IMG/VR virus record: IMGVR_UViG_3300010296_000008
Location: 1-60,968 of that record
Strand: one strand, 5' to 3'
Length of the DNA stretch: 60,968 nt
Origin: a virus
Shown: positions 1 to 60,968 of the stretch, piece by piece
How positions within the stretch are numbered: position 1 is the first letter of the stretch
Layout: the number at the start of each line of letters is the position of its first letter
Program-made: the position numbers and the translations under genes
Notes under the pieces: model-generated
Seen by the model: only the letters and a program-made list of their open reading frames with translations
What the model was told of the DNA's origin: nothing
The model's database searches: none

Positions 1-1
1 A

Positions 2-178
2 GCTTATGATTTTGTTTCACAAGAGGTCAGAGCTGCGGAGGATCCAGAATTTGAAACGTTCTATACGAAAAACATCCTCCTCAATGAAGGACTCCGTGCC
101 TGGATGGCTCCAGTAGACCAACCACACGAGAACTTTGTGTTCCCCGAAGAAGTTCTTCCTAGAGGTAATGCTCTCTAA
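2..178 (+). CDS. psbD: Photosystem II D2 protein, C-terminal fragment
   Basis: Only the last 58 codons are inside the window; the gene continues off the left edge. The reading frame ends with [16 protein letters not shown], the characteristic D2 C-terminus, and contains [14 protein letters not shown] and [10 protein letters not shown], which are near invariant in cyanobacterial D2. Phage-encoded D2 is known to sustain photosystem II repair and energy supply during infection of marine cyanobacteria. The D1 C-terminus is different, so confusion with psbA is unlikely. A strong intrinsic terminator follows at 242-267, so psbD appears to close its transcription unit. Confidence 0.97.
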
Positions 179-211
179 ATAGAACTGAATATCGTCGGCG
201 CACCATAGGTG

Positions 212-240
212 TTGGCAAAATCCAACTAACCTGCTATACT
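212..240 (+). promoter_or_regulatory. sigma70-type promoter before glutaredoxin
   Basis: TTGGCA (212-217), a 17-base spacer and TATACT (235-240) with an extended TGC just upstream. The predicted start (about 247) lies inside the 5' arm of the psbD terminator hairpin. RNA started here would lack most of that arm and should escape termination, while psbD read-through would be stopped. Confidence 0.65.
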
Positions 241-241
241 A

Positions 242-267
242 GGGGGGCATATATGCCCTCCTTTTTT
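242..267 (+). terminator. Intrinsic terminator of psbD
   Basis: A GGGGGGCAT / ATGCCCTCC stem (242-250 with 253-261, one G-U pair) is followed at once by six T residues (262-267). It separates psbD from the glutaredoxin gene starting at 269, and it overlaps the predicted start of the promoter at 212-240. Confidence 0.85.
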
Positions 268-268
268 A

Positions 269-514
269 ATGGAAGATTCAATCATCATCTATACTATGAG
301 TAACTGCAAGTATTGCAGTCTTGCAAAACAGCTTATGGATCGTGCTGGATTTTCATACATAGAGATGAAACTAGATCGAGATGTAACACGGGAACAGATC
401 AAAGAAATCTTTTCTAGAGATTCGATTACATTCCCTCAAGTTATTTTTAAAGGTGAACATCTTGGCGGTTTAGTTGAGACTGCAAAACATTTCCAAAAGG
501 AGGGATTTGTATGA
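269..514 (+). CDS. nrdC: Glutaredoxin
   Basis: An 81-residue single-domain thiol-disulfide oxidoreductase. The redox motif C13-K-Y-C16 follows the first beta strand (IIIYTMSN). The cis-proline segment TFPQV (P56) and the GG pair (66-67) are where glutaredoxins bind glutathione or the substrate. In T4-like phages this protein supplies reducing equivalents to ribonucleotide reductase. It starts two bases after the psbD terminator T-run, so its leader overlaps the terminator and it depends on the promoter at 212-240. Its last codons overlap the next small gene (ATGA), suggesting translational coupling. A degenerate paralogue lies at 28409-28750. Confidence 0.9.
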   Translation: MEDSIIIYTMSNCKYCSLAKQLMDRAGFSYIEMKLDRDVTREQIKEIFSRDSITFPQVIFKGEHLGGLVETAKHFQKEGFV

Positions 515-681
515 AATCCAAGATAAATAGGGGCATAGAGTTGATGTTAAGGAGGGCAAAAAAACCTCAGGAACCCGAGCAAAAGCGAAAGGGGTTCGCT
601 TTCAACCCCTCATTTAAACTCTTCCGCAAAAGATACTATCTGACACTTAGTCTGGAGTGGGAGGAATCAACTAAGGAGTAA
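511..681 (+). CDS. Small basic protein of unknown function
   Basis: A 56-codon ORF whose ATG overlaps the glutaredoxin stop by four bases. It has a very strong Shine-Dalgarno (AAAAGGAGGG) inside the end of the upstream gene. The product is strongly basic in the first half (RRAKKPQEPEQKRKG) and then has an aromatic, beta-like segment (FKLFRKRYYLTLSLEWEE). Coupled translation and the good ribosome binding site make it a credible gene. I do not recognise the family. A nucleic-acid or membrane-surface role would fit the charge, but that is a guess. Confidence 0.65.
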   Translation: MKSKINRGIELMLRRAKKPQEPEQKRKGFAFNPSFKLFRKRYYLTLSLEWEESTKE

Positions 682-687
682 TAAAAG

Positions 688-918
688 ATGCCAGTAGCAA
701 TTACACTATTCTTCAGTGCAGTATCTTGTGTAATGTTTTTCATCTTAGGAGGTATCATTGGTTGGGTAGGCAATGATGTTGTTTATTCGATGACTGGTAT
801 GGACGGTGAAGAACCATTCGATCATCCTGAAATGTATGACTCTAAAGGCAGAGCATATACTGGCGAACTTCTAAGTCTTACATTTGAAGACTACGAAGAA
901 GAAGACTACGACTCATAA
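688..918 (+). CDS. Small membrane protein, conserved-looking in cyanophages
   Basis: A 76-residue protein with one N-terminal hydrophobic segment (about residues 4-27, ITLFFSAVSCVMFFILGGII) and a soluble, very acidic C-terminus ending in EDYEEEDYDS. This predicts a single-pass inner-membrane protein with an acidic tail. It lies six bases after the preceding stop, with AAGGAG as ribosome binding site. I know of similar small single-pass proteins in cyanophages but of no assigned function. The late promoter for the next gene overlaps its stop codon. Confidence 0.7.
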   Translation: MPVAITLFFSAVSCVMFFILGGIIGWVGNDVVYSMTGMDGEEPFDHPEMYDSKGRAYTGELLSLTFEDYEEEDYDS

Positions 919-921
919 ATA
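914..921 (+). promoter_or_regulatory. T4-type late promoter box
   Basis: CATAAATA matches the T4-like late consensus (TATAAATA) in seven of eight positions. It is 27 bases before the ATG at 941, the same spacing class as the other late boxes in this window. Confidence 0.6.
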
Positions 922-940
922 CTAGAAAATCAGATTCATT

Positions 941-1378
941 ATGGCTGAATTATTAATTTCTGAAGTGCTCCAAAAAGTGAGCAATGCTAAAACTAAAGAA
1001 CAGAAGATCAAGATCCTTCGTGATAACAATTCCGAAGCCCTAAGGAAGATTCTTATCATCAACTTCGATCCTAGCATCGTGTCGAATCTTCCTGAAGGTG
1101 ATGTGCCTTTCAAACCAAACGAAGCTCCTGCTGGCACAGAGCATACCCGTCTCAGCACCGAGCATAAGATCCTCCACTACTTCGTGAAGGGTGGTGGCGA
1201 TAGTGTGCCTGCTCTGAAGCGTGAGACGATGTTTATGGGTCTCCTGGAGGGGTTACACGAGTCGGAAGCAGAGGTCGTCTGCCTCGCTAAAGACAAGAAC
1301 CTTAAGAAGAAATACAGGATCACCGAGAATGTCGTTAGAGAGGCATTCCCTAAGGTCCAGTGGGGAAACCGTCGCTAA
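941..1378 (+). CDS. DUF6433-like conserved cyanophage protein
   Basis: A 145-residue soluble protein. The N-terminal half is helical and charged (SEVLQKVSNAKTKEQKIKILRDNN). The C-terminal half has segments such as HYFVKGGGDSVPALKRE, FMGLLEGLHESEAEVVCLAKD and KKKYRITENVVREAFP, which I associate with a protein family of unknown function (DUF6433) common in T4-like cyanophages and pelagiphages. The function is not established. A late box at 914-921 suggests late expression. No catalytic motif is visible. Confidence 0.7.
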   Translation: MAELLISEVLQKVSNAKTKEQKIKILRDNNSEALRKILIINFDPSIVSNLPEGDVPFKPNEAPAGTEHTRLSTEHKILHYFVKGGGDSVPALKRETMFMGLLEGLHESEAEVVCLAKDKNLKKKYRITENVVREAFPKVQWGNRR

Positions 1379-1396
1379 TTGTATCGTAATATACAG

Positions 1397-1425
1397 TTGT
1401 CGTCGCCTACATAATATGGTATAAT
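1397..1425 (+). promoter_or_regulatory. sigma70-type promoter with inverted repeat over the -10
   Basis: TTGTCG (1397-1402), a 17-base spacer and TATAAT (1420-1425). The -10 lies in a perfect 6-bp inverted repeat, TATGGT (1415-1420) and ACCATA (1427-1432). It directs transcription into the small-gene cluster starting at 1491. Confidence 0.7.
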
Positions 1426-1432
1426 AACCATA

Positions 1433-1490
1433 CGTTCATCCTCCTCCCAGAGGAGGACGCAAGTAAGTCGCGGAACGGAGCGTTCATCCT
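1433..1490 (+). other. Structured 5' leader with direct repeat
   Basis: The leader between the promoter and the ATG at 1491 contains an 8-bp perfect hairpin, TCCTCCTC (1439-1446) with GAGGAGGA (1450-1457) and loop CCA. It also has a 10-base direct repeat, CGTTCATCCT, at 1433-1442 and 1481-1490, the second copy ending right before the start codon. The hairpin sequesters GGAGGA, the only strong Shine-Dalgarno-like sequence, about 35 bases before the ATG. This could be a translational control element; the role is unproven. Confidence 0.45.
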
Positions 1491-1685
1491 ATGTTATCAC
1501 TCGCTTTAATCTTTTTTAGTCACGTCCCACCTGAGGATTTCCTCAGATGTGAAGACTATGAATGGTTGAGGCAAGGTCTTGAGGAAACTCAATTGTTCAC
1601 CAGAGCAGAGAAGTTTGATCTTCTTGTGCATTGGATGAATCATACAGATCCTCATTGTTTTGATAGCAAGGACGCACACGACTGA
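1491..1685 (+). CDS. Small conserved-looking cyanophage protein
   Basis: 64 residues. A short hydrophobic start (MLSLALIFFSHV) is followed by an acidic and aromatic body (EDFLRCEDYEWLRQGLEETQLF, EKFDLLVHWMNHTDP). I know similar short proteins from T4-like cyanophages but no function. The start codon immediately follows the second copy of the CGTTCATCCT repeat, and the Shine-Dalgarno is weak (CGGAACGGAG). It is probably an early gene, because a host-type promoter precedes it and no late box does. Confidence 0.65.
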   Translation: MLSLALIFFSHVPPEDFLRCEDYEWLRQGLEETQLFTRAEKFDLLVHWMNHTDPHCFDSKDAHD

Positions 1686-1727
1686 AGGAACGGGAATTAA
1701 CATTCTCATTTCTTTAGGAGTAATCCA

Positions 1728-1892
1728 ATGAACACACTTCAACTTATTCGCAATCAGATCAAGAAAGCAGCTGCTCTGCACGATGCACAAATTCTCCACA
1801 CTTCTTACCGTGGAGTCAAGTACGAGTGCAAGCAGGGAGTCGATGAAGTTCACGGCACCTTCTGCTATCGCGGTCACACTTACAATAAGTGA
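1728..1892 (+). CDS. DUF4278-like small protein with two YRG motifs
   Basis: A 54-residue ORF with a good ribosome binding site (TAGGAG, 7 bases upstream). An amphipathic N-terminal helix (TLQLIRNQIKKAAALHDAQ) is followed by two copies of a Tyr-Arg-Gly motif, YRGVKYEC near residue 27 and YRGHTY near residue 47. This repeat is typical of DUF4278, a short family abundant in cyanobacteria and their phages. The function is unknown. It is followed at once by a strong terminator (1899-1923). Confidence 0.7.
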   Translation: MNTLQLIRNQIKKAAALHDAQILHTSYRGVKYECKQGVDEVHGTFCYRGHTYNK

Positions 1893-1898
1893 ATCTAA

Positions 1899-1923
1899 GG
1901 AGGGTTGACACCCTCCTTTTTTT
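1899..1923 (+). terminator. Intrinsic terminator after the DUF4278-like gene
   Basis: Perfect 7-bp stem GGAGGGT (1899-1905) with ACCCTCC (1910-1916), loop TGAC, followed by seven T residues. The loop and 3' arm contain the TTGACA -35 box of the next promoter. Confidence 0.9.
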
Positions 1924-1933
1924 GTGCTACTAT
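1905..1933 (+). promoter_or_regulatory. sigma70-type promoter embedded in the terminator
   Basis: Consensus TTGACA (1905-1910) lies inside the terminator hairpin. A 17-base spacer, which is the 3' arm and T-run, leads to TACTAT (1928-1933). TATACT at 1933-1938 is an alternative -10 with a poor 22-base spacing. It would restart transcription for the gene at 1955. Confidence 0.6.
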
Positions 1934-1954
1934 ATACTTAAACGCAGAGCTCTG

Positions 1955-2170
1955 ATGGAACCTAATAGGGAACGCCTAAAGTTAATCCTTAAGAATCTTA
2001 AGTCGTTAGTTGATGCCTTAGAGTCAGAAATTTATTCCGATCCAGACAGGTACAAATCTTCGATTGATACTCGTGGTACGCCAAGTTACTTAGACTGTGC
2101 TTACGAAGAAGTATTCAAAAACGCTTTAACTTATAGTGATGTCTCAGATGATGACGGGTATGCAGACTGA
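1955..2170 (+). CDS. Small helical protein of unknown function
   Basis: 71 residues from the ATG at 1955. An in-frame upstream ATG at 1889 lies before the terminator and the predicted transcription start, so it is unlikely to be used. The N-terminal half is a charged helix (MEPNRERLKLILKNLKSLVDALESEI); the remainder is acidic and ends in SDVSDDDGYAD. I know this as a type of small conserved cyanophage protein without assigned function. The end overlaps the start of the next gene at 2160. Confidence 0.7.
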   Translation: MEPNRERLKLILKNLKSLVDALESEIYSDPDRYKSSIDTRGTPSYLDCAYEEVFKNALTYSDVSDDDGYAD

Positions 2171-2381
2171 TTGGCGGTATTCTGGCGAAAAGATGAAACT
2201 ACGAGAGGAGTGCCTAAAAATTCTCCTTGGTAAATTTGGATCCGTATTGAATGAAGACGGATCTCCTGCACATTCTTCGCAATCAATCTATGAATGCGCC
2301 CACGACTGGATTAGTCAGGGACATATGATTAGCAGCGGAATCGTTTCTTACTACAAAGCTTATTATAATGACAAGACTTAA
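2160..2381 (+). CDS. Small conserved-looking cyanophage protein
   Basis: 73 residues. The ATG at 2160 overlaps the previous stop; the longer in-frame start at 2136 would overlap much more and adds a low-complexity MMSQMMTG leader. The body is soluble and mixed alpha/beta (YSGEKMKLREECLKILLGKFG, ESIYECAHDWI-like SIYECAHDWISQG, GIVSYYKAYY). No catalytic motif is evident and the function is unknown. Tight overlaps on both sides point to a coupled early operon running from 1955 to about 8056. Confidence 0.7.
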   Translation: MQTDWRYSGEKMKLREECLKILLGKFGSVLNEDGSPAHSSQSIYECAHDWISQGHMISSGIVSYYKAYYNDKT

Positions 2382-2553
2382 AGATCAAATTCGTTTGGCA
2401 AAAGCAGCACTTAAACTTGCCGAGACTAGACCAGAACTTTATACCTTAGAAGAACTTAGGTATATGGAAATGCAACTCAAGGTTGCGAAAAGAAATCTAG
2501 AACAAAAAAAATTACGAAAGAAGCAACAGCAAGGTTTTGGGTATGAAGATTGA
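2368..2553 (+). CDS. Small basic coiled-coil-like protein
   Basis: 61 residues, almost entirely helical and rich in Lys, Arg, Glu and Gln (RLKDQIRLAKAALKLAE, LEELRYMEMQLKVAKRNLEQKKLRKKQQQ). Its heptad-like leucine spacing suggests a short coiled coil. It overlaps the previous gene by 14 bases and the next one by 11. I do not recognise a family with known function. The overlaps on both sides support a real gene, though low-complexity helices can also arise by chance. Confidence 0.6.
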   Translation: MTRLKDQIRLAKAALKLAETRPELYTLEELRYMEMQLKVAKRNLEQKKLRKKQQQGFGYED

Positions 2554-3235
2554 CAATGAATTTCGTACAGTAGATAGAGCTCTTGTTGAAGATATCTTTC
2601 CTACTGCTATTGCTTATTATAAATTTCCAGAAGATAAACAAGAAGAACTAAAGAACGCAGTTCGTAGGGCAGTTAAAAAACCGAGACCAGGAGAAAACAA
2701 TTACCACGATAATTTGTTTCACTTCTATCAGCACGCTGGCGAACATCTTCTAGAAGATAATAAAGAGGAAAGTGTCTTCGCAGAATTTGAGTTGTTTCTA
2801 AAATCAGCTTATAAAGATTATGTGATGGGTATCTATGGGTGGAACACAAACCCCACTCCTTTTATTACAGATTGCTGGGTTAATATTACCAAGAGAGGTG
2901 GTAAGCAAGTTATTCATTCTCACGCCAATGCTTTTGTTTCTGGAACATACTATGTGAGTATGCCCGAAGGTGCTTCTCCATTGATCTTAACTAACCCTAA
3001 TCTTTCTGCCAATCGTCCTTACATCGGATTCGATCAGTCTGATGATACAGTATACAATCGTTCAGCTCACGTTGCAAATTGTGTTGACGGTTTTTTAGTT
3101 CTTTGGCCTAGTAATCTTGCCCACTATACAGAAGAGACGAAGTGTGATGAACCGAGAGTTTCTATCTCGATGAATTTTTCACCATCTGTTTTTACTGCTG
3201 GAGCATATAATTATCGTATTGAGCGTGATAAATGA
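2543..3235 (+). CDS. 2OG-Fe(II) oxygenase family protein, tandem copy 1
   Basis: 230 residues from the ATG at 2543 (a TTG two codons upstream is less likely). The core CWVNITKRGGKQVIHSH, SGTYYVSMP, LVLWPSNLAHYTEE and RVSISMNF is that of the 2OG-Fe(II) oxygenase group Pfam calls 2OG-FeII_Oxy_5. Candidate iron ligands are H125/H127 in HSH and H194 in SNLAH; R204-region RVSISMNF would bind 2-oxoglutarate. The substrate is unknown. The next gene (3232) is a clear paralogue, overlapping by ATGA, so this is a tandem duplication followed by divergence. Confidence 0.8.
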   Translation: MKIDNEFRTVDRALVEDIFPTAIAYYKFPEDKQEELKNAVRRAVKKPRPGENNYHDNLFHFYQHAGEHLLEDNKEESVFAEFELFLKSAYKDYVMGIYGWNTNPTPFITDCWVNITKRGGKQVIHSHANAFVSGTYYVSMPEGASPLILTNPNLSANRPYIGFDQSDDTVYNRSAHVANCVDGFLVLWPSNLAHYTEETKCDEPRVSISMNFSPSVFTAGAYNYRIERDK

Positions 3236-3894
3236 GAGAACAAATTTGCCCTATGTTCTCCACCCCACTTGGAGTTTATAGGTGGGATGAGGACAAGACT
3301 AATGAATTAAAAGATCTGACTCGTACTTTACTTGCGGAAAGATCGAAAGAAAATGACATCGATGGTTCTCCTGTTTCGTCAGATCTTTTTCATTTCTGGA
3401 ATACATCTGGTAGGAGTTTTCTCTATGAAGATCATCCTCTTATCAGAGAGTTTGAAAAGTTCTTGTCAGAATCTTACATTGATTTTACCCAGAATGTTTA
3501 TGAATGGGATATGACAACAGAGCATCACATCACAGAATGCTGGGTTAATGTGACTAAGAAAGGTGGGTGGCAATACAAACATAGCCATTCAAATAGCTTT
3601 GTTTCTGGCACTTTTTATCTCAACTACCCGCCAGGTTGTACTGGGTTAACGTTTACTCATTTTTCGAAAGAGAAAACTGCACCCTATCTTTCTCCTAATC
3701 CTAAGAGACCTAACAAGTACAACTCAGAAACCTTGACTATGAGACCTGATGAAGGTATACTGTTCTTATGGAGTAGTAACCTTACTCACGAGACAGAAAT
3801 CCTTACTGAAGATGTCAGGAGAGTTTCTATTTCAATGAACTTTGTACCCACAGTAATTGATACTGGGGTTTATCGCCTACGTTTATCTCAATGA
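3232..3894 (+). CDS. 2OG-Fe(II) oxygenase family protein, tandem copy 2
   Basis: 220 residues. It repeats the layout of the upstream gene segment by segment: ECWVNVTKKGGWQYKHSHSNSF, SGTFYLNYPPG, GILFLWSSNLTHETE and RRVSISMNFVP. Candidate ligands are H117/H119 and H186. The start overlaps the stop of copy 1 and its end overlaps thyX by four bases, so all three are probably translated in series. The family includes uncharacterised phage and bacterial dioxygenases; neither substrate nor activity can be inferred. The N-terminal 70 residues differ most from copy 1. Confidence 0.8.
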   Translation: MREQICPMFSTPLGVYRWDEDKTNELKDLTRTLLAERSKENDIDGSPVSSDLFHFWNTSGRSFLYEDHPLIREFEKFLSESYIDFTQNVYEWDMTTEHHITECWVNVTKKGGWQYKHSHSNSFVSGTFYLNYPPGCTGLTFTHFSKEKTAPYLSPNPKRPNKYNSETLTMRPDEGILFLWSSNLTHETEILTEDVRRVSISMNFVPTVIDTGVYRLRLSQ

Positions 3895-4532
3895 ATACCG
3901 CACGATTAATCTCTGTCACTCCTGATGCTGAAAAGACTATGGCATATGTTGCCAGGGTCAGCAATCCTAACAACCAAGAGAATCCTAACTATGCCAAACT
4001 CCTGGGTTACTGTATCAAGCACAACCACTGGTCTGTGTTTGAACAGTCTTTTATGACTCTTGAGTTGGAGACCACCAGGGGTATCGCAGCTCAAGTGCTG
4101 CGTCACCGTTCGTTCACATATCAAGAGTTTTCTCAGCGGTATGCTGACAGTTCTATGTTGGGAGATAGCGTACCTCTGTTTGATCTTCGTCGTCAGGATG
4201 ATAAGAACAGGCAGAACTCTATCGATGATATTGATGATTTCACTAAGCAGCAGTTTGAGATCTTAATTCAGAAACATTTTGCTGAAGCTATGGATCTTTA
4301 TAAGCAGATGCTTTCTAAGGGAATCGCAAAGGAGTGTGCTCGTTTTGTCTTGCCACTGGCAACGCCCACCAAAATCTATATGTCGGGCTCGTGCCGTTCT
4401 TGGATCCACTATATAAATTTGAGAACCGCTAATGGTACTCAGAAAGAACATATGGATCTTGCTAATTCTTGTAAGCAGATCTTTGTTGAACAATTTCCCA
4501 CAGTTGCTGAAGCTTTAGAATGGACTTCCTGA
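3891..4532 (+). CDS. thyX: Flavin-dependent thymidylate synthase
   Basis: 213 residues, normal for ThyX. The signature RHR-x7-S is intact: R71-H72-R73 followed by S81 (RHRSFTYQEFSQRY). The downstream blocks KECARFVLPLATPTKIYMSGSCRSWIHYINLR match the FAD and dUMP binding regions of the family. It makes dTMP from dUMP using methylene-tetrahydrofolate and FAD, supporting phage DNA synthesis. ThyX is common in T4-like cyanophages in place of T4 Td. Both ends overlap neighbouring genes (ATGA at the start, 13 bases at the end). Confidence 0.96.
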   Translation: MNTARLISVTPDAEKTMAYVARVSNPNNQENPNYAKLLGYCIKHNHWSVFEQSFMTLELETTRGIAAQVLRHRSFTYQEFSQRYADSSMLGDSVPLFDLRRQDDKNRQNSIDDIDDFTKQQFEILIQKHFAEAMDLYKQMLSKGIAKECARFVLPLATPTKIYMSGSCRSWIHYINLRTANGTQKEHMDLANSCKQIFVEQFPTVAEALEWTS

Positions 4533-5173
4533 ACGACATTAAAGTATACGATAATGTTTTAGATACACAGTCTAGCAAGCAGGTGTTTGAATTCCTTAGT
4601 AGGAATTTTTACACCCTTGCTCGTACTAATGATTCTGCGACATTAGAGCGTAGCAAAAATTTCCTCCGAGAAGAAAGAACGCAAGAAGAATTAGATACTT
4701 TTAAATCTAATTTTCTTGAACAGCAACTCCGCGACTCTTCTATTCGGGAGAAAGATTTGAAAGCAGATAAACTTTACTGGACACGTATCCATAAAGGTGC
4801 TCCTGAATGTACTGCAGAAGATGAAGAACTCTGTGTTGCATTGTATGATGCCTTGAAAGTCGTGTGTGATCTTCCTCCTTATCAAGTTCTTGGTAATGTC
4901 TATACTAATATGCTGCGGTGTATGGATAGACCCACAGCACACATTGACAATATCGATCCTAAGAATAGAACAATTATGTTCTACACCAATAATGAATGGT
5001 ATCGTGACTGGGGTGGAGAAACTATTTTCTATGACCTTGACGACAACATCATTAAAGCTGTGCAACCTAAACCTGGCAGGGTAGTTTCTTTTGATGGACG
5101 GATACCACACTCTGCACGTCCTCCTGTAACTTCTGCTTACACTCCTAGATACATTACAGTGATGAAGTTCTGA
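4520..5173 (+). CDS. 2OG-Fe(II) oxygenase, HxD type
   Basis: 217 residues with a complete facial triad: H141-I-D143 (PTAHIDN), distal H197 (GRIPHSARPP) and R210 (YTPRYITVMKF) for 2-oxoglutarate. The double-stranded beta-helix strands RTIMFYTN, GGETIFYD and PGRVVSFDGRIPHSA are easily seen. It belongs to the prolyl-4-hydroxylase-like oxygenases and is not closely similar to the two upstream family members. The substrate is unknown. It overlaps thyX by 13 bases and the next gene by one base. Confidence 0.85.
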   Translation: MDFLNDIKVYDNVLDTQSSKQVFEFLSRNFYTLARTNDSATLERSKNFLREERTQEELDTFKSNFLEQQLRDSSIREKDLKADKLYWTRIHKGAPECTAEDEELCVALYDALKVVCDLPPYQVLGNVYTNMLRCMDRPTAHIDNIDPKNRTIMFYTNNEWYRDWGGETIFYDLDDNIIKAVQPKPGRVVSFDGRIPHSARPPVTSAYTPRYITVMKF

Positions 5174-5802
5174 TGCCTTTATACGAATTTAGTGATAAGA
5201 ATACGGGAGAATCTGTAGGCGAATTGTTCCTCAGTTTTGATGGGTTGGAAGATTTTCTGGAGATGAATCCAAACCTTTGCGTTAAACCAGGAAAACTTAG
5301 GTATTTGGCTGATAAGTCTGATGAATCATTCCCTAGTTATCCTGATATGAATACTCATACTAAAGCGAAGGAGGAGAGGGGTGCTACTTTCAAACCAGCT
5401 GATCCTGCATCTTGGAATGACACTAAAGACCCTACCGAAAACTACACCAAGTATAAAGTAACTGATCGTCGTAAAAATAAGATCAGTCACTTTGAGGAAG
5501 ATATTAAAAAGTATGGTAAAATTGTTAGTGCTCCTAGAATGCTAGGGGAAGGTAGTAAAACTGATTTCCACGTTGACAAAATCGACTGTAGCGATCCTAT
5601 CACTTATGAGGAAGAGAGACAGCAACAAGAACAACAGGAAAGAGAAGACGCATCGCTTAAACAAAAGCGATACGAGCACGAACGAGGAATGCGTGGCACA
5701 AGCTCTAAGAATGCTATCAACTTAACTGATTCGCAGGCTCTTAATCCTTGGGAAAAAGGTTATGCTGAACAAAATCAAGACAACTACACAGATTTAAAAT
5801 AA
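5173..5802 (+). CDS. Conserved-looking phage protein, MPLYEF-type N-terminus
   Basis: 209 residues. The N-terminus (MPLYEFSDKNTGESVGELFLSFDGLEDFLEMNPNL) is a short beta/alpha module that also appears, shortened and diverged, at the start of the next gene. The remainder is highly charged with a glutamine and glutamate-rich helix (YEEERQQQEQQEREDASLKQKRYEHE). I associate this N-terminal pattern with conserved T4-like cyanophage proteins of unknown function. No enzyme motif is visible; a scaffolding or structural role is possible but unsupported. Confidence 0.65.
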   Translation: MPLYEFSDKNTGESVGELFLSFDGLEDFLEMNPNLCVKPGKLRYLADKSDESFPSYPDMNTHTKAKEERGATFKPADPASWNDTKDPTENYTKYKVTDRRKNKISHFEEDIKKYGKIVSAPRMLGEGSKTDFHVDKIDCSDPITYEEERQQQEQQEREDASLKQKRYEHERGMRGTSSKNAINLTDSQALNPWEKGYAEQNQDNYTDLK

Positions 5803-5808
5803 ATAGTT

Positions 5809-6045
5809 ATGCCGATTTATCCAGTAGTCAATCGTCACACAGGTGAAAAACAAGAACTAAACCTTTCTCTATCTTCTTACGAACAGTGGAGAAAGGACAA
5901 TCCAGATTGGGATAAGGACTGGTCCGCTGGGGTAGCAGGGTTAGGAGAGGTTGGTGACTGGAGAAATAAAACTGATGGAGGATGGAATGAAGTTCTCCAT
6001 AAAGTTTCTCAAGTCCCTGGATCAAACGTCAAACCCTACAAATAA
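5809..6045 (+). CDS. Conserved-looking small phage protein, MPIYPV-type
   Basis: 78 residues: MPIYPVVNRHTGEKQELNLSLSSYEQWRKDNPDWDKDW, then GVAGLGEVGDWRNKTDGGWNEVLHKVSQVPGSN. The first 35 residues parallel the N-terminus of the upstream gene (tyrosine, TGE and xxNPxx positions), so the two are probably related modules. Similar short proteins are common in cyanophages and pelagiphages, without known function. A late-like box (ATAAATA, 5799-5805) lies too close to the ATG to serve it. Confidence 0.65.
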   Translation: MPIYPVVNRHTGEKQELNLSLSSYEQWRKDNPDWDKDWSAGVAGLGEVGDWRNKTDGGWNEVLHKVSQVPGSNVKPYK

Positions 6046-6056
6046 CCAATACACCT

Positions 6057-6806
6057 ATGCCAAGGAAGAAGTCGCCAACAACTCTTTCTACTAAGCAGAT
6101 GAAGAGATCTAAACCGATCAACACATCTCTTATGAGGAACATTGAACCTCTAACAGAGAATCAAGAACTCCTCTGGGATGAATACGCAAAAGGACAGAAC
6201 CTAGTTGCCTATGGTGCAGCAGGTACAGGTAAAACATTCTGTCTGCTGTACAATGCATTGAAGGAAGTTCTCTCTGAGGACTCTCCGTACGAAAAAGTTT
6301 ATCTTGTGCGTTCTCTGGTTGCCACTAGAGAGATTGGATTCCTTCCTGGCACACACGACGACAAGAGCTTCCTTTACCAGATTCCTTATAAGAATATGGT
6401 GAAGCATATGTTCTCGATGTATACTGATAAGGAGTTCGAAACCCTCTATGACGACCTCCAGCGTCAAGAAACTATCAGCTTTTGGTCTACTTCTTTTCTT
6501 AGGGGTACGACTCTTGATAATGCTATTGTGATTGTGGACGAGTTCCAGAACTTGAATTTTCACGAGCTTGATAGTATAATTACTAGGGTTGGTGAGAATA
6601 GTAAGATCCACTTTGCTGGTGATGCTACTCAGACTGACTTACAGAAAGTGACCGAGCGCACTGGCATTCTAGATTTTATGCAAATCCTTGAGGGTATGCC
6701 CGAGATGTCGAAGATTGAATTCAGCATCGAGGATATTGTGAGATCTGGTCTTGTTAGATCGTATCTGGTCAGCAAGATCAATCAAGGTTACAATGAAAAA
6801 GTTTGA
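6057..6806 (+). CDS. phoH: PhoH-like P-loop ATPase
   Basis: 249 residues. Walker A is GAAGTGKT (53-60) and Walker B is VIVDEFQ with D161-E162. The segment HFAGDATQTDLQ is the sensor-like motif of PhoH/KhpA-type ATPases. PhoH genes are near universal in T4-like cyanophages. In host bacteria some belong to the phosphate-starvation regulon, but the biochemical role in the phage is not settled; an RNA-related ATPase is the usual suggestion. The gene overlaps the exonuclease gene by 14 bases and follows the small MPIY protein by 11 bases. Confidence 0.93.
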   Translation: MPRKKSPTTLSTKQMKRSKPINTSLMRNIEPLTENQELLWDEYAKGQNLVAYGAAGTGKTFCLLYNALKEVLSEDSPYEKVYLVRSLVATREIGFLPGTHDDKSFLYQIPYKNMVKHMFSMYTDKEFETLYDDLQRQETISFWSTSFLRGTTLDNAIVIVDEFQNLNFHELDSIITRVGENSKIHFAGDATQTDLQKVTERTGILDFMQILEGMPEMSKIEFSIEDIVRSGLVRSYLVSKINQGYNEKV

Positions 6807-7479
6807 CCACTCCCAATTATTAGAATCAGTTACACTAAAGCGTGGTCTCATTGAGGGGCGGCGGTTGTACTCCGTAGGGGACAACCACTACCCCTCTGTT
6901 ACTACTGTTCTTTCTAATCGTAAGCAGAAGAAAGAAGCGATCAATCGCTGGCGTAAGCGTGTCGGTGAAGCTGAAGCAAACCGTACTTCTACTCGTGCAG
7001 CAACTCGCGGTACCAATTTTCACGGAATCGCAGAGGACTATATTATGAACAGGTTGAACCTGGATGATCACAAGCACAATCCTCTGCCTGTCCAGATGTT
7101 TCGCACTTCTAAAAGTGTTATAGATAGAATAGATCGACCTCGCCTTGTCGAGTCGATGCTCTGGTCAGACAAGTTAAAGATTGCTGGTCAAGTAGACCTT
7201 ATCGCAGAGTTTGATGGTGCTCTGTCTGTGATTGATTTCAAGACATCTAAGTCGCCAAAGAAGCAATACATTGTTGAAGACTATTTCACTCAGATGTGTG
7301 CTTATGGGTATATGTTCTATGAACATTACAAATTAGAGGTAGAACAATTTGTCGCCATTGTTGCTTGCGAGGATGGTGAATGTCAGGTTGTAAAAACTTC
7401 TTTGAAAGAACCCCACTTTCTTAAGCTACTTGAGGCAATCAAAGAATACGAGAATGCAAATGCCTCAACAACCCGATGA
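6793..7479 (+). CDS. PD-(D/E)XK superfamily exonuclease
   Basis: 228 residues from the ATG at 6793; the longer in-frame start at 6751 lies deep in phoH and is unlikely. The nuclease core is visible as G-Q-V-D135 (KIAGQVDLIAEF) followed by D148-F-K150-T (SVIDFKTSK), the (E/D)XK signature, preceded by RGTNFHGIAEDY as the helix with the first acidic residue. This type is annotated as an exonuclease in many T4-like cyanophages. A role in recombination or in degrading host DNA is likely but is inferred from the family. Confidence 0.85.
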   Translation: MKKFDHSQLLESVTLKRGLIEGRRLYSVGDNHYPSVTTVLSNRKQKKEAINRWRKRVGEAEANRTSTRAATRGTNFHGIAEDYIMNRLNLDDHKHNPLPVQMFRTSKSVIDRIDRPRLVESMLWSDKLKIAGQVDLIAEFDGALSVIDFKTSKSPKKQYIVEDYFTQMCAYGYMFYEHYKLEVEQFVAIVACEDGECQVVKTSLKEPHFLKLLEAIKEYENANASTTR

Positions 7480-7714
7480 AATAGAAAACAAATTTATGAC
7501 TGCTACAAAATTTGCTGGTGAAATTGAAAAACTAGTCGTGGACAATCACGATATGAATTACATTGATGCTGTAGTTCATTTTTGTGAGTTAAATAGTATC
7601 GAACTAGAGGGTGTGGGTAAACTTATTTCCAAACCTCTAAAAGAAAAACTGAAGTATGATGCTCAGCGTCTTAACTTCATCAAGAAAACTAGTCGTGCAA
7701 AGTTGATGTTCTAA
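7460..7714 (+). CDS. 33: Probable late-promoter transcription accessory protein (gp33-like)
   Basis: About 84 residues. The body, SYMDAV-like NYIDAVVHFCELNSIELEGVGKLISKPLKEKLKYDAQRLNFIKK followed by a hydrophobic C-terminus (AKLMF), resembles cyanophage gp33. T4 gp33 bridges RNA polymerase and the sliding clamp, using a hydrophobic C-terminal tail, to activate late promoters. Its place near gp32 also agrees with the T4 order (32-59-33). The start is uncertain: ATGs at 7454, 7460 and 7496 are all possible; I chose 7460 for its GAG spacing. The many late boxes in the window need such a factor. Confidence 0.65.
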   Translation: MPQQPDEIENKFMTATKFAGEIEKLVVDNHDMNYIDAVVHFCELNSIELEGVGKLISKPLKEKLKYDAQRLNFIKKTSRAKLMF

Positions 7715-8056
7715 ATGGCGTTCAGAGATTCCGATATCGTTCAGAAGGAAGTTAAAATTATTAACGAACTTCAAGATCAGCTCGCAGAAATGACACTTGC
7801 ATTTCCTGCTATGTCTCCTGATGAGCGAGAAGAGTACGTTGAAATCGTCGAGACTCTTCTAGAAAAGCAAAGAATTTTGTGGACACGTGTAGAATTGTCA
7901 AAGAACTCTGACGAAACTGCTGCCATTATGGCGAACGATGTTCGTAAGGTTATGGATGCTATCGGACTGCCAAAAGACGTGTCAGTAAAGGATGTCTTTG
8001 GTAATATCGATGAGATGATTGTCACTCTGAAGAGAACGATTGCAGATTTAGATTGA
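7715..8056 (+). CDS. DUF1825-like protein
   Basis: 113 residues. The opening MAFRDSDIVQKEVKIINELQDQL and the central MSPDEREEYVEIVETLLEKQRILWTRVELS match the pattern of DUF1825, a small helical family found in cyanobacteria and their phages (host members begin with a similar FxDSDIVQ block). The function is unknown. It follows the gp33-like stop with no gap (TAA then ATG) and ends the operon before the promoter at 8073. Expect a helical bundle; no catalytic residues are evident. Confidence 0.75.
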   Translation: MAFRDSDIVQKEVKIINELQDQLAEMTLAFPAMSPDEREEYVEIVETLLEKQRILWTRVELSKNSDETAAIMANDVRKVMDAIGLPKDVSVKDVFGNIDEMIVTLKRTIADLD

Positions 8057-8072
8057 ATTAAGATTGTAATAC

Positions 8073-8106
8073 TTGACAATACTGTAGCTACTCGCTACAA
8101 TAAATA
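8073..8106 (+). promoter_or_regulatory. Overlapping host-type and late promoters
   Basis: TTGACA (8073-8078), 17 bases, TACAAT (8096-8101) is a strong sigma70-type promoter. A late box AATAAATA (8099-8106) overlaps the last three bases of the -10. The -10 also overlaps a perfect inverted repeat, TGTAGC (8083-8088) with GCTACA (8094-8099). The gene at 8132 could thus be read in both the early and the late phase. Confidence 0.7.
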
Positions 8107-8131
8107 GTGAGTTAAGTAACCCTATACCGAT

Positions 8132-8350
8132 ATGGACCCATCTTATATGGGATTATGGGTCGTTGTTATTACTATATCCATACTGGTAGCATATGCTGGT
8201 ATGGAAGAAACCCTGAAGCTTTTTGCATACCTTGATCTTCAGTTGCGCTATGCTTGGATCCAGTTTCGTATGAAACTGATGGCGCGTAAATTACGAAAAG
8301 AACTTGGGTTACCACCTCGTGTCAAACCTAAGAATCTTTCCGATGACTGA
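8132..8350 (+). CDS. Small membrane protein of unknown function
   Basis: 72 residues. One N-terminal transmembrane segment (about residues 6-24, MGLWVVVITISILVAYAG) is followed by an amphipathic region (LKLFAYLDLQLRYAWIQFRMKLMARKLRKELG) and a basic, proline-rich tail. The topology suggests a membrane anchor with a positive cytoplasmic side. I know this type from other cyanophages but not its function. It overlaps the next gene by eight bases and sits behind the dual promoter at 8073-8106. Confidence 0.7.
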   Translation: MDPSYMGLWVVVITISILVAYAGMEETLKLFAYLDLQLRYAWIQFRMKLMARKLRKELGLPPRVKPKNLSDD

Positions 8351-8579
8351 CGATCTCCTAAAATTAAATAGAACAGAGTGTCCCAAGTGTGGTGCCATTT
8401 GGTTGAATGGACAACACTACTGGTCTGGAACTGGTAAACTTGGGAACGAAGATGATCTTGCTGGTCTTGTCTGCAATAACCTTGGGGATGATACTTGTAT
8501 CAATCCCAAACGGGGATCTGAAAAAGGAACCACGTGGGCAAAAAGACTTGAAGAACTGGATCAAGATCATCCAGCTTGA
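8343..8579 (+). CDS. Small Cys-rich, possible zinc-ribbon protein
   Basis: 78 residues from the ATG at 8343, overlapping the previous stop. The cysteine pattern is C-P-K-C (TECPKCGAIW) early and C...C later (GLVCNNLGDDTCINPKRG), which would allow a four-cysteine zinc site. Other visible parts are HYWSGTGKLG and a charged C-terminus. I know similar cyanophage proteins of unknown role. The perfect-consensus promoter of the tRNA cluster starts inside its last codons (8576). Confidence 0.7.
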   Translation: MTDDLLKLNRTECPKCGAIWLNGQHYWSGTGKLGNEDDLAGLVCNNLGDDTCINPKRGSEKGTTWAKRLEELDQDHPA

Positions 8580-8611
8580 CAAACCAACCTGAGTGTGGTA
8601 TAATACTCAGG
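8576..8611 (+). promoter_or_regulatory. Perfect-consensus sigma70 promoter of the tRNA cluster
   Basis: TTGACA (8576-8581), exactly 17 bases, TATAAT (8599-8604), with an extended TGG before the -10. The -10 sits in the loop of a perfect 7-bp inverted repeat, CCTGAGT (8588-8594) and ACTCAGG (8605-8611). It drives the four tRNAs from 8621. Confidence 0.85.
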
Positions 8612-8620
8612 TATTCGGAA

Positions 8621-8702
8621 GGGTAGGTGTCCGAGTGGTTAATGGAGGTGGACTGTAAATCCACTGGCTCTGCCTACGGGGGTTCAAATCCCTCCCTGCC
8701 CA
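8621..8702 (+). tRNA. tRNA-Tyr(GUA)
   Basis: Acceptor arm GGGTAGG pairs with CCTGCCC (one G-U), discriminator A. Anticodon stem GTGGA/TCCAC holds the loop CTGTAAA, giving anticodon GUA. There is a long variable arm as expected for Tyr, and the T loop GGTTCAAATCC is intact. CCA is not encoded. Confidence 0.95.
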
Positions 8703-8705
8703 CCT

Positions 8706-8792
8706 GGAGAGTTGTCCGAGTGGTTTAAGGAGCAGCACTGGAAATGCTGTATGGGGGTAACCTCATCTAGGGTTCAAATCCCTAACTCTCCG
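8706..8792 (+). tRNA. tRNA-Ser(GGA)
   Basis: Acceptor GGAGAGT pairs with ACTCTCC, discriminator G as in serine tRNAs. Anticodon stem AGCA/TGCT with loop CTGGAAA gives GGA. A long variable arm is present (TATGGGGGTAACCTCATC). CCA is not encoded. Confidence 0.95.
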
Positions 8793-8796
8793 CTCT

Positions 8797-8870
8797 GGGA
8801 CTGTAGTTCAACAGGTTAGAGCACCGCCCTGTCACGGCGGAAGTTGCGGGTTCGAATCCCGTCAGTCCCG
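8797..8870 (+). tRNA. tRNA-Asp(GUC)
   Basis: Acceptor GGGACTG pairs with CAGTCCC, discriminator G. Anticodon stem CCGCC/GGCGG with loop CTGTCAC gives GUC. The T arm GCGGGTTCGAATCCCGT is canonical. CCA is not encoded. Confidence 0.95.
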
Positions 8871-8873
8871 CTT

Positions 8874-8947
8874 GCCACTCTAGCTCAGCTGGATAGAGCA
8901 ACGGTTTTGTAAACCGTAGGTCGTCGGTTCAAGTCCGACGAGTGGCT
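8874..8947 (+). tRNA. tRNA-Thr(UGU)
   Basis: Acceptor GCCACTC pairs with GAGTGGC, discriminator T. Anticodon stem ACGGT/ACCGT with loop TTTGTAA gives UGU, reading ACA. The T arm GTCGGTTCAAGTCCGAC is canonical. CCA is not encoded. Confidence 0.95.
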
Positions 8948-8948
8948 T

Positions 8949-8973
8949 CAGGATCTGTGCTATACTGGTCCTG
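8949..8973 (+). promoter_or_regulatory. Extended -10 promoter before gp32
   Basis: TGC-TATACT (8958-8966) is an extended -10 without a clear -35. It lies in the loop of a 7-bp inverted repeat with one G-U pair, CAGGATC (8949-8955) and GGTCCTG (8967-8973). It would give gp32 its own start, separate from the tRNA transcript. Confidence 0.55.
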
Positions 8974-9006
8974 CAAACCAAATCCAATTCAATCCGAGGA
9001 AATCCA

Positions 9007-9927
9007 ATGTCTTTTAGCGATCTTAAGCGCCGCTCTACTTCTCAACTTCAGGCACTCGTGCAGGAAGCAGAGAAGATCAGCAAAGGTGGTAGTAAAGGTG
9101 GTGCTGATGAGCGTTTCTGGAAACCAGAACTAGATAAGTCTGGCAACGGTTACGCTGTCATCCGCTTCCTGCCTGCACCCGATGGCGAAGATCTCCCGTG
9201 GGCAAAAGTCTATTCCCACGCCTTCCAAGGTAACGGTGGTTGGTACATCGAGAACTCCCTGACCACTATCGGTGGTAAGGATCCTGTCGGTGAAGTCAAC
9301 CGCAAACTGTGGAACTCTGGTATCGACGCTGACAAGGAAGTTGCTCGTAAGCAAAAGCGTAAGCTGACTTACTACAGCAACATCTATGTTGTGCGTGATC
9401 CCGCCCATCCTGAGAACGAGGGTAAGGTGTTCCTCTACAAGTTCGGTAAGAAGATCTATGACAAGATCACTGCAGCAATGCAACCCGAGTTTGAAGACGA
9501 GACTCCTGTGAATCCTTTCGATCTGTGGGAAGGTGCTAACTTCAAACTTAAGATCTGTAAAGTCGCTGGTTACTGGAACTACGACAAGTCTGAGTTTGAT
9601 CGTCAGTCTGCTCTCAGTCAAGATGATGATGAACTGGAGCGCATCTGGAAGCAGCAGTATTCACTCTCTGCCTTCACTGCTCCCGATCAGTTCAAGACCT
9701 ATGAAGAATTGCAAGCACGCTTGAATGAGGTGCTTGGCATCAACAAGCAACCTGCTCGTCCCTCTGTCGATGATGAAGAGTTTGAGCCTGTTGTTTATGA
9801 CGAACCTGCTCGTCCTGTTCCTGCAGAAATGAAGGAAGAGTTGAATGCCCTCAGTGGTTTTTCTGATACAGGTTCTGATGATGACGATCAGCTGTCTTAC
9901 TTTGCCCGACTGGCAGAAGAAGACTGA
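9007..9927 (+). CDS. 32: Single-stranded DNA-binding protein gp32
   Basis: 306 residues, close to T4 gp32 (301). The N-terminal cooperativity region (MSFSDLKRRSTSQLQAL) precedes the OB-fold core (GYAVIRFLPAPDGEDLPWAKVYSHAF, WYIEN, TYYSNIYVVRDPAHPENEGKVFLYKFGKKIYDKI). The C-terminal tail is acidic (GSDDDDQLSYFARLAEED), as needed for contacts with other replication proteins. The T4 zinc site is missing: where T4 has a His and Cys cluster after WYIEN, this protein reads SLTTIGGKDPVGE with no cysteine. It coats ssDNA in replication and recombination. It is the last rightward gene before the minus-strand block. Confidence 0.96.
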   Translation: MSFSDLKRRSTSQLQALVQEAEKISKGGSKGGADERFWKPELDKSGNGYAVIRFLPAPDGEDLPWAKVYSHAFQGNGGWYIENSLTTIGGKDPVGEVNRKLWNSGIDADKEVARKQKRKLTYYSNIYVVRDPAHPENEGKVFLYKFGKKIYDKITAAMQPEFEDETPVNPFDLWEGANFKLKICKVAGYWNYDKSEFDRQSALSQDDDELERIWKQQYSLSAFTAPDQFKTYEELQARLNEVLGINKQPARPSVDDEEFEPVVYDEPARPVPAEMKEELNALSGFSDTGSDDDDQLSYFARLAEED

Positions 9928-11967
9928 TCAGATAGAAGACCTCTTTAAGGTCTTACTAACATAATCGGAGGACTTCTTATACGGAAGTTGCTCTTTCATT
10001 TCCTGAATAAAGCGTGAGAGATACCTCTGTTTCAAGACGTAGATCTCACGCTTTTTATCATTCTTTTCTGTTTCATAATCAAAATGAGTTAGAGGTCTAG
10101 CAATAGACTGACCCTGTAGGGTGACAATAGCACCAGAAGGATCTCTGTAACGGAAGCTATCGCGGATTAACTTCTCCCAACCACTTGTACCAGAAGGACG
10201 CTGAAGTTTGTATCTAAAATAGTTTCCGAGATCGTCAACGAAAGTAGGTTCGGATAACGTTGTCGAGACGATGTTCTTCACAACACCAGTAGGATTTGTG
10301 GTGAATGACACACCTTCAGTGATGGGATTGTTAATGTCAATCTCATCGAACTTAATTGCCATTGTATCACCAGTATATGATGTCACTGATGCCGTTGAAC
10401 CATTGCTAAACGTAATGTTATCATCAACGTTAAACGTATCTGACTGCTGAACAACGGTTGCGGAGAACACAGCAGGAGGATCGAATGTACCAGACTCCAC
10501 GTGACCACCACCAACAGTGATGTACAGCTCTTCTCCTTCCTCGTTATACGAACCTGGGTTTGTGATAGTCACACTAGCAACTGACTTATTCAGCAGAACT
10601 TCTGCAGATGCACCACCACCAGTTGTATCCAATGGGTTGTTTGCTAGGTACACATTTGCATCTGTGTAGATCTTATCGACGTTGATAAAGTTAACTGTGG
10701 TGATACCATAGTGATCGTACTGAGGACCACTCACGCCAGGTTGATACAACTGGAAGTACACGTTCTCAGTTCTTACATTCTCTGGAACTGTGAAGTCATA
10801 GTTGGTAAGAACACCACTGCCAGTACCATTGGGAACAGCTTCGATCACGATACCTAGGTTGACCCAACTATTAGCATCTGGTGCACCATCAGTAATCTGA
10901 TATCTCAGATAGAGATCTTCCACGCCATTGATATCAGGTGTTTCGCCACCGTTACTTCCGTTACCACGCACAGCATAGACACGTACTGTATCGTACTCTG
11001 TCATATCTACTGGGTTAAGGATTGCGTAACGTGTTCCGTATGAATCTCCGAATCTAAGGTGCGTACCACCAACGTCAAATCCTCCTGTGCTTCCTGTTCC
11101 AGAACCGTTCGGGGCAATGGTTGTACCAGCTCCAAATTCATAGATGTTATCTGCAACAGTAGTATCGAAAGCGGTACCATCTAATCTAATCTCGGTTACA
11201 CGTCCTTCGTCATCGATGACAGCTGTAGCAGACTCTCCTGCTAATCCACCATCGAATGTAACGATTGGAGGATATTGATAATCTTCTCCTGGACTGGTTA
11301 CTCTGATCTTTCTCAGTGTACCAGTGGTTGACAGTGTTGTAGTTGCAGTTGCTCTTACAGCAGGCAATTCTCCATTGCTACCATCTGGAGCACTGATAGT
11401 AATCGTAGGAGGTACTTGATAATCTGTACCAGCAAAGTTAATATTGATAGTTTCGACTACCAGTTTTCTTGTGATCTCTAAGATAGTCTCGTTCTCTGGT
11501 TCGGGGAAATCAACATCAGTTTTATCATACTCCAACCAGAAAGGTGCTTTGTAGAATCCTTCATCAACGATCTGATCTGCAGGCAACACAACGTTACCTT
11601 CGCTATCAGTAATTTCATTGGTGAGATAGTGCTTGATCTCATAAGGGTTGTCGTACTTGGTGTTGATATAATCCATCAACACAGACGATGACATTGGCCA
11701 ATCGAAGTACGGATTCATAATGTTATTGCACATCATAATCACCCAGTCGTAATCACTACGACCATAGACTTTCTGGGATACGATGTCTGGACGCTCGGAA
11801 TCATCAATCACATACTTCTTGAAATATGTGGCGGTGTCTAGTACACTATCAGAAAGTTTGAATCTTCTGAAGATATTTTTTGCGACCTTGTATTGCTGCT
11901 CTGACCACGGGAATCTGATGGGTCGGATAGCAAGATCAATGTTTGGTAGGTATTGAAAGTATGCCAT
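9928..11967 (-). CDS. 53: Baseplate wedge protein gp53, enlarged
   Basis: 679 residues against 196 in T4. The N-terminal 170 residues (MAYFQYLPNIDLAIRPI, QQYKVAKNIFRRFKLSD, YGRSDYDWVIMMCNNIMNPYFDWPMS) and the last 90 (YFRYKLQ..., THFDYETEKNDKKREIYVLKQRYLSRFIQEMKEQLPY) correspond to the gp53 fold. Between them lies a large insert of beta-rich repeats (YQVPPTITIS, YQYPPIVTFDG with Gly/Ala-rich follow-up) of the same type as in gp5 and the 3,228-aa protein. The insert may be surface-exposed. It is the last gene of the minus-strand operon; its stop abuts that of gp32. Confidence 0.88.
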   Translation of the reverse strand: MAYFQYLPNIDLAIRPIRFPWSEQQYKVAKNIFRRFKLSDSVLDTATYFKKYVIDDSERPDIVSQKVYGRSDYDWVIMMCNNIMNPYFDWPMSSSVLMDYINTKYDNPYEIKHYLTNEITDSEGNVVLPADQIVDEGFYKAPFWLEYDKTDVDFPEPENETILEITRKLVVETININFAGTDYQVPPTITISAPDGSNGELPAVRATATTTLSTTGTLRKIRVTSPGEDYQYPPIVTFDGGLAGESATAVIDDEGRVTEIRLDGTAFDTTVADNIYEFGAGTTIAPNGSGTGSTGGFDVGGTHLRFGDSYGTRYAILNPVDMTEYDTVRVYAVRGNGSNGGETPDINGVEDLYLRYQITDGAPDANSWVNLGIVIEAVPNGTGSGVLTNYDFTVPENVRTENVYFQLYQPGVSGPQYDHYGITTVNFINVDKIYTDANVYLANNPLDTTGGGASAEVLLNKSVASVTITNPGSYNEEGEELYITVGGGHVESGTFDPPAVFSATVVQQSDTFNVDDNITFSNGSTASVTSYTGDTMAIKFDEIDINNPITEGVSFTTNPTGVVKNIVSTTLSEPTFVDDLGNYFRYKLQRPSGTSGWEKLIRDSFRYRDPSGAIVTLQGQSIARPLTHFDYETEKNDKKREIYVLKQRYLSRFIQEMKEQLPYKKSSDYVSKTLKRSSI
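9936..9954. other. Hairpin at the convergent gp32/gp53 junction
   Basis: Perfect 7-bp stem AAGACCT (9936-9942) with AGGTCTT (9948-9954), loop CTTTA, nine bases after the gp32 stop and inside the gp53 3' coding end. There is no T-run on either side, so it is at best a weak or processing structure for the two converging transcripts. Confidence 0.4.
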
Positions 11968-12902
11968 CAGTAGTATTGTTTAGTGTAGTCAAAGCTATCT
12001 CCGAAATCTTCGGAGATGACTTGCTTGAGTTCTTTGAATGATAAAGAGAGATTGACTGCAGTTGGGGAACCGTCTTCCATTGTGGAATAAGAACCAGCAG
12101 CAGTGTAACTGACACCGATTGACTGCAATGCACACGCTTTAATCTTATTTAACCAATGATTGTCTTTGGATCCTTGCTTGTACTGAATCTTAAAGACATA
12201 GGGTACCTTCATAAACCAACCATCAGCTTCCATAGAAGGTGCTGACGCTTTCTTGAATTGCCAAATTATTTCTTTGATGACCTTAGACTCCCTACTATTT
12301 CTAGGAACAAGAGTCCAGTTAAAATCAAATGATCTGAGACCGATGCCATCAAATAGAACTTCTAGGTTCGGGTTGATGACCTGACCTAAGAGACCACCTG
12401 TTATAATGTTTGCATCGACACCTGTAGCACCAGCAGCAGCACGAATACCCAATGCTTTTGCTAATGCTTTTCCTTGCTGTGCTGCATCTCTAGGTGCCAT
12501 TCCTTGAATTGCTGCTTTTGCATTGGCAGAATCTAGGTTGCTCAAGAGGTTGGGCATAGTATCGATTGCTTGCCCTGCAGCTCTGAGACCAGCACGTTCT
12601 ATGTTTCCGACACCTTTCTCACCCCAACCTCTAGTGTGAGCATCTCTAATATCCTCAGGCATATAGAGGATAACTTTTTTAAATTCGGATTGTTCTAGCT
12701 CACCACCACCAAATCCTGTGGTGTCATAGTCTGCGTATCTGCTACCATAAATTGATCCACCAGACTCCCCGATACACTTCGCTTTTCTAAAGGGAGGTTG
12801 ATACTTATACACAGTGAACTGCATATAGTCATCGTAATCCTCCACCTTATCGACGGGGAATCTAAGTGATGATTTGCTTGTTAAAAAATCGAATCCTGCC
12901 AT
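11967..12902 (-). CDS. 48: Baseplate tail-tube cap protein, gp48-like
   Basis: 311 residues. The blocks FKKVILYMPEDI, NPNLEVLFDGIGLRSFDFNWTLVPRNSRESKVIKEIIWQFKKASAPS, VPYVFKIQYKQG, LNKIKACALQSIGVSYTAAGSYSTMEDGSPTAVNLSLSFKEL follow the pattern of the T4 tail-cap family (gp48), which shares the tail-tube fold. The related initiator gp54 has the same fold, so the exact T4 counterpart is not certain from reading alone. An alanine-rich helical stretch (about 130-165) is inserted. It overlaps gp53 and the upstream gene by one base each. Confidence 0.78.
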   Translation of the reverse strand: MAGFDFLTSKSSLRFPVDKVEDYDDYMQFTVYKYQPPFRKAKCIGESGGSIYGSRYADYDTTGFGGGELEQSEFKKVILYMPEDIRDAHTRGWGEKGVGNIERAGLRAAGQAIDTMPNLLSNLDSANAKAAIQGMAPRDAAQQGKALAKALGIRAAAGATGVDANIITGGLLGQVINPNLEVLFDGIGLRSFDFNWTLVPRNSRESKVIKEIIWQFKKASAPSMEADGWFMKVPYVFKIQYKQGSKDNHWLNKIKACALQSIGVSYTAAGSYSTMEDGSPTAVNLSLSFKELKQVISEDFGDSFDYTKQYY

Positions 12903-13498
12903 TATTGGATTTTGCGTTTCGCTTTAAATCTATATTTTGCCAAAGGGTCATACTTAAACCAAACTTTTTTGGAGGCGACAGGTATCTCAATCTTACCGAC
13001 AGCAGAAACAAATTGCTCTAGGGGTAGATAGATTGCTGAGTCCCAATCATTTTCATCAATCTCAATGAAGAGACTGCCATTCTTTACATCACTTTTCTTA
13101 TATTTATGGATGATCTGTCGAGGCACGTCTATTTTATTTTTGAGAAGCGCTTCGATAGTCTTTAATCTTTTCTTTGGACTTATGTAATGTAGGTTTGCAC
13201 CGAAGAAATGATCCTGGTTTACCCTAAGCACCAGCACCATAGGTAACTGATCGTAGTAAGGTACTTTTTGTTTGGTAGTTGCAGCATCATACTCAAACAA
13301 GACTAAGGTTCCTGTACGTGGAGTGAATAGAACTTTATTCTTGTCGTCAAGATTTCTTCTCTCGTTAGTGATGACAGATTCCTTTGTGCCATCTGCTAAT
13401 GCAGAACGCATAGCAACCTTGGATGCCTGCCGCCACCAGGAGTCGGATCTATCTTTTCCGTCTTGTGCTTTTTCTAGTTTTTCAAAGACCGATTCCAA
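12902..13498 (-). CDS. Conserved structural-block protein of unknown function
   Basis: 198 residues. The N-terminal helix is charged (MESVFEKLEKAQDGKDRSDSWWRQ). The core reads RTGTLVLFEYDAATTKQKVPYYDQLPMVLVLRV, HFFGANLHYISPKKRLKTIEALL and ends basic (YRFKAKRKIQ). The 'YDxxPxVxxLxxxxxxFxGxNLHYxxPxxR' pattern occurs in many T4-like marine phages, but I cannot name its function with confidence. Position between gp4 and gp48-like suggests a head-completion, tail-joining or baseplate role; a gp2 (DNA end protector) identity by position alone is unsupported. It overlaps gp4 by 17 bases. Confidence 0.65.
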   Translation of the reverse strand: MESVFEKLEKAQDGKDRSDSWWRQASKVAMRSALADGTKESVITNERRNLDDKNKVLFTPRTGTLVLFEYDAATTKQKVPYYDQLPMVLVLRVNQDHFFGANLHYISPKKRLKTIEALLKNKIDVPRQIIHKYKKSDVKNGSLFIEIDENDWDSAIYLPLEQFVSAVGKIEIPVASKKVWFKYDPLAKYRFKAKRKIQ

Positions 13499-13922
13499 GG
13501 TGATCCTCCGTGAGAATTAGAAAGTCCATTCTTCTATCATCACAGTAATTTTTTGCTGCCTTCCACTTAGCAGCGTTCTTCATAAAAGTATTTACTTCTT
13601 GTAAGTACTTTTTTGTTTTACGTTGTGGTTGTTTGGGAGGTTGTGTTTGTTTCTTGGGCTTGATCTCTACAATATATTTCTTGAGAGATCCATCTTTATC
13701 TCGGACTTTAACGTAGAAGTCTGGATAGTATCTGTGCACCCTACCATCAGTGGGACAACGGTATGGTATAATCAGTTCTTCGCTCCCCCACTCTATTACA
13801 TTCTCTTCTCTATCACAGTACTTCATAAACATAAGCTCCCAGGATGATCTGTAGAATACTCTACGTGGATCTCCCTTGTACTTATGATAATTCACTGGTT
13901 TGTACTGTCCTGAGTACGCCAT
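13482..13922 (-). CDS. 4: Head completion protein gp4
   Basis: 146 residues, the same size as T4 gp4 (150). Typical segments are MAYSGQYKPVNYHKYKGDPRRVFYRSSWELMFMKYCDREENVIEWGSEE (positions 1-49), PYRCPTDGRVHRYYPDFYVKV and KKYIVEIKPKKQTQPP. The last two form a nuclease-like PD...E-x-K arrangement (D in YYPDF, EIK), which is known for this family. In T4, gp4 completes the filled head before tail attachment. It is the first gene of the minus-strand operon, with a minus-strand late box (CTAAATA, 13946-13952) just upstream and GGAAGGA 11 bases before the ATG. Confidence 0.92.
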   Translation of the reverse strand: MAYSGQYKPVNYHKYKGDPRRVFYRSSWELMFMKYCDREENVIEWGSEELIIPYRCPTDGRVHRYYPDFYVKVRDKDGSLKKYIVEIKPKKQTQPPKQPQRKTKKYLQEVNTFMKNAAKWKAAKNYCDDRRMDFLILTEDHLGIGL

Positions 13923-13952
13923 AAATAAAGTGTATCCTTCCAGCCTATTTAG
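13920..13952. promoter_or_regulatory. Interlocked divergent late promoters
   Basis: Plus strand: CATAAATA (13920-13927), 33 bases before the ATG at 13953. Minus strand: CTAAATA (13952-13946), serving gp4 (ATG at 13922). The plus box lies at the start of gp4 and the minus box at the start of the rightward gene, so the predicted starts (about 13935 and 13938) nearly coincide and each transcript runs through the other promoter box. Confidence 0.6.
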
Positions 13953-14726
13953 ATGGCAAATCTATACCAAAAAGTACAGGAACAGATAGCACGTGGTGGG
14001 GGTATCGCTAAGTCGAACTCTTTCCGTGTTGTTCTGCCTGGAATTGAAAGGTTGAACCTTCGTGGTATAGATACCGACTCAAAAGAACTGTCAAAAACGC
14101 TGGAGATATTCTGCAACAACGTATCACTTCCCAGTGTTCAAGCTGCAACTAGTCAAGTTAATGGTTACTATACAGGGTCATCGTATAAGTTTCCTACAAT
14201 GAAAATGTATAATGATTTGTCTTTGCAGTTTATTTGTGATGCAAATATGACTGCTCTGAAAGTATTTAACTCCTGGTTTGATAAGATTTTTCAGGAGAAA
14301 GATATGTTTGGTCAGACAAATATTATTCCTGATGAGATGTCTTCGTATCCTCAGAGGCAACGTAATAGACACATCAGATTGTCTTACCCAGATTCATATC
14401 AAAGCACAGTAGTTGTTGACAAGTTTGAACCTGGGAAAAGATACAGTGAGCAGGGTAGAAGTATGAGATACTTCTTCACGAATGCATATCCTTATTCTAT
14501 TGATGCTGTGCCTCTGGATGCTGGCACTGCCACTTTAATGACGTGTTCTGTTAATCTTTTCTACGAAAGATTTGAGATTCAGTATGAGGATGCTAGAAAG
14601 AATTTGAAGAGTAGTAGTAATAATATTAAGTCGGGTGGTCCCCCAACTAGTTTGTCTGGAGCGATTGCGAACGTTGGCGATGCCTTCTCTGGATTCGTTA
14701 ACGATATGGGAAATCTCTTTAGTTAA
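13953..14726 (+). CDS. Tail-tube-fold protein, probable baseplate tube initiator (gp54-like)
   Basis: 257 residues. After a short N-terminal arm the sequence reads SNSFRVVLPGIE, KTLEIFCNNVSLPS, TGSSYKFPTMKMYNDLSLQFICDANMTALKVFNSWFDKIF, a pattern typical of the tail-tube/initiator fold (T4 gp19, gp48, gp54). Then FFTNAYPYSIDAVPLDAGTATLMTCSVNLFYERFE matches the conserved C-terminal strands. A gp54 role fits because it opens the hub operon and gp48-like lies just across the divergent promoter. Assignment to gp54 rather than a second tube protein is inference. Confidence 0.65.
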   Translation: MANLYQKVQEQIARGGGIAKSNSFRVVLPGIERLNLRGIDTDSKELSKTLEIFCNNVSLPSVQAATSQVNGYYTGSSYKFPTMKMYNDLSLQFICDANMTALKVFNSWFDKIFQEKDMFGQTNIIPDEMSSYPQRQRNRHIRLSYPDSYQSTVVVDKFEPGKRYSEQGRSMRYFFTNAYPYSIDAVPLDAGTATLMTCSVNLFYERFEIQYEDARKNLKSSSNNIKSGGPPTSLSGAIANVGDAFSGFVNDMGNLFS

Positions 14727-14731
14727 CCCCT

Positions 14732-14738
14732 CTAAATA
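14732..14738 (+). promoter_or_regulatory. Late promoter box before gp26
   Basis: CTAAATA in the 34-base gap before gp26, starting 29 bases upstream of the ATG at 14761. The sequence and spacing match the other late boxes of the window. Confidence 0.6.
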
Positions 14739-14760
14739 ATAGTATTGAACTAATAACACG

Positions 14761-15474
14761 ATGCCTTTACCAAAACTTGATGTGCCCACATATTCTTGTG
14801 AGCTCCCCTCTACTGGTCAGACAATTAAGTATCGTCCCTTCCTGGTAAAGGAAGAGAAGGTTCTTCTTTTAGCATTGGAATCCGAAGACAACAAACAGAT
14901 TCAAGATGCTGTTGTCAGCTTGCTTACCAATTGTATTCAAAGCAGACTGAGTGTCAAGAAACTGGCGATGTTCGATCTCGAATATCTGTTTCTTAAGATT
15001 CGTGCAAAGTCTGTCGGTGAAGAGCTTGAACTGAAAGTAACTTGCACTGACGACAACGAAACTAAAGTCGATGTTACTATTGACCTGGAAGATGTTAGTG
15101 TAGTTAAACCAGATAATCATTCTGATACTGTGTATCTGAGTGATAACATCTGTGTGAAGATGAAGTATCCTTCTCTTGATCAGTTCATTAAAAATAACTT
15201 CGGTGAATCTGAAACTTCTTCTGAAGAAGTCTTCGAACTTATTGCCGAATGTATTGATCAGATTATTGATGGTGATGAAGTTTATGAGTCTGCAAACTGC
15301 AGCAAGAAAGAATTGGTTGAGTTCTTGGATAGTCTGACTTCAAAACAATTTGAGGCGATGCAAGAGTTCTTTGTTAATATGCCCAAACTTTCTCATAGTT
15401 TTAGTGTGGTTAACCCTAACACTAAAGAAAGATGTGATTATACTCTGGAGGGTCTTGCTTCTTTTTTCGGGTAG
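14761..15474 (+). CDS. 26: Baseplate hub assembly protein gp26
   Basis: 237 residues. MPLPKLDVPTYSCELPSTGQTIKYRPFLVKEEKVLLLALE and MFDLEYLFLKIRAKSVGEELELKV are the hallmark of the T4 base plate family Pfam assigns to gp26. A cysteine-containing turn, negatively charged middle and helical C-terminus follow. T4 gp26 is needed to build the hub around the tape measure; by position, gp26 and the next ORF resemble the tail assembly chaperones that precede tape measures in lambda-like phages. The last codons, TCT TTT TTC GGG TAG, contain a slippery heptamer that would shift ribosomes into the next ORF. Confidence 0.88.
   Translation: MPLPKLDVPTYSCELPSTGQTIKYRPFLVKEEKVLLLALESEDNKQIQDAVVSLLTNCIQSRLSVKKLAMFDLEYLFLKIRAKSVGEELELKVTCTDDNETKVDVTIDLEDVSVVKPDNHSDTVYLSDNICVKMKYPSLDQFIKNNFGESETSSEEVFELIAECIDQIIDGDEVYESANCSKKELVEFLDSLTSKQFEAMQEFFVNMPKLSHSFSVVNPNTKERCDYTLEGLASFFG
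15462..15468 (+). promoter_or_regulatory. Candidate -1 ribosomal frameshift site, T TTT TTC
   Basis: The heptamer is in the X XXY YYZ register of gp26 (codons TCT TTT TTC), two codons before its TAG. A -1 slip gives TTT TTT CGG GTA GTA ATG, entering the frame of the ORF at 15477 with no stop. The product would be 299 residues: 236 of gp26, Arg-Val-Val, and the 60-residue ORF. An 8-bp hairpin, AATAGTTT (15486-15493) with AAACTATT (15497-15504), lies 17 bases downstream, farther than usual for a stimulator. Confidence 0.55.
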
Positions 15475-15476
15475 TA

Positions 15477-15659
15477 ATGTCTTACAATAGTTTAGAAAAC
15501 TATTTTAGGACTAATTTCTCTCTGATTCAACATCACAAATATAACCTTAGTGATATTGAATCTTGGATGCCGTGGGAAAGAGAAGTCTACGTTGCCCTGC
15601 TATTACAGCATCTTGAAGAAGAGAAATTAAAACAACAGACAGCTAACGCTAACAGGTAA
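15477..15659 (+). CDS. gp51-position tail assembly ORF, possible frameshift extension of gp26
   Basis: 60 codons: MSYNSLENYFRTNFSLIQHHKYNLSDIESWMPWEREVYVALLLQHLEEEKLKQ. The 'MPWEREVYVALL' block is a pattern of small proteins or extensions placed just before tape measure genes. T4 has gene 51 (hub assembly catalyst) at this position, but that protein is much larger. The ATG lies two bases after the gp26 stop with no clear Shine-Dalgarno (the upstream sequence is TTTTTTCGGGTAGTA), which favours expression by frameshift or coupling. The stop overlaps the tape measure start (TAATG). Confidence 0.7.
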   Translation: MSYNSLENYFRTNFSLIQHHKYNLSDIESWMPWEREVYVALLLQHLEEEKLKQQTANANR

Positions 15660-18600
15660 TGGCACTAGACACTAACAGATACAAAAACAATCCTTTGGTT
15701 GGCGTAAAAGGCGCTGACTTTGTTAAGCTGTCTAGTGCATCTGTTAAGCAACAGATGGTTACTAATGCTCTGCTGTCAGATCTAGTAAATATTCAAACAA
15801 AGTCTCTCCAGTTACAGAAAGCGAGACTTGACTTTGATAAGAAAGCACTTGCTAGACAGAAATATTTTTCCCAAGAATCTGCTATTGAAAAGCAGTGGAA
15901 ACCTACTCGCCCTCCTAGTGGTGGACCTGGCGGCGGAGGATCTAAAAAGAAAGGTGGGTTAGATCTTGCAAGTGTTTTAAAAAATCTTAAGTTAAATCCG
16001 AAGACTATACTCCTAGGCGGAGCAGCTGTAGGTGGTGGTCTAGCTCTTGCATCACTACTTGCTAATGGTTTTGAAGGTGCTGCGGAGAAGTTAGAACAAT
16101 TTGCTGATCAGGTAGAGAACGTTGAGAAGAGAGTAAGAGCAACTCTACCTAAGATTAAAGAATTCTTCACCCCCATTAAAGGATTCTCTACATTTGATTT
16201 CGGCAACGCCGCAATGGGGTATACCTATGCCAAGAGATTTGGTACAGGTCCCAACGCAACTGGTGGTGCTGTTCGTGGTGCCATTGCACGTGGTGCAAAG
16301 GGTGCAGTAAAAGCAACTGGGAGGGGTGCATACGCTGTAGCAGATACTACTGGCGATCTTATGCGCCGTGGTGGTAGAAATATGGTGCAAATTTCTGGGC
16401 AGCGCTTCCGAGGTGCTGCTCAGGGTATGGAAGATCTTGCTACCAGGATGGGTCCTCGTGCTGGATCTAGCACACTTCCTACTAACCTCAACCTAGGTAA
16501 TATCGGTAGGGGTTTAAAGAATAGATTTGATCTTGCGATGTTTGATGCTCGCTTGTTAGCGAGAGGTGGTGACCCTGCGAAAAGTATTGCTGGCAGAATT
16601 GGAAGTCTGCGACAGGGAACGGCAAACATTGCGCAGAGTATCTCTGGTGGATTTAATAATAGAATTCTCAATCCTGCAAAGTTATTTAAAGAAGGTCTTA
16701 TCGGTGGCGGTGGTTCTAATGCTAGAGCACTGAGATTATCTGGCGCACCATTCCCCAACGTTGCTGTTGGTGGTCAGATGGATGACCTCGGTGGTGCTTT
16801 TAGACTTGGTAGAAACATAAAAGATACTGCTGCAAATATTAAATCTGGTCAAGCACTCCGAGATCTCGCATTTAATATTCGTAAAATGAATGTTAAGACC
16901 GTTACTGGTCTTAACAACACATTTAAATCTCTTCCTAATCAGCTAACAAATCTAGCCAAGTCTACAAAAAATTTATCTAATTCTACTAAGGCGTTTGCTG
17001 GTAGTGCAAAGACTGCCATTGCTAATTTTGATCTTGGCAAAGCAGCAATTCAGACTACCAAGGTAGCACAACGTGGTGCTCAGGGTACTCTCCGTGCTGG
17101 TGGAGCTCTTGTTCGCGCTACCCCTACGGTTATCAGAGGTACAGGACAAGTTGTTAGAGCTGGTGGTGGACTGATTCAGGGTGGCGCTAATTTAGCAAAG
17201 GGTACAGTCAATGCCATAAAAGGAAGTGGTGGATTACTTAAAGGTGCTGGTGCATTTGCTAAGCGTATTCCCGTTCTTGGTTCTCTGATGTCTGCTGGTT
17301 TCGGTGCCTTCGAGGCAGATCAGGAGCAGATCAAGGAGATTATGGCACGTAATCCTGGTATGACTGCTGCCGAAGCAAGACAATCACCTGAGTACGATAA
17401 ATCGAAGACGGTTGGTAGATCTGCTGGTTCTGGTCTGGGTGCTGGTGCTGGTACTGTTATTGGTGGTATTTTAGGTAGTGCTCTTGGTCCTATTGGTACT
17501 GCTCTAGGTGCTGCAGCTGGTGCTTGGTTAGGTGAGAACGTTGGTAAGTTCTTGGGTGAAGGATTTGCTAATACTTTCAAGTCTTTTAATTTTGGTGAGA
17601 CATTTGCTCCAGTGATGACCACATTCCAAAGGTTAGGATCCTCTATTACTAGTGCACTCGATACACTTGCTGGTGTGTTTGGTGTTGGTGGAGAGACAGC
17701 AGATGGTGAAGGATTTATTACAGTCCTCAAAAATGTTGGTAGAATTCTTGGCGTCATCACTAAGTTGATGATGAAAGCATTGGTTCCTATCTTCCAAATT
17801 GTTGGAGAAGGATTCAAGCTTGCCATTGATGGTCTTGCTGGTACGGTAAAAGTTTTTACTAATGTTATCAGTGGTGCCGTTGGATTTATGAACAAGCTTA
17901 TTGATGGTGTTCCTGGATGGTTAGGCGGCGATAGTCTTAGAAACTGGAGAGATAGTGCTGGGGGTATTTTTAGCGGTGATGTGATTGGCAATCTCAGCAA
18001 TATGGTTGATGGTCTTGACCTGTCTATCCCTGTTGAACCACCCAAGGGTGAAGGTGGTGGTGGAGTTAGATCTTTTGTTAGACCTTCTCAAGGCGCTGCT
18101 ACAGGCGTTGGCGGTGGTGGTACTCGTGGTCCACAACCAGTAGTTACTTCTCAACGTGGATGGCGTTGGGGTAAGATGCACCAAGGTGTCGATATTGCAT
18201 TTGCTGGTGATAAAGGTGGGCAGAGAATGTATCTGCCGATGGGTGCAAAGATTACTGATAAGAGACGTGCGGGATATGGCGATGCTGGGTATGGCAATTC
18301 GATTTATTTTACAACAGACGATGGATACACACATCTTTATGCTCATATGCGTGGTAACAGTCCACTGAAAGTTGGACAGAAATATCCAAAGGGAACTTTC
18401 GTTGGATTGCTTGGTAACACTGGTAGATCTACTGCACCTCACCTTCACTGGGAAGTTGGAAAGAATGAACAAGATGTTGGTAGAGGTGGACCATCTCTTA
18501 TTGATCCTCTTTCTAAGTATAGTAAGTATGCTCCTTTCTCTGGATCTGGATCTAGTATTCCTGCATCTGGAACAAGCACAGAACCAATGCATAATGATTC

Positions 18601-18928
18601 TATGTCTGCTCCTGTTTCTTCTACAACAGCGCCTGGTGCTGTTTCTTCTGCTGCTAATTACATTAGAAACCTGGCAGGAAAATCACAAGCTACTGCTAAT
18701 AGATTGAGATCTGCAGAGCAAGCAGTCACATCAGTGGGCACTAGTAATAAAGCAGCGGAAGCAATTACTACAGCTTTGGCACCATTAGCAGGGATTCAAC
18801 AACAGTTGTTGGATGCTGCGGGAGGTAGTGGATCAGCTTCTTCTCCTGGTGCATCTGGAACTGTTGTTATGTTCCCAACATCATCTCCTGTTAAAGATGG
18901 TGGTCATATTTTCAACTTTGATTTCTGA
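15659..18928 (+). CDS. 29: Tape measure-like protein (gp29 position) with M23 peptidase domain
   Basis: 1,089 residues against 590 for T4 gp29. The N-terminus is helical; Gly/Ala-rich stretches and hydrophobic segments around residues 590-650 and 680-730 (GAGAGTVIGGILGSALGPIG, ILGVITKLMMKALVPIFQIV) are typical of tape measures. From about residue 830 a LytM-type M23 zinc endopeptidase follows: H841-Q-G-V-D845, then H928-L-H930 (APHLHWEV), i.e. the full ligand and catalytic set. The domain could cut peptidoglycan crosslinks during DNA injection. The C-terminus is Ser/Ala-rich linker. The gene follows the gp26/51 pair as tape measures do. Confidence 0.85.
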   Translation: MALDTNRYKNNPLVGVKGADFVKLSSASVKQQMVTNALLSDLVNIQTKSLQLQKARLDFDKKALARQKYFSQESAIEKQWKPTRPPSGGPGGGGSKKKGGLDLASVLKNLKLNPKTILLGGAAVGGGLALASLLANGFEGAAEKLEQFADQVENVEKRVRATLPKIKEFFTPIKGFSTFDFGNAAMGYTYAKRFGTGPNATGGAVRGAIARGAKGAVKATGRGAYAVADTTGDLMRRGGRNMVQISGQRFRGAAQGMEDLATRMGPRAGSSTLPTNLNLGNIGRGLKNRFDLAMFDARLLARGGDPAKSIAGRIGSLRQGTANIAQSISGGFNNRILNPAKLFKEGLIGGGGSNARALRLSGAPFPNVAVGGQMDDLGGAFRLGRNIKDTAANIKSGQALRDLAFNIRKMNVKTVTGLNNTFKSLPNQLTNLAKSTKNLSNSTKAFAGSAKTAIANFDLGKAAIQTTKVAQRGAQGTLRAGGALVRATPTVIRGTGQVVRAGGGLIQGGANLAKGTVNAIKGSGGLLKGAGAFAKRIPVLGSLMSAGFGAFEADQEQIKEIMARNPGMTAAEARQSPEYDKSKTVGRSAGSGLGAGAGTVIGGILGSALGPIGTALGAAAGAWLGENVGKFLGEGFANTFKSFNFGETFAPVMTTFQRLGSSITSALDTLAGVFGVGGETADGEGFITVLKNVGRILGVITKLMMKALVPIFQIVGEGFKLAIDGLAGTVKVFTNVISGAVGFMNKLIDGVPGWLGGDSLRNWRDSAGGIFSGDVIGNLSNMVDGLDLSIPVEPPKGEGGGGVRSFVRPSQGAATGVGGGGTRGPQPVVTSQRGWRWGKMHQGVDIAFAGDKGGQRMYLPMGAKITDKRRAGYGDAGYGNSIYFTTDDGYTHLYAHMRGNSPLKVGQKYPKGTFVGLLGNTGRSTAPHLHWEVGKNEQDVGRGGPSLIDPLSKYSKYAPFSGSGSSIPASGTSTEPMHNDSMSAPVSSTTAPGAVSSAANYIRNLAGKSQATANRLRSAEQAVTSVGTSNKAAEAITTALAPLAGIQQQLLDAAGGSGSASSPGASGTVVMFPTSSPVKDGGHIFNFDF

Positions 18929-20268
18929 TGTCTAATAATAGCGAAGCACAACTAGGGTGGAAACTAATTGAGTGCTCTATAGAGATGAGCACAGGTGAGA
19001 GCAAGAATCTTACTAGCAGTTTGTTGCAGTTTACTTACTTCGAAGACCTGGAAAGAATTTGTCCTACTGCGACTGCTACTTTCAACGATCTTGGATCTGA
19101 AGACCTACCTTTAACAGGCGGAGAGAAGTTTAAGATTACTCTTATTACTGATCAGACTACGGATGAAGAAGTGCAGTATGAATTTGTAGTTGGTAGTGTT
19201 AAGACACCATTTATTTCTTTCAAAGGAAAGACTGCTACTCTTTCTCTGATAAAAGAAGACAGCAAATCATTCAGTAGTTTTAAAGCCATTGACACTTATA
19301 AAGGTCTTGGTTCTGAGATCTTAGTGAAGATGTTTGATGATGCTGGTATCGAGACTGCTCCTACAGTAAGAGGAGATAAACCATTCAATAAATTGTTGAT
19401 CCCAGGAGAAGGAATCTCTGTGGCAAAACTGGCACGTAGAGTGTGCACACAATCCATTCCTACTAGTGGACAGAAAGCAAACACGTGCGGGTATTTTCTT
19501 TGGGGTACCAAAGATGGATATCATTTTGCTTCTATTGACTACCTTCTTTCTACTGGTGATGATGCTTACGGTGGTACCAAACACCAGTGGGAATACTATC
19601 AGTCACCTGCTAAAGCTGGTAATGTTCCCCCGCACCTGATCGTTCAAAGTTATTATGTCGAAAGAGATGGTGACTTGAAAGAGATGGCAGACAAAGGAGT
19701 ATTTGCTGCTATACTATCTGTGACAAACACCGATAGTCAAGAACACAAGGAAGAGAAATGGAATTTAAAAGATCATTGGGACGAGTGGGGACACATCGGA
19801 ACTCAAAAAGAATTTCCTGAGTGGATGGTAAAATGGTTGGATGAATACCTGACTTCTAAGGAAGGAAAATCAGTGGTAACATTCAAGATTAATACTACCA
19901 ATGAGGCATTTTTTAATGAAGAAGAAGTAGCTTCTGAGTCTGTCGGCAGAGATGGTAGTGAAGTCAACACAGAGTATCCAGACTGGGGTCCGTACACCTA
20001 TTGCCAATATAATGCTCGACGTGCTACAATGGCAATGAATGTAAGCAACGTTGTTGTACCAGGCAATTCATTACTTCGTGCTGGAGACAAGATCAAACTT
20101 AACATTCAATCTTCCAAACCAGATAGTGCCAAAGATGCTGACGATGAAGACCTGAGGAGAGGAGGTGAATATTTGATCTTCCGCTTAGCACATAGATACT
20201 CTATGGAACCTCGTGAATGCTTCACCGCAACAACGTTGGTAAAAGATTCGATGAACAAAAACTGTTAA
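18928..20268 (+). CDS. 27: Baseplate hub protein, gp27-like
   Basis: 446 residues (T4 gp27 is 391). The opening GWKLIECSIEMSTGESKNLTSSLLQFTYFEDLERICPTATATFNDLG, then GEKFKITLITD and VQYEFVVGSVKTPFISFKGKTATLSLIKEDSKSF, is the beta-rich tube-like domain at the hub; FNKLLIPGEGISVAKLARRVC and the AGDKIKLNIQSS region complete a gp27/VgrG-type layout. The protein forms the trimeric ring that holds gp5 at the tip of the tail. Assignment is by pattern and by its position before gp5. The start overlaps the tape measure stop (TGATG). Confidence 0.75.
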   Translation: MSNNSEAQLGWKLIECSIEMSTGESKNLTSSLLQFTYFEDLERICPTATATFNDLGSEDLPLTGGEKFKITLITDQTTDEEVQYEFVVGSVKTPFISFKGKTATLSLIKEDSKSFSSFKAIDTYKGLGSEILVKMFDDAGIETAPTVRGDKPFNKLLIPGEGISVAKLARRVCTQSIPTSGQKANTCGYFLWGTKDGYHFASIDYLLSTGDDAYGGTKHQWEYYQSPAKAGNVPPHLIVQSYYVERDGDLKEMADKGVFAAILSVTNTDSQEHKEEKWNLKDHWDEWGHIGTQKEFPEWMVKWLDEYLTSKEGKSVVTFKINTTNEAFFNEEEVASESVGRDGSEVNTEYPDWGPYTYCQYNARRATMAMNVSNVVVPGNSLLRAGDKIKLNIQSSKPDSAKDADDEDLRRGGEYLIFRLAHRYSMEPRECFTATTLVKDSMNKNC

Positions 20269-20270
20269 CA

Positions 20271-20486
20271 ATGGACAAAGAATTTCTCAAAAGATACCCG
20301 ACACATATGACTCAAGGTCTTTATCAAATCCTTGATAAACTTGAGACAGAAGAAAACATTGACATTCGTGCTAAACTTTTTGGGCAACTTGCACTTGGTT
20401 TAGAAGGATTGAAATCGAGACTTGAAAACTACGAGGACACAAGGACAGTAGTTGAAGCGATTGAACGTCAACCAATTTCCGAATAA
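20271..20486 (+). CDS. Small helical protein downstream of the hub gene
   Basis: 71 residues from the ATG at 20271, two bases after the gp27-like stop. An in-frame ATG at 20217 would overlap the hub gene by 52 bases and is less likely. The sequence is helical and charged (MDKEFLKRYPTHMTQGLYQILDKLETEENIDIRAKLFGQLALGLEGLKSRLENYE), with no recognisable motif. The location inside the hub operon suggests a small chaperone or a gp28-type accessory role, which is a guess. A late box (AATAAATA, 20482-20489) overlaps its stop codon. Confidence 0.6.
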   Translation: MDKEFLKRYPTHMTQGLYQILDKLETEENIDIRAKLFGQLALGLEGLKSRLENYEDTRTVVEAIERQPISE

Positions 20487-20489
20487 ATA
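20482..20489 (+). promoter_or_regulatory. Late promoter box
   Basis: AATAAATA overlapping the stop of the preceding gene and 66 bases before the ATG at 20548. The predicted transcript would begin with the hairpin element at 20500-20543 as its leader. Confidence 0.5.
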
Positions 20490-20499
20490 CACCAGAATT

Positions 20500-20543
20500 T
20501 CGGAAAAAAAACTCCGCCAAAATTTTACCCCCTTAGGTTTTTC
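20500..20543 (+). repeat. Intergenic hairpin repeat, copy A
   Basis: Shares a 22-base identity (TCGG, eight A, CTCCGCCAAA) and about 43 aligned bases, ending in TTAGGTTTT, with copy B at 25165-25207. The core folds as CGGA/TCCG around an A-rich loop, with an outer AATTT/AAATT stem. It lies directly before the ATG at 20548. There is no typical terminator T-run. Function unknown. Confidence 0.6.
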
Positions 20544-20547
20544 ACCA

Positions 20548-20760
20548 ATGGAAAATATCGAAGCACACATTGAGGCAGACAAGGAAGAGCTTGCTAATCC
20601 TCAACTCTCGCCTCAGCGTCGTCGCCACATCGAAGAAGAACTAGAAGAACTGCAAGCGTACGCAGAGCGCCATCCAGAAGACCATCACGATCCCACTCCT
20701 CTGGAGTTGTACTGTGACGCTAACCCATCTGCTTTAGAATGTAAAGTATACGAAGATTGA
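20548..20760 (+). CDS. Small acidic helical protein
   Basis: 70 residues from the ATG at 20548. The longer in-frame start at 20452 would put the intergenic hairpin repeat inside coding sequence and is unlikely. The product is charged and helical (MENIEAHIEADKEELANPQLSPQRRRHIEEELEELQAYAERHPEDHHD) with two cysteines near the end (YCDANPSALECKVYED). I do not recognise a family. It lies in the hub operon three bases before gp5, so a structural or assembly role is possible. There is no strong Shine-Dalgarno; AGG in TTAGGTTTTT is the nearest candidate. Confidence 0.6.
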   Translation: MENIEAHIEADKEELANPQLSPQRRRHIEEELEELQAYAERHPEDHHDPTPLELYCDANPSALECKVYED

Positions 20761-20763
20761 TAT

Positions 20764-23700
20764 ATGTCCGAAGCTGTTTATAATACTGCCAATGTTTCGG
20801 ACCTTTTTGGTTATCAAAAAGGGTTTATCGAAGATATAAATGATCCCAAGGGGTCTGGACGTGTTCGCGTACGAATTATTAATAAAGAGTTTCGTACGGG
20901 AACTAACGGTGAGTACGTTCCTGTTCCAGAAACACAATACTTGCCTTGGGCTACGGTATTGATGCCAGTCAATGCGTCTGGAGGTGCGGCAACATCAGCT
21001 TCTAGTCATAATCTCAAGAGAGGAGATCTTGTTTGGGTATTCTTTATTGAAGGTGACTCAAAACAAAGAGTTGTTATTGGAACGCAGGGAGCTGTTGCAA
21101 ATGCTAGCAGCAAACCTCCAGAGACAGAATATGGACCGCTACAGAGATATATTTCTCAAGATCCAGATAGCGGTGATCAACCTAGTCCTACATCACACGT
21201 AACTAACGACCAGAAAGAAAAGAATAAGAACCTAGGTGCCAGAGTTCACGGTGCTGTAGGAGACGATAATTCTACTAGACAAACTGCAGCATTAACTCAA
21301 CCATTCAGTCCTGGAAACCCTGCAGGAAGTTTTGAGGTTACTGTTGCTGATGGTAAGTGCGCTACTAATCCTGCTACCAAAACAGAAATTATCTTAGCAG
21401 AACTTTTTGCTACCTTACAACATACCAATGGAAACATTGGATCGTATTATATTAGCAAGTATACTGGAGACCTTTTTGAACTGCAGTCTATTGCTAAAGG
21501 ATATATCACGAGAGTACAAGCTGTAATCTCTGCAGCAATCACCAGATCTTTTGGTGAGTTGATGGCACTCCTCAAGAAAGGTATTCAGGCACTGATTAAA
21601 GCATTGCTTGCTCCTCTTCCTGGGGTTTTGAAACCAGTGGTTGATTGGTTTACTCAGATGCTAGAGCGTCTGGGTTGTACTATGGAAGATATGATCGACA
21701 GGATTGCTAATTTTGTCGAGAGTACATTGATGGGTTATCTTGGTAACATTGTTAACTGGGCAGCTTGTCAGACAAAAAGATTCATTGATTCTATCTTCGG
21801 ACGTATTCTTTCGGAGATGACTGGTATCATTGACACTGTATTTGGTGGTCTATCATCTGTTCTTGGTGCCATTGGTGGTGCTGTTGACATTGTTGGTGGT
21901 GCTATCAGTGCCATTATGGACTTGCTTGGTATTTCCTGTAGTGGTAACGCTAAGTGCCAAGAGAAACCAACCAAGAAGAGTTCTAAGTCTGGAGCATTTG
22001 AAGGATTAAAGGCTGGATACAATGATCTGGATGAACTCCTTGGTGCGTTAGAGTCTGGAAATCATCTTCCTATTGATTCTTATTGTGCTGATGCTCTTAC
22101 AGAACCAGAACCAACAACAGAAGTAAATGTCTGGGGTCCTCAAGTCCCTGACAGTGGTAGTGGTACCGACACGGAAAGTAATAATAATACATTAGATCCT
22201 TTAGCTAATACTAGTGGTGTAGGTTCTGGTGTTGCTGGTCCCACTGGAGTTAATTATGATGATATTCTTAATTCTATTTGTAGTGCTAGAACAATCAAAG
22301 CTGTAGATATTCCTGAGACAGATGCTGTTACTGAAGGTAGCATTGCAACTGTTAAGATTCAAAGAACTGGTGATATTTCTACCACATCATCTGTGACATA
22401 TTACACAGTTGATGGAACTGCTAAAGCAAATGAAGACTACTGTCCTACCAGTGGATTTATGGGTTTTGGTGTAGGAGAAACTGAAAGATCTATTGATATT
22501 CAAACTATCAATGATGGTGTTGATGATGGAGCTAAGTATTTCTTTGTCAAGATCAAGCACGATGGTTGTGGAAAACTAAAGAAAGATGTTGCGAAAGTTT
22601 GGATCGGTACTGGCATCGGAACTCCTAGTATTACTGGCATTAATTTGGGTACCACACTCACCCCAGGAGCTTCTGCACCGATTGATGTAGATGTTCCTGT
22701 GTATATTTTGACTGCAGATAAATCTGTGGTATACGAAGGGCAAGAAGTAACATTTACTTTAAATACTTTTAATGTCGATGACGGAACACAAGTCAACTAC
22801 ACAATCGGAAGAGAGTCCACGGGAATTACCTTCAAAGACATTAATTATGTCGTGGAGAACGGTAGCCGTAGTTGGGTTACTATGGAGTCTGATATGGGCA
22901 GGAAGTTTGTTGTCAAAGATGGACAAGCTTCGGTCACTATCGCACTTCTAGATGATGGTGTTGTAGAGAATACAAATGAAGTTGCAGAGCAACTGTATGT
23001 TGAGCTCAATGGATTGAGTGTTGCTGCTGGTGTTGCTGTTCTTGATCCTCTTGCAGGTGGTGTGTTAGATGAGACTACCAAGTCTGTTTCTGTTGTGGCG
23101 GATAAAGTTGCGGTGGAAGAAGGTGAATCTGTTACATTTACTGTAACGACTACCAAGTTTAATGATGGTGACAAACTTGCATATACGATATTTGGTCCTA
23201 ACATCACGCAAGGTGATATCTTACAGAATCTAGAGGGTGAACTCTATATTGAGAATAACTCTGCAACATTTACTGTTGACGTTTTGGAAGATAATTTGTT
23301 AGAGGTTCAAGAAAATCTTGTGTTCTCTATCAATGAGTACGGTGCTAACGCAACGGTTATCATTCGTGCTAGCGCTGGTGATGTTGGAGACATTGCAGCT
23401 CCAGCAGATGATGACGACGACGATGGACTTCCTGTGTTGGATGTTCCTATCGTCGATGAAGATGGCGGAATTATTGACATCGATGTCATCAAATCTGGTC
23501 GTAGATTTCTGTCAATTCCTTTCATTTCGCTCGAAAGTAACACTGGATTCGGTGCCTATGTCGAACCTATTTTAAATAGTAATGGTTACTTGAGTAGAGT
23601 TCGAGTTATCAGACCTGGGCAAGGATATACTGGAAAGACAAAACCAAATAATGTGGTATGTCAGTTGGTTGGTATTACTCTAACTAACGTTGGAGGATTG

Positions 23701-23961
23701 TACACTTCTGCACCAAAAGTTTATATTGATGGGGATAGTAGTATCGCAAGAGCAACTATTTCGGAAGAAGGTTATGTCAATGGTATTAATATTGTCAAAG
23801 GTGGTATGAATTACGTTGAATTACCTCAAATAATTATTACTGGTGGCGGTGGATTTGGTGCTCAGGCAAAACCAGATCTACAATGTGTGCCTGAAGATCA
23901 GTCTGAGCTCATTCTCCAAGGTCTCGCAAGAGATCCTGCTAATTACGTGGATTGCCCCTGA
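20764..23961 (+). CDS. 5: Baseplate hub protein gp5, lysozyme-less, with Calx-beta domains
   Basis: 1,065 residues. The N-terminus (FGYQKGFIEDINDPKGSGRVRVRI, LPWATVLMPVNASGG, LKRGDLVWVFFIEGDSKQRVVIGT) is the gp5/VgrG OB-fold. No T4 lysozyme domain follows; instead a helical region with hydrophobic helices (about 250-390), then Calx-beta-like repeats near residues 519-612, 639-742 and 779-860 (for example VTEGSIATVKIQRTGD, VYEGQEVTFTLNTFN, VEEGESVTFTVTTTK), and Gly-rich GYxxxP repeats (about 905-1055) like those in gp53. The beta-helix spike that ends T4 gp5 is a separate gene at 23961. Confidence 0.8.
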   Translation: MSEAVYNTANVSDLFGYQKGFIEDINDPKGSGRVRVRIINKEFRTGTNGEYVPVPETQYLPWATVLMPVNASGGAATSASSHNLKRGDLVWVFFIEGDSKQRVVIGTQGAVANASSKPPETEYGPLQRYISQDPDSGDQPSPTSHVTNDQKEKNKNLGARVHGAVGDDNSTRQTAALTQPFSPGNPAGSFEVTVADGKCATNPATKTEIILAELFATLQHTNGNIGSYYISKYTGDLFELQSIAKGYITRVQAVISAAITRSFGELMALLKKGIQALIKALLAPLPGVLKPVVDWFTQMLERLGCTMEDMIDRIANFVESTLMGYLGNIVNWAACQTKRFIDSIFGRILSEMTGIIDTVFGGLSSVLGAIGGAVDIVGGAISAIMDLLGISCSGNAKCQEKPTKKSSKSGAFEGLKAGYNDLDELLGALESGNHLPIDSYCADALTEPEPTTEVNVWGPQVPDSGSGTDTESNNNTLDPLANTSGVGSGVAGPTGVNYDDILNSICSARTIKAVDIPETDAVTEGSIATVKIQRTGDISTTSSVTYYTVDGTAKANEDYCPTSGFMGFGVGETERSIDIQTINDGVDDGAKYFFVKIKHDGCGKLKKDVAKVWIGTGIGTPSITGINLGTTLTPGASAPIDVDVPVYILTADKSVVYEGQEVTFTLNTFNVDDGTQVNYTIGRESTGITFKDINYVVENGSRSWVTMESDMGRKFVVKDGQASVTIALLDDGVVENTNEVAEQLYVELNGLSVAAGVAVLDPLAGGVLDETTKSVSVVADKVAVEEGESVTFTVTTTKFNDGDKLAYTIFGPNITQGDILQNLEGELYIENNSATFTVDVLEDNLLEVQENLVFSINEYGANATVIIRASAGDVGDIAAPADDDDDDGLPVLDVPIVDEDGGIIDIDVIKSGRRFLSIPFISLESNTGFGAYVEPILNSNGYLSRVRVIRPGQGYTGKTKPNNVVCQLVGITLTNVGGLYTSAPKVYIDGDSSIARATISEEGYVNGINIVKGGMNYVELPQIIITGGGGFGAQAKPDLQCVPEDQSELILQGLARDPANYVDCP

Positions 23962-24872
23962 TGTCTAGTAAGAATAAAACTAACAAACCCGATACTCAGT
24001 CAACTATTAGTAGATCTGGTCACTTGTGGCAGGTCTGCGATAATCCAGACAAACCATATATGCTTATGATGCATAAGTCTGGGCATCACGTATGGTTGCG
24101 TGAAGATGGTTCTGTGCAGATTGTCGCAGTAAAATCACCTACTAGTAATCAAAACTCGGGCAAACTTGTCATTCATTGTATGGGTGATGCCTTAATTAAG
24201 GTTGATCAAGACTGTCACTTTGATGTTGGCGGTAAAATGACCTTCGAATGCGACTCTTCGATTGATTTCCACGCATATAAAGACATCAATATGAGGGCAG
24301 AGGGTAATTTCAACATTAACTGTGGAAAAAACTTTACCGTCGATGCAACTCAAGCTGCTACCATTTCTAGTAAGTCAAAAGTTACGCAATCTGCGCCTAA
24401 AGTATCGGTAAACACTGATATTCAGGAAAGTACTGTTACTGGTCCTCAGAATGATGCCATCTTTGGTGAGAGAACTATCTCTATGATTGATCCTAGAGGT
24501 ACTTTTACCTTACTCAGTCTTGGACATATGATTACGACGATTAAGGGAGACCACGAGAAGGTTGTTGGAGGCAGAGAATCGGAAAAAATTCTAGGTCTTC
24601 CTCCTGTCCCTCCTCTCCCTACAATCCCTCCTGGCGGTCCCACAAAACTCTCTATCATCGGTGCTTCTGGTGGTTTGGGTCGCGTTGAGAAGATTATGAC
24701 AGGTAACGATGTGACCACCGTGGTGGTTGGGAACAAGATCAGCAACGTGGTTGCTGGTAACAGCGTCTTGACAGCAGGCGCAGGAACCATTACAATGGCA
24801 GCAGGCGTGAACGCAACCATCACTGCCACAGCCAATGTGACAATTGCTGGAGCGTCCGTCTTCCTCAACTGA
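23961..24872 (+). CDS. Tail spike beta-helix protein (gp5 C-terminal domain-like)
   Basis: 303 residues from the ATG at 23961, overlapping the gp5 stop by one base (TGATG). Residues 30-130 show the repeating short strands of the gp5/VgrG spike (HHVWLREDGSVQIVAVK, GKLVIHCMGDALIKVDQDCHFDVGGKMTFECDSSIDFHAYKDINMRAEGNFNI by parts). The C-terminal third has further beta-repeats (NDVTTVVVGNKISNVVAGNSVL, ATITATANVTIAGASVFLN) after a proline-rich hinge. It should trimerise as the membrane-piercing needle beneath gp5. So the T4 gp5 functions are split into two coupled genes. Confidence 0.78.
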   Translation: MSSKNKTNKPDTQSTISRSGHLWQVCDNPDKPYMLMMHKSGHHVWLREDGSVQIVAVKSPTSNQNSGKLVIHCMGDALIKVDQDCHFDVGGKMTFECDSSIDFHAYKDINMRAEGNFNINCGKNFTVDATQAATISSKSKVTQSAPKVSVNTDIQESTVTGPQNDAIFGERTISMIDPRGTFTLLSLGHMITTIKGDHEKVVGGRESEKILGLPPVPPLPTIPPGGPTKLSIIGASGGLGRVEKIMTGNDVTTVVVGNKISNVVAGNSVLTAGAGTITMAAGVNATITATANVTIAGASVFLN

Positions 24873-24880
24873 CCCCCTCC

Positions 24881-24901
24881 CTCCGTGCTATAATAACGGA
24901 G
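24881..24901 (+). promoter_or_regulatory. Extended -10 promoter inside an inverted repeat
   Basis: TGC-TATAAT (24886-24894) sits in the loop of a perfect 6-bp inverted repeat, CTCCGT (24881-24886) and ACGGAG (24896-24901). There is no convincing -35. It precedes the gene at 24917. Confidence 0.6.
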
Positions 24902-24916
24902 TACTGAAACAAACCT

Positions 24917-25135
24917 ATGTCTGACTCTGCTGTCGTCGATAAGATCATTGTTGACATCCAGACCCGCTCTATCCACCTTGTATCTGATGAAGGTGAGTTC
25001 AAGACCATTGACTGCTCTGACAACTATGAAGCTTTTCTGACGCTGATGGAACTTTGTAAGGATCAGGGCGAAGAGTATATGGTGTACTGCGATCCTACTG
25101 ACTATTTCGCAGCAGATTTGGTCGAACAAGACTGA
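24917..25135 (+). CDS. Small acidic protein of unknown function
   Basis: 72 residues, acidic, mixed alpha/beta (VVDKIIVDIQTRSIHLVSDEGEFKTIDCSDNYEAFLTLMELCKDQGEEYMVYCDP). The pattern of a short strand pair, a helix and a strand is regular and the codon use matches neighbours. I know comparable small cyanophage proteins without function. It has its own extended -10 promoter and stands alone between the spike gene and the tRNA-Leu, so early expression is likely. Confidence 0.65.
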   Translation: MSDSAVVDKIIVDIQTRSIHLVSDEGEFKTIDCSDNYEAFLTLMELCKDQGEEYMVYCDPTDYFAADLVEQD

Positions 25136-25164
25136 AGCAAATTCGACCTTTAGTTACCAAAAAG

Positions 25165-25207
25165 TCGGAAAAAAAACTCCGCCAAATTTTTGGTTCTTTA
25201 GGTTTTC
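25165..25207 (+). repeat. Intergenic hairpin repeat, copy B
   Basis: Second copy of the element at 20500-20543. The core CGGA/TCCG hairpin is identical. The outer stem has a different sequence but still pairs: CCAAAAA (25158-25164, just left of the repeat) with TTTTTGG (25187-25193). It ends one base before the tRNA-Leu at 25209. Confidence 0.6.
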
Positions 25208-25208
25208 T

Positions 25209-25293
25209 GCGAGTATGGCGGAATCGGTAGACGCACCAGACTTAAAATCTGTTGGGCATTGTGCCCGTGGGAGTTCAAGTCTCCCTACTCGCA
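25209..25293 (+). tRNA. tRNA-Leu(UAA)
   Basis: Acceptor GCGAGTA pairs with TACTCGC, discriminator A. Anticodon stem CAGA/TCTG with loop CTTAAAA gives UAA. The long variable arm (TTGGGCATTGTGCCCGT) is as in leucine tRNAs. CCA is not encoded. Confidence 0.95.
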
Positions 25294-25294
25294 T

Positions 25295-25320
25295 AGGGTG
25301 GTAAAAACCGCCCTCTTATT
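25295..25320 (+). terminator. Probable terminator after tRNA-Leu
   Basis: 8-bp stem AGGGTGGT (25295-25302) with ACCGCCCT (25307-25314), one U-G pair, loop AAAA, followed by CTTATT. The T-run is interrupted, so termination may be weak. The tail merges with the 14-base palindrome TTATTGTACAATAA (25316-25329). Confidence 0.55.
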
Positions 25321-25324
25321 GTAC

Positions 25325-25332
25325 AATAAATA
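25325..25332 (+). promoter_or_regulatory. Late promoter box within palindromes
   Basis: AATAAATA, 29 bases before the ATG at 25354. It overlaps the palindrome TTATTGTACAATAA (25316-25329), and the leader holds a second palindrome, CGTTATAACG (25339-25348). Confidence 0.6.
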
Positions 25333-25353
25333 AGACATCGTTATAACGTCGTT

Positions 25354-26187
25354 ATGGCACAACAAACAAACAAAAAAGACCAGTATGGTCTATTTTCTGT
25401 TTTTCCCAAGTTTGTCTATCGTGGTAGACTGCAAACTCACGAAAAGTGGAAATCTATCATTTCTCCTGTGATTCAGGATCGATGGGATAAACTTCCTTCC
25501 AACAGTAACGTTCCTGGCGGTCCCGCTTGTTGGGAATGTGATTGTTTTACAACCTTTTTTGACCCAAGTTTGATGGAGTTTGAGAAGGAGACTGAAATTG
25601 ATCTCCAAGCTCTTCTTCAAGATCTTTCTACAAATATTCAGGAAGCTGTCAAACTGGCGGAGTTCTATCCTCACGCTTTCTTGGTCTCGCAGCAATGGTT
25701 CAACGCTTATGGACCTGGACAGCACCAAGAGGCACACAACCACATCCCTTCTCACCTGTCTGGGGTGTACTACGTTCAGTTTGATCCCCGTGTCCATAAA
25801 GGTACTACTTTCCTAAACCACGAAAAGATGTATACCGAGGGACCTCGGTATAACAAGTACTTCTATGACCAAGATATGTGGGGTTATGGATGCTACAAGG
25901 AAGAGATGACTCTTGCTGTTGAAGAAGGAGACGTGATTCTCTTCCCGTCACAACTTGAGCATATGGTGCACAAGCAACCTGGAATCGAGAAGAATCCAGA
26001 TGGAACCATCCGAATCACGTTCTCGTTTAACGTTGATCTTGTCAGTGAATCAGAGGCAAAAGAGCGTCTGAATGATCAAATGGCAAAAACTCCTACTGCC
26101 CCTCAAGCTGAAGGCAACATTCCTTTAGATCAGAATATTGCTAATGCTCCTCAAGGCAATGAAGAGTGGTCCTCTGACTGGTTCTAA
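25354..26187 (+). CDS. 2OG-Fe(II) oxygenase family protein, fourth copy
   Basis: 277 residues. The signature EAHNHIPSHLSGVYYVQFDP, GDVILFPSQLEHMVH and IRITFSFNVD matches the family of the tandem genes at 2543 and 3232. Candidate iron ligands are H128/H130 (HNH) and H203. The N-terminal 110 residues are specific to this copy, and the C-terminal 45 are a Gln/Asn/Pro-rich tail. The substrate is unknown. It has its own late box, unlike the other oxygenases, which suggests a function tied to virion production or late host physiology. Confidence 0.8.
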   Translation: MAQQTNKKDQYGLFSVFPKFVYRGRLQTHEKWKSIISPVIQDRWDKLPSNSNVPGGPACWECDCFTTFFDPSLMEFEKETEIDLQALLQDLSTNIQEAVKLAEFYPHAFLVSQQWFNAYGPGQHQEAHNHIPSHLSGVYYVQFDPRVHKGTTFLNHEKMYTEGPRYNKYFYDQDMWGYGCYKEEMTLAVEEGDVILFPSQLEHMVHKQPGIEKNPDGTIRITFSFNVDLVSESEAKERLNDQMAKTPTAPQAEGNIPLDQNIANAPQGNEEWSSDWF

Positions 26188-26189
26188 TT

Positions 26190-26354
26190 ATGCCTAGGGG
26201 ACGTGTTTCAAAGATTGACTTAGAATCTCGTACTCTTAAGCTTAAGAATGCTCTCTATAACGGAGAGCATTCCGATAAGTCTGGGGAATGGCACGATGGT
26301 GCCCACGAGATGTTAAATCGTGTGCTGCAAATGCTCAATGAGTACTCTTTGTAA
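26190..26354 (+). CDS. Small conserved-looking cyanophage protein, MPRGRVSK-type
   Basis: 54 residues, beginning two bases after the oxygenase stop. The sequence MPRGRVSKIDLESRTLKLKNAL and GEWHDGAHEMLNRVLQMLNEYS is a basic start followed by two helices. I know short proteins of exactly this type from T4-like cyanophages, with unknown function. The end overlaps the start of the next gene (26338) by 17 bases. No strong Shine-Dalgarno is seen, so translation is probably coupled to the upstream gene. Confidence 0.65.
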   Translation: MPRGRVSKIDLESRTLKLKNALYNGEHSDKSGEWHDGAHEMLNRVLQMLNEYSL

Positions 26355-26589
26355 ATTTTGGCGTATATGGGCAAAAGCACTAGGAGAAAAGGCAGGGAAG
26401 AATGACAAAGAGGCAGATTACGTGGCTTTGCTACGCACTTTTATATTCTTCACTTATCTACTCACTAACATTGCCATTGTTGCGAACGCCATAAGGCACT
26501 GGAACGACCTTGACAGAACCGCTCCAGTGTCCTATAATAAGTACATCGACCAACAACCCAGAGACTCTGGTCGATTTTCCACCCTATAA
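26338..26589 (+). CDS. Small membrane protein of unknown function
   Basis: 83 residues from the ATG at 26338. Charged N-terminus (CKFWRIWAKALGEKAGKNDKEAD), then one membrane segment (about residues 30-53, YVALLRTFIFFTYLLTNIAIVANAI) and a polar tail. I know similar proteins in cyanophages that end soon after the IRHWND block; here the last 25 codons contain the promoter at 26510-26538, so the tail may be a poorly constrained extension. An inner-membrane location is likely; the function is unknown. Confidence 0.65.
   Translation: MSTLCKFWRIWAKALGEKAGKNDKEADYVALLRTFIFFTYLLTNIAIVANAIRHWNDLDRTAPVSYNKYIDQQPRDSGRFSTL
26510..26538 (+). promoter_or_regulatory. Perfect-consensus sigma70 promoter
   Basis: TTGACA (26510-26515), exactly 17 bases, TATAAT (26533-26538), inside the end of the upstream gene. 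The -35 is framed by a 7-bp inverted repeat, CACTGGA (26497-26503) and TCCAGTG (26523-26529). It drives the 389-aa gene at 26610. Confidence 0.8.
26545..26578 (+). terminator. Terminator-like hairpin at the transcription start
   Basis: 8-bp stem ATCGACCA (26545-26552) with TGGTCGAT (26568-26575), then TTT. The loop carries CCAGAG-A-CTCTGG-like inner pairing. The promoter at 26510-26538 should start at about 26545, i.e. at the first base of the hairpin. Confidence 0.45.
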
Positions 26590-26609
26590 TCTAGAAAAAA
26601 CGAACGATT

Positions 26610-27779
26610 ATGTCTATTGCAATGTCCGAACTCCTTCGTATGGAGGAGCTTGTCCGCATCATTGATGTGTACAACGATAAAGTCGATGATACGCTGAAGG
26701 AGCTTCTCGCTTCTTTCCCGATTATCGATCGTGCACCTGCAGGACTTCCTCTGATGGAGGATGTCATCCGTGATTATGAAAACGGTGTTAATTACACCGA
26801 TGGTGACACTATTGTAGTGTCGGCACGACTTGGAGACTTGTATTCGTCTCCTTATTACAATCGCATCCTTGAGTTGCGATATGGTAACCACAAATTGCAT
26901 TTGACAAAGCGTGGTGGGTTTGCTTTCAGTTCCGCTGATACTCTTTCGGGGTATTATCGACCGAAGCAAAAGAAAACGGCGGTTACTAAGGGTAACAACC
27001 GTACTTCTATGCTGTACGCAGTGACTCTTGATCCGAATATGCGGATTGCTATGTCGCTGAAACTGCATCCTCGTGATATCTCTGCTGAGGAGATTATCCG
27101 TATTGAGTCGAATGACCATAACGTTGATGCGAACTATCGCACCAACCAATCTGGTGATCACCGATTCAAGTCGGCATATTATGCTCGCGAAGATTGGGCA
27201 CAACAGCTGTACGACTTCGCAAAACCTTTCTCTATCGGTATCGCTGGAACTTTGCCTGAAGCAAACTTCCACTGTCCTTCCAGTTCCTATCTTGCTAAGT
27301 CACGTAAGGAAGCAGGAGACGAGTATACCAAGCGTTATTTGAAGGCATTTACCGAGAATAACTGTTCTAAAGAGATCGGTGGGAGCTGCACCGTCGCTGG
27401 TGCAATGTTCCTGAAGTACTTTGCCAATTACATCGCCAAGATCGATGAGCTGAATAACTGCGATTCGTTTGCGGAGTGTTTGCGGTATTACTTCAAAGAC
27501 TGGGGTAGGATTGCATCGCAGATCTATCCTAAAGCACGTAATGTCACTCAAGAAGACATTACTGGCGCTACCACTGACTACAAGAAGTGGGAACCTGCTG
27601 TTGCTCGTTTTGTCTGCCTTTACAATAACTATTGTGAGCGACTTACGATCCCTGGCAATCAGGAAACTGCTATTCCCTTCAAGGGATCTGCTAGTAGTTC
27701 TTGGGTTCGCTTCCTCTCTGATGCTAACTCACTGATTCGTCCTCAACTGCAGAATATTGCAGAACAGAAGTTCTTCTAA
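26610..27779 (+). CDS. Unrecognised 389-residue protein behind a strong host-type promoter
   Basis: Soluble protein. The N-terminal third is acidic with helices (SELLRMEELVRIIDVYNDKVDDTLKELLASFPIID) and a strand region (GDTIVVSARLGDLYSSPYYNRILELRYGNHKLHLTKRGG). The middle is basic and polar (YYRPKQKKTAVTKGNNRTSMLYAVTLD, RIESNDHNVDANYRTNQSGDHRFKSAYYARED). The C-terminal half is helical with several cysteines. I cannot name a family; DNA or RNA binding would fit the basic middle region but is speculation. No Shine-Dalgarno precedes the ATG at 26610 and an in-frame ATG at 26622 is an alternative. The promoter suggests early, strong expression. Confidence 0.75.
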   Translation: MSIAMSELLRMEELVRIIDVYNDKVDDTLKELLASFPIIDRAPAGLPLMEDVIRDYENGVNYTDGDTIVVSARLGDLYSSPYYNRILELRYGNHKLHLTKRGGFAFSSADTLSGYYRPKQKKTAVTKGNNRTSMLYAVTLDPNMRIAMSLKLHPRDISAEEIIRIESNDHNVDANYRTNQSGDHRFKSAYYAREDWAQQLYDFAKPFSIGIAGTLPEANFHCPSSSYLAKSRKEAGDEYTKRYLKAFTENNCSKEIGGSCTVAGAMFLKYFANYIAKIDELNNCDSFAECLRYYFKDWGRIASQIYPKARNVTQEDITGATTDYKKWEPAVARFVCLYNNYCERLTIPGNQETAIPFKGSASSSWVRFLSDANSLIRPQLQNIAEQKFF

Positions 27780-27786
27780 ATAATGC

Positions 27787-27802
27787 GGGTCCGCAAGGAC
27801 CC
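27787..27802 (+). other. GCAA tetraloop hairpin before tRNA-Asn
   Basis: Perfect 6-bp GGGTCC/GGACCC stem closed by a GNRA-type GCAA loop, six bases upstream of tRNA-Asn. No T-run follows, so an RNA-processing or stabilising role is more likely than termination. A late box CTAAATA (27776-27782) lies just before it. Confidence 0.5.
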
Positions 27803-27808
27803 ATCCAT

Positions 27809-27881
27809 TCCTCTATAGCTCAGTCGGTAGAGCGTCTGACTGTTAATCAGAATGTCCCTGGTTCGAGCCCAGGTGGAGGAG
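27809..27881 (+). tRNA. tRNA-Asn(GUU)
   Basis: Acceptor TCCTCTA pairs with TGGAGGA (last pair U-A/G-U variants allowed), discriminator G. Anticodon stem CTGA/TCAG with loop CTGTTAA gives GUU. The T arm CCTGGTTCGAGCCCAGG is canonical. CCA is not encoded. Confidence 0.95.
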
Positions 27882-27898
27882 TTTCTTATTGTTTTATT

Positions 27899-28096
27899 AT
27901 GCATTACAAACCTTATTCACAAGAGTGGCATAGATACCGTTATCTCAAGGAAGCACTAGATAAATATCTAGATGATGGTATAGATCCTACCTTTATTATG
28001 GATGACATTCGTGACATCCTGCATATTCGCTCCGAAGCAGCGTACCAAGAGTTTCATAGGATTAACCAGCTAGAGCACTACCTATCGGATGAATAA
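27899..28096 (+). CDS. Small protein of unknown function
   Basis: 65 residues, rich in aromatic and charged residues (MHYKPYSQEWHRYRYLKEALDKYLDDGIDPTFIMDDIRDILHIRSEAAYQEFHRI in part), predicted to be helical. It starts 17 bases after tRNA-Asn without a clear Shine-Dalgarno. I know comparable small ORFs in cyanophages, without function. It is followed after two bases by the next gene. Confidence 0.65.
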   Translation: MHYKPYSQEWHRYRYLKEALDKYLDDGIDPTFIMDDIRDILHIRSEAAYQEFHRINQLEHYLSDE

Positions 28097-28098
28097 AT

Positions 28099-28416
28099 AT
28101 GCTTTCTACTCAATACAGATTGCGATTAGAGTTTATTTGTAAGCGTATTGTAAATGGGGAAGAAGTTAAATTAGAGGATATGATTTGGTCGAATAAATTA
28201 GCGAAAGCTAATACGACCGCTAACGAAATGCTTAAAAAAGCAAGACGAATGGCTATGAATCCTGATATGCAGGAGGGTAGTATGGATGATTTTATGAATA
28301 GGATGGGACTAGGAGACCCCGACCCATCCAACCATAGAACGGGGTTCCAATCTGCAGATGAGATTGTAGATTGGTTTCAAAGAGATAAACCTGATGATTG
28401 GAGACAACGTGACTGA
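28099..28416 (+). CDS. Conserved-looking cyanophage protein
   Basis: 105 residues. RLRLEFICKRIVNGEEVKLEDMIWSNKLAKANTTANEMLKKARRMAMNPDMQEGSMDDFMNRMGLGDPDPSNH contains blocks I know from small T4-like cyanophage proteins (the IWxxKLAKxNTTA and DPDPSNH blocks). The N-terminal half is basic and helical; the C-terminal half is acidic (ADEIVDWFQRDKPDDWRQRD). The function is unknown; a DNA-associated role is conceivable from the basic helices. It overlaps the next gene by eight bases. Confidence 0.7.
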   Translation: MLSTQYRLRLEFICKRIVNGEEVKLEDMIWSNKLAKANTTANEMLKKARRMAMNPDMQEGSMDDFMNRMGLGDPDPSNHRTGFQSADEIVDWFQRDKPDDWRQRD

Positions 28417-28750
28417 TTACGACTACCAAGTCATTGATAAAGAAGGTAATATTACCAACTATGTCTGGTGTGACGAAATGAGAAAAATGATGGTTGTTGA
28501 AAAAACTATGGCGGAAACAGCGGTAATTTATTCGAATGGCAGTCAAGAGTGTGAGCGTATGTCTATGCTCCTTAAATCTCTTAACGGTGAATTTCACGAA
28601 TATCTTTTGGGGGTTAACTTTAGCGATAGGCAATTTCGCCAAGAATTTGGTCCTGATGCAACATATCCCCAGGTTGCTCTAGGATCTAAACATATTGGAG
28701 ATATGAAGACAACACTTCAATATATGAAAGACAAAGGATTGTTTGTCTGA
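28409..28750 (+). CDS. Degenerate glutaredoxin-fold protein
   Basis: 113 residues from the GTG at 28409, which has an ideal GGAG five bases upstream; an ATG at 28394 is the alternative. The N-terminal 40 residues are a beta-rich segment (DYDYQVIDKEGNITNYVWCDE). The rest aligns with the window's own glutaredoxin: AVIYSNGSQECERMSMLLKSL for IIIYTMSNCKYCSLAKQLM, then YPQVALGSKHIGDMKTTLQYMKDKGLFV for FPQVIFKGEHLGGLVETAKHFQKEGFV. The first active-site cysteine is Ser, giving S-x-x-C. A classical dithiol mechanism is therefore not possible. Confidence 0.7.
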   Translation: MTDYDYQVIDKEGNITNYVWCDEMRKMMVVEKTMAETAVIYSNGSQECERMSMLLKSLNGEFHEYLLGVNFSDRQFRQEFGPDATYPQVALGSKHIGDMKTTLQYMKDKGLFV

Positions 28751-28756
28751 TAAATA
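28749..28756 (+). promoter_or_regulatory. Late promoter box before the VrlC-like gene
   Basis: GATAAATA overlapping the previous stop, 43 bases before the ATG at 28792. Confidence 0.6.
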
Positions 28757-28791
28757 CCGAAAGGATATCCACCACTATAATATTTTAGGTA

Positions 28792-31700
28792 ATGGCACTT
28801 ACCAGACTAGAGAATTTAATTTCCAGTAAGACTGGACGTTTTGTTTACGTTTCTCCTGATGACTTTAACGCATCGGATGATGTGAACAATAGGGGTAACT
28901 CTCCTACTAGACCCTTTAAGAGTATTCAGCGAGCTTTCTTAGAAGTCGCTAGATTCTCATATAAATCTGGTCCTGATAATGACCGATTTGACGAGTTTAC
29001 AGTGGTGCTGTCTCCTGGAGATCACTATATTGATAACCGTCCTGGTGTTGTAAGTGCCTCTCAGATTCCTGATTTCAATACCAATGTGAACTTCGATCTG
29101 GGTAACTCCCAGAACGATCTGTATAAGTTCAACTCTACTAGTGGTGGTGTTATTGTTCCCAGAGGTACTTCTCTGGTGGGTATGGATCTTAGAAAGACTA
29201 AGATTCGTCCTCTGTATGTGCCAAACCCAACTGATACTAGCATCCCACACACGTCCATCTTTAACGTGACGGGTGGTTGCTATTTCTGGCAATTCTCCAT
29301 TTTTGATGGTAAGCAGAAGGTCTACTTCGATACATCTGGTAATAAAGCAGATCCGACTTTCTCACACCACAAAATTACAATCTTTGAGTTTGCAGATGCT
29401 GAAGATCTGGAGCTCTTCTACGATAAGATTGGCGATGCATATAAGAATATGGTCGTCGATATCAACGTCGATGGCGCTATTGCTGAGACAGACCTGGAAA
29501 ACCGTATTGTGGGTCCGCTGTCTGACAAGAAGGTCATCGAGTCGATCACTCCTCAGGCACTGGGTGGCAACGCAACTGAAATTAGGGTCAAGACAAAAGC
29601 GCCTCACGGTTACTTTGTGGGTCAGTTTGTTACTATTGACGATACTGGACTGACCAATGATCTGCACGGTTCATTCCTGATCACTCGTCTGGATCCCGCT
29701 GATAACACTCTCTTCTACTATCGTGTTAACAGCAGTATCACTTCTTTGATCTCTGGTACAACATATACAACAGCTTCTCTTCCTCCGAACAGACTGAACG
29801 AGAACGCTATTGTTCAGGCAGAGATTGATACTGTTGACTCTGCATCTCCTTATATCTTTAACCTGTCGATTCGTTCTACCTGGGGTCTCTGCGGTATGCA
29901 CGCAGATGGTTCTAAGGTGACTGGTTTCAAGTCGATGGTGACTGCGCAGTACACTGGTGTGTCGCTGCAGAAAGACGACCGTGCATTTACCAAGTTTAAC
30001 GAAGAGACTGCACAGTTTGAATCAGCTTGGAACGGCGTTGCTGTTACCGATCCTGAAGAACTGTCTACTGGTTCGTTTGCTACAACTCCCTACCACACTG
30101 ATGGTAGAGCATACTTTAAGAATGAGTGGCGTAATGCTCACGTTCGACTGTCTAACGATGCATTCGTTCAGGCGGTGTCGATCTTCGCTGTGGGTTTTGC
30201 AGACCACTTCTTGATTGAGTCTGGTGCTGACATCTCGATCACCAACTCTAACTCTAACTTCGGTAACACCGCTCTGGATGCTATCGGTTACAAGGGTTTT
30301 GCTTTCTTCCAAGATAAGCACGGTTTTGTTACCGATATTGTTCCTCCCGAGACAATCGATCTTGACGATACCACTCAACCTCCTTACTATGGTATCGATA
30401 TTCTAGCTTCGAAAGAACCTTCTGGTTCTACTCGTGTATATCTGTCTGGTGAAGCTGAGGAAGTTTCTGATCCTGACAACACTCCTACTTACATCCTGCA
30501 GGATTATAAGATCGGCAGTAAGCGTCTGGACAGAATTTATGCCAAACTGGATCCCGACATCACCGCTGGTGAGTCTGGTCCTCAGGAGAAGTCTGCTCAG
30601 ATGTTCCCCTCTGGTTTTGACACCTACACAGTGAGCACTCTGTCCACCGCCACACAGTCGGTGCAGAATGCCCAGGGCGAGACGATCACCTATCGTGCCA
30701 CTATCTTCACCTGTCCTGAGTCACACGGTCTCTATACAGGCACCCCAGTGCGCCTGGTGCCCATTAGAACCAATTCTAGCGTCTCTGACGAACTGGTTAG
30801 ACTGCCTAAGGGTCTGGAACCCAATACGATCTACTACATCATCGCTCCTGGTCGCCACACAGCACCAGTTCCTCCCGATCAGACCTTCCCGACAGAAGAC
30901 CTGAACACCTTCCTGCTGGCAGCATCCGAGGATGACGCTGCTGCTGGTAACGCAATTCACATTCCTGAGGCACTGAACTCTGGTGTTCAAATTGAGATGT
31001 ATCAGTACATCTTTGATGTGAACCCGACTCCTTTCAAGTACAAAGTTACTGTTGCTGATCCTGCAACTAACGAGTTTACCCTGGAGTCTGCACACGTTTT
31101 TGATAAGGGTTTTGCTACCAAGGCAGCAACTCCTGTCTTCTTCCGTGCTAAGCCTGGTTCGCAACTGCCTGGTGGTATTGATGCGAACAAGATGTATTAT
31201 GCCATCTACGATAATACTGGTGGCAACATTAATAAGTTTAAGGTTGCGGAAACTGCAGCACTTGCTATTCAGGGTGGTGGTATTCCTTATTCCTTCACTT
31301 CCAGCGGTACTGTTGGTGTGAATGGTCAGGATGAGATCTATGTATTCTCCTGCAATACTAGACATCCCCTGAGATATGACCCCGAGATGACTGCATCTCC
31401 TGGTCGTAATGGTCTGTGGTATCTGAACGTTCTTAATACTACACAGCAACCTAACACAATCTTTACTCGTGTTTCTACACTTGATGAGTATGTCAACGAA
31501 GAAGTCATCACAACTTCCAACACCTACATCAAGCGTGTCAACGATCGCCGTAGGGAAGATGATCGTATCTACAGATTCAGATACGTTGTTCCTAAGGAAA
31601 TCGACAACGTGCGAGAGCCGCTGCTCGGTTATGTCCTTAAGGTCAGAACTGACGAAAATAGAAGACTGAGACCCCAGAGAGTTGTTCTGGAAGCTGTTGA

Positions 31701-34700
31701 CGGCACTCCTGATCTTCCTGTATTCTATGGCGAAAGTCCTACTATTGACCCTAATGGGGATAACTTAGAAATTCAGAATGACTATAACTATGATCCTTAT
31801 CTGACTGGCAATAGTAAGTCTCTGGTTTCCGACTGTGGCATCAAATTTACTATTGAGTCTGCTAGAGAGAAGCAAATTAATGGTGCTAATCGTATTGAAC
31901 TGACAGTCTTCGATCACACTATTAACACTAGTGTTGCTGCTGGTACAGCTCTGTCATCTGGTACAATCCTGACTGAAGTTAGACTGAACAGTGTTGCTGG
32001 TTCTGGATTCACTCTGGGTCTGTCTGTTGCTTGGTCTGGTTTCTCTGATAGTAGTGAAATTAGCGGTAGACTGCCTGTTGTTCATAAGGTTTATGTTGAG
32101 GGTGGCGTTACCCGTCTGATTCTGCGTAGTGATTTCTCTCTGCTGCAGTATCTCAAGTTCGATTCTGGTACTGCAACTATTCTTGCTAGCGGCGGTGCAA
32201 CTGGTATCCTGGCAGAGAAACCCAATGGCGGTCGTGACGACTTTACCGATTATGCTCAGGATCTGGGTAGACAGTATGTTATTCGTAATGCCCCTGTTTA
32301 CACTCTGACCCCTGGTGATTTTGTTCGTGACGAAGCTGATGGTAACCAGAAAGATTATAAGATCGTCAGTGTCGAAGATCTCGATGAGATTGAGAACACT
32401 TTCTATGTGTATCGTGTTAAGACTCTGCGTCGCAGAATCTACAACCAGCAGGATGGTATTTACTATCTGACTTGTCTGCGTGGTGACTTCTCTCCATCTG
32501 TTTCCGAGTTCAATAGCTTCAAGTTTGGTCATCCTACCGAAAGACTGTATCCTGAACTCTTTGCTGACGATCCACTGTGGTTTGACCCCGATGGTGATGG
32601 ATCGCAAGTTAAAGACGCTCCTTCTACCATCTCCGTTGCTGACAACTATGTCCACGGTCTTGTCGTTGCAAATGACAACAAGAACAGCATTACTAGAGAA
32701 GCAGTTGCTAACTTCCTGGAGAATATTGGTAGAGATTCTATTATTACTCTGGAAGCACAAGATGGTAAAGCTGTTGCCTCTCGTGAAGATCGTTTGATCG
32801 GTATTGAAGGTAATAGCACTGCTATTGCTGATCGCCGTATCTACGTTGAGTTGCGTCGTCCTTCTCAGGCACGTTCTGGTAACCACACCTTTGAATACAC
32901 TGGTTTCGGTCCTGGTAACTATTCTACTGCATTCCCCTCTAGACAGGAGTATGTGCTCTCTGATGATGAAGTCCTGTTCTCTCAGGCGAAGCGTCAAGAC
33001 GGTGGTGTGGTCTTCTACTCTGGTCTGAACGCTAATGGTGACCTGTTTGTGGGTAACCAGCGTATCAACGCTATCTCTGGTGAAGAAACTAAGATTGATG
33101 ATTCGATCCTGAGAGTTGCTGGTGAGAACGTTGACGAAGAGTCGAACACCAATGACATCACAGTTGATACTCTGACTGTCAATAATAAAGTCAAGTTTGA
33201 CCTGATTAATGACTTCCAGATCTCTGCACCTGGCGGTACATTCTTCTCCACCCCTGTTACGATTGAGGTGGGTGATCAGTTTGCTAACAGCAGCGATGAT
33301 CCTGGTTCTCTGACAATCAAGTCTGTTGCTAACACTGGTATTTCTAGTGTTGACCCTGCACTGGTTGAGACTGATATGGTCTTCAACCCTCCCTTCAAAC
33401 CGAATACTATTCAGTTTGCTGTTTGGGAACTCAATCCTAGAAACGTTTCTTCTGGTCTTACCTATTCGATTAAAGCATCTAAGGACAAGACAGTTCCTGC
33501 TTCTGAAAGCTTTAAGCAAGAAGGTACAATTGAATTCCGTGGTACTGAAACAGTTGGTGAAGCACATAGAATTGCTAACATCAACTACAACACCACGCTG
33601 GGTTGGATCTGGTGTCAGATTGGCGGTTTCCAACAGGGTGAAACTCCTTCTTATGGATGGAGAGAGTGGGGTCTGATTGGTGCTGATGCACTGACTACAT
33701 ACACCACTGGTGCTGGTTCTACTTCGACTGCTACAGGTAGCGATATGCGCCTGGGTGTCAACCTGAAGAACACTCGCGTTACCAACGGTAGTGTGGTTCC
33801 TCAGCAAACTCTGGACGTTGAGGGTTCTGGTATCTTCCGCAACTCTCTGTGGGTTGGTGGTGATAACTTGAACCCCGCAGGTATTCACGCTTTCCGTGTC
33901 TTCGATGACGACGGCAACGGTGTGGGTCGTGTTTCTATCAACACTGGTGATACTACCGAGGTTCAAGCGAATGTCGGTCTCTGGGTTGGTGGTGATGTTG
34001 TGGTTCGTGCTGCGAATGCTGGCACTGGCGAGGTTGAGTCTGTTGGCGGTGGTCAAACTGATGGCAACTTGACAATTGACGGCACACTGACAGCTCTTAG
34101 CAATGGTTCTCACGAACTGGTTGGTGACCTGACTGTTACTAAGGATCTGTATGTCCGTGGCGGTAACGCTAAGATGTATCGTCTTGATAGCGATACTACT
34201 ACAGATAACCTGCGCATTGATATCAAGCAAGATGATCTAGATCGCGCTAACAACTATGCTACCTTCCAAGGTCAGAACTTGGTTGTTGGTGATGCAGAAT
34301 GGAGCAATGATCATTTTGATGATGCTTCTACTGCGAAGCTTGTAATCAAAGCAGATGGTTCCGCTCGTATCGGTGATGCTGATGGCGGTATCCAGATGGA
34401 TCTCAACAGTAATGTGTCTATCGGTGAGGCAACTCCTGATGCTACACAAAGACTGTGGGTTAATGGTTCTACCAAGATCGAAATCAGCTCCACTGAGCAA
34501 ATCACTGTCTTTGATGGCACAGATCTGCGTCTTAAGATGGTGCCTACTGGTCAGATTGACTTTGTTGGTGATGGTACTGAATCTGATCCTAACTCCAGAA
34601 TGCACTCTACTGGTGCTCTGACTCTGGGTGATGATTTTACTGTCCGTAAGACAGATATCAATGCAGATATCACCTTCTTGATTGATTCTGCTACAGGTAA

Positions 34701-35274
34701 TACCACCATCGGTAATGATGCTGATGATAGTGGTACTCTGAGAGTCCACAGTACTGCACAATCTAATGATAATGACAGCGGTGCTGTTGTTGTTGACGGT
34801 GGAGTTGGTATTGCTAAGAATGTCAATCTTGGCGGTAATCTCGATGCTGATGGTAACATCACTGCAAATGGCGGTGGTCTAGATATTAATAATAATGGCA
34901 CCAACAACTTCAAGGTTGCTAGCGATGGTACCATTGATGTTAACCAAGTTACTGGTTACTTTACACCTACTGCTGGTCGTCGTTGGGATGAAGTTAGCGC
35001 TAACTCCAACCTGGAAGCAAACGTTAACTACTATGTGACTACATTTGGTGGTGCTAGTATCACCCTAACACTTCCTGCTACTGCGCAGAAGGGCGATCAG
35101 ATTCGTGTTCTTGACGTGACTGATGCTCTGACTTATAATAAGTCCATCATTATTTCTGCTGGCGTTCCTGTTCAGGGCGCTTCGGACGGTCAGTTAGTGA
35201 TCCAGACTCCTGGCGCTGGTTTTGGTCTTCTTTATATCAATGCACTTATCGGTTGGCGTTTAATTGAACTCTAA
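28792..35274 (+). CDS. Large virion structural protein, VrlC-like
   Basis: 2,160 residues. The N-terminus (RFVYVSPDDFNASDDVNNRGNSPTRPFKSIQRAFLEVARFSY in part) with a beta-helix-like start (VVLSPGDHYIDNRPG, GGVIVPRGTSLVGMDLRKTKIRP) is the type found in cyanophage structural proteins annotated as VrlC. The middle is a long series of beta domains. The last 500 residues contain fibre-like beta repeats (GNLTIDGTLTALSNGSHELVGDLTVTKDLYV in part, GAVVVDGGVGIAKNVNLGGNLDADGNI in part) and an end domain (SITLTLPATAQKGDQIRVLD). A baseplate or fibre component is likely. Codon use is unusually rich in CTG and GGT, consistent with high expression. Confidence 0.7.
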   Translation: MALTRLENLISSKTGRFVYVSPDDFNASDDVNNRGNSPTRPFKSIQRAFLEVARFSYKSGPDNDRFDEFTVVLSPGDHYIDNRPGVVSASQIPDFNTNVNFDLGNSQNDLYKFNSTSGGVIVPRGTSLVGMDLRKTKIRPLYVPNPTDTSIPHTSIFNVTGGCYFWQFSIFDGKQKVYFDTSGNKADPTFSHHKITIFEFADAEDLELFYDKIGDAYKNMVVDINVDGAIAETDLENRIVGPLSDKKVIESITPQALGGNATEIRVKTKAPHGYFVGQFVTIDDTGLTNDLHGSFLITRLDPADNTLFYYRVNSSITSLISGTTYTTASLPPNRLNENAIVQAEIDTVDSASPYIFNLSIRSTWGLCGMHADGSKVTGFKSMVTAQYTGVSLQKDDRAFTKFNEETAQFESAWNGVAVTDPEELSTGSFATTPYHTDGRAYFKNEWRNAHVRLSNDAFVQAVSIFAVGFADHFLIESGADISITNSNSNFGNTALDAIGYKGFAFFQDKHGFVTDIVPPETIDLDDTTQPPYYGIDILASKEPSGSTRVYLSGEAEEVSDPDNTPTYILQDYKIGSKRLDRIYAKLDPDITAGESGPQEKSAQMFPSGFDTYTVSTLSTATQSVQNAQGETITYRATIFTCPESHGLYTGTPVRLVPIRTNSSVSDELVRLPKGLEPNTIYYIIAPGRHTAPVPPDQTFPTEDLNTFLLAASEDDAAAGNAIHIPEALNSGVQIEMYQYIFDVNPTPFKYKVTVADPATNEFTLESAHVFDKGFATKAATPVFFRAKPGSQLPGGIDANKMYYAIYDNTGGNINKFKVAETAALAIQGGGIPYSFTSSGTVGVNGQDEIYVFSCNTRHPLRYDPEMTASPGRNGLWYLNVLNTTQQPNTIFTRVSTLDEYVNEEVITTSNTYIKRVNDRRREDDRIYRFRYVVPKEIDNVREPLLGYVLKVRTDENRRLRPQRVVLEAVDGTPDLPVFYGESPTIDPNGDNLEIQNDYNYDPYLTGNSKSLVSDCGIKFTIESAREKQINGANRIELTVFDHTINTSVAAGTALSSGTILTEVRLNSVAGSGFTLGLSVAWSGFSDSSEISGRLPVVHKVYVEGGVTRLILRSDFSLLQYLKFDSGTATILASGGATGILAEKPNGGRDDFTDYAQDLGRQYVIRNAPVYTLTPGDFVRDEADGNQKDYKIVSVEDLDEIENTFYVYRVKTLRRRIYNQQDGIYYLTCLRGDFSPSVSEFNSFKFGHPTERLYPELFADDPLWFDPDGDGSQVKDAPSTISVADNYVHGLVVANDNKNSITREAVANFLENIGRDSIITLEAQDGKAVASREDRLIGIEGNSTAIADRRIYVELRRPSQARSGNHTFEYTGFGPGNYSTAFPSRQEYVLSDDEVLFSQAKRQDGGVVFYSGLNANGDLFVGNQRINAISGEETKIDDSILRVAGENVDEESNTNDITVDTLTVNNKVKFDLINDFQISAPGGTFFSTPVTIEVGDQFANSSDDPGSLTIKSVANTGISSVDPALVETDMVFNPPFKPNTIQFAVWELNPRNVSSGLTYSIKASKDKTVPASESFKQEGTIEFRGTETVGEAHRIANINYNTTLGWIWCQIGGFQQGETPSYGWREWGLIGADALTTYTTGAGSTSTATGSDMRLGVNLKNTRVTNGSVVPQQTLDVEGSGIFRNSLWVGGDNLNPAGIHAFRVFDDDGNGVGRVSINTGDTTEVQANVGLWVGGDVVVRAANAGTGEVESVGGGQTDGNLTIDGTLTALSNGSHELVGDLTVTKDLYVRGGNAKMYRLDSDTTTDNLRIDIKQDDLDRANNYATFQGQNLVVGDAEWSNDHFDDASTAKLVIKADGSARIGDADGGIQMDLNSNVSIGEATPDATQRLWVNGSTKIEISSTEQITVFDGTDLRLKMVPTGQIDFVGDGTESDPNSRMHSTGALTLGDDFTVRKTDINADITFLIDSATGNTTIGNDADDSGTLRVHSTAQSNDNDSGAVVVDGGVGIAKNVNLGGNLDADGNITANGGGLDINNNGTNNFKVASDGTIDVNQVTGYFTPTAGRRWDEVSANSNLEANVNYYVTTFGGASITLTLPATAQKGDQIRVLDVTDALTYNKSIIISAGVPVQGASDGQLVIQTPGAGFGLLYINALIGWRLIEL

Positions 35275-36065
35275 TGGGAAAAAATCTAGCAGAAGTTCGC
35301 GGATTTAAAAATGCCGCGATTGGTACAATTATGGCGTGGACTGGGGGGAATGGCGACGTTCCCCACGGATGGATAGAATGTGATGGTGGTACGTATAGTA
35401 ATGATCAATATCCTCTGTTAAAAGAGGTTATTGGATACACGTATGGTGGATCTGATGCATCTAGTACATTTTCAGTTCCTAGCTTGAATAATGGTAAGGT
35501 GCCTTTTCATAAAGGAGGAACCTATAGCGGAACTGGTGGTACCAATAGTGGTAATGTTGGTTTGTATGCTGCCTGGAACGTAGACGGTAAACCAAACAAA
35601 ACAATCACATACGGTCAGTCGGCGTTCAGCAGCAGCTCTATGTGGTCTAAAACTGCATATGTGCAACCTAGGGTTATGTCCTTGGAGAATATGCCAGCAC
35701 ACGGACATAACGTTATCGTTAATAATGTTAATTCCCAGCACGGTGGTACTCCTAGTGCTGAAGAAGGTGGTACAAAATTTCAAACTGCTCGTACTGGTTT
35801 GAATACTGATGGTTTTCTAAGATATACTCCTAGAGTTGGTTGTCCTAACGATGATCAAAACAATCGATTTAGCGTTCCTTCTGGTGCACATAACCACAGC
35901 TCTATCTCATACTCTATGTCTGCTGGATCTTTAGGAGTTCCTCAATATTCTAACAATTATAATAGCGACAATATCTCCCTAAATAATAATCCAGGCTTAG
36001 GAAGTGCTGGTTTGGACTTTACTCCTCCTTATCAAACTGCGATATACATCATCAAAGCATTCTAA
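35274..36065 (+). CDS. Tail collar domain protein 1
   Basis: 263 residues. The segment AAIGTIMAWTGGNGDVPHGWIECDGGTYSNDQYPLLKEVIGYTYGG with STFSVPSLNNGKVPF is the phage tail collar domain (short tail fibre, T4 gp12 type), and the end PPYQTAIYIIKAF is its usual final strand. The middle is Gly, Ser and Asn-rich with HGHNV and AHNH histidines that in T4 gp12 and similar trimeric fibres bind iron or zinc. The stop of the previous gene overlaps its ATG (TAATG), and the same coupling repeats for the next two collar genes. Confidence 0.82.
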   Translation: MGKNLAEVRGFKNAAIGTIMAWTGGNGDVPHGWIECDGGTYSNDQYPLLKEVIGYTYGGSDASSTFSVPSLNNGKVPFHKGGTYSGTGGTNSGNVGLYAAWNVDGKPNKTITYGQSAFSSSSMWSKTAYVQPRVMSLENMPAHGHNVIVNNVNSQHGGTPSAEEGGTKFQTARTGLNTDGFLRYTPRVGCPNDDQNNRFSVPSGAHNHSSISYSMSAGSLGVPQYSNNYNSDNISLNNNPGLGSAGLDFTPPYQTAIYIIKAF

Positions 36066-36949
36066 TGGCAAAAGTATATTCTAAAGTTAAAGGTGCTCAA
36101 GGTGTTGCCCCAGGGGTTATTGTCCCTTTTTCTAGAGAATGTCAGACTGATAATGAGCGAGAGGAAAGAGTTCCTGGTGGTTATTTGAGATGTGACGGTA
36201 GAGTTTACCAAGCAAGAGATTATCCTTCTCTCGCGAGAGTTATTGGCGTTGGTTCTACTGGTGGTGGATCTGTTGGTGGATGTAAATTTCCTCCTGGTCT
36301 TTCTGGTACTACATTATTAAATCCTTCTTTTGATGCCGATGGTAATTTTACTGGAGGTACATTTGCAGTCCCTAATTTAGGATGTAAAGTTTTAGTTCCC
36401 AGTAGTATTGCTGGTCAACAGTTTGTTGGCAACACGAGGATGTCTGGATCTGGAATTTATGAGAGAGCTGGTATTGGATATCGTGCAATTATTCAATCAG
36501 TAGCGAATAGTTCTTTTAATGGTTCAATTAATGAATCATCATACACCTCATCTATGAGTGGTACTCCATCGTTATCTGTTAGCGGTCAAACATTGAGTAC
36601 AGCATCATTATCTCAATCTAATATTGCTGCTCACGACCACAATTTTTCGTGGAGAGAATCTGATGTTAGAGAAGTTGGTGTTGATACAAATCTCCAAGAT
36701 AATGTAAAAATCGATCTTAGTGGTGTTTTGGTTGAAACTTTTCCTATTGAACACAATGGAGCAGACGTTGTTCATAACCACACGCTTTCAGGATCTGGAA
36801 TTTCCCAAAATCTGAGTTTTACTAGAGATCCTGTAACGATTTCTTTTGCTGGATCTACTGCACAAGCAAACGTGCTTGCGGATTCTAGAGAAAGTCTAGA
36901 TCACGTAACAACACCCTATATGATCGTCGAGTATATTATTAAATTCTAA
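36065..36949 (+). CDS. Tail collar domain protein 2
   Basis: 294 residues with a second collar layout: GVAPGVIVPFSRE, PGGYLRCDGRVYQARDYPSLARVIG, GTFAVPNLGCKVLVPSS and a final TTPYMIVEYIIKF. Between them are Ser/Gly-rich strands with AAHDHNFSW and HNGADVVHNHTLSG histidine pairs similar to metal-binding sites in trimeric short fibres. The sequence differs strongly from collar proteins 1 and 3, so this is an old paralogous array and not a recent duplication. Confidence 0.8.
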   Translation: MAKVYSKVKGAQGVAPGVIVPFSRECQTDNEREERVPGGYLRCDGRVYQARDYPSLARVIGVGSTGGGSVGGCKFPPGLSGTTLLNPSFDADGNFTGGTFAVPNLGCKVLVPSSIAGQQFVGNTRMSGSGIYERAGIGYRAIIQSVANSSFNGSINESSYTSSMSGTPSLSVSGQTLSTASLSQSNIAAHDHNFSWRESDVREVGVDTNLQDNVKIDLSGVLVETFPIEHNGADVVHNHTLSGSGISQNLSFTRDPVTISFAGSTAQANVLADSRESLDHVTTPYMIVEYIIKF

Positions 36950-39771
36950 TGTCTAAGTATTACTCACAAACTAATCCCCAGTGGACGGGAGTTCAGGTCG
37001 GCACCATTGCTATGATGCCGAAAGATTCTGGTGGAAACTATTATGCTCCTCCTGGTTGGCAAGAATGTAACGGCAGAAGCTTGAATCCTAACGAATTTCT
37101 TGCACTGTATCAAATTATTGGTAATACTTACGGGGGTAATGCTGGAACAGAGAGTGCATACCCAAATATTACAGGAGCATTTAATGTTCCTGATTTAAGA
37201 GATAGAAGAGCTATTGGTACTGGTAGACTCAGACCAGAAGATGCATCTTCTCCTGATTTATCTACAGCACACGATTCTGGAGATTCTGACACTTGTGGCA
37301 CAAAAGGTGGTCAGAATGTCTTGAGAATTCCTGACGTTCAATCAAGAGTTCAAGTTGTTGGCAATCCTACAATTAACTATAACACTAGTAGAACAGGACA
37401 ATCTTCGGTTAGATTGAGCGGTGGCAATGTCAGTGTTAATTCTGGTGCTTTGTCTAATCACACTGCTAGTCAGGCACCAAGTCATAATCACGGTCAAGCA
37501 AAAAGTACTCGTGCTAAGCCTGGTGGCAATACTGATGTTGACAGAACAGATCCTGGTTCTGGTGATACTGGATGGAAATATAATCCCAGTGGTGGTCCTT
37601 CTTATGGTCCTTGGCCAACTCAACTTGGCAATTCGCAACCTCACTCCCATTGGATTTCATTTAAAACTAGTATTACAGGTACTGTTTCGTACCATAGAGG
37701 GTGGGGTGATTCTATTGGCAATCGAGGACAGAACTCTCACTTAGGAGCACCAAGTGCTGCACTTGGTTTTAATGGTTGGTACGAACAATATTGTTTGTAT
37801 GCCAATAATCAAAATGAAGGTAATATCAGTATTAATAATGGCGCTTGTACTATTTCCCCATCGCATAATCAATTAGCAGGTAACCTACCACAACAAAGTG
37901 TTGACGCAACTCAGTGTGCTTTTCAGGTTGGTGTCACGATTGGTTTAGACAATGATCCAGAAATCAAACCTACTTATCAAGAAACCGCTTATATGATTTT
38001 CTTGGGTGTGAGCAGCACAGCTTATACTGCTCCACCTCCTCCTGTTGACACTGGTGATAACATTCCCGATGCATTTGGTCCTTTCAACGTTCAAACCGCA
38101 TCAGAATCTGGCACTCAAAGTGTAAGCTTCACGATAACTGGTTGTGATGCTGTTTATGATTTTACAGTTATCGTAGAAAAGACAGGTGGCGCAGATGTTG
38201 GATCTACACCTATCAATCTGGGCGGTACTGGAACCAATACCAAATCTGGATATAGAGTTGGTGATAATGTTTCTATGGTTCTTGAGGGACCTGCTAGCGG
38301 TGGTACCACTGCTGAGTATTCAATCAAGATGTATAATGGAGCATTACTGGTCCAAACTGGATATGCAAACGTTACTTATGCAGCAGCTCCCACTATCTCT
38401 TTCTCTGCTCAACCCGATTTCGTTGAGAGTGGAGACCCTTCGAACCTTACATTTGTCTCACTAGGAGCTACTTCTGTTGTAAGTAGCAACTTTGGTGCGA
38501 CAAATCCTACTGGGCAAACTATCGAAGTATCACCCACATCTACTACCACGTATACAATCACACTTTCTAATGCTTTTGGGTCATCTACTGCAAATACAGA
38601 AGTTGTTGTTGATGTTCCTGCGGCACCTGTTATCAATTTGAGTGTTACTCCTAGCACGATTACTGAAGGGCAAACTGCTAATGTCACATATAGTTCTTAT
38701 AACGCCACTACATTTGTGACATCTAACATCCCTGGAGTCAGTAGTCCTACATATGGAACTGCTGATGTTACTCCCACTGTAACTACAACTTATAGTGTCG
38801 AGTTGAGTAATGCTTATGGATCAACTACGGAATCTGTGGTATTGACTGTTGAACCAGTGCCTCTTCCGACTATTGACTTCTCTCTATCTGGATCTCTTAG
38901 TGTTAATGTTGGAGAGAGTACACCTCTTAAACCTCGTGTGACTGGTGCAACTAGCATTGTTTATAGTTCTTCTCCTGCAGATTCTGGATGGGATGGTTTA
39001 ACTAGTTTGACTGGTGCGGATTACTTTGTAACACCAACGGCAACTGCAGTTTATACAGTTGCAGCAACTAACAGTAGTGGTACCACTACAGAGAGTGTAA
39101 CAGTTTCTGTGACGCAGCTGCCTACAGTTACTATCACTTCTAATCCCTCTGTGTTGGAGATTGGTAGTGGTGCGACAAACCCCGTCTCTCAGTCTACAAT
39201 TACTTGGAGTAGTACAGACGCAACAACTGTTGTTTCTTCTACCTTCGGTGCAAGCGCTGTTAGTGGATCTACTACAGTTTCGCCAACAGAGACGACAGAC
39301 TATACTATAGTTGTTTCTGGTCCTGCTGGGCAGGGTCAAGGTACTACTACCGTTACTGTGAATTGTACTTCTGGTACTGGCACTACATCAGCTGGATATG
39401 CAAATACAGTTTATGGTTATCTTAAGATGAATGATGGCACATTAATATACCAAACCTACTATGTGACTAGCACAATTTCTTCCTGGCATACACAAATTGC
39501 TAAGGGAACCACAACATATCTGCAAGTCTTTAACCAAATTCTGACATCTTATGCTAATATACTAGACAGAAAACCAGAGGATTCTTCGTTTGATTATTGG
39601 GTTAACCAATTTGTTAACGATAGCATTGTGACTTTATCTGATTTGAACCAATCAATTTCTGATAACGCCAATGGTATTGGAGTTGGTGCCAGTAATGAAC
39701 TCGCTCTGAGAGCACCCTACGGTGGTCTCGAAGGCAATTATAACGAGTGTGGAGTTGCTATTTTCCCTTGA
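36949..39771 (+). CDS. Tail collar protein 3 with Ig-like repeats and C-terminal DUF4214
   Basis: 940 residues. Residues 1-370 are a collar protein (GVQVGTIAMMPKDSGGN, PGWQECNGRSLNPNEFLALYQIIGNTYGG, FNVPDLRDRRAIGTG, QETAYMIFLGV). About residues 480-800 carry at least four Ig-like repeats with the pattern SxPxxITEGQTANVTYSSYNAT, VTPTVTTTYSVELSNAYGST. The last 90 residues match DUF4214: VFNQILTSYANILDRKPEDSSFDYWVNQF. DUF4214 is known from bacterial surface and S-layer-associated proteins. The combination suggests a fibre that presents carbohydrate- or protein-binding modules beyond the collar. Confidence 0.8.
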   Translation: MSKYYSQTNPQWTGVQVGTIAMMPKDSGGNYYAPPGWQECNGRSLNPNEFLALYQIIGNTYGGNAGTESAYPNITGAFNVPDLRDRRAIGTGRLRPEDASSPDLSTAHDSGDSDTCGTKGGQNVLRIPDVQSRVQVVGNPTINYNTSRTGQSSVRLSGGNVSVNSGALSNHTASQAPSHNHGQAKSTRAKPGGNTDVDRTDPGSGDTGWKYNPSGGPSYGPWPTQLGNSQPHSHWISFKTSITGTVSYHRGWGDSIGNRGQNSHLGAPSAALGFNGWYEQYCLYANNQNEGNISINNGACTISPSHNQLAGNLPQQSVDATQCAFQVGVTIGLDNDPEIKPTYQETAYMIFLGVSSTAYTAPPPPVDTGDNIPDAFGPFNVQTASESGTQSVSFTITGCDAVYDFTVIVEKTGGADVGSTPINLGGTGTNTKSGYRVGDNVSMVLEGPASGGTTAEYSIKMYNGALLVQTGYANVTYAAAPTISFSAQPDFVESGDPSNLTFVSLGATSVVSSNFGATNPTGQTIEVSPTSTTTYTITLSNAFGSSTANTEVVVDVPAAPVINLSVTPSTITEGQTANVTYSSYNATTFVTSNIPGVSSPTYGTADVTPTVTTTYSVELSNAYGSTTESVVLTVEPVPLPTIDFSLSGSLSVNVGESTPLKPRVTGATSIVYSSSPADSGWDGLTSLTGADYFVTPTATAVYTVAATNSSGTTTESVTVSVTQLPTVTITSNPSVLEIGSGATNPVSQSTITWSSTDATTVVSSTFGASAVSGSTTVSPTETTDYTIVVSGPAGQGQGTTTVTVNCTSGTGTTSAGYANTVYGYLKMNDGTLIYQTYYVTSTISSWHTQIAKGTTTYLQVFNQILTSYANILDRKPEDSSFDYWVNQFVNDSIVTLSDLNQSISDNANGIGVGASNELALRAPYGGLEGNYNECGVAIFP

Positions 39772-39774
39772 TTT

Positions 39775-40422
39775 ATGACTGAACAATTACTTCCTATTCG
39801 TCCTCTTGAGCTAATGCTCAATGAGGACTTGACTAAAGTTGAATTTAATGACCATATTGGCATATGGGAAAACTTTATGCCAGAGAGTCAATGTAAAAAA
39901 TTCATTGACTGGTATAATACGTTTGGTGAAGTTGCTTCGGTAAAGAGTAACTTTGATGAGACTCCTGGTGATGGAAGATTTCAATTTCCAAATCGTGCAT
40001 TGGGAAGATCTGACAAGCAAATTTTGGTCAATCATAATAATCACGAATTATCCCAATCTTGCAATCAACATATTCACTCTTGCTTAGATCATTATATCTT
40101 CCAGTATGGTCAGCTTTCTGGGCAGGATATGATGAGTACTTGCATTAAGTTTCAACATACTCCTGCTGGTGGTGGATATCATCAGTGGCATTACGAAGCA
40201 ATGGGATTAGATCATTCTGCTAGAGTACTCGTCTGGGCAGTATATCTCAATGAAGATTTTGAAGGTGGAGAAACAGAATTTTTAGATCAAAAGCGTCGTA
40301 TTAAACCTACTACAGGGACTGTTATAATTTGGCCAGCTGGATATACTCATACCCACAAAGGAAACACAGTTCTTAGTGGGGATAAATATATCTTGACTGG
40401 ATGGTATCTTCTCAATAATTAA
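39775..40422 (+). CDS. 2OG-Fe(II) oxygenase with HxE variant, fifth copy
   Basis: 215 residues. The beta-helix core reads YHQWHYEAMGLDHSARVLVWAVYLN, GGETEFLDQKRRIKPTTGTVIIWPAGYTHTHKG and KYILTGWY, a prolyl-4-hydroxylase-like layout. The metal site is H139-Y-E141 with distal H192 or H194, so the usual Asp of HxD is Glu. HxE sites are known in some functional members, so activity cannot be excluded. It lies directly after the collar array and before the fibre-chaperone-like gene; modification of tail proteins would be an attractive but unproven role. Confidence 0.78.
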   Translation: MTEQLLPIRPLELMLNEDLTKVEFNDHIGIWENFMPESQCKKFIDWYNTFGEVASVKSNFDETPGDGRFQFPNRALGRSDKQILVNHNNHELSQSCNQHIHSCLDHYIFQYGQLSGQDMMSTCIKFQHTPAGGGYHQWHYEAMGLDHSARVLVWAVYLNEDFEGGETEFLDQKRRIKPTTGTVIIWPAGYTHTHKGNTVLSGDKYILTGWYLLNN

Positions 40423-40423
40423 A

Positions 40424-41077
40424 ATGGCTGTCGATTTTAGCAAAGCGGACCTAGTTATTTGTGTTGGTAATAAAACCGTTGGTGGTTTTTTTGCTGAAGC
40501 AAATGGCATTTTGTCCAAGACACTAAGCGAAGAAGAGTGGAATAGCACCGTTATTCCTTTGATCACTGGTGTTTGGCATATTGAAGGTATAGATAATCTG
40601 GACTGGTTCTATTACTGGAAATCGGTACACGATGGCGATGGTTTGCAAACAGAAACTTTTTATCTGACCGAAAAAACAGATCTGACCGAAGATATTCCTA
40701 AGAACTACAATGAGACTCCTAAGAGCGGTGGTCCTAGTGTAGAGGAGGCAAAACTAGTTTATAATGCATTGGTACCTACGCTGAATACTGTTCTTGCAGA
40801 GTGGAGAGAACAGCAAGCAGCGTTAGCAGCAATGGTTGGTGAACAGTCGCAGTGGTTGCCTCGTACCGATATTCCTGTTAATATGTCTACATTGAAGTAT
40901 TCCAGAGACCAAAGACTCATTGCGTGTGACTGGACTCAGCTTCCAGATTCTCCGATTAGTGACGAATTAAAAGCAGCATATGCAACATATCGTCAAGAAC
41001 TAAGAGATCTTCCTTCTCTTCAAACAGATCCTTACGATCCTTCTCAATTCACTGGATGGCCAACTGAACCTAGGTAA
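40424..41077 (+). CDS. Tail fibre assembly chaperone-like protein
   Basis: 217 residues. The C-terminal third (YSRDQRLIACDWTQLPDSPISDELKAAYATYRQELRDLP in part) is the conserved CDWTQLPD...YRQxLRDLP motif of phage tail fibre assembly proteins. The N-terminal part (MAVDFSKADLVICVGNKTVGGFFAEANGILSKTLSEEEW in part) is specific. Such chaperones help fold and trimerise fibres or collars. Its place between fibre genes agrees. The function of the N-terminal 100 residues is unclear. Confidence 0.75.
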   Translation: MAVDFSKADLVICVGNKTVGGFFAEANGILSKTLSEEEWNSTVIPLITGVWHIEGIDNLDWFYYWKSVHDGDGLQTETFYLTEKTDLTEDIPKNYNETPKSGGPSVEEAKLVYNALVPTLNTVLAEWREQQAALAAMVGEQSQWLPRTDIPVNMSTLKYSRDQRLIACDWTQLPDSPISDELKAAYATYRQELRDLPSLQTDPYDPSQFTGWPTEPR

Positions 41078-41079
41078 TT

Positions 41080-41766
41080 ATGTTTTATCGTTATGAATTC
41101 TTGAGCAGCGTAAAGTTAAATCATATCAATAACTTCTACGATTTCTGCGATTGGGTTGATGGATCTAGAACAGGATCTGAAAACAAAAAGTTGAAGAACA
41201 ACTGGGAGATGGATCTGCCCAATACACACAGCGCCTGGAAAATAATCGAGGAAGATTGGCGTACTAATGTGACTATTGGGCATTTCTTGACTCCTATCAA
41301 GAATACTTTACCGTTGTTTGTTAAGTATGAACCTGGATGCCTTTACGATTGGCATTGTGATAATACTTTAATGGGTGAGAATGAGGATGTCCGATCTGAT
41401 GTTAGCACCACAGTTTTCTTGAACAATCCCGATGAGTATGAGGGGGGAGAACTAGAGATAGAAATTGGCACACAAACTTTTGATGTTAAATTGCCAGCTG
41501 GTTGGGCGTTCAGTTATCCCACTGGCACCAGACACAGAGTCAGAGAGATTACATCTGGTGTTAGAAAAGCTGCTATTATATGGTCTCAGTCATTGTTTCG
41601 AAACTCAGTTGATAGAGAAGCATATGGAAGGAATCGTAAACTGTCTGCGGACCTATCAAAATGTGTTCCGAAAGAGCGTATTTCGCCTGCAGGAGATATG
41701 TGGCACATACAACAGGCAATAGATGATCAGCAAATGTACTTGTTGAGAAGTAAAGCAGAACTTTGA
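41080..41766 (+). CDS. PKHD-type 2OG-Fe(II) hydroxylase, sixth copy
   Basis: 228 residues with a complete triad: H92-C-D94 (YDWHCDN) and H152 (GTRHRVRE), followed by R159-region GVRKAAIIWSQS for the co-substrate. Supporting strands are LFVKYEPG, STTVFLNNPDEYEGGELEIE and KLPAGWAFSYPTG. This is the PiuC/YbiX-like hydroxylase subfamily. The substrate is unknown. It is the last gene before the late box at 41770 and the giant tail gene, so it forms a short operon with the HxE oxygenase and the fibre chaperone. Confidence 0.85.
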   Translation: MFYRYEFLSSVKLNHINNFYDFCDWVDGSRTGSENKKLKNNWEMDLPNTHSAWKIIEEDWRTNVTIGHFLTPIKNTLPLFVKYEPGCLYDWHCDNTLMGENEDVRSDVSTTVFLNNPDEYEGGELEIEIGTQTFDVKLPAGWAFSYPTGTRHRVREITSGVRKAAIIWSQSLFRNSVDREAYGRNRKLSADLSKCVPKERISPAGDMWHIQQAIDDQQMYLLRSKAEL

Positions 41767-41769
41767 TCT

Positions 41770-41777
41770 GATAAATA
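41770..41777 (+). promoter_or_regulatory. Late promoter box before the giant tail gene
   Basis: GATAAATA, 42 bases before the ATG at 41812, with nearly the same spacing as the box before the VrlC-like gene (28749-28756). Confidence 0.6.
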
Positions 41778-41811
41778 ACCTTCAGGGAAAGTACTGTATT
41801 CGTTTCGGGTA

Positions 41812-44800
41812 ATGAGCAATAGAATTATTGCAAGAATTTCTAAGGAAAATCAAGCAGGCGCTGTTATCGAGAGAGCAAAGCAACGCTTTACATCTCTGAA
41901 GAAGACTCAAGATCTGTCTAGACTAAAGACAGTGTTTCTTGATTTCGATTCTAAAGATGATAACTTCATCAATATTCTGAAGGGAGATGATTTCCCTGAG
42001 GTTATTGCTGCTATCTGGGATAGAGAAACTTTTATCGGCGGAGTTGAAACTGCTGATGTTTCTCTTGCTCCAGAAGAAGACTTTGTTCTGAGTGCTAATA
42101 GTCAGACTAGAAGAGATGTTGTTTCTCCTCTGACTACTAGCACAGATGAACTTGATAATCTCGCAAGACAAATTAGACCTCAAGAATACGGCAACGTAAT
42201 TCCTTATTCTGTTGGTGCTGGTACTACGTATTCTGTTACCGCTACAGTTGTCAATACCAGTGCTGGTCCAAAGATTTATTTCAATGGCGTCTACGAAGCT
42301 CCTGACCTGACTTTCCTGTTCCCAGGAATGGAGTTGATCATCAACGTTTCTGATAATACCAACTTTGGTTATACAATTGCTTTCTCCGAAACCCCTGATG
42401 GTACACACAACGATGGAACTGAGTACGTTGTAGGTGTCTCTAGAACATCCACTCCTGGTACCATTGGTGCGGAAGTTAGACTGTCGATTAGTCAGACAAC
42501 TCCACAACAGCTTTACATTTATGCAAAAGAAACTTCAAGAGCTGGTATCCGTGGCAGTGGATTTGTTAATGCCTCTGATTCCTCTAAGGTTGCAATGTTT
42601 AGCAAGTGGTACCTTGCTCGTATCACTCAACAGCAAAATGGTCTGAACTACGGTCTGTACTCTTACACTGAGCACGGTGATGGGGTAGACGTTTACATTA
42701 TGGATACGGGCATTCGTGGAGCATCGCGTCCCAGCAGCCCTACTGGTGCCAACTTACACCCCGAATTATTCCACCCAGACTTTGCTGATGATTACAATGA
42801 TGTAGGTAATCAATCAATATACAGAGTTTATGAAGTGCCTGGATTTAATTCTGGGTATACAGTTAACGGTGAAGCAAATTCTAACGAAGATGATAATGGT
42901 CACGGTACCGAGTGTGCTATTCTCATCGGTGGTTTGCAGCACGGGATGGCGCGTAAAGTAAGATTTTATGCTCTGAAAGTTCAAGCTAGCAATGGCAGTG
43001 GATATTTGTCCGACTATGTGAATGGTCTGCTGGCAATTATTAACCACAATGATCCTTCTCATCCCAATTGGAAAGGTAATTCTCGTCCTGCAATTATTAA
43101 TGCTTCGGTTGGCGTCAATGTTCCTTCGGAAGTATATCGTTACGTTCCTCAGAACGAACCTGGATTCGATAGCGGTGCATATGAAGCAGACACCGCAATG
43201 GATGACTATGAGAACTTCTGTGTAGATAACGGTATTGTCTTTGTCCGCTCTGCTGGTAACGGTTTTGGTTATAACATTCAGTACGGTGGTTTCCAGGCTA
43301 AGTTTAACCCTGGTCCTCGTACTGCTGGTCCTCAGGATTACAGATATAATATGGAGGGGATTGGCGACAAGATTTCTGTCGGTGCCACAGCTTTCAACAA
43401 TACATTCTCTGGATTCTCAAATTATGGTACTGGCGTAACAATTAGTGCTCCTGGTGAGTCTATCTATTGCCCTCGTTACTACTGGAATACTAACAGTGCA
43501 TATAGCACAGTTACTAATGTTTACTATGGATACATCAGAGGTACTTCATTCTCTGGTCCTCTAACTGCAGGTGTTATCGCCCAGTACCTAGGCAAAAAAG
43601 GATATCAAAATAGAACGACTTACGAAGGTAAATCTGTTCCCAAACTTGCTAAAGAATGGCTTCGTAGAAATATTGACTGGGATTACGAAAGAGAGCAGTC
43701 AGCTGTTGGCGAAGAATATGGTGGCGGTAGCGTCAATGTGTATCCTACCAATGATATTGATGAAATCACTCTCGATGGTATTAACACATATGTGAGTGTT
43801 GGTGCTGGTACCAATGAAATCTCTATTACCTTAGGTAGTGAGTATTCTAGATTTAATCCTGCACTCGGAGATTATATTCAATTCCGTATTCCCGAAGCAA
43901 TTCCTGCTACTGATATTATTACTGATGTTTGGGTTAGCAGTGATGGATCTCCCACCGCAGCATATTATAAATCTGGTGGTCAACTGAATGTTGTTACAGA
44001 TAATGATCCCTCTCCTGGTCTTGCTGGAGTATTCCCCTCTGGTGGTACTACTGGTTATGTTTCTACTTTGTCTATCCAGAATCAAGGTTCTGGTTATACA
44101 TTAACACCAACAGTTTCCTTCAGTGGTGGTGGCGGTAATGGCGCTGCAGCAACCGCTGGTATTACACTGACTGGTGGTAATATCACCAGCATTAATGTCG
44201 ATCAGTCTGGTTCTGGTTATACCTCAGCACCAACTGTTGTCATTCAAGGTGATGGTCAAGATGCAACTGCAGAAGCTACTATTGCTTTGACTGGTGGTGG
44301 TGTTGAGAGCGTCACAGTTACTAATGGTGGTTCTGGTTACAACCCGTTGAATCTGCCTGCCATCACATTTACTGGTGGCGGTGGTTCTAATGCTACTGCA
44401 GTAGCTACAGTTGTTGATGGTATTATTACTGCTATTACTATTCAGAATCCTGGTTCTGGATATTCTAGTGCTCCTACAGTTGGTATTGCAGTTTCTGCTC
44501 CTCCCAACCAAGGCACCACTATTCATACTCCCGATAGCAGCTTTGTTAGTGGTGGTGGATCCACAACCTCTGCATCTCTTAACCAAACAACTAGATTGTT
44601 GACGGTTGTTGCTGACAACTTACCTCAACCTTCTCTCTACGGTTCATTCCCTAACGCAAATAATGGTAACGCGATTACGGGTCAATCTTACAACCATACT
44701 TTTGTCTACCGTGGTGGTAGAAACATTAGCGATGAGACACCTACCAATACTACAGACGCAGCTTCTGTCGGTATTGCACTGAATGGTGTTCAACTACGCC

Positions 44801-47800
44801 ATTATTCGCACGGTTTGAATGTTGATCTGCCTAATGGAACTGGTTGTCCCGATGGTTATACCTTTAACAAGGTCTTTAATTCCACTGCATTTGGTACCGA
44901 TAATGGTGGTGGAACAGTCGATAACTCTGGTGTTTACCATTATTTCACTGGCAACTTCTTTATTAATAGCTGGAAAGGATCTACGACGACATATACAGTC
45001 ACAGTTGCTAATCCTGGTACTGGTAACAAGTACTATCTGAATGGTGGATTGACACCTAATCTTATTCTTACCGAAGGCAATACGTATTACTTTGATCAGA
45101 GTGATTCTTCGAACACTGGTTTCCCGTTCAGACTTTCTGCAACACAAGATGGTGTTCATACACAGGGCGGTGTAGTTTATACTATTGGTATCAGATACCA
45201 GGGCACTCCTGGCGATGGTCAATCTGGCACTGGTTTGTATATTCAGGTTCAACCTTCCAGTCCTAACCTTTTCTACTATTGTTCTCTTTACCCTGGTTAC
45301 GGTAATGCAGCTTCTGTTACTACAGTTGCTAATAATGCTGCTCTGCCTTCTCATACAACCACTGACGTTATCAATGCAACCCATCACTCTCCGATTATCG
45401 GATATGCGTATGATGGTTATCCGATCTATGGTCCTATCGGATATGATAGTCCTGGATCTCCGACCACGCTTGCAAGAATGCAATCTTCTTATAGTCTGAA
45501 GACACAGCGTGATGGTGAGCAGTATGCTGGTTCTACCTACACTTGGAGTGTTTCAGCTGACGATAATTTAGATTTCGACTTCACTGGTGAATCTACTGGT
45601 TCTGACGTTTCGATCACTGCCAACGTTGGCGACAACCTTGTGTTTAACGTCAATGCTCAGTATACAACTGGTGGCGGTGGCGGTAGCACACCGAATACCT
45701 ATAACTTAGTTGTTACTGCATCTAGTTTCTCTGATTATACAGTCTCTGGTTCTGATAGAACTGGTAATATTAATGGACTGGATCCTGCCTTAACATTCTA
45801 CGAAGGTGATACAATTAATTTCACGGTTTCTGCTACCAATCACCCATTCTATTTGAAGACAGTTCAGGGTGCTGGTACAGGTAATCAAATCTCTGGTGTT
45901 ACCAATCAAGGTACAACTAGCGGAACTGTTTCTTGGACTCCTGGTTCTGGTACTGCTGGAACTTATTACTATCAGTGCGGTAACCACCAGGATATGTGGG
46001 GCACAATCACGATTCAATCTGCTGGTGGTGGTGGCGGAGAAACTATTACCCATCCTTTCTGGATTCAGACAGTTCCTGCTCCTTACAACCCCACTCAGGT
46101 TGTTGGTAGTGTGACAAACAACGGTACTTTCAATGGTACTATTCTTTGGAGTACAACCACTGCGTCTCCTGGAACATATTACTATGTTTGCGAAAACCAC
46201 CAGGATATGACAGGTACGATTACCTTAACAGAGCCTGTGGGTTATGCACCTTCTACAACTGCATATCCTCTTGGTTCTTTTGTTGAGGACTATGAGTATA
46301 ATGGAAGTGGTCACCTTGACCGTCGTAATGGTAGATTCTGCATTACTCCTGACTTCCCAGGTGGTACATATGCATACTTTATGACATTTGATGCATCTGC
46401 CAACCCTGCATTCCCCTATATTCTGGGTGATCGATACTATGGTGAGGCGATTGTTGAAGGAGTAAGTGCTCCTCAAAACCCACTATTTGAGCAACCCGCT
46501 TCTGCTAGTTGTTCGATTGGTACACAAATCGGTGTTGTGGATAGCATCACTGTGACTGATCCTGGTGTGGGTTATACATATGCAAATATCTCATTCACTG
46601 GTGGCGGTGGTGTCGGTGCTGCAGCATCTGCTAATATCTCCGTTCTCGATGGTTATGTTTCTAGTGTGACAATAGTTGAGCAAGGTACAGATTACGTTAC
46701 TGCTCCTGCTGTTACTATTTCACCTCCGAACGTTAGTGGTGGTGTTCAGGCAACTGCTGTTGCGTCTATTGCAATTACTGCAGGTAACCCGAACAGTATT
46801 GCGAAGCAAAGCTTCAACCAAGACTTTAACTGGAGAGGTGGTACTAACTACCGCACAACTAATCCTGTTAACAAACCTCTGCGTAGTGTGGATCCTTTTG
46901 GTCTGACTACAACAGGTGCATTTATTTACCACTATTCTTTTGAGGGTGGTCCTGTTCCTGGTTGGACTTATAACACGGTGACCAATGGTAACCTTGTGGG
47001 TGAAGATGCTTATGGTGGTTATCCCAATAGCAACAACGTTTATGGATATAACTCCAGTAAACTGTTGAATGCATATGGTTCTACTGCAATTGCAGATTCT
47101 AACTATCTGTCTAGTTCTTATTACGATCTTGGTTTCCGTACAGTTAATTACACGGTTACAGTTGCCGCTAAGTCTGTACTCAATCCTTACTATCAGGTTG
47201 GTGGCAATGAAGCTTATGTGATTCAAGGTGACGACTTTACAGTTGGTGTTGAGTCTCCTGAGCTTGCATTTACTAGAGGTAATACTTACATCTTCAATCA
47301 GACTGATTCTAGTAATGACGGTCATCCGATGTACTTCTCTTCTACAGACGATGGCATTTGGAATGGTGGTGTTCGTTATGGTGTTGGCATCACCTATCGA
47401 TTAGATGGTGCTGCAGTTGATGCTGTTACATATACAAATAACTTCAATTCTGCAACTACTCGTACTATTGCCATTGTCGTTGCTCAGACTGCACCAAATC
47501 AGTTGTATTATGTCTGTGTGAACCATCAGAGAATGGGTAATGGTATTGATGTCAACAGCAACGTTCAAGGCGATTATAAGCGCCACCCAGACGGTCACTC
47601 TAAGATCCTTGGTATGTCATTTGATGGATATCCCATCTATGGTCCTTATGGTTATTCTGATCGTGACGATGAGAATAGCACGGTCATTCGTATGAAGCCT
47701 GCATACCTGCCTAAACTGGAGAATAGAATTCCAGATATGTTTGCTTCACGTCCTGATGAAGGCACATATCCGATTGGATCTTTTGTCGAAGACTTTGAAT

Positions 47801-50800
47801 TCCAAGGTGGCGTTGATGAAGATAACATAACAGACGTTACATTCATTGTTCAGGCAGCTGCTGCTACAACATCTGGTAGTGGTGGTCGTTACTATATCTC
47901 TGGTGGTACATTAACTGGTTCTGCCGAAAAACCTGCGTTCAACTTCAAGAAAGGTAGAAAATATATCTTTAATCTTTCTGATGGTTCTAATGAAACGCAC
48001 GCTATGTTATTCTCCACCAGTGGAGATGCACAAGCACAAGGTTGGCACGTTGCTGGTTCTACAGTTGGTGATGCAAATGCTGTCTACAGCAATGGCGTTG
48101 TCTACAAACTGGAGAATGTAGAGGTCACTTATCAAGAATATGTTGATGGGTTTGATGCTGCAACTCTAAGATCCATTGAGTACACACCCACATCTAATGC
48201 TCCTCACGTTCTGTACTACTTCTGTTACAACCACCCTAATATGGGTGAGCGTATCATTATTGGTGATGTTGATAGCAGAAATGGACGTTATTGTGTGACG
48301 CCTGATTATCCGAATGGTACCTACGCTTATTTCATCACTGAAGATATCAATGGTAACCCTGCATATCCTTATGTGCTAGGTAATCAGTTCTATTCTCAAC
48401 CTGTATTCCCTGGCGATTTGGTCGCAAACAATACTGCATATGTGTATGAAATTGGTGGTATTCAGTTTAATATTCTGCAGAGATACTGGCATCAAATTAC
48501 TTCTGTTGATACTCAGAACGGCAGAATTCAGATCGAACCAGATGGTGCGGCATTTACTGGTATATTCTCCGAGCAAGGTGGTAACCTTTTGAAGGTTGCT
48601 AATCTCACTGGTACACACCAACGTGCTGATGGTATTCAGCGTTGGATTAATGAAAATCCTGTTGGTAATAAACTGTACTTCCAGACAGAAGCTCAGGAAG
48701 ATGCTGGTGAGGGTGAGGGTACCGAAATTATCTACCTCCCTGTTGATAAGGGTGTTGATGGTGGATTTGTTAAGGGTCTCTTCTCTCCTTATATCAATCT
48801 CTTGACAACTTGGTATACACCTCCTGGTGCTCTTGGCACTTACAATATTGGTGACACAGTTAATCTGCAACTGGGTGTTTCGTTCCTCAGAACATATGCA
48901 GCAGAAACAATTCTGGATAGAGATTATTCTCTGACTGGCGATTCTATTGCTGGCACTGGTCTGTCTTTTGATACTGAGACTGGTGTCCTGAGTGGTATCC
49001 TGATCAATAATACTACTCTTGACTTGACATTAACTGTCGAAGAGAATATTTCTGGTCAGACTCAAACCTACACCATTCAGCTGACAAACACCACCATCAC
49101 GGTGCAAAATGTTTCTCTGAAGACTCCTGGAACATCCAAGACTATTGACTACAACGCTGTTACTAAGAAGAGTGGTCAACCTCACGATGATGAGATTTGG
49201 AATGAAAACCAGTGGTATGCTCGTCCATTCTCCTATAAGTCTTTTAGCGTTCTTGCTTATCAGACTGGTTATGAGAATTCTCAGTTTGAATATCTGCCTC
49301 AGTGGCAAATTTTCAAGGACAAGGGTCAGGGTACACAATGGTATAACATCAACGAGTACTCTACGGGTCCTGTGGGTCCTGGTCAGTCTTGCCAACTGGA
49401 AGATGGTGACTGGTTCGAGAACAATGTTGAAGCAAGAGACGAATTCTACTCTTACGAGGAGAAATTCGAAGATGTCACTGGTCACGAGATTGGAATCTCT
49501 TATCTTGTGTGTAACAAGTGGTGGAAGTATGACCAAGATTTCTTCCGTTGCAAGCTCCGTTATCGTTTGATCTTTAATTTGGTTGCAACTGGTAATGATT
49601 ACGCTGTTGTTGTGAACCAGTCTGGTTCTACCGTGTTTGAAGTTCCCAAAGGTGCAACATATCGTTTCGATATCAGCGATTCTTCTTGGTTGGGTAAGAA
49701 TTTGGAGCTTAGAGAGAGTGCAACTGGCACTGCATACACTGGAATTAACGTTAGACGTTATGGCACTCCTGGTACTGCTGGTGCTTGGGTGGATCTCATC
49801 ATTAATGAGGGTCATACTGGCAGCGTTTTCTACTTCGGTCAATCTGGTGGTAGCACATTTGCATCTCAGCACTTAGACTTTACAAGTGTCTTCACTGCTC
49901 TTCTTTCTAACACTCTGCAACTAACAGTTCAGAATACTCCTACAGTTCCTGCACAGCCTCTGCTGACACTGCTCAGTGGTGCTACCGCTATCACTTCTAA
50001 CACATATTCTGTGGTGACTGAGTATGGTGGTCTTACACACTTCCCCAATACACTTCCTTATCAATCTAGCAATAGATCTCCTAAGGCGGGTCGTTATCCT
50101 GTGGAACTTCTCTGTACTGACCAGAATATTGAATTCAACTGGTATCGTAAGCTCTATGATTATAATACCTCTAACGGTGTGAAATCTTATAACTGGGATA
50201 CAGTTACCAACACCTACAGCACATATGTGCCTCTGGATTCTCCCCACTTTAGATCTAGAAGAGATTATGGTAATGAACTGACTAATTACCAAACTTCTTG
50301 TACTCTTGATGGTGTTAGCAACTATAGAGAAAACTATATTTCTTTCGATGAAGAGTTCCCTCTTCGTGTGAATTATGGTGGTCCGAAGATTGAGATTCCT
50401 GTTCAATCTCCTTCTTCGCTGTTACCTCCTCTTGCAAATAATGGTAGCGTGATCCGTGTTACCGATCTACCTTGTAAGGGTACACCTAAAGGTAAAAATG
50501 ATCCTTACTCTTATCAGATTACAGTTGGTAATGGCAATACCATTTCCTCTGTGTCTAATGAAATTACCGTTATTCCTAATCCTCCCGAGTTAGGTATGTG
50601 GTGGTATGAGTATGATAATGGTTGGACTGGTACTGTTTCTAACGGTTATCTGCGTCACGATCAAGGTTTCGTTGATACTACCCTGACTTGCGGTGATTAC
50701 TTCGGTAATGTCTACATTCGTTCTTTTGTTATTGACGTGGGTCCTGCACCTCTGAGTGCACTGCCTTATATCGATGTCAATACTATGAAAGTTCAGGATT

Positions 50801-51498
50801 ACTATAAGGGTGCACAGAACTTTACAGTCCAGAACAACCAGTCTCAAGATGTGATCATCTCTTACACAATCGATGCTGGTCAGTTTACCTGGAGAATGCG
50901 TTTAATCAATGAATTCCCCTATATGGAGACTGTTGATGGTGGTACTAGAACTATCTACACTTTGAATAATCCTACTCACGCGAATGGTCCTACAGTTGTT
51001 AATACTGGTGACTTTACTACTTACACAGGTCAGCTCGCAACTGCAACTGGTTTACTTCGTGAGTGTCCTTTCCGTGGCGACACAAGCATCAATATGCCTG
51101 TGGACTTCTCTGTGAAGAATGACATTCAACCTGCTGTCTTCCCCGCACGTGGTACTCAAAAGGTCTATACACTGTGGGTTGAGCTGGTCGAATCTCCCTT
51201 CGATCTGGTTGATTTGATTAACCTCGTTGCTGTTGCTGATCCTTGTCAGGATCAGACATATGATTTTGCATACACCTCTAACGGTGCTTGCATCACTCCT
51301 TCTAATGATTACTTCTGTAACTTCATCAAGCCTCTGCGTGATCGCAATCACCCAGAACAACCGATCATCGGTATGGAAGGCGTGGCACAGATCAGAGTGA
51401 CAGATGGTATTTCGCCAAGAACTCTGGATTTCCAAGTTCCTTCTCCTTGGCCGATTCTGTTCTCCTACTTGGGAGACTGTAACCCTACCTGCGCATAA
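41812..51498 (+). CDS. Giant virion protein: subtilisin-like protease, YHYH and cupredoxin-like domains
   Basis: 3,228 residues. A subtilase domain (about 285-620) has D298 (VYIMDTGI), H364 (NGHGTECA), oxyanion N483 (SAGNG) and S579 (GTSFSGP), a complete triad. GxGYxxxPTV beta repeats follow (about 750-900 and 1570-1640). Two YHYH-type domains end in GYPIYGPxGY (H1191-H1192 region and H1929 region). Four cupredoxin-like domains carry full type-1 copper ligand sets: H1344/C1389/H1392/M1395, H1414/C1460/H1463/M1466, H1838/C1902/H1905/M1908, H2063/C2138/H2141/M2144; a fifth (C1157) is degenerate. A putative Ig domain (LSFDTETGVLSG) lies near residue 2400. It is probably a tail fibre or baseplate-peripheral protein. 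Confidence 0.8.
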   Translation: MSNRIIARISKENQAGAVIERAKQRFTSLKKTQDLSRLKTVFLDFDSKDDNFINILKGDDFPEVIAAIWDRETFIGGVETADVSLAPEEDFVLSANSQTRRDVVSPLTTSTDELDNLARQIRPQEYGNVIPYSVGAGTTYSVTATVVNTSAGPKIYFNGVYEAPDLTFLFPGMELIINVSDNTNFGYTIAFSETPDGTHNDGTEYVVGVSRTSTPGTIGAEVRLSISQTTPQQLYIYAKETSRAGIRGSGFVNASDSSKVAMFSKWYLARITQQQNGLNYGLYSYTEHGDGVDVYIMDTGIRGASRPSSPTGANLHPELFHPDFADDYNDVGNQSIYRVYEVPGFNSGYTVNGEANSNEDDNGHGTECAILIGGLQHGMARKVRFYALKVQASNGSGYLSDYVNGLLAIINHNDPSHPNWKGNSRPAIINASVGVNVPSEVYRYVPQNEPGFDSGAYEADTAMDDYENFCVDNGIVFVRSAGNGFGYNIQYGGFQAKFNPGPRTAGPQDYRYNMEGIGDKISVGATAFNNTFSGFSNYGTGVTISAPGESIYCPRYYWNTNSAYSTVTNVYYGYIRGTSFSGPLTAGVIAQYLGKKGYQNRTTYEGKSVPKLAKEWLRRNIDWDYEREQSAVGEEYGGGSVNVYPTNDIDEITLDGINTYVSVGAGTNEISITLGSEYSRFNPALGDYIQFRIPEAIPATDIITDVWVSSDGSPTAAYYKSGGQLNVVTDNDPSPGLAGVFPSGGTTGYVSTLSIQNQGSGYTLTPTVSFSGGGGNGAAATAGITLTGGNITSINVDQSGSGYTSAPTVVIQGDGQDATAEATIALTGGGVESVTVTNGGSGYNPLNLPAITFTGGGGSNATAVATVVDGIITAITIQNPGSGYSSAPTVGIAVSAPPNQGTTIHTPDSSFVSGGGSTTSASLNQTTRLLTVVADNLPQPSLYGSFPNANNGNAITGQSYNHTFVYRGGRNISDETPTNTTDAASVGIALNGVQLRHYSHGLNVDLPNGTGCPDGYTFNKVFNSTAFGTDNGGGTVDNSGVYHYFTGNFFINSWKGSTTTYTVTVANPGTGNKYYLNGGLTPNLILTEGNTYYFDQSDSSNTGFPFRLSATQDGVHTQGGVVYTIGIRYQGTPGDGQSGTGLYIQVQPSSPNLFYYCSLYPGYGNAASVTTVANNAALPSHTTTDVINATHHSPIIGYAYDGYPIYGPIGYDSPGSPTTLARMQSSYSLKTQRDGEQYAGSTYTWSVSADDNLDFDFTGESTGSDVSITANVGDNLVFNVNAQYTTGGGGGSTPNTYNLVVTASSFSDYTVSGSDRTGNINGLDPALTFYEGDTINFTVSATNHPFYLKTVQGAGTGNQISGVTNQGTTSGTVSWTPGSGTAGTYYYQCGNHQDMWGTITIQSAGGGGGETITHPFWIQTVPAPYNPTQVVGSVTNNGTFNGTILWSTTTASPGTYYYVCENHQDMTGTITLTEPVGYAPSTTAYPLGSFVEDYEYNGSGHLDRRNGRFCITPDFPGGTYAYFMTFDASANPAFPYILGDRYYGEAIVEGVSAPQNPLFEQPASASCSIGTQIGVVDSITVTDPGVGYTYANISFTGGGGVGAAASANISVLDGYVSSVTIVEQGTDYVTAPAVTISPPNVSGGVQATAVASIAITAGNPNSIAKQSFNQDFNWRGGTNYRTTNPVNKPLRSVDPFGLTTTGAFIYHYSFEGGPVPGWTYNTVTNGNLVGEDAYGGYPNSNNVYGYNSSKLLNAYGSTAIADSNYLSSSYYDLGFRTVNYTVTVAAKSVLNPYYQVGGNEAYVIQGDDFTVGVESPELAFTRGNTYIFNQTDSSNDGHPMYFSSTDDGIWNGGVRYGVGITYRLDGAAVDAVTYTNNFNSATTRTIAIVVAQTAPNQLYYVCVNHQRMGNGIDVNSNVQGDYKRHPDGHSKILGMSFDGYPIYGPYGYSDRDDENSTVIRMKPAYLPKLENRIPDMFASRPDEGTYPIGSFVEDFEFQGGVDEDNITDVTFIVQAAAATTSGSGGRYYISGGTLTGSAEKPAFNFKKGRKYIFNLSDGSNETHAMLFSTSGDAQAQGWHVAGSTVGDANAVYSNGVVYKLENVEVTYQEYVDGFDAATLRSIEYTPTSNAPHVLYYFCYNHPNMGERIIIGDVDSRNGRYCVTPDYPNGTYAYFITEDINGNPAYPYVLGNQFYSQPVFPGDLVANNTAYVYEIGGIQFNILQRYWHQITSVDTQNGRIQIEPDGAAFTGIFSEQGGNLLKVANLTGTHQRADGIQRWINENPVGNKLYFQTEAQEDAGEGEGTEIIYLPVDKGVDGGFVKGLFSPYINLLTTWYTPPGALGTYNIGDTVNLQLGVSFLRTYAAETILDRDYSLTGDSIAGTGLSFDTETGVLSGILINNTTLDLTLTVEENISGQTQTYTIQLTNTTITVQNVSLKTPGTSKTIDYNAVTKKSGQPHDDEIWNENQWYARPFSYKSFSVLAYQTGYENSQFEYLPQWQIFKDKGQGTQWYNINEYSTGPVGPGQSCQLEDGDWFENNVEARDEFYSYEEKFEDVTGHEIGISYLVCNKWWKYDQDFFRCKLRYRLIFNLVATGNDYAVVVNQSGSTVFEVPKGATYRFDISDSSWLGKNLELRESATGTAYTGINVRRYGTPGTAGAWVDLIINEGHTGSVFYFGQSGGSTFASQHLDFTSVFTALLSNTLQLTVQNTPTVPAQPLLTLLSGATAITSNTYSVVTEYGGLTHFPNTLPYQSSNRSPKAGRYPVELLCTDQNIEFNWYRKLYDYNTSNGVKSYNWDTVTNTYSTYVPLDSPHFRSRRDYGNELTNYQTSCTLDGVSNYRENYISFDEEFPLRVNYGGPKIEIPVQSPSSLLPPLANNGSVIRVTDLPCKGTPKGKNDPYSYQITVGNGNTISSVSNEITVIPNPPELGMWWYEYDNGWTGTVSNGYLRHDQGFVDTTLTCGDYFGNVYIRSFVIDVGPAPLSALPYIDVNTMKVQDYYKGAQNFTVQNNQSQDVIISYTIDAGQFTWRMRLINEFPYMETVDGGTRTIYTLNNPTHANGPTVVNTGDFTTYTGQLATATGLLRECPFRGDTSINMPVDFSVKNDIQPAVFPARGTQKVYTLWVELVESPFDLVDLINLVAVADPCQDQTYDFAYTSNGACITPSNDYFCNFIKPLRDRNHPEQPIIGMEGVAQIRVTDGISPRTLDFQVPSPWPILFSYLGDCNPTCA

Positions 51499-51522
51499 AT
51501 TATAATATAGGAAACAAGCAAA

Positions 51523-53469
51523 ATGGCACTAATTTTCCCACCCGCTCTTGGGAGTATTCCATCGCCTGCATCTCTAACCCCTAACCTCGTTACCAGTACA
51601 TTTACTGGTGAGGTTGGGGTCGGTGCTCACGATTCGACAGACTGGCAGATTGCTACGTCGAATACTTTCAGTGCAGCTTCACTAGTTTATAATCAGAATG
51701 ATACTGTTAACTTAACTTCGTTTACAGTTCCTGCTAGTACTTTAACACTCAACACGATTTACTTTCTACGTGTTAGACATCGTGATGATGCGGGTGAGAT
51801 TTCTAATTGGTCTCAAACTGCAGAATTTAACACTGGTTTACCTATTGGTACTCCTATTGTTAGCGTGTCTTCTCCGACACCACTGATTCCTATTATTACT
51901 TCATCTTCTTTCGTTGGTGCTAATACACACACAAGAACTGATTGGCAGATTGCTACCGATTTTCTATTTGAAAGTATTGTTGAAGAGTTAATTGATACTC
52001 CTAGTAGTCTCACGCAATATACTCCTCAAACACTCTCTTATAATACTCTGTATTATGTGAGAGTAAGATATAAAGATAATCTTGGCGTTTATTCTGAGTA
52101 TAGTGCTCCCGTATCGTTCTATACCGACACTCAGATTAATGTCAATCCTAGGATCGATCGTCCTAGTATTCTCAATCCTACAGATAATGTTGTAAATGTT
52201 AGCATCACGCCTACATTTACATCGAGTGGTTTCTCTGGTGCTAATGGTGCCACACACGTGGCGTCTACGTGGGAAATTGCTACAACGCCTACATTCGGCA
52301 GCAGTAGTGGATCAGCGCCTGGAGTTTCTGGTTCTCCATCTCCACAGATTAGCAACACTAGCGGTCTAATCTATCAGTCGATTGGTGATATTAACAACAA
52401 AACTAGTATTACTATCAACTCTGGTATTTTAGAAGAAGCACGTACGTATTATGTACGTGTTAGATATGAATATGTTGATCTCCAAAGCGTTACTTGGTAT
52501 TCTGAATGGTCAGAACCAATTCAATTTGGTACAGTCAATGTTCCTGGCGAAATTCAGTCTCCCTTTGTTAGCAGCGTGATTCAGTCTACTATCTATGATA
52601 GACTAGACGTAACAACATCACCGTATGTTGCTACTCAAACTGCAGCACAGACTCACGTTTATAGTGATTGGCAAGTTGCAACGGATGCTGCATTCAATAA
52701 CCTCGTGATTGTTGCTACAGAGGATACCACGAACAGAACAACGTTCCCGATTCCTCTCGATTCTATTCGCCCTTCAACAAATTATTATGTTAGAGTTCGT
52801 TATTATAATGGCAGCATTTATTCTGCTTATTCCCCTGGTTTCCTCTTCCAGTCGCCTGCAACCGCAACTGGTACGCTGCAAGACTTCACACGAGTCCAGA
52901 CAGATACGCTAGATGACCTGTCGGTGTCTACAAACAAGATCATTAACTTGTCTGTGACAACACCGAAACTAGCAGATAATGCTGTGACTGCAGCTAAGAT
53001 TGCTATAGGTGGTATTATCGCAGGAAACCTCCAAAACGGATCTGTTACTGAACCAAAGCTCTATCAAGTTCCTGGTAGCGAAGCTGTTACTACATCTACT
53101 ATTCGTAACAGTGCTGTTACTTCACCTAAAATTTCTGATGGTGCGGTGACAACTACTAAGATTGATATTAGTGGTTCTGTTGACCCTTCGACTCCTGTTG
53201 AAGGTCAAGTGTTTTATAATACATCTCAAAGCACATTTAAGACTTATAACGGTGTAAATTGGAAAGAGTCTGGTGATGCTGGTGATTATTATATTATTCG
53301 TAAACCTCAACCTGGCGATACCAATTTAACCATTGTGTATGCTGGTAGACAAACAAACATTTCTTATGATGAGTATTCTTCCCCATTAAATACTCACCAA
53401 TTCTTCGCACCAAGCGGGTTGGTATTTGATATAGATACTAATGGGCATCTTGTCGTCACTGTAAGATAA
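51523..53469 (+). CDS. Fibronectin III-like tail protein
   Basis: 648 residues. At least four repeats of about 100 residues share the layout ...SxFxGxxxHxxTDWQIAT...LxxxTxYYVRVRYxD..GxYSxYS (for example HDSTDWQIATSNTFS, HTRTDWQIATDFLFE, HVYSDWQVATDAAFN), a fibronectin type III-like pattern common in tail fibres. The C-terminal part has short 'NSAVTSPKISDGAVTTTKID' coil repeats and a terminal KTYNGVNWKE cap that often ends phage fibres. It is probably an adhesion or spacer protein next to the giant gene. A weak late-like box (CATAAATT, 51494-51501) lies before it. Confidence 0.7.
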   Translation: MALIFPPALGSIPSPASLTPNLVTSTFTGEVGVGAHDSTDWQIATSNTFSAASLVYNQNDTVNLTSFTVPASTLTLNTIYFLRVRHRDDAGEISNWSQTAEFNTGLPIGTPIVSVSSPTPLIPIITSSSFVGANTHTRTDWQIATDFLFESIVEELIDTPSSLTQYTPQTLSYNTLYYVRVRYKDNLGVYSEYSAPVSFYTDTQINVNPRIDRPSILNPTDNVVNVSITPTFTSSGFSGANGATHVASTWEIATTPTFGSSSGSAPGVSGSPSPQISNTSGLIYQSIGDINNKTSITINSGILEEARTYYVRVRYEYVDLQSVTWYSEWSEPIQFGTVNVPGEIQSPFVSSVIQSTIYDRLDVTTSPYVATQTAAQTHVYSDWQVATDAAFNNLVIVATEDTTNRTTFPIPLDSIRPSTNYYVRVRYYNGSIYSAYSPGFLFQSPATATGTLQDFTRVQTDTLDDLSVSTNKIINLSVTTPKLADNAVTAAKIAIGGIIAGNLQNGSVTEPKLYQVPGSEAVTTSTIRNSAVTSPKISDGAVTTTKIDISGSVDPSTPVEGQVFYNTSQSTFKTYNGVNWKESGDAGDYYIIRKPQPGDTNLTIVYAGRQTNISYDEYSSPLNTHQFFAPSGLVFDIDTNGHLVVTVR

Positions 53470-54729
53470 ATGGCAGAATTTTTCATCGACGTAGGTAAGA
53501 TTAAGCTTACCTGGCAGGGAAACTGGTCAAACGCCACGGCATACGTGGTGGATGATTTAGTTTGGTATGACGACGGGAGTACCGTTAGTAGTTACATTTG
53601 TGTTGCAGATCACACAAATCAACCACCGTCTGTTACTGGTATTGTAGATACAAACTACTGGAATTTATTTGCTGGTGGTGGTCTCGCTGGTGGTCTACAA
53701 CCTGGAGGTACTGCAACAAATCAAATTCAGTATAGATCTGGTTTAGCGCTAGGTGGAGAACCAGGATTTGAATATGATCCTGCAACTGACATTATGTCTG
53801 TTCCTGCTATCAGTGTAATTGGTGGCGCAGCTGGTGCACCAACGCACGACATTGACGTTGCTGGTTCTATCCACGCTAACGGATTCTATGATGGTGCCAA
53901 TCAACTGACATATAATATTAGTGGTGCTCAGATTACAACTGGCACTGTTGATAATGCTAGACTGCCTTCGACTATTACCGCAACTGCTTTATCTGCTACC
54001 ACGGGTTTTTCTGTAAAGACAAGTGGTATTTACTTTGACAATACCACCGATCGCGTCGGTATTGGTACTGCAGTTCCTGCAACACGTTTGGATGTGAGAT
54101 CTATTGCAACACCTACAGCTGATGATATTGTTGCTAGATTTAGATCTGACCATACCAATGCATTTGGTACCTTCATCGAAGTGATGCCAAACACTGCGCA
54201 GGCACAGAAGTCTGGCATTCATCTACATAAGAACTCTTTGAGAACTGAACCAGCTACCATTTCTAATGATGGTGGTGTTCTTACTATTAGCACTGCGGAT
54301 ACTTTTGCTCCTACGGTTAATATAGATCTGGGTGGCATCAATAAGTTTATGTTGACTTCTGATTTATTAGAAATCAACACACCATTTAGAATTAATGGTT
54401 GCTTCGACGAAGCTGTATCCAATCTGGCAATTAATACTGGTGTAGTTGATGTTGATGCGACTGATGCTTCCGTTTTCACAATTACGAGAAGCGAAATTAT
54501 TAGCGCTATGAATATTACACTACCCGCTAATGCTCGTTCCGTTTCTCTTACATTCGTTATGACATCAAATGGTAGTTACAGTGTTACTTGGCCCGCAAAT
54601 ACTAGGTGGGCTGGTGGTACTCCTCCTAATCTATCTTCCACTGCTGGTAGAATTGATGTAATTACATTATCAACCACTAATAATGGTATTACTTGGTTAG
54701 GTTTCGTTGGGGGGTTAGACTTTCAATGA
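53470..54729 (+). CDS. Tail fibre-like protein with WxGxW N-terminal module
   Basis: 419 residues. The N-terminal 70 residues (IDVGKIKLTWQGNWSNATAYVVDDLVWYDDGSTVSSYICVADHTNQPP in part) form an aromatic module that is repeated at the start of the gene at 55387. The rest has GLALGGEPGFEYDPATDIMSV, VDNARLPSTI and TRLDVRSIATPTADDI, a fibre-like repertoire, and an end domain (SVSLTFVMTSNGSYSVTWP) similar in layout to that of the 305-residue paralogue. The module resembles carbohydrate-binding 'W...Y..gD.V.y.g..Y.c' domains. It abuts the preceding gene (stop then ATG). Confidence 0.68.
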   Translation: MAEFFIDVGKIKLTWQGNWSNATAYVVDDLVWYDDGSTVSSYICVADHTNQPPSVTGIVDTNYWNLFAGGGLAGGLQPGGTATNQIQYRSGLALGGEPGFEYDPATDIMSVPAISVIGGAAGAPTHDIDVAGSIHANGFYDGANQLTYNISGAQITTGTVDNARLPSTITATALSATTGFSVKTSGIYFDNTTDRVGIGTAVPATRLDVRSIATPTADDIVARFRSDHTNAFGTFIEVMPNTAQAQKSGIHLHKNSLRTEPATISNDGGVLTISTADTFAPTVNIDLGGINKFMLTSDLLEINTPFRINGCFDEAVSNLAINTGVVDVDATDASVFTITRSEIISAMNITLPANARSVSLTFVMTSNGSYSVTWPANTRWAGGTPPNLSSTAGRIDVITLSTTNNGITWLGFVGGLDFQ

Positions 54730-55346
54730 GTCCTATTGGATTTGCAAAAGGTACTTTCTATTCTGCTGGACAAGATGGTGGCACCGCTTTGGGTCCATTG
54801 GAGTGGAATTATGCCGATGGCGCTACATTAACTGGAGGAGCGACGGGAGATGCTATCAACATTGCTATAGCATCTAATGTTGGTACATTCCGTAGAACTG
54901 GTGATTTATTGGGTGGATTAACTCTTGCAACAGTGAATAATGTATTGTATCTCTCTGGAACTCTAGCTCAATTTGGATATGCTGCGGTGCAGGTTGATGA
55001 GGGTAATACATATACCTTAAACGCATCAGACTATGGTGTAACAAAAACATTTCAAATTAGTGTTAGTGGCGAGACGAGAGAGTATAGTATGAGGCAGGTT
55101 GGTAATCTTTTGATTGCCAAACAATTTGAATCATATGGTACTCCCAATTCAACTTGGAATGGATTAGTATCTCAACAGCAAGATGCTACCCAAAATGTTG
55201 GCGCAAGTGTGAGTGGATGTAATTCCAGCACCCAAAGACTATCTAATGGTGGCGTAGCTACTGTTAATATCAATGCTACTAACTCTAATTACGGTGATCC
55301 CTGTCAGGGTACCTTTAAGAGAGTATTCACCTATTACACAATTTAA
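54726..55346 (+). CDS. Tail-associated protein of unknown type
   Basis: 206 residues from the ATG at 54726, which overlaps the previous stop (ATGA). A start at 54693 would overlap more and lacks a ribosome binding site. The protein is small-residue and Asn/Thr/Gly-rich and looks beta-structured throughout (GPLEWNYADGATLTGGATG, LYLSGTLAQFGYAAVQVDEGNTY, TFQISVSGETREYSMRQVGN). Two cysteines near the end (SGCNSSTQ, GDPCQG) could pair. No catalytic motif. Its position makes it a fibre tip or accessory protein by association. Confidence 0.6.
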   Translation: MSPIGFAKGTFYSAGQDGGTALGPLEWNYADGATLTGGATGDAINIAIASNVGTFRRTGDLLGGLTLATVNNVLYLSGTLAQFGYAAVQVDEGNTYTLNASDYGVTKTFQISVSGETREYSMRQVGNLLIAKQFESYGTPNSTWNGLVSQQQDATQNVGASVSGCNSSTQRLSNGGVATVNINATNSNYGDPCQGTFKRVFTYYTI

Positions 55347-55351
55347 TAGAC

Positions 55352-55359
55352 CATAAATA
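55352..55359 (+). promoter_or_regulatory. Late promoter box
   Basis: CATAAATA, 35 bases before the ATG at 55387, in the 40-base gap between two tail genes. Confidence 0.6.
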
Positions 55360-55386
55360 AACAAAGAGAACAAGTACCTGAGATAG

Positions 55387-56304
55387 ATGGCTCTCACAAT
55401 CGACGTTGGTAAGATTAAAATTAAGTGGAAGGGTACCTACAATCCCGTCACTTCTTATGAAGTAGATGATGCCGTAAGTTTTTACGACGGTGCCACTACC
55501 TCTGCATATATTTGTATTCAGAACAGCACTGGTAATGCACCTGCTGCAAACAATGTGCTCGATTCGCATTGGGAATATCTAGCACGTGGTACTGAATCTG
55601 CATCTGGTGGTACTGCAGATGGTCAGATCCAATATAAAGCTGGTACTGGTTTCGCTGGAGAGACAGGATTCTCTTATGACGATACTTCTAACACTCTTAC
55701 TGCTCCAAACGCTACTATCACTGGTAACCTTACGGTCCAAGGTACCACCACTACAGTAGACACCACAAATACTACGATTTCCGACAATACAATCGTTTTA
55801 AATAGTGGCGAGACAGGTGCTGGTGTTACACACTCTGATGGAGAATCTGGTATTGAGATTGAGAGAGGTAGTGAACTCAATACTAAGCTTGTTTGGAATG
55901 AAACTGCAGATTACTTTACTCACTTGCTTGGCAGTGGTCCTGCCAGAGTACACGTTTCTGCTTACTCCGAGACAGTGCAAGCAGAATCAGTTAGCGCTGG
56001 TAACGTTTCGATTGATTTAACTCAGTCTACTGTGTACACAGTTACTCTTACTGAGAATGTAAACTCCTTCAGTATTACAGGTGAGCAAGCAGGTGCATCT
56101 ACCAGCTTCATTCTTGTGCTAACTCAGGATGGTGTTGGTGGTAGAACAGTTGATCTGAGTGGATTCACTGGTCGTACTGTTAAGTGGGCAGGTGGTGTGG
56201 TTCCTACTGTGTCTACTAACCCGAACGCTACAGATATTTTCCTCTTCACCACATTTAACGGCGGTACAATTTACTACGGTTTCACATCTGGTCAGGAGTT
56301 CTGA
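55387..56304 (+). CDS. Tail fibre-like protein, paralogue of the 53470 gene
   Basis: 305 residues. The N-terminal module (IDVGKIKIKWKGTYNPVTSYEVDDAVSFYDGATTSAYICIQNST in part) is homologous to the start of the gene at 53470. A typical phage fibre unit follows (NLTVQGTTTTVDTTNTTISD, NTIVLNSGETGAGVT, SGIEIERGS), which is known in many cyanophage fibres as a trimeric intertwined region. The C-terminal domain (VDLSGFTGRTVKWAGGVVP, FLFTTFNGGTIYYGF) parallels the end of the 419-residue paralogue. It is probably a short fibre. Confidence 0.7.
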   Translation: MALTIDVGKIKIKWKGTYNPVTSYEVDDAVSFYDGATTSAYICIQNSTGNAPAANNVLDSHWEYLARGTESASGGTADGQIQYKAGTGFAGETGFSYDDTSNTLTAPNATITGNLTVQGTTTTVDTTNTTISDNTIVLNSGETGAGVTHSDGESGIEIERGSELNTKLVWNETADYFTHLLGSGPARVHVSAYSETVQAESVSAGNVSIDLTQSTVYTVTLTENVNSFSITGEQAGASTSFILVLTQDGVGGRTVDLSGFTGRTVKWAGGVVPTVSTNPNATDIFLFTTFNGGTIYYGFTSGQEF

Positions 56305-56307
56305 TAA

Positions 56308-59300
56308 ATGCCATTATTCGCAGCGAAAGGAATGATGTCGTCTGGTGGCGGCGGAAATTTCTACACCATTGCAGAGTCTAAGCGCACCACATTAGACAAC
56401 TCCAGTTATAGACAACCAACTGGTATGTTTGATGTCGCAACTTCATCTTCTGGTGAAGTGTATACATTAAACGGCGAGAGAAATATTCTCACTGGATTAT
56501 ACAATGCTGTTATTGCTAAGATTGGTGCTATCGGTGCTATATCTTGGCAGTACACTCTTTCTGCTGCGAAGAATGTCTATCCTTGCGCACTAGCTTGTAA
56601 CACCAACGATAATAGTATTTTCGTCTGTTTGATGGAAACTACTATTGAAAATGGTGCCAACAACTATAATATGAAGCGTTTCAACTACGCTAATACTGGT
56701 TGGAATGATTCAACAAACGATGCCGTTTACCATTTTATTAAGTTCAGTTCTTCTGGCACAAGAGTTTGGGAAAACATTTGGAACTCTTCCAATCCTATAA
56801 GTTATCCTGCAGCGATTAATAGGATTAATTCTACTGGTATTATTCAACACGCAAACGTTTTTGAAAACAGAGAAGAATCTGCTAGTAGTTTCAGAATGCA
56901 CCTGACAGGTGCACCTGACCTCAAGATTACTAAAACAGCATCGCACCGAGGGCAAACGTTTAGTGGTACTGCGCCATACTTAGCAACCAATAGTGCTGTC
57001 GAAGGACCTACTAATACTCTCAACACTGATATCCACAGAACTTTAGATACAGATTTTACTGGTGAGAATTCTGTAGAAGCATATGCATTAGATGGTCCTG
57101 CATTTGGTGGTCGCCCGCAGTCAACATCTAACATTGTTATTGATTATGATAATGAGCTGTTTTATATTTTGGTAGCAGGTAATGCTACTGCTGCAGATAT
57201 GTCACAGTCTCGCAGCACAATGCAAGCGATCCAAATTCCTTTCTCTGGAGTTTCGGTTCAAGCTAAAGAATTAGTTTACCCTGGTGGATGGGACCAGAAC
57301 GCAAAGATTTCTCTGGATAGAGCTGGTGATCTGCTTGTTCCTTGGACTGGTACAAACAAAGAAGAAAATTATCTCGGTGCAGCTTACTCCCCGACCAATT
57401 ATAATTTCTTTGATACAGGTAGTAGTGCAAACAACATCTATACTGGAAATACTGGAACATTCCTTAGAATAGATTGGAATGCTAATGATTATGACCTGAC
57501 ATATTACAGTAAAACTGATACTGCACCTTGTAAAATCTGTAAGGTTGAACCAGAACCTCTTGCAGAAGGTACACTTTATGAATATGTGACCAGCGCTGGT
57601 CTTACACCTACTCCTGGCGCTACACTTGGCGGTAGAACAGCAGATAGACAGAATTCTTCTGCTCTTGTTCCCCCACAAATGGGTAGATATTCTAACTTTG
57701 TGCAGCTGCACAAGAAGAACATTGCCAGCAATGCATTAGATTGGGTCAGAACGTTCTTTGCAGTTCCTAGGGCAAGCACTAGGGATATGAACAACTATTT
57801 TAATAATGGTAGTGTCAGTGATAAGATCGGTGGTGTGCACACAGCTGATATCCACGTTTCGGACAGTAAAGTATTTGCAAATGGCATCTATTATATTGGT
57901 AATGTTCTTCTCCCGAACGAGGGTCCTAATGTTGATGTGAAGAACGCTGGAGTATATGATACGACGTTATCTTACATTGGTTTTATTGCTAAAGTTAAGT
58001 TTGACGGTACAGTTGATTACATTCGTGAGATCAGAGCTCTGAAAACTATTGATAACGCGAATACTCCCACCAGCAAACCAAAGTATTTGTATGAACCTCA
58101 AGATGATGGTGGTGTGCTGTTAGATAGCATTAACTTCGATGCTTTCAATAATATGATTGTTACTGCTAGAAATGTCTCGGAGCAGTATAAAGGTACAACT
58201 GGCAATTTCATTGATAACGTTATTTTCAAATTACCCCACAATGGTGATTTGATTGGTCCTATTCTTATTGAGGATGCATACAATCAAGTCACAAAGAGAT
58301 TCTCTTACACTCCTGCTTCTACCGTTAGATGTTGGGAGGAAGTGACTCGTGATACTACTATTACAAATAGTGGTAATATTGAAAGATATAAACTCTTGAG
58401 ATGTTGTGCTCTTTGGAATACAGGTAGTTCTAATGTAGATCCCACTATACTTGGTGGTGTGTCTACACAGGCTGGATATAATAATTGGATGGCAGCTGGT
58501 ACCAGAATGGTAACTCTGGACACAGGCACATACAGTGGTAGATTCCTGTGGCAAGCACCAACAACAGCTCTGCAACTTGATCCTACTACGAATAGACAAT
58601 TCGATCGTGCTAGTCGTAGAGGTTCTTCCTCTATTTTCTTACAAACATACGAGGAAACTGATTCTGCTAGCAGAATTGAAGCAATCAAGTCCTGTCCTGG
58701 TTATGTGTATGCTAATCAAGAAGTCAATACAGATAATGCTAAGATTGACTTTGATGTTGCTAGTGCTTTGGGTGTAATTCCCAAGTCTACAGCTGAGGGT
58801 GATATTCTCGATGCTCACGAAATCGAAGGGCAAGAACATCCCAATGCACTGATTACCATCTCGCAGTATTGGGATGGCGATCTTGGATTACGTCAACAAC
58901 TGTTAACACGCCATAGTCCCACTGGTGGTGTTGAAGCTCGTTTATATGATACAGGACACAATACATATCCAAAAGATGTTTGTGTTGATGAGGTTGGCAA
59001 CATTTACGCAGTTGGTTGGACTGCTGATACCTTAGGTGGCAATGCATTTGGTTGTGGTTATGTTACCTGTTACGATAAAGATCTAGTTTATCAGTGGGAT
59101 TATCAGTATGTGATTACCAATGCAGCTGCACTTGACGATGCTGCTCCAAACTTCCAAATTCATTGTTGCGCAGTTACTTGCGACACTGCAAATACCGCAA
59201 AACTATTTGTTGGCGGGCATTATACCCGCACACTTACAGGTACAAACACACAAGTTGGAGCAATTAGTTGCATTCCCCTCAGTCTTTCTGGCAGTGGAGC

Positions 59301-60507
59301 ACCAACAGTTGTTGGATCATCTGTAGTCAATTCAACTATTCAAATTGGTGGAACTCAGAGTGGTAATGCTACCGATGGTATCTTTGGACTTGATGTTGTT
59401 CAGTCTGAGTCTACAGATATCTTCGTTGGATATGCTGGCACCACATATGACACTACTGGTGCAACAGTGCGTGGTATGTATGGTGTTGTGGAATATAATG
59501 CATTGACAGTTCAAGCATCTGCTGGGGATGGTTGGGCATATATTACTGGCGACGATTTGAGATTGTCGTCATTCAGCTTCTGTAAAGGTGTTGATGGTTT
59601 CATCAAAGGTACCACTTCTGATGTTGGTATGAAGTTTGCTGTTGGTGGTGATGAAACTCAGGCTGGTGATACTAATGGTGTTGTGATTATTGCCAATGTT
59701 GAAAAAAGCGGTGGAACTAAAACAACCAGTGATGCACCAGTTTCTACTACTCAGTTTATTATCAATAATGGTAATGGTGCTGATATTGTTAGAGATCTGA
59801 GATGGGGATTTGCTGAAACTCCTGGAATTCAGAAGTATACTTGGAATTCTGGTACTTCTACACGTATCGACTACAGACCCAGCGCATCGGTTGTTGACAC
59901 TGATGCAATCAATACTTTCTACTCTCAGGGTTCTTATGAAGATAGATTGTATGTTGTCGCATCTGTGACAAACCAATTCTCTCAGATTGATAGCTATGTG
60001 ATAGAAGTCACCTCTGCATCTCTACCTGATAGAACTGGTGGTAATTTCAGAACTCCTGATGCTGCTAACCTCACACGTGCGGGTAAGATCAGCACATCTG
60101 GCATCACTCAACCAGCTGGCGTCTGTGTGCTTGGACCTAATTACGGAACGATAATGATTTCCTCCACATCTGCCAACTCTGGTTCACCTAATGATCGTCA
60201 ATTGTTGACAGCTAAAGTTCCTCTTGATATGTCTAAGAAAAATAGTGCATATACTGAGGTTGGATCGCAGTTTGTATATTGGGATGAACCCGATTTCTCC
60301 TTGAGTATCACTGCTAAATCTATATTCTCCATTGAGCTTGATCAGTTGAGTACGTTATCGTACTATGATGGATCTCGATTCTATTGGGGTATTACTGGTG
60401 CTATTCCTGGTTGGAGCACATATGCTGGCAACGCTTATTCCAATGTCGATAACGTTGGGTCTTTTGTTGTTCGTACGAAGGACTTGCAGCAGTACAAGCA
60501 GTCGTGA
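56308..60507 (+). CDS. Large beta-propeller-like tail protein
   Basis: 1,399 residues. After a short Gly-rich head (MMSSGGGGNFYTIAESKR) the protein repeats a layout of strand-rich units of the kind GEVYTLNGERN, VYPCALACNTNDNSIFVCLM, NIVIDYDNELFYILVAGNAT, DVCVDEVGNIYAVGWTAD, FGCGYVTCYDKDLVYQWDYQYV, CCAVTCDTANTAKLFVGGHYTRT. These resemble SBBP-type or other beta-propeller repeats used as surface-binding modules. It ends the adhesion gene block, so a distal fibre with receptor-binding function is plausible but not shown. The number of blades cannot be counted safely by eye. Confidence 0.6.
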   Translation: MPLFAAKGMMSSGGGGNFYTIAESKRTTLDNSSYRQPTGMFDVATSSSGEVYTLNGERNILTGLYNAVIAKIGAIGAISWQYTLSAAKNVYPCALACNTNDNSIFVCLMETTIENGANNYNMKRFNYANTGWNDSTNDAVYHFIKFSSSGTRVWENIWNSSNPISYPAAINRINSTGIIQHANVFENREESASSFRMHLTGAPDLKITKTASHRGQTFSGTAPYLATNSAVEGPTNTLNTDIHRTLDTDFTGENSVEAYALDGPAFGGRPQSTSNIVIDYDNELFYILVAGNATAADMSQSRSTMQAIQIPFSGVSVQAKELVYPGGWDQNAKISLDRAGDLLVPWTGTNKEENYLGAAYSPTNYNFFDTGSSANNIYTGNTGTFLRIDWNANDYDLTYYSKTDTAPCKICKVEPEPLAEGTLYEYVTSAGLTPTPGATLGGRTADRQNSSALVPPQMGRYSNFVQLHKKNIASNALDWVRTFFAVPRASTRDMNNYFNNGSVSDKIGGVHTADIHVSDSKVFANGIYYIGNVLLPNEGPNVDVKNAGVYDTTLSYIGFIAKVKFDGTVDYIREIRALKTIDNANTPTSKPKYLYEPQDDGGVLLDSINFDAFNNMIVTARNVSEQYKGTTGNFIDNVIFKLPHNGDLIGPILIEDAYNQVTKRFSYTPASTVRCWEEVTRDTTITNSGNIERYKLLRCCALWNTGSSNVDPTILGGVSTQAGYNNWMAAGTRMVTLDTGTYSGRFLWQAPTTALQLDPTTNRQFDRASRRGSSSIFLQTYEETDSASRIEAIKSCPGYVYANQEVNTDNAKIDFDVASALGVIPKSTAEGDILDAHEIEGQEHPNALITISQYWDGDLGLRQQLLTRHSPTGGVEARLYDTGHNTYPKDVCVDEVGNIYAVGWTADTLGGNAFGCGYVTCYDKDLVYQWDYQYVITNAAALDDAAPNFQIHCCAVTCDTANTAKLFVGGHYTRTLTGTNTQVGAISCIPLSLSGSGAPTVVGSSVVNSTIQIGGTQSGNATDGIFGLDVVQSESTDIFVGYAGTTYDTTGATVRGMYGVVEYNALTVQASAGDGWAYITGDDLRLSSFSFCKGVDGFIKGTTSDVGMKFAVGGDETQAGDTNGVVIIANVEKSGGTKTTSDAPVSTTQFIINNGNGADIVRDLRWGFAETPGIQKYTWNSGTSTRIDYRPSASVVDTDAINTFYSQGSYEDRLYVVASVTNQFSQIDSYVIEVTSASLPDRTGGNFRTPDAANLTRAGKISTSGITQPAGVCVLGPNYGTIMISSTSANSGSPNDRQLLTAKVPLDMSKKNSAYTEVGSQFVYWDEPDFSLSITAKSIFSIELDQLSTLSYYDGSRFYWGITGAIPGWSTYAGNAYSNVDNVGSFVVRTKDLQQYKQS

Positions 60508-60534
60508 TATAATGTGTCCGTTGTTGCAACGACT
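60500..60534 (+). promoter_or_regulatory. Extended -10 promoter inside an inverted repeat
   Basis: TGA-TATAAT (60505-60513) lies in the loop of a perfect 6-bp inverted repeat, AGTCGT (60500-60505) and ACGACT (60529-60534), with a smaller GTTG-TTG-CAAC hairpin inside (60520-60530). There is no clear -35. It precedes the gene at 60537. Confidence 0.5.
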
Positions 60535-60536
60535 CA

Positions 60537-60797
60537 ATGGGCGCTCACTCGATTCCCAATTTTGACCGAGATCCAGTTTTTGAACTGAATAAACCACGTG
60601 ATGTGTCACTGACACTAGAAGAACGTGGTTATTTGAAGGAAATGATCCTAACATATAAGAATATGTTCAGTGAGCAAATGACTTCAATGAAGTTTGGTCG
60701 ATCTACTGATATGCAGAAAGCGCAAGCTTATCGTGAGAAGCAACTATTCTATGCTTCCTGCATTATGGAGAAACTGAAACTCGCTGACAGTTATTAA
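60537..60797 (+). CDS. Small soluble protein of unknown function
   Basis: 86 residues, charged and helical in the second half (LTLEERGYLKEMILTYKNMFSEQMTSMKFGRSTDMQKAQAYREKQLFYASCIMEKLKLADSY in part). The predicted transcription start (about 60520) leaves a short leader without a Shine-Dalgarno, so translation may be weak or start from a longer transcript. It is followed after nine bases by a strong terminator, making it a one-gene unit with its own promoter. I do not recognise the family. Confidence 0.6.
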   Translation: MGAHSIPNFDRDPVFELNKPRDVSLTLEERGYLKEMILTYKNMFSEQMTSMKFGRSTDMQKAQAYREKQLFYASCIMEKLKLADSY

Positions 60798-60806
60798 ACT
60801 GTCCAC

Positions 60807-60831
60807 CACCCTCCACGAGGAGGGTGTTTTT
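60807..60831 (+). terminator. Intrinsic terminator
   Basis: Perfect 8-bp stem CACCCTCC (60807-60814) with GGAGGGTG (60819-60826), loop ACGA, followed by five T residues. The T-run ends three bases before a TATAAT box. Confidence 0.9.
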
Positions 60832-60834
60832 GTG

Positions 60835-60840
60835 TATAAT
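60835..60840 (+). promoter_or_regulatory. TATAAT promoter box directly after the terminator
   Basis: Perfect TATAAT with no good -35 (TCCACG at 17-base spacing, inside the hairpin). This is the same terminator-then-promoter layout as at 1899-1933. It would restart transcription for the gene entering the right edge. Confidence 0.45.
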
Positions 60841-60861
60841 ACATTCATTCGCGATGCACCT

Positions 60862-60968
60862 GTGACCCAAGGCACTCTTCCTCCCCGCCATACGCTCAGC
60901 GTTAAGGATGCTGCAGCGCTCGAACCATTCTATCGCGCCCAGCGCCCTCACGGTGACGTTCTGACGTG
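60862..60968 (+). CDS. Partial ORF at the right edge
   Basis: Open to the end of the window. In the frame of the GTG at 60862 the product begins VTQGTLPPRHTLSVKDAAALEPFYRAQRPHGDVLT, with the helical LSVKDAAALEPFYRAQ pattern of a real protein. The frame is also open upstream to a GTG at 60832, but the TATAAT box lies inside that stretch, so the start is uncertain. Family unknown. Confidence 0.4.
   Translation, partial: MTQGTLPPRHTLSVKDAAALEPFYRAQRPHGDVLT

Follow-up and report, generated by a model that had tools for sequence, protein, structure and literature searches.

The question raised by this locus was whether a short open reading frame (ORF2) lying directly after the gene for a gp26 homologue is translated as a protein of its own or as a -1 frameshifted extension of gp26. 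The window, that is the whole stretch of DNA analysed, comprised 60,968 nt of viral sequence (IMG/VR record IMGVR_UViG_3300010296_000008, positions 1 to 60,968). In it, gp26 and ORF2 follow the tail tube gene and precede the long gene for a putative tape measure protein, the start of which shares one base (15659) with the stop codon of the -1 frame extension (Table 1). Profile searches assigned gp26 to phrog_150 and PF12322 (T4 baseplate hub, gp26), with columns 5-232 of the 282 in the PHROG profile covered, and ORF2 to phrog_634 ('baseplate hub assembly catalyst', gp51). ORF2 also gave a weak match to phrog_150, over its final 40 columns, a hint that some members of that family are continuous proteins. 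The M23 peptidase domain of the putative tape measure protein occupies approximately residues 840-940, and the matches listed for this protein in a public phage collection were to the M23 domain only.

The 3' end of gp26 reads TCT TTT TTC GGG TAG. The ATG of ORF2 lies 2 nt past this TAG and 716 nt from the gp26 start, hence in the -1 frame, and the -1 reading across the junction (FF-RVV-MSYN; FFRVVMSYN) is free of stops. The original prediction, a T TTT TTC heptamer in the correct register from which a -1 shift enters ORF2 with no intervening stop to give a 299-residue fusion, was reproduced in each of these particulars. Comparison with relatives clearly favours programmed frameshifting over the other explanations, and gp26-ORF2, judged from sequence and this comparison, is almost certainly a tail assembly chaperone (TAC) gene whose translation involves a programmed -1 ribosomal frameshift.

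Table 1. Features of the gp26-ORF2 region, in window coordinates.
Feature	Position	Strand	Basis and remarks
Tail tube protein, upstream	13953..14726	+	phrog_45 E 2e-37; PF23849 E 6e-36
gp26 homologue, short tail assembly chaperone (TAC-N)	14761..15474	+	237 aa, ATG 14761; phrog_150 E 1.2e-81, PF12322 E 8e-73
Long form (TAC-NC), predicted	join(14761..15468,15468..15659)	+	299 aa predicted; counterpart of T4 gp51
-1 slippery heptamer T TTT TTC	15462..15468	+	In gp26 codon register (X XXY YYZ), just before last codon and stop
-1 frame extension (TAC-C), post-slip reading CGG GTA GTA ATG ... TAA	15468..15659	+	Contains ORF2 (15477-15659); phrog_634 E 3e-26, ORF2 profile against T4 gp51
0-frame stop TAG, end of short form	15472..15474	+	Sequence and ORF list
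Second ORF (ORF2)	15477..15659	+	60 aa; ATG 15477, TAA 15657-15659
Putative stimulatory RNA stem-loop	15479..15511 (about)	+	6 + 8 bp, 1x1 internal loop, 10 nt past heptamer
Putative tape measure protein	15659..18928	+	1089 aa; assigned from its length and position, with weak PHROG tape-measure matches; Pfam Peptidase_M23 E 6e-16

Runs of six T are no commoner in the window than chance predicts (19 occurrences of TTTTTTY, expectation 27.6). Because such runs do occur by chance, the heptamer alone proves nothing, and its conservation carries the argument. The first comparison set consisted of 80 IMG/VR relatives with 51-72% amino-acid identity. In 80/80 of them (81/81 with the window) xxT TTT TTC stood unchanged in the 0 frame, and ORF2, wherever tblastn detected it (78 relatives), lay in the -1 frame; in the remaining two (L016 and L036) the sequence ends approximately 40 nt past the gp26 stop. 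The check on homologues that had been proposed for the frameshift candidate was thereby carried out, and it came out in favour. The codon preceding the heptamer always ends in T, and its residue is mostly Ser but also Asn, Ala or Gly. The Phe-Phe pair at the site is always encoded TTT-TTC, as against TTT for 74% of Phe codons in the body of the gene; the relatives share kinship, and a naive probability calculated from this codon choice is not a p-value. Codon choice at the slip site is thus fixed beyond the need of the protein. A chance T run was rejected as an explanation: the window contains many such runs, but the relatives all agree in where this one lies, in its register and in the codons chosen. 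Conservation across independent contigs likewise ruled out a sequencing error.

A second, more distant set was collected with gp26 of Sinorhizobium phage phiM19, and comprised 44 distinct junctions, mostly with approximately 30-40% identity to phiM19 gp26 and including a few Aeromonas and Ackermannviridae-type loci. T TTT TTC was present at 36 of the 44 junctions and T TTT TTT at seven; the one junction with neither belongs to an Ackermannviridae-type contig (L096). Heptamer and -1 register were also found in phages Melnitz-3, phiM19, Ps15, Milchi, AsFcp_2, CC2, V05, D484, Syn1 and S-H34. The named phages with the site span Kyanoviridae, Straboviridae and unplaced T4-like genera. IMG/VR searches for close relatives of gp26 from Vibrio phage K444 and from Serratia phage Kevin returned no locus and one locus, respectively.

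The relationship to the T4 proteins was established by profile searches. T4 gp26 (208 aa) aligned to columns 14-235 of phrog_150, and T4 gp51 (249 aa), a continuous protein, to columns 13-280 (3-281 by another reading); T4 proteins may sit in the PHROG alignment, and the E-values from phrog_150 are not independent evidence in that respect. PF12322 matched the window gp26, T4 gp26 and T4 gp51. A profile built from the ORF2 family matched T4 gp51 residues 209-246 with an i-Evalue of 2.6e-5 (search size set to 300). T4 gp51 was thus recovered by PHROG, Pfam and ORF2-only profiles; a profile built from fused proteins of the cyanophage type did not find it directly. Among 14 records, two complete phrog_150 genes were found in T4 only. 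Each of the other 13 has a single gene; for five, the C-terminal columns of the profile were matched separately just downstream, in the -1 frame. On this profile evidence gp26 is homologous to T4 gp26, and gp26 plus ORF2 corresponds to T4 gp51; in T4, it follows, the short form and the long form each have a gene of their own. The parallel with lambda G/GT drawn at the outset is borne out to the extent that T4 gp51 is a natural continuous fusion and T4 gp26 the short form. In a 2010 review, gp26 and gp51 are listed as T4 hub assembly chaperones, and gp51 is described as essential and of unknown function (PMC3004832).

The AlphaFold model of gp26 (pLDDT 87.7) matched many predicted baseplate hub proteins. 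Among the PDB matches listed by Foldseek, the HK97 tail assembly chaperone 2ob9 had the highest probability (E 0.8, probability 0.63, below significance), and this comparison of a predicted fold is only suggestive. A sequence search of the PDB gave nothing useful. T4 gp26 also weakly matched the gp28 family (phrog_1140, E 9e-4; loci L082:3303-3929 and L082:5849-6382), a hint of gp28 as a possible additional distant relative.

RNA structure was assessed downstream of the heptamer. In the window, a 14-bp stem-loop of -11.4 kcal/mol (z = -2.5; 3/200 shuffles as stable) begins after a spacer of 10 nt. The only stimulator noted previously was an 8-bp hairpin 17 bases away, which understated the structure, since this 8-bp inner stem extends outward via a 6-bp stem. 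Low frameshifting efficiency had been suggested for want of a stimulator; it may still be low, but the reason given had underestimated the hairpin. Across 79 relatives, the most structured stretch of a 740-nt scan (lowest mean energy) was the 45 nt beginning 15 nt past the first base of the heptamer. The median z for the 45 nt directly past the heptamer was -1.87; at four control positions it ranged from -0.58 to +0.61. RNAalifold found no structure common to the 79 sequences, in which stem positions vary between lineages, and a single universal stimulator hairpin was rejected on this result. A short helix (positions 11-15 with 20-24 past the heptamer) is shared by 27 of the 79 sequences, its arms varying in a compensated manner, and other lineages have other stems past the heptamer. 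A downstream stimulator is likely, but it would be specific to each lineage.

Initiation signals for the second ORF were surveyed at 79 junctions, in the -1 frame, over the region before the conserved LExY motif. An ATG was present in 60/79; nine had GTG or TTG only, and ten had none of the three codons. No Shine-Dalgarno-like 4-mer was found upstream of any candidate start in 77/79 junctions, and the original remark that ORF2 has no convincing Shine-Dalgarno of its own extends to nearly all its relatives, in some of which the start codon is absent as well. The outcome that would have spoken against frameshifting, with homologues having no heptamer, varying frames or a strong ribosome binding site for the second ORF, was not the one observed.

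These counts bear on two other ways in which ORF2 might be translated. Both routes may operate, frameshifting giving the long form while coupled reinitiation releases some free ORF2 domain in lineages with a nearby ATG. This would be an addition to frameshifting and not an alternative to it, and the nearby ATG in 60/79 relatives, the window included, is compatible with it; the presence and position of that ATG vary, it is missing in 19/79 and the Shine-Dalgarno is generally lacking, and the additional route is considered unlikely. Very improbable is the reading in which ORF2 is simply a separate gene, translated by termination-reinitiation at ATG 15477 after the gp26 stop, with the T6 run incidental. 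The closeness of the window ATG to the TAG, the ATG in most relatives and the distinct 'gp51' annotated in databases would fit such a gene. It is contradicted by the ten junctions with no ATG, GTG or TTG and the nine more with no ATG, by the near-absence of Shine-Dalgarno sequences and by T4 gp51, in which the gp26 domain is fused to the ORF2 domain, and it leaves a fixed heptamer in a fixed register unexplained. Transcriptional slippage on the six-T run at the junction is hardly credible as the source of the frame change, given that six T is short for slippage by bacterial polymerases and that a conserved C following the run in most relatives, together with an unvarying codon register, is characteristic of a ribosomal -1 site.

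With programmed -1 ribosomal frameshifting as the preferred reading, expression of the locus may be pictured as follows. Most ribosomes would stop at the TAG at 15472 and yield the short form. A minority would move into the -1 frame at T TTT TTC, aided by the downstream stem-loop, and read through ORF2 to give the long form. In lambda, gpG is a short protein and gpGT its minor -1 frameshifted long form, both made just before the tape measure gene. The window locus is alike in encoding a short form and a putative -1 long form just before the tape measure gene, and by this analogy both forms would coat the product of the adjoining tape measure gene and help it to nucleate hub and tube assembly. 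It differs from lambda in its slip site (T TTT TTC against G GGA AAG), in that this site directly precedes the final codon and the stop, and in its T4-like tail genes. In T4 the homologous short and long forms come from genes 26 and 51, respectively, which are separate and divergently oriented and need no frameshift.

The conclusion that T4-like phages have such chaperones was reached here independently and is already published. The abstract of the 2022 study reportedly names T4 genes 26 and 51 and describes frameshifting conserved in several T4-like groups. The study itself (Vladimirov, Gautam and Davidson, Virology 2022;566:9-15, doi 10.1016/j.virol.2021.11.003) identified which genes of T4-like phages encode tail assembly chaperones, and the original remark of being aware of no such case for T4-type gp26/gp51 is outdated. 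In later papers it is credited with poly-T slippery sites in T4-like TAC-N genes (PMC12846349) and with separate short and long fused genes in some T4-like phages (PMC10885494). The phage of the window is an uncultivated IMG/VR record. As described in PMC12846349, the TAC locus of Pseudomonas phage Adele and of Vandenendeviridae and Andersonviridae is similar in belonging to contractile-tailed phages, in its conserved poly-T site and in a -1 extension missed by annotators, and differs in its motif (GTTTTT) and phage family. With the main point in print, the present analysis contributes the wide conservation of the site in uncultivated phages, the second ORFs with no start codon and the downstream structure. 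The two T4 hub factors gp26 and gp51, long puzzling, are linked to tail assembly chaperones, and the database 'gp51' of marine T4-like phages is indicated to be mostly the frameshifted tail end of gp26 and not a free-standing gene.

A few gp26 genes keep the -1 extension with the canonical heptamer absent. These are Ackermannviridae-type (SS9, Kevin and one IMG/VR contig) or from Vibrio phage K444 (L092:3118-3300, L093:3094-3267, L096 and L091:3061-3255), and the gene ends read GTT TTC ATC TAA, ATT TTC ATT TAA and CTT TTT GCG TAA. The extensions of SS9, Kevin and the IMG/VR contig have no ATG near their beginning. As a tentative proposal, a single gene with a frameshift might be ancestral in the gp26/gp51 family and the two genes of T4 derived, with Ackermannviridae relatives keeping the -1 extension behind a non-canonical site (ahead of the stop, G GTT TTC or G ATT TTC) and lacking a usable start codon for it.

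In public cyanophage records the extension is cut short or omitted (L094:3268-3399; S-CAM4 and ACG-2014j). The 'gp51' of Syn1 is annotated from an internal ATG approximately 50 nt past the gp26 stop codon, and no gene is annotated at the extension in S-CAM4 and ACG-2014j. Calls of 'gp51' from an internal ATG in cyanophages drop conserved residues.

Follow-up and report, generated by a model that had tools for sequence, protein, structure and literature searches.

The window, a virus record of 60,968 bases analyzed over its whole length, encodes a giant virion-type protein with a protease at its N-terminal end (Table 1). Pfam PF00082 (Peptidase_S8) matched residues 289-598 with a score of 102 bits (E 4.7e-29, cut-off 21.8), and a six-frame profile search located the single subtilase of the whole record in a stop-free envelope at 42676-43605 (108.5 bits). 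A preliminary description of this DNA had set the protease at 42660-43700; the feature is indeed there, and the start at 42660 falls out of the reading frame, which is mere coordinate imprecision. Elsewhere in the protein, the YHYH family PF14240 scored above its cut-off (151.6 bits against 25, E 3.3e-44, 5 stretches), a copper-binding Pfam match fell below threshold (15.3 against 21.2), and residues 1239-1402 also matched phrog_677, a baseplate wedge tail fibre connector. In the accessible part of one report, YHYH is predicted to act as a metal hydrolase associated with the tail (PMC7824862), and in that of another it is placed among carbohydrate-binding or recognition domains (PMC7029224). 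By its sequence, the window phage is a T4-like cyanophage. In its SSB gene it shares 69.6% identity with Synechococcus phage S-H9-1, its baseplate and tail genes are T4-like, and a query with the gp5-like baseplate hub protein returned 210 phage records, every one named Synechococcus, Cyanophage, Prochlorococcus or Marine. A separate tail protein (15659-18928, 1089 aa) has a metallo-endopeptidase-like segment around residues 838-940.

Table 1. Features of the giant-protein locus, in coordinates of the window
Feature	Position	Strand	Basis
Three tail-fibre/collar genes; the last (36949-39771) with a Collar domain	35274..39771	+	annotation, synteny
Upstream cassette: 2OG-Fe(II) oxygenase, tail-fibre assembly protein, 2OG-Fe(II) oxygenase	39775..41766	+	annotation, synteny
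Giant virion-type protein, 3228 aa, protease at N-terminal end	41812..51498	+	ORF; PHROG matches to tail, baseplate and virion modules
Predicted inhibitor-I9-type prodomain, about aa 1-75 (strand-helix-strand-strand-helix-strand)	41812..42036	+	AlphaFold2 model, superposition with pro-enzymes, weak profile match
Cupredoxin-like domain, aa ~129-250, boundaries approximate	42196..42561	+	alignment with P-HM1 type
Subtilase catalytic domain (S8, proteinase K-like), aa 262-600	42595..43611	+	Pfam, structure matches
Catalytic Asp298 codon	42703..42705	+	motif and alignment
Catalytic His364 codon	42901..42903	+	motif and alignment
Oxyanion-hole Asn483 codon	43258..43260	+	motif and alignment
Catalytic Ser579 codon	43546..43548	+	motif and alignment
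YHYH-domain region, DGYPIYG motifs at aa 1201 and 1938	45412..47643	+	PF14240, motif positions
Predicted cupredoxin domain, aa 1296-1402, H1344 C1389 H1392 M1395	45697..46017	+	ligand conservation, model
Next gene, 648 aa, Ig/fn3-like repeats	51523..53469	+	annotation, comparison

The protein had been described as lying next to fibre genes, and rightly so: tail-fibre/collar genes lie upstream, and the arrangement is conserved. The order 2OG oxygenase, fibre-assembly gene, 2OG oxygenase, giant protein recurred at 10/10 window-clade loci examined (L013, L017, L022, L023, L026, L027, L034, L036, L038 and L029), out of 41 window-type ORFs among the 168 relatives' ORFs. Three fibre genes preceded the cassette at nine of these ten loci; the tenth, L029, starts too late. 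At the length filter applied, the cassette was not matched in L165 (S-BM3 type) or L090 (P-HM1), and we therefore regard it as a feature of the window clade only. The protease gene of P-HM1, P-HM2 and MED4-213 sits directly ahead of the neck genes. On the other side of the window's giant gene, parts of the 648-residue product resemble the protease proteins of P-HM1 and S-BM3 in their C-terminal regions. The two 2OG-Fe(II) oxygenase genes (39775-40422 and 41080-41766) flank the tail-fibre assembly gene, and their products might hydroxylate fibre proteins.

We collected relatives of the protease region from isolates and from environmental sequence. Nine of 50,697 phage records matched the domain: P-HM1, P-HM2 and MED4-213 (two each), S-BM3 and two Acinetobacter contigs. 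The latter matches, to Acinetobacter phage MD-2021a, were rejected as phage relatives, the one inspected having bacterial transporter and metabolic genes as neighbours; the cyanophage family comprises seven records from four phages. From IMG/VR, a first scan gave 5 loci, an alignment query the best 80 of 193 candidates (79 distinct loci), a P-HM1 query the best 80 of 102 candidates, overlapping the 193, and an S-BM3 query 3. Taking one ORF from each of 168 sources, with both the window and its copy L001 included, yielded 130 distinct regions. Full-length ORFs (110 of the 168) fell into three types that share an N-terminal segment of ~70 residues followed by the subtilase. Among the 22 of window type, 20 have 3227-3291 residues and two YHYH motifs, and the other two come from a frameshifted contig. 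The 84 P-HM1-type proteins span 1030-2085 residues, all except two lying between 1684 and 2085, with no YHYH motif by the pattern used. The four of S-BM3 type have 2634-2648 residues, and YHYH was found in S-BM3 itself by Pfam, having been missed by the motif search. The frameshifted 105-kb contig (L007/L012) was rejected as a short form: its ORF ends at 873 residues, and another frame continues with 82% identity to residues 858-3228. The frameshift, at about residues 860-885 (L007:12540-12622), parts the protease from the remainder and is either real or an assembly error. Another relative (L168) was located in the Prochlorococcus single-cell genome AG-418-C09, on a contig of 189 kb, which suggests an infected Prochlorococcus cell. 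L169, nominally a Dehalococcoidia contig, probably comes from a phage and was binned with a bacterium, judging solely from a 41% match.

The residues singled out in the preliminary description, D298, H364, N483 and S579, were confirmed in textbook subtilase motifs (MDTGI from residue 297, NGHGTE from 362, SAGNG from 480 and GTSFSGP from 577), and the Asp-His-Ser order with an oxyanion Asn is kept as in family S8. That description had staked its reading on the triad being conserved in close homologues, and so it proved. Across the 130 distinct regions, among them the window itself (L001) and a bacterial sequence from Acinetobacter (L006), the catalytic columns were invariant wherever the residue is present (D 130/130, H 130/130, N 129/129, S 128/128), which far exceeds what chance would give; the missing cells, one for N and two for S, are contig-end truncations in L039 and L161. 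Among the retrieval patterns, the N motif figured in the alignment query and the H motif in the P-HM1 query; as the motifs of the catalytic D and S figured in none, conservation at these two columns is free of retrieval bias. In the same proteins, the copper ligands of the neighbouring N-terminal domain were lost in 27/27 window-type and 20/98 P-HM1-type regions; the sampled divergence thus sufficed to lose a site while the triad stayed invariant. The earlier impression of an active enzyme is therefore one we share: as far as the sequence indicates, this giant virion-type protein carries an intact subtilase domain that probably works.

An AlphaFold2 model of residues 1-660, built from 66 sequences (mean pLDDT 76.3, pTM 0.83, with parts of the catalytic domain below 50, e.g. 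484-494 and 532-537), predicted a subtilisin fold. It matched ProteinT (8c4z, Z 31.0) and aqualysin I (4dzt, Z 30.8, 2.2 Å over 266 residues), and the fold search also returned PCSK9. Residues 4-69 of the model run strand, helix, strand, strand, helix, strand, the topology of inhibitor I9. Precursors superposed over prodomain and enzyme together: 3afg with Z 26.6 over 333 residues (model end points 3..647) and unprocessed pro-subtilisin E 3whi with Z 26.4 over 323/355 (2..647). Mature enzymes align over ~267 residues as against 323-333 for precursors, so the ~60 extra residues correspond to the prodomain, and this joint superposition is the main evidence for the predicted zymogen state. The sequence match to I9 is weak: comparing the N-termini of 113 phage sequences with 30 I9 segments from cellular proteins gave an hhalign score of 21.4 (probability 22%, 57 columns), compared with 15.1 for the best of 60 column shuffles and 12.6 for the reversed alignment. 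The S-BM3 N-terminal segment, which aligns poorly, was excluded from this comparison, and PF05922, the inhibitor I9 family, is absent from the Pfam families reported for 66 family members. What had been described as a plain 280-residue N-terminal region is thus present, but the model predicts within it an I9-type prodomain and a degenerate cupredoxin-like domain. Prodomains of pro-subtilases aid folding and obstruct the active site until the enzyme itself cleaves them off, after which they are degraded; given a predicted I9-type prodomain in the first 280 residues, self-processing would be the expected first step.

We next consider the cupredoxin modules. In the N-terminal domain the copper-ligand positions are occupied by Y, A, T and A in the window, which is not a type 1 copper ligand set. 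All four ligands, H-C-H-M, occur in 78/98 distinct P-HM1-type regions and in 0/27 window-type regions, leaving aside one further row, the Acinetobacter sequence, that had been counted as window-type. The idea that the protease generally needs copper was accordingly rejected for the window clade, in which these ligands are lost. Farther downstream, H1344, C1389, H1392 and M1395 were invariant in 16/16 aligned sequences. A second model, of residues 1285-1476 (16 sequences, pLDDT 84.3), had copper proteins as its top matches: the three-domain nitrite reductase 2dv6 (Z 11.1), rusticyanin 2cal (Z 10.3) and small laccases (Z ~9.7). On this model, residues 1296-1402 are a cupredoxin fold with a type 1 copper ligand set, a predicted copper domain; its C-x2-H-x2-M spacing resembles that of amicyanin. 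Cupredoxin-like modules with H...C-x2-H-x2-M lie at 45697-46017, 46051-46236, ~47515 and 48223. In S-BM3 a cupredoxin module lies inside the subtilase domain, ahead of the oxyanion Asn (L005:15659-17500); this insert is homologous to the P-HM1-type cupredoxin-like domain, and none lies between the prodomain-like segment and the enzyme of that phage. Cupredoxins occur at the prodomain/enzyme junction (P-HM1), inside the enzyme (S-BM3), at the C-terminus (S-H9-1) or further downstream (window).

Subtilases of a second lineage were retrieved with the ACG-2014e protease, which matched 51 records, including S-H9-1, S-WAM2, S-CREM1, P-SSM2 and S-SCSM1. They are labelled 'subtilisin-like serine protease' in S-H9-1 and S-WAM2, 'peptidase' in S-CREM1 and 'contains PF00082 domain' for PSSM2_297. 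A FastTree analysis, in which the cellular sequences were sampled with bias by being fetched with a first-lineage profile, placed the window, P-HM and S-BM3 proteins in one clade (support 1.0) and the second lineage in another (0.98). An S-TIM54 row without Asp at the catalytic column is uninformative, the protein having been cut arbitrarily. The second lineage includes S-SCSM1_228 (L209:5932-10167), which has an S8 domain (92.9 bits) and LamG domains and is annotated as a baseplate wedge subunit with the tag '(virion protein)'. Its annotation is silent on both domains. Mass spectrometry of CsCl-purified S-SCSM1 particles identified 45 proteins, of which ORF91, 213 and 214 are named as non-structural in the portion of that report available (PMC9602691), and the word 'protease' occurs 0 times in the same portion. 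The S-SCSM1 record bears 48 '(virion protein)' tags, differing from the 45 of the paper; ORF91, 213 and 214 are tagged and several baseplate genes are not, which suggests that the tag reports detection in particles. We infer a virion location for the window protein, as far as comparison allows, from the tail-fibre cassette, the structural PHROG matches and the tagged S-SCSM1_228, a protein of a distant lineage.

Collectively, the fold family, the catalytic residues and the gene context lead us to favor, with slightly better than even confidence, a self-processing, virion-tethered subtilase zymogen that acts on host-surface proteins. Residues 1-75 would fold as an I9-type prodomain, assist folding of the proteinase K-like domain (residues ~262-600) and, docked as in the model, block its active site. 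Like related pro-subtilases, the enzyme would then presumably release itself from the prodomain by self-cleavage; in its mature form it would stay covalently tied to a ~2600-residue body of cupredoxin, YHYH and beta-repeat modules on the tail or fibre apparatus. The prodomain would thus hold the protease inactive inside the infected cell and allow it to be active on the finished particle, where it may trim picocyanobacterial surface proteins at adsorption. An enzyme tied to a virion-type body acts only where the particle is, and host-surface proteins would therefore be its most likely targets. Nothing points to the S-layer, which had been put forward as a target, and the hosts of the isolate relatives include both Prochlorococcus MED4 and Synechococcus WH7803.

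The main rival, which we consider possible though unlikely, is a protease of virion assembly that cuts the giant protein at further sites, or the neighbouring fibres, during maturation. The syntenic fibre cassette with its assembly protein is what this would predict, and an I9 prodomain would time such cutting. However, most T4-like cyanophages lack the family (7 records, against 210 with the hub protein), and so accessory a distribution is more in keeping with a part in host interaction than with a general one in assembly. Moreover, P-HM1 and P-HM2 already carry the usual prohead protease gp21, and the order of the downstream domains differs between clades, so that no shared cut site is evident. 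It is very improbable that the protease removes its own prodomain only and then serves as an inert adhesin module. Some self-processing subtilases, PCSK9-like, do act only once, and the model matches PCSK9; yet the closest structural matches are proteinase K-like enzymes of broad specificity, and the triad is kept in the short free-standing relatives of S-H38 and S-CREM1.

Virion proteins often reuse enzyme folds, and a dead enzyme retained as a structural scaffold would be one more instance, but the invariance of the triad and oxyanion Asn wherever present in the 130 regions makes this the least credible of the readings. We also give little credence to action inside the host cell or after lysis, on host proteins or competitors, rather than primarily on the virion. 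Such a role would sit easily with a window protein that is placed in the virion by comparison, but it fits poorly with the fusion to a ~2600-residue virion-type body, the fibre cassette and the tagged virion subtilase of S-SCSM1. A more elaborate version of the virion-tethered zymogen, which we regard as doubtful, would have a latent tail protease switched on only outside the cell, with the cupredoxins taking part through copper or redox sensing or by docking on host-surface copper sites. If true, phage entry would here involve a proteolytic step that relies on a zymogen and is linked to metal.

Breaching of the host by phages is familiar chiefly from enzymes that cut sugars or peptidoglycan, and a tail-borne enzyme that cuts protein and has a built-in inhibitor would be a different entry tool. 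Subtilases are already annotated in structural regions of cyanophages (P-SSM2, S-BM3 and S-H9-1), which makes this a known kind of protein. Three features seem to have escaped notice: the arrangement as a zymogen, the repeated association of subtilase with cupredoxin, and the S-SCSM1 subtilase tagged as a virion protein. Searches on subtilases, S8 peptidases, cupredoxins and virion proteases found no cyanophage-virion subtilase in titles or the starts of abstracts, a survey that lay mostly outside subscription journals, and the virion proteomes in the available portions of PMC10665884 and PMC9964418 list no subtilase. According to the accessible part of PMC3037559, P-HM1 and P-HM2 have peptidase genes at syntenic positions, which belong to T4-GCs 573 and 452, clusters other than 519. 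Two candidate precedents were set aside: 'sheath subtilisin' in PMC9004378 is a single figure-legend phrase and no report of a subtilase, and the Atu_ph07 paper, in the portion available, treats Clp-like proteases only, although BFVD lists an 'extracellular serine proteinase' for that phage. Relatives are not unusual among marine viral contigs (193 and 102 overlapping candidates from two queries), the fact that subtilase and cupredoxin keep occurring together, in differing arrangements, calls for explanation, and the cultured representatives P-HM1, P-HM2 and S-BM3 make the idea directly testable.

The closest known counterparts are PHM1_104 of P-HM1, PHM2_106 of P-HM2 and CPMG_00018 of MED4-213 (T4-GC 519, phrog_27200), together with SBM3_00202 of S-BM3, annotated 'peptidase S8'; all belong to the same family as the N-terminal region of the window protein. 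Like it, they have a prodomain-like segment and then a subtilase, keep the triad and lie in a virion gene region. They are shorter, with 1832 residues in P-HM1 and 2648 in S-BM3 as against 3228. Unlike the window, the P-HM1 type has copper ligands in its N-terminal cupredoxin, and P-HM1 lacks YHYH; S-BM3 differs in having its cupredoxin inside the protease domain instead of between prodomain and enzyme. The second lineage (phrog_9158 in S-H9-1 and ACG-2014e; S-CREM1, S-H38, PSSM2_297 and S-SCSM1_228) resembles the window in an I9-like N-terminus, recognized by eye, in its S8 domain and triad, and in adjoining baseplate, fibre or other structural genes. The C-terminal cupredoxin of S-H9-1 and ACG-2014e is homologous to the window cupredoxins (48% identity), but the proteins of S-H9-1, ACG-2014e, S-H38, S-CREM1 and P-SSM2, at 550-686 residues, are not giant. 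Beyond phages, the predicted fold, the triad and the I9-type prodomain are those of proteinase K-like subtilases such as aqualysin I, the Vibrio and Serratia enzymes and ProteinT. Those are free secreted enzymes of broad specificity, whereas the window enzyme forms part of a giant phage protein, in which a cupredoxin-like domain parts the predicted prodomain from the protease.

Follow-up and report, generated by a model that had tools for sequence, protein, structure and literature searches.

The window analyzed here is the whole 60,968-nucleotide stretch of IMG/VR virus record IMGVR_UViG_3300010296_000008, a marine phage. An ORF at 41812..51498 (+) encodes a 3228-aa baseplate/tail protein, which matches PHROG families of baseplate wedge and virion structural proteins (phrog_708, E 4e-161; phrog_27200, E 1e-167). 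Its N-terminal part carries a cupredoxin-like copy that has lost all ligands (copy N, 42223..42546, +, aa 138-245; Y, A, T, A in the ligand columns) and a subtilisin-like protease domain (42676..43605, +, aa 289-598; PF00082, 102 bits against a cut-off of 21.8) in which the DTGI, GHGTE and GTSFSGP motifs are present. No tandem repeats were found in the DNA of the ORF.

The central part of the protein contains two YHYH modules (PF14240, 151.6 bits for the protein against a cut-off of 25), each interrupted by cupredoxins at two places. Module 1 is split into piece 1 (44737..44994, +; profile 13-94), piece 2 (45358..45543, +; profile 84-146) and piece 3 (46204..46398, +; profile 124-185). Between pieces 1 and 2 lies the degenerate cupredoxin-like copy D1 (44980..45321, +; F, C, Y, Y), and between pieces 2 and 3 lie the N-terminal half of cupredoxin D3 (45526..45675, +, aa 1239-1288), the complete cupredoxin D2 (45685..46017, +; ligands H1344, C1389, H1392 and M1395) and the C-terminal half of D3 (46036..46239, +; ligands H1414, C1460, H1463 and M1466). 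The two halves of D3 align to positions 2-49 and 50-112 of an independent cupredoxin HMM and, when joined, form one collinear match, so that D2 is inserted in D3. D3 is therefore not a stray half domain, as it first appears.

In module 2, a diverged first part (46774..47136, +) is not reported by Pfam and is inferred from module 1, on the basis of an IYHYSFEGG motif and about 30% identity of module 2 to module 1 of two relatives (contigs L004/L008). It is followed by cupredoxin D4 (47137..47553, +; ligands H1838, C1902, H1905 and M1908), piece 2 (47590..47811, +; profile 90-154), cupredoxin D5 (47857..48276, +; ligands H2063, C2138, H2141 and M2144) and piece 3 (48256..48351, +; profile 154-185). 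A further cupredoxin-like copy without ligands (copy C, aa 2583-2681) is found at 49558..49854 (+). A tail-associated zinc hydrolase has been predicted for YHYH, with a metal site of three His and one Asp (PMC7824862). When the motifs were compared, by eye only, with those of four flavobacterial YHYH proteins, they were partly kept in module 1 and less so in module 2, and the second YHYH-type His motif reads TYAYF in both modules, so the predicted metal site looks partly lost.

The original prediction described four type-1 copper ligand sets in this protein, each ending in a C-x2-H-x2-M loop with an upstream His, and this observation is confirmed. CxxHxxM occurs at aa 1389, 1460, 1902 and 2138, with His at 1344, 1414, 1838 and 2063 in the contexts given, whereas only 0.0025 CxxHxxM motifs are expected per composition shuffle of this protein. 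Three further six-frame matches in the window (30914 +, 47738 + and 20089 -) lie in other frames and are not in this protein. A fifth copy, reported to have lost the His and Met (YYCSLYPGYG), is also real, and has additionally lost the upstream His (GFPF where D4 has GHPM). The prediction missed the insertion of D2 in D3, the setting within YHYH domains and the two further copies without ligands. The stretch of interest consequently starts near 45526 rather than 45800, and ends near 48276.

A confident structural model of aa 1233-1478 (pLDDT 91.1) matches cupredoxins. Of 249 Foldseek matches at E <= 0.001, the 50 inspected are copper nitrite reductases, laccases or multicopper oxidases, and D2 superposes on rusticyanin (Z 10.2, rmsd 2.2 Å, 96 residues, 28% identity) and on small laccases (Z 9.9). 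The structural superposition (VIA) rows cover almost only D2, so the fold of D3, whose strands are seen in two halves in the same model, rests on the model and the HMM. In both D2 and D3, the Cys is the last residue of the penultimate strand and the His and Met lie in the loop to the last strand, positions that fit a type-1 copper site. D4 and D5 rest on sequence and HMM matches alone, since a model of module 2 from a nine-row alignment reached a pLDDT of only 29 and was discarded. A phmmer search of the PDB with D2 alone finds three chains, all plastocyanins (E 0.07-0.11), and a profile of 13 relatives finds 43 PDB chains at E <= 1, of which 38 are cupredoxins; a chance resemblance was rejected on these grounds. 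The curated cut-offs of copper protein families are nevertheless not reached: plastocyanin TIGR02656 scores 18.9 bits (cut-off 87.85), amicyanin TIGR02657 15.0 bits (cut-off 110.2) and Pfam Copper-bind PF00127 15.3-15.5 bits (cut-off 21.2).

We next examined conservation of the ligands. Of 392 distinct domain matches, 36 lacked one of the four ligand columns and were left out. Among the remaining 356, the strong ligands (H, C, H) are all kept in 324, exactly two are kept in none, one in 18 and none in 14. Where H, C and H are kept, the axial Met is replaced only by Gln (8) or Leu (1), replacements that are native to stellacyanin and some laccases. Among the 19 ligand combinations observed, Cys is absent only where at least one His is absent too. 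These counts are not tree-corrected, and some tallies are biased because the search patterns partly contained the first His or the Cys. A tree-aware test found only three independent losses on well-supported branches, all in the expected direction but too few for significance.

Loss of the ligands in homologues had been named beforehand as a result that would count against the prediction, and close relatives were scored accordingly. D2 is HCHM in 16 of 16 contigs and D5 in 12 of 12 scorable relatives. D4 is HCHM in nine, HCHQ in one (L011) and lost in two (L002/L003, in which H, C and H are lost together) of 12 scorable relatives. Against full conservation, D3 is HCHM in only six of 13 scorable relatives and HSAM in the other seven. 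Contig L015, which is not an orthologue beyond D2, is counted only for D2, and contigs that end early (L004 and L008, and L006 for D4 and D5) are left out of the scorable sets. Several contigs look like near-copies (L002/L003, L005/L009 and L007/L010/L016). The ligands are thus conserved in D2 and D5, mostly in D4 and in about half of the relatives for D3.

The same kind of domain caps a tail protein in hundreds of marine cyanobacterial phages, a baseplate tail-fibre connector (323 phage records), and HCHM is found in 52 of 52 complete distinct C-terminal copies of the connector-centred loci. The gp9-type connectors of the isolates S-SM1, Syn9 and S-RIM2 are examples, so the claim would be cheap to test on phages already described. 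The window protein itself is not a gp9 connector (phrog_677) over its whole length: its best stretch covers only profile 246-409 of 412, the cupredoxin end, whereas S-SM1 gp9 matches 1-409. In T4, gp9 is present in 18 copies per virion. The domain is not universal, since the 49-kb segment that holds the baseplate genes of S-CREM2, a T4-like cyanophage with a measured virion proteome (PMC10665884), has no such domain. P-TIM40 was matched by tblastn but gave no row in the HMM tally. The domain also occurs in exported proteins of marine Bacteroidota, where it lies within six residues of the end in 53 of 68 rows and is HCHM in 61 of 62 rows with all columns.

In a tree that did not include PetE, D2 lies in a set of 15 cellular (Bacteroidota or unresolved Bacteroidetes) and nine phage rows (support 97/90), although many forks are unresolved with 115 columns. 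Capture of a host plastocyanin is therefore not favoured. Our best explanation is that D2, D3, D4 and D5 are true cupredoxin domains with predicted (His)2CysMet type-1 copper sites, belonging to a large uncharted family with a phage-only branch (D4, D5 and the dead copies N and D1) and a branch shared by phage baseplate connectors and exported proteins of marine Bacteroidota (D2, and by resemblance D3). In this view, the domains would be surface modules of the baseplate rim that bind copper, and the metal would fix the ligand loop into a rigid patch used for docking, either of fibres to the baseplate or of the baseplate to the host surface. As the protein is assembled in the cytoplasm, where free copper is scarce, the sites would be filled mainly after lysis, in seawater or at the host envelope. 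The fold of D2, the nesting of D3, the ligand set, its all-or-none conservation and the baseplate context were established by our analyses, whereas copper binding, the time of loading and the docking role are inferred. We give this explanation as a whole a probability of about 0.5; the cupredoxin fold is nearly certain and copper binding is likely, but the docking role has no direct evidence and remains tentative. The interpretation in the original prediction, that selection has maintained predicted metal-binding cupredoxin sites, is supported, with adhesion, electron transfer and metal sensing remaining as suggestions only.

Among the alternatives, the most viable is that bound copper serves only to stiffen a beta-sandwich that must survive in seawater, which we consider possible but less likely. 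The baseplate and C-terminal cap positions, the greater stability of holo-cupredoxins over apo forms, and the loss of ligands in D3 and D4 of some relatives are consistent with this. However, copies N, D1 and C persist without a ligand set (no complete set occurs among the listed N- and D1-position rows or in the nine C-copy rows). Copies that lost the ligands keep the fold signature, so the ligands are not needed merely to make the sandwich, and D2 and D5 keep theirs in every scorable close relative. A redox or sensing role is unlikely on present evidence. In that case, the sites would change between Cu(II) and Cu(I) on contact with the host envelope and help to trigger the baseplate, or pass electrons. 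The axial Met, Gln or Leu are residues that tune potential in characterized proteins, and the position at the fibre-to-baseplate connector could also fit, but there is no partner, enzyme centre or redox data, the up to four sites lie at undetermined distances, and the host surface need not be reducing.

It is similarly unlikely that the residues bind no metal and are kept for packing, or bind zinc, with the copper resemblance merely inherited. No holo protein is known, curated copper families are not reached and assembly is cytoplasmic, but the absence of domains with exactly two of H, C and H, the loss of Cys only together with at least one His, and the restricted axial replacements argue against this. 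Least likely is a metal-decoy or scavenging role, in which virions would bear copper, or strip it, so as to be taken for a copper ligand by uptake receptors or to lower copper toxicity, like the Ferrojan-horse idea for iron in tails; HxH iron sites in T4 and alterophage fibres (PMC11705849) and the presence of the domain on exported proteins of marine Bacteroidota offer some support, but a buried type-1 site gives up copper poorly and, by our rough estimate, tens of sites per virion cannot matter for seawater copper.

A more speculative and less likely reading, although not excluded, is that T4-like marine cyanophage virions are copper-bearing particles, with a C-terminal type-1 copper domain on each tail-fibre connector of the baseplate rim and further ones on giant rim proteins, released empty of copper and filled outside the cell, with copper status controlling adsorption or firing of the baseplate. 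The same extracellular copper module would have been exchanged between phages and marine Bacteroidota. If the sites hold copper, some of the commonest virus particles in the sea are copper metalloproteins, and a trace metal enters the question of how they attach to Prochlorococcus and Synechococcus. The sequence family is not reached by Pfam and NCBIfam at their cut-offs, and PHROGs hold it only as unknown or as baseplate protein.

Rusticyanin, plastocyanin and amicyanin share the fold and the ligand order H...C-x2-H-x2-M, with the spacing of amicyanin, but they are free electron carriers, whereas the present domains are modules of virion and surface proteins. Literature searches on cupredoxin, blue copper and plastocyanin-like domains in phage virions, tails, tail fibres and baseplates found no report of such a domain, judging in part from titles and with most subscription papers outside their reach, and a search on cupredoxins in cyanophages returned only a paper on Borgs. 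Cyanophage plastocyanin PetE (PMC3037559) is also a cyanophage-borne cupredoxin, but is a host-derived metabolic gene, while the domains described here lie inside baseplate/tail proteins. The HxH sites of T4 gp37 and alterophage fibres are trimeric fibre iron sites without a cupredoxin fold. Predicted structures of the Fadolivirus “Blue type 1 copper protein” and the Marseillevirus/Pithovirus “Beta-sandwich protein” also match our model (E 1.6e-6 to 3e-4), although these are giant-virus proteins of 124-425 residues rather than phage baseplate proteins.

The ORF at 41812-51498 (+) encodes a protein of 3228 aa. The original prediction was that this protein carries four complete type-1 copper (cupredoxin-like) ligand sets, and this observation was confirmed: the motif CxxHxxM occurs four times, at aa 1389, 1460, 1902 and 2138, against 0.0025 occurrences expected per shuffle of the same composition, and the upstream His residues stand where they had been placed. 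Using an iterated HMM, we found eight matches in the protein, comprising six whole copies and two halves: N (aa 138-245), D1 (aa 1057-1170), a half copy (aa 1242-1287), D2 (aa 1292-1402), the C-terminal half of D3 (aa 1412-1472), D4 (aa 1776-1914), D5 (aa 2016-2150) and C (aa 2583-2681). Copies N, D1 and C have lost the ligand set, with D1 keeping only the Cys.

D2 sits inside D3. The half copy matches HMM positions 4-53 and the C-terminal half of D3 matches positions 52-121. When we used an HMM built from 118 domains of phages outside the close relatives, the N-terminal half (aa 1239-1288) matched positions 2-49 (11.8 bits), the C-terminal half (aa 1409-1476) matched positions 50-112 (40.8 bits), and the joined pair gave a single collinear match of 52.7 bits. 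Glycine runs flank the insert. The AlphaFold2 model of aa 1233-1478, based on 35 alignment rows, has a mean pLDDT of 91.1, with stretches under 50 only at the two linkers; its pTM is 0.54, and the mutual placing of the two domains is therefore not reliable.

The predicted fold was compared with known structures. Foldseek lists 249 PDB matches at E <= 0.001, and the 50 rows examined are copper nitrite reductases, two-domain laccases or multicopper oxidases. Structural alignment with VIA-align places rusticyanin first (2cal; Z 10.2, rmsd 2.2, 96 residues, 28% identity, model positions 61-170, which correspond to D2), tied with small laccases at Z 9.4-9.9. By sequence, D2 alone finds three PDB chains, all of which are plastocyanins, at E 0.07-0.11. 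A profile of 13 relatives finds 43 chains at E <= 1, of which 38 are copper nitrite reductases, multicopper oxidases, auracyanin, pseudoazurin, plastocyanin, amicyanin and azurin, while the other five are a penicillin-binding protein (twice), EtpA, superoxide dismutase and LptD. The curated cut-offs for plastocyanin, amicyanin and Copper-bind are not reached, and the domains are therefore a separate family. The assignment of D4 and D5 rests on sequence alone.

To ask whether the ligands are under selection, we gathered 392 distinct domain matches from phages (IMG/VR and named records) and cellular genomes, 356 of which have all four ligand columns. Among these, 315 are H-C-H-M, 8 are H-C-H-Q and 1 is H-C-H-L. 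Of the three strong ligands, 324 domains keep three, none keeps exactly two, 18 keep one and 14 keep none; after clustering at 60% identity, the corresponding counts are 50/0/3/6 of 59. Fisher tests on these counts ignore shared descent. On the best tree built with the ligand columns masked, the upstream His changes 6 times and the Cys-His pair 8 times, but only three independent pairs lie on well-supported branches; where both differ they go the same way, although three cannot reach significance. In addition, the HMM was grown mostly on intact copies, and some of the search patterns contained the upstream His or the Cys. A phage clade (loci L109, L062, L097 and L042) has Gln as the axial ligand (HCHQ) in large tail proteins; this is the ligand set of stellacyanin.

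We then scored each site in the 16 close contigs, several of which are near-copies. D2 is HCHM in 16 of 16, and D5 in 12 of 12 scorable contigs. D4 is HCHM in 9, HCHQ in 1 and lost (N, G, gap, M) in 2 of 12, while D3 is HCHM in 6 and HSAM in 7 of 13. In these D3 and D4 losses, the Cys and the following His go together. The interpretation of the original prediction, that selection keeps cupredoxin-type ligand sets, is supported, but not its view of four equally kept sets: D2 and D5 are firm, D4 is nearly so, and D3 is optional.

Within the protein, Pfam finds a subtilase domain (aa 289-598; 42676-43605) with the three catalytic motifs of a subtilisin-like protease in place, and five YHYH pieces. 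An S8 protease that ends in a cupredoxin can also be found in phage S-H9-1. The YHYH pieces cover positions 13-94, 84-146 and 124-185 of the profile and then 90-154 and 154-185, with D1 and the D3/D2 nest between the first three, and D4 and D5 before and between the last two. Two YHYH modules thus carry inserts at the same two places, which we infer arose most simply by duplication of an already interrupted module, with D1 matching D4 and D3 matching D5 in position. YHYH has been predicted to be a tail-associated zinc-dependent hydrolase (PMC7824862), in a paper whose main text mentions no cupredoxin, plastocyanin or copper. By eye, the second YHYH-type motif reads TYAYF in both modules, which raises the possibility that this site is spent while the putative copper sites are kept.

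The neighbouring genes in this 60,968-base virus record match T4-like baseplate and tail families, including baseplate wedge, tail tube cap, baseplate hub, hub with tail lysozyme and short tail fibres. Three 2OG-Fe(II) oxygenase-like genes (25354-26187, 39775-40422 and 41080-41766) lie among the tail genes, and a 1399-aa ORF in the tail region (56308-60507) has no PHROG match at E 0.01.

The family extends far beyond this record. A D4-like domain is found in 309 phage records, nearly all of which are Synechococcus and Prochlorococcus phages; P-HM1 carries such a domain in its gp7 (46129-59469 of the record). A second type closes the protein annotated as baseplate wedge tail-fibre connector (gp9) in S-SM1 and is found by tblastn in 323 records. 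Of eight named phages retrieved for this type, seven (Syn9, MC09, P-TIM68, S-RIM14, ACG-2014d, S-RIM12 and S-RIM2) gave an HMM match, all HCHM, while P-TIM40 gave none at the threshold. In these phages and 80 IMG/VR loci, 53 distinct matches end within 8 residues of the stop; 52 are complete and all of these are HCHM, whereas the other is cut. For scale, the baseplate hub protein encoded at 14761-15474 is matched in 462 Synechococcus, Prochlorococcus and Cyanophage-named records, which are not necessarily a superset.

A scan of a collection of cellular genomes gave 63 loci, mostly from pelagic Flavobacteriia and other Bacteroidota, with single loci labelled Alphaproteobacteria, Paracoccaceae and Euryarchaeota. 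Identity to the D2-type query reaches 68%. Of 68 domain rows, 53 end within 6 residues of the stop, and a simple lipobox pattern was seen in 6 of 68, although many frames are cut by the contig end or fall outside the pattern. Marine Bacteroidota (for example, genome loci L157, L131 and L141) carry the domain at the C-terminal end of exported proteins, some with a lipobox and some behind long repeat regions, in what appears to be an unnamed surface family with this putative copper domain; the small protein of L157 consists of a signal sequence with lipobox plus this one domain. HCHM is present in 61 of the 62 rows with all columns, and the exception (DSNQ) has lost all four ligands. The tree splits the family into a phage-only branch (37 rows, with D4, D5, N and D1) and a mixed branch (45 rows) with the gp9-type domains, D2 and all 21 cellular rows. 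D2 lies in a set of 15 cellular and 9 phage rows (support 97/90), and at least 3 changes between phage and cell are forced.

Taken as sequence, these domains read as a surface module with a kept type-1 site. The copies in the same chain that have lost the ligand set show that the sandwich can do without copper, so copies with ligands probably use the metal for more than folding. We favour a docking patch at the baseplate rim that would be filled with copper after lysis, because the C-terminus of gp9 is the fibre end of the connector in T4. Whereas the fold of D2, the nesting of D2 in D3, the ligand sets and their pattern of conservation, and the baseplate setting come directly from the analysis, the binding of copper, its loading after lysis and the docking role are inferences. 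A role of the metal in stability alone remains a rival to this view, followed by redox triggering. The absence of any metal and a decoy role also remain as less likely alternatives. In the literature searched, we found no report of cupredoxins in phage tails or of copper in cyanophage virions, although plastocyanin as a phage metabolic gene (PMC3037559) and iron in fibres (PMC11705849) have been described. The fold is an old one, while its place in these proteins and the nested build are new relative to the literature searched.

The YHYH example cited in PMC7824862 (AOO14285.1) is numbered two before AOO14287.1, the gp9-type cupredoxin protein of S-RIM14 (positions 1-1773 of the locus retrieved from that phage), so YHYH and cupredoxin proteins are probable neighbours there. 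In phage locus L022, one protein (frame from 5431, aa 185-488) carries tandem cupredoxins with graded loss: one with an intact Cys loop, one HSSV and one ESNY.
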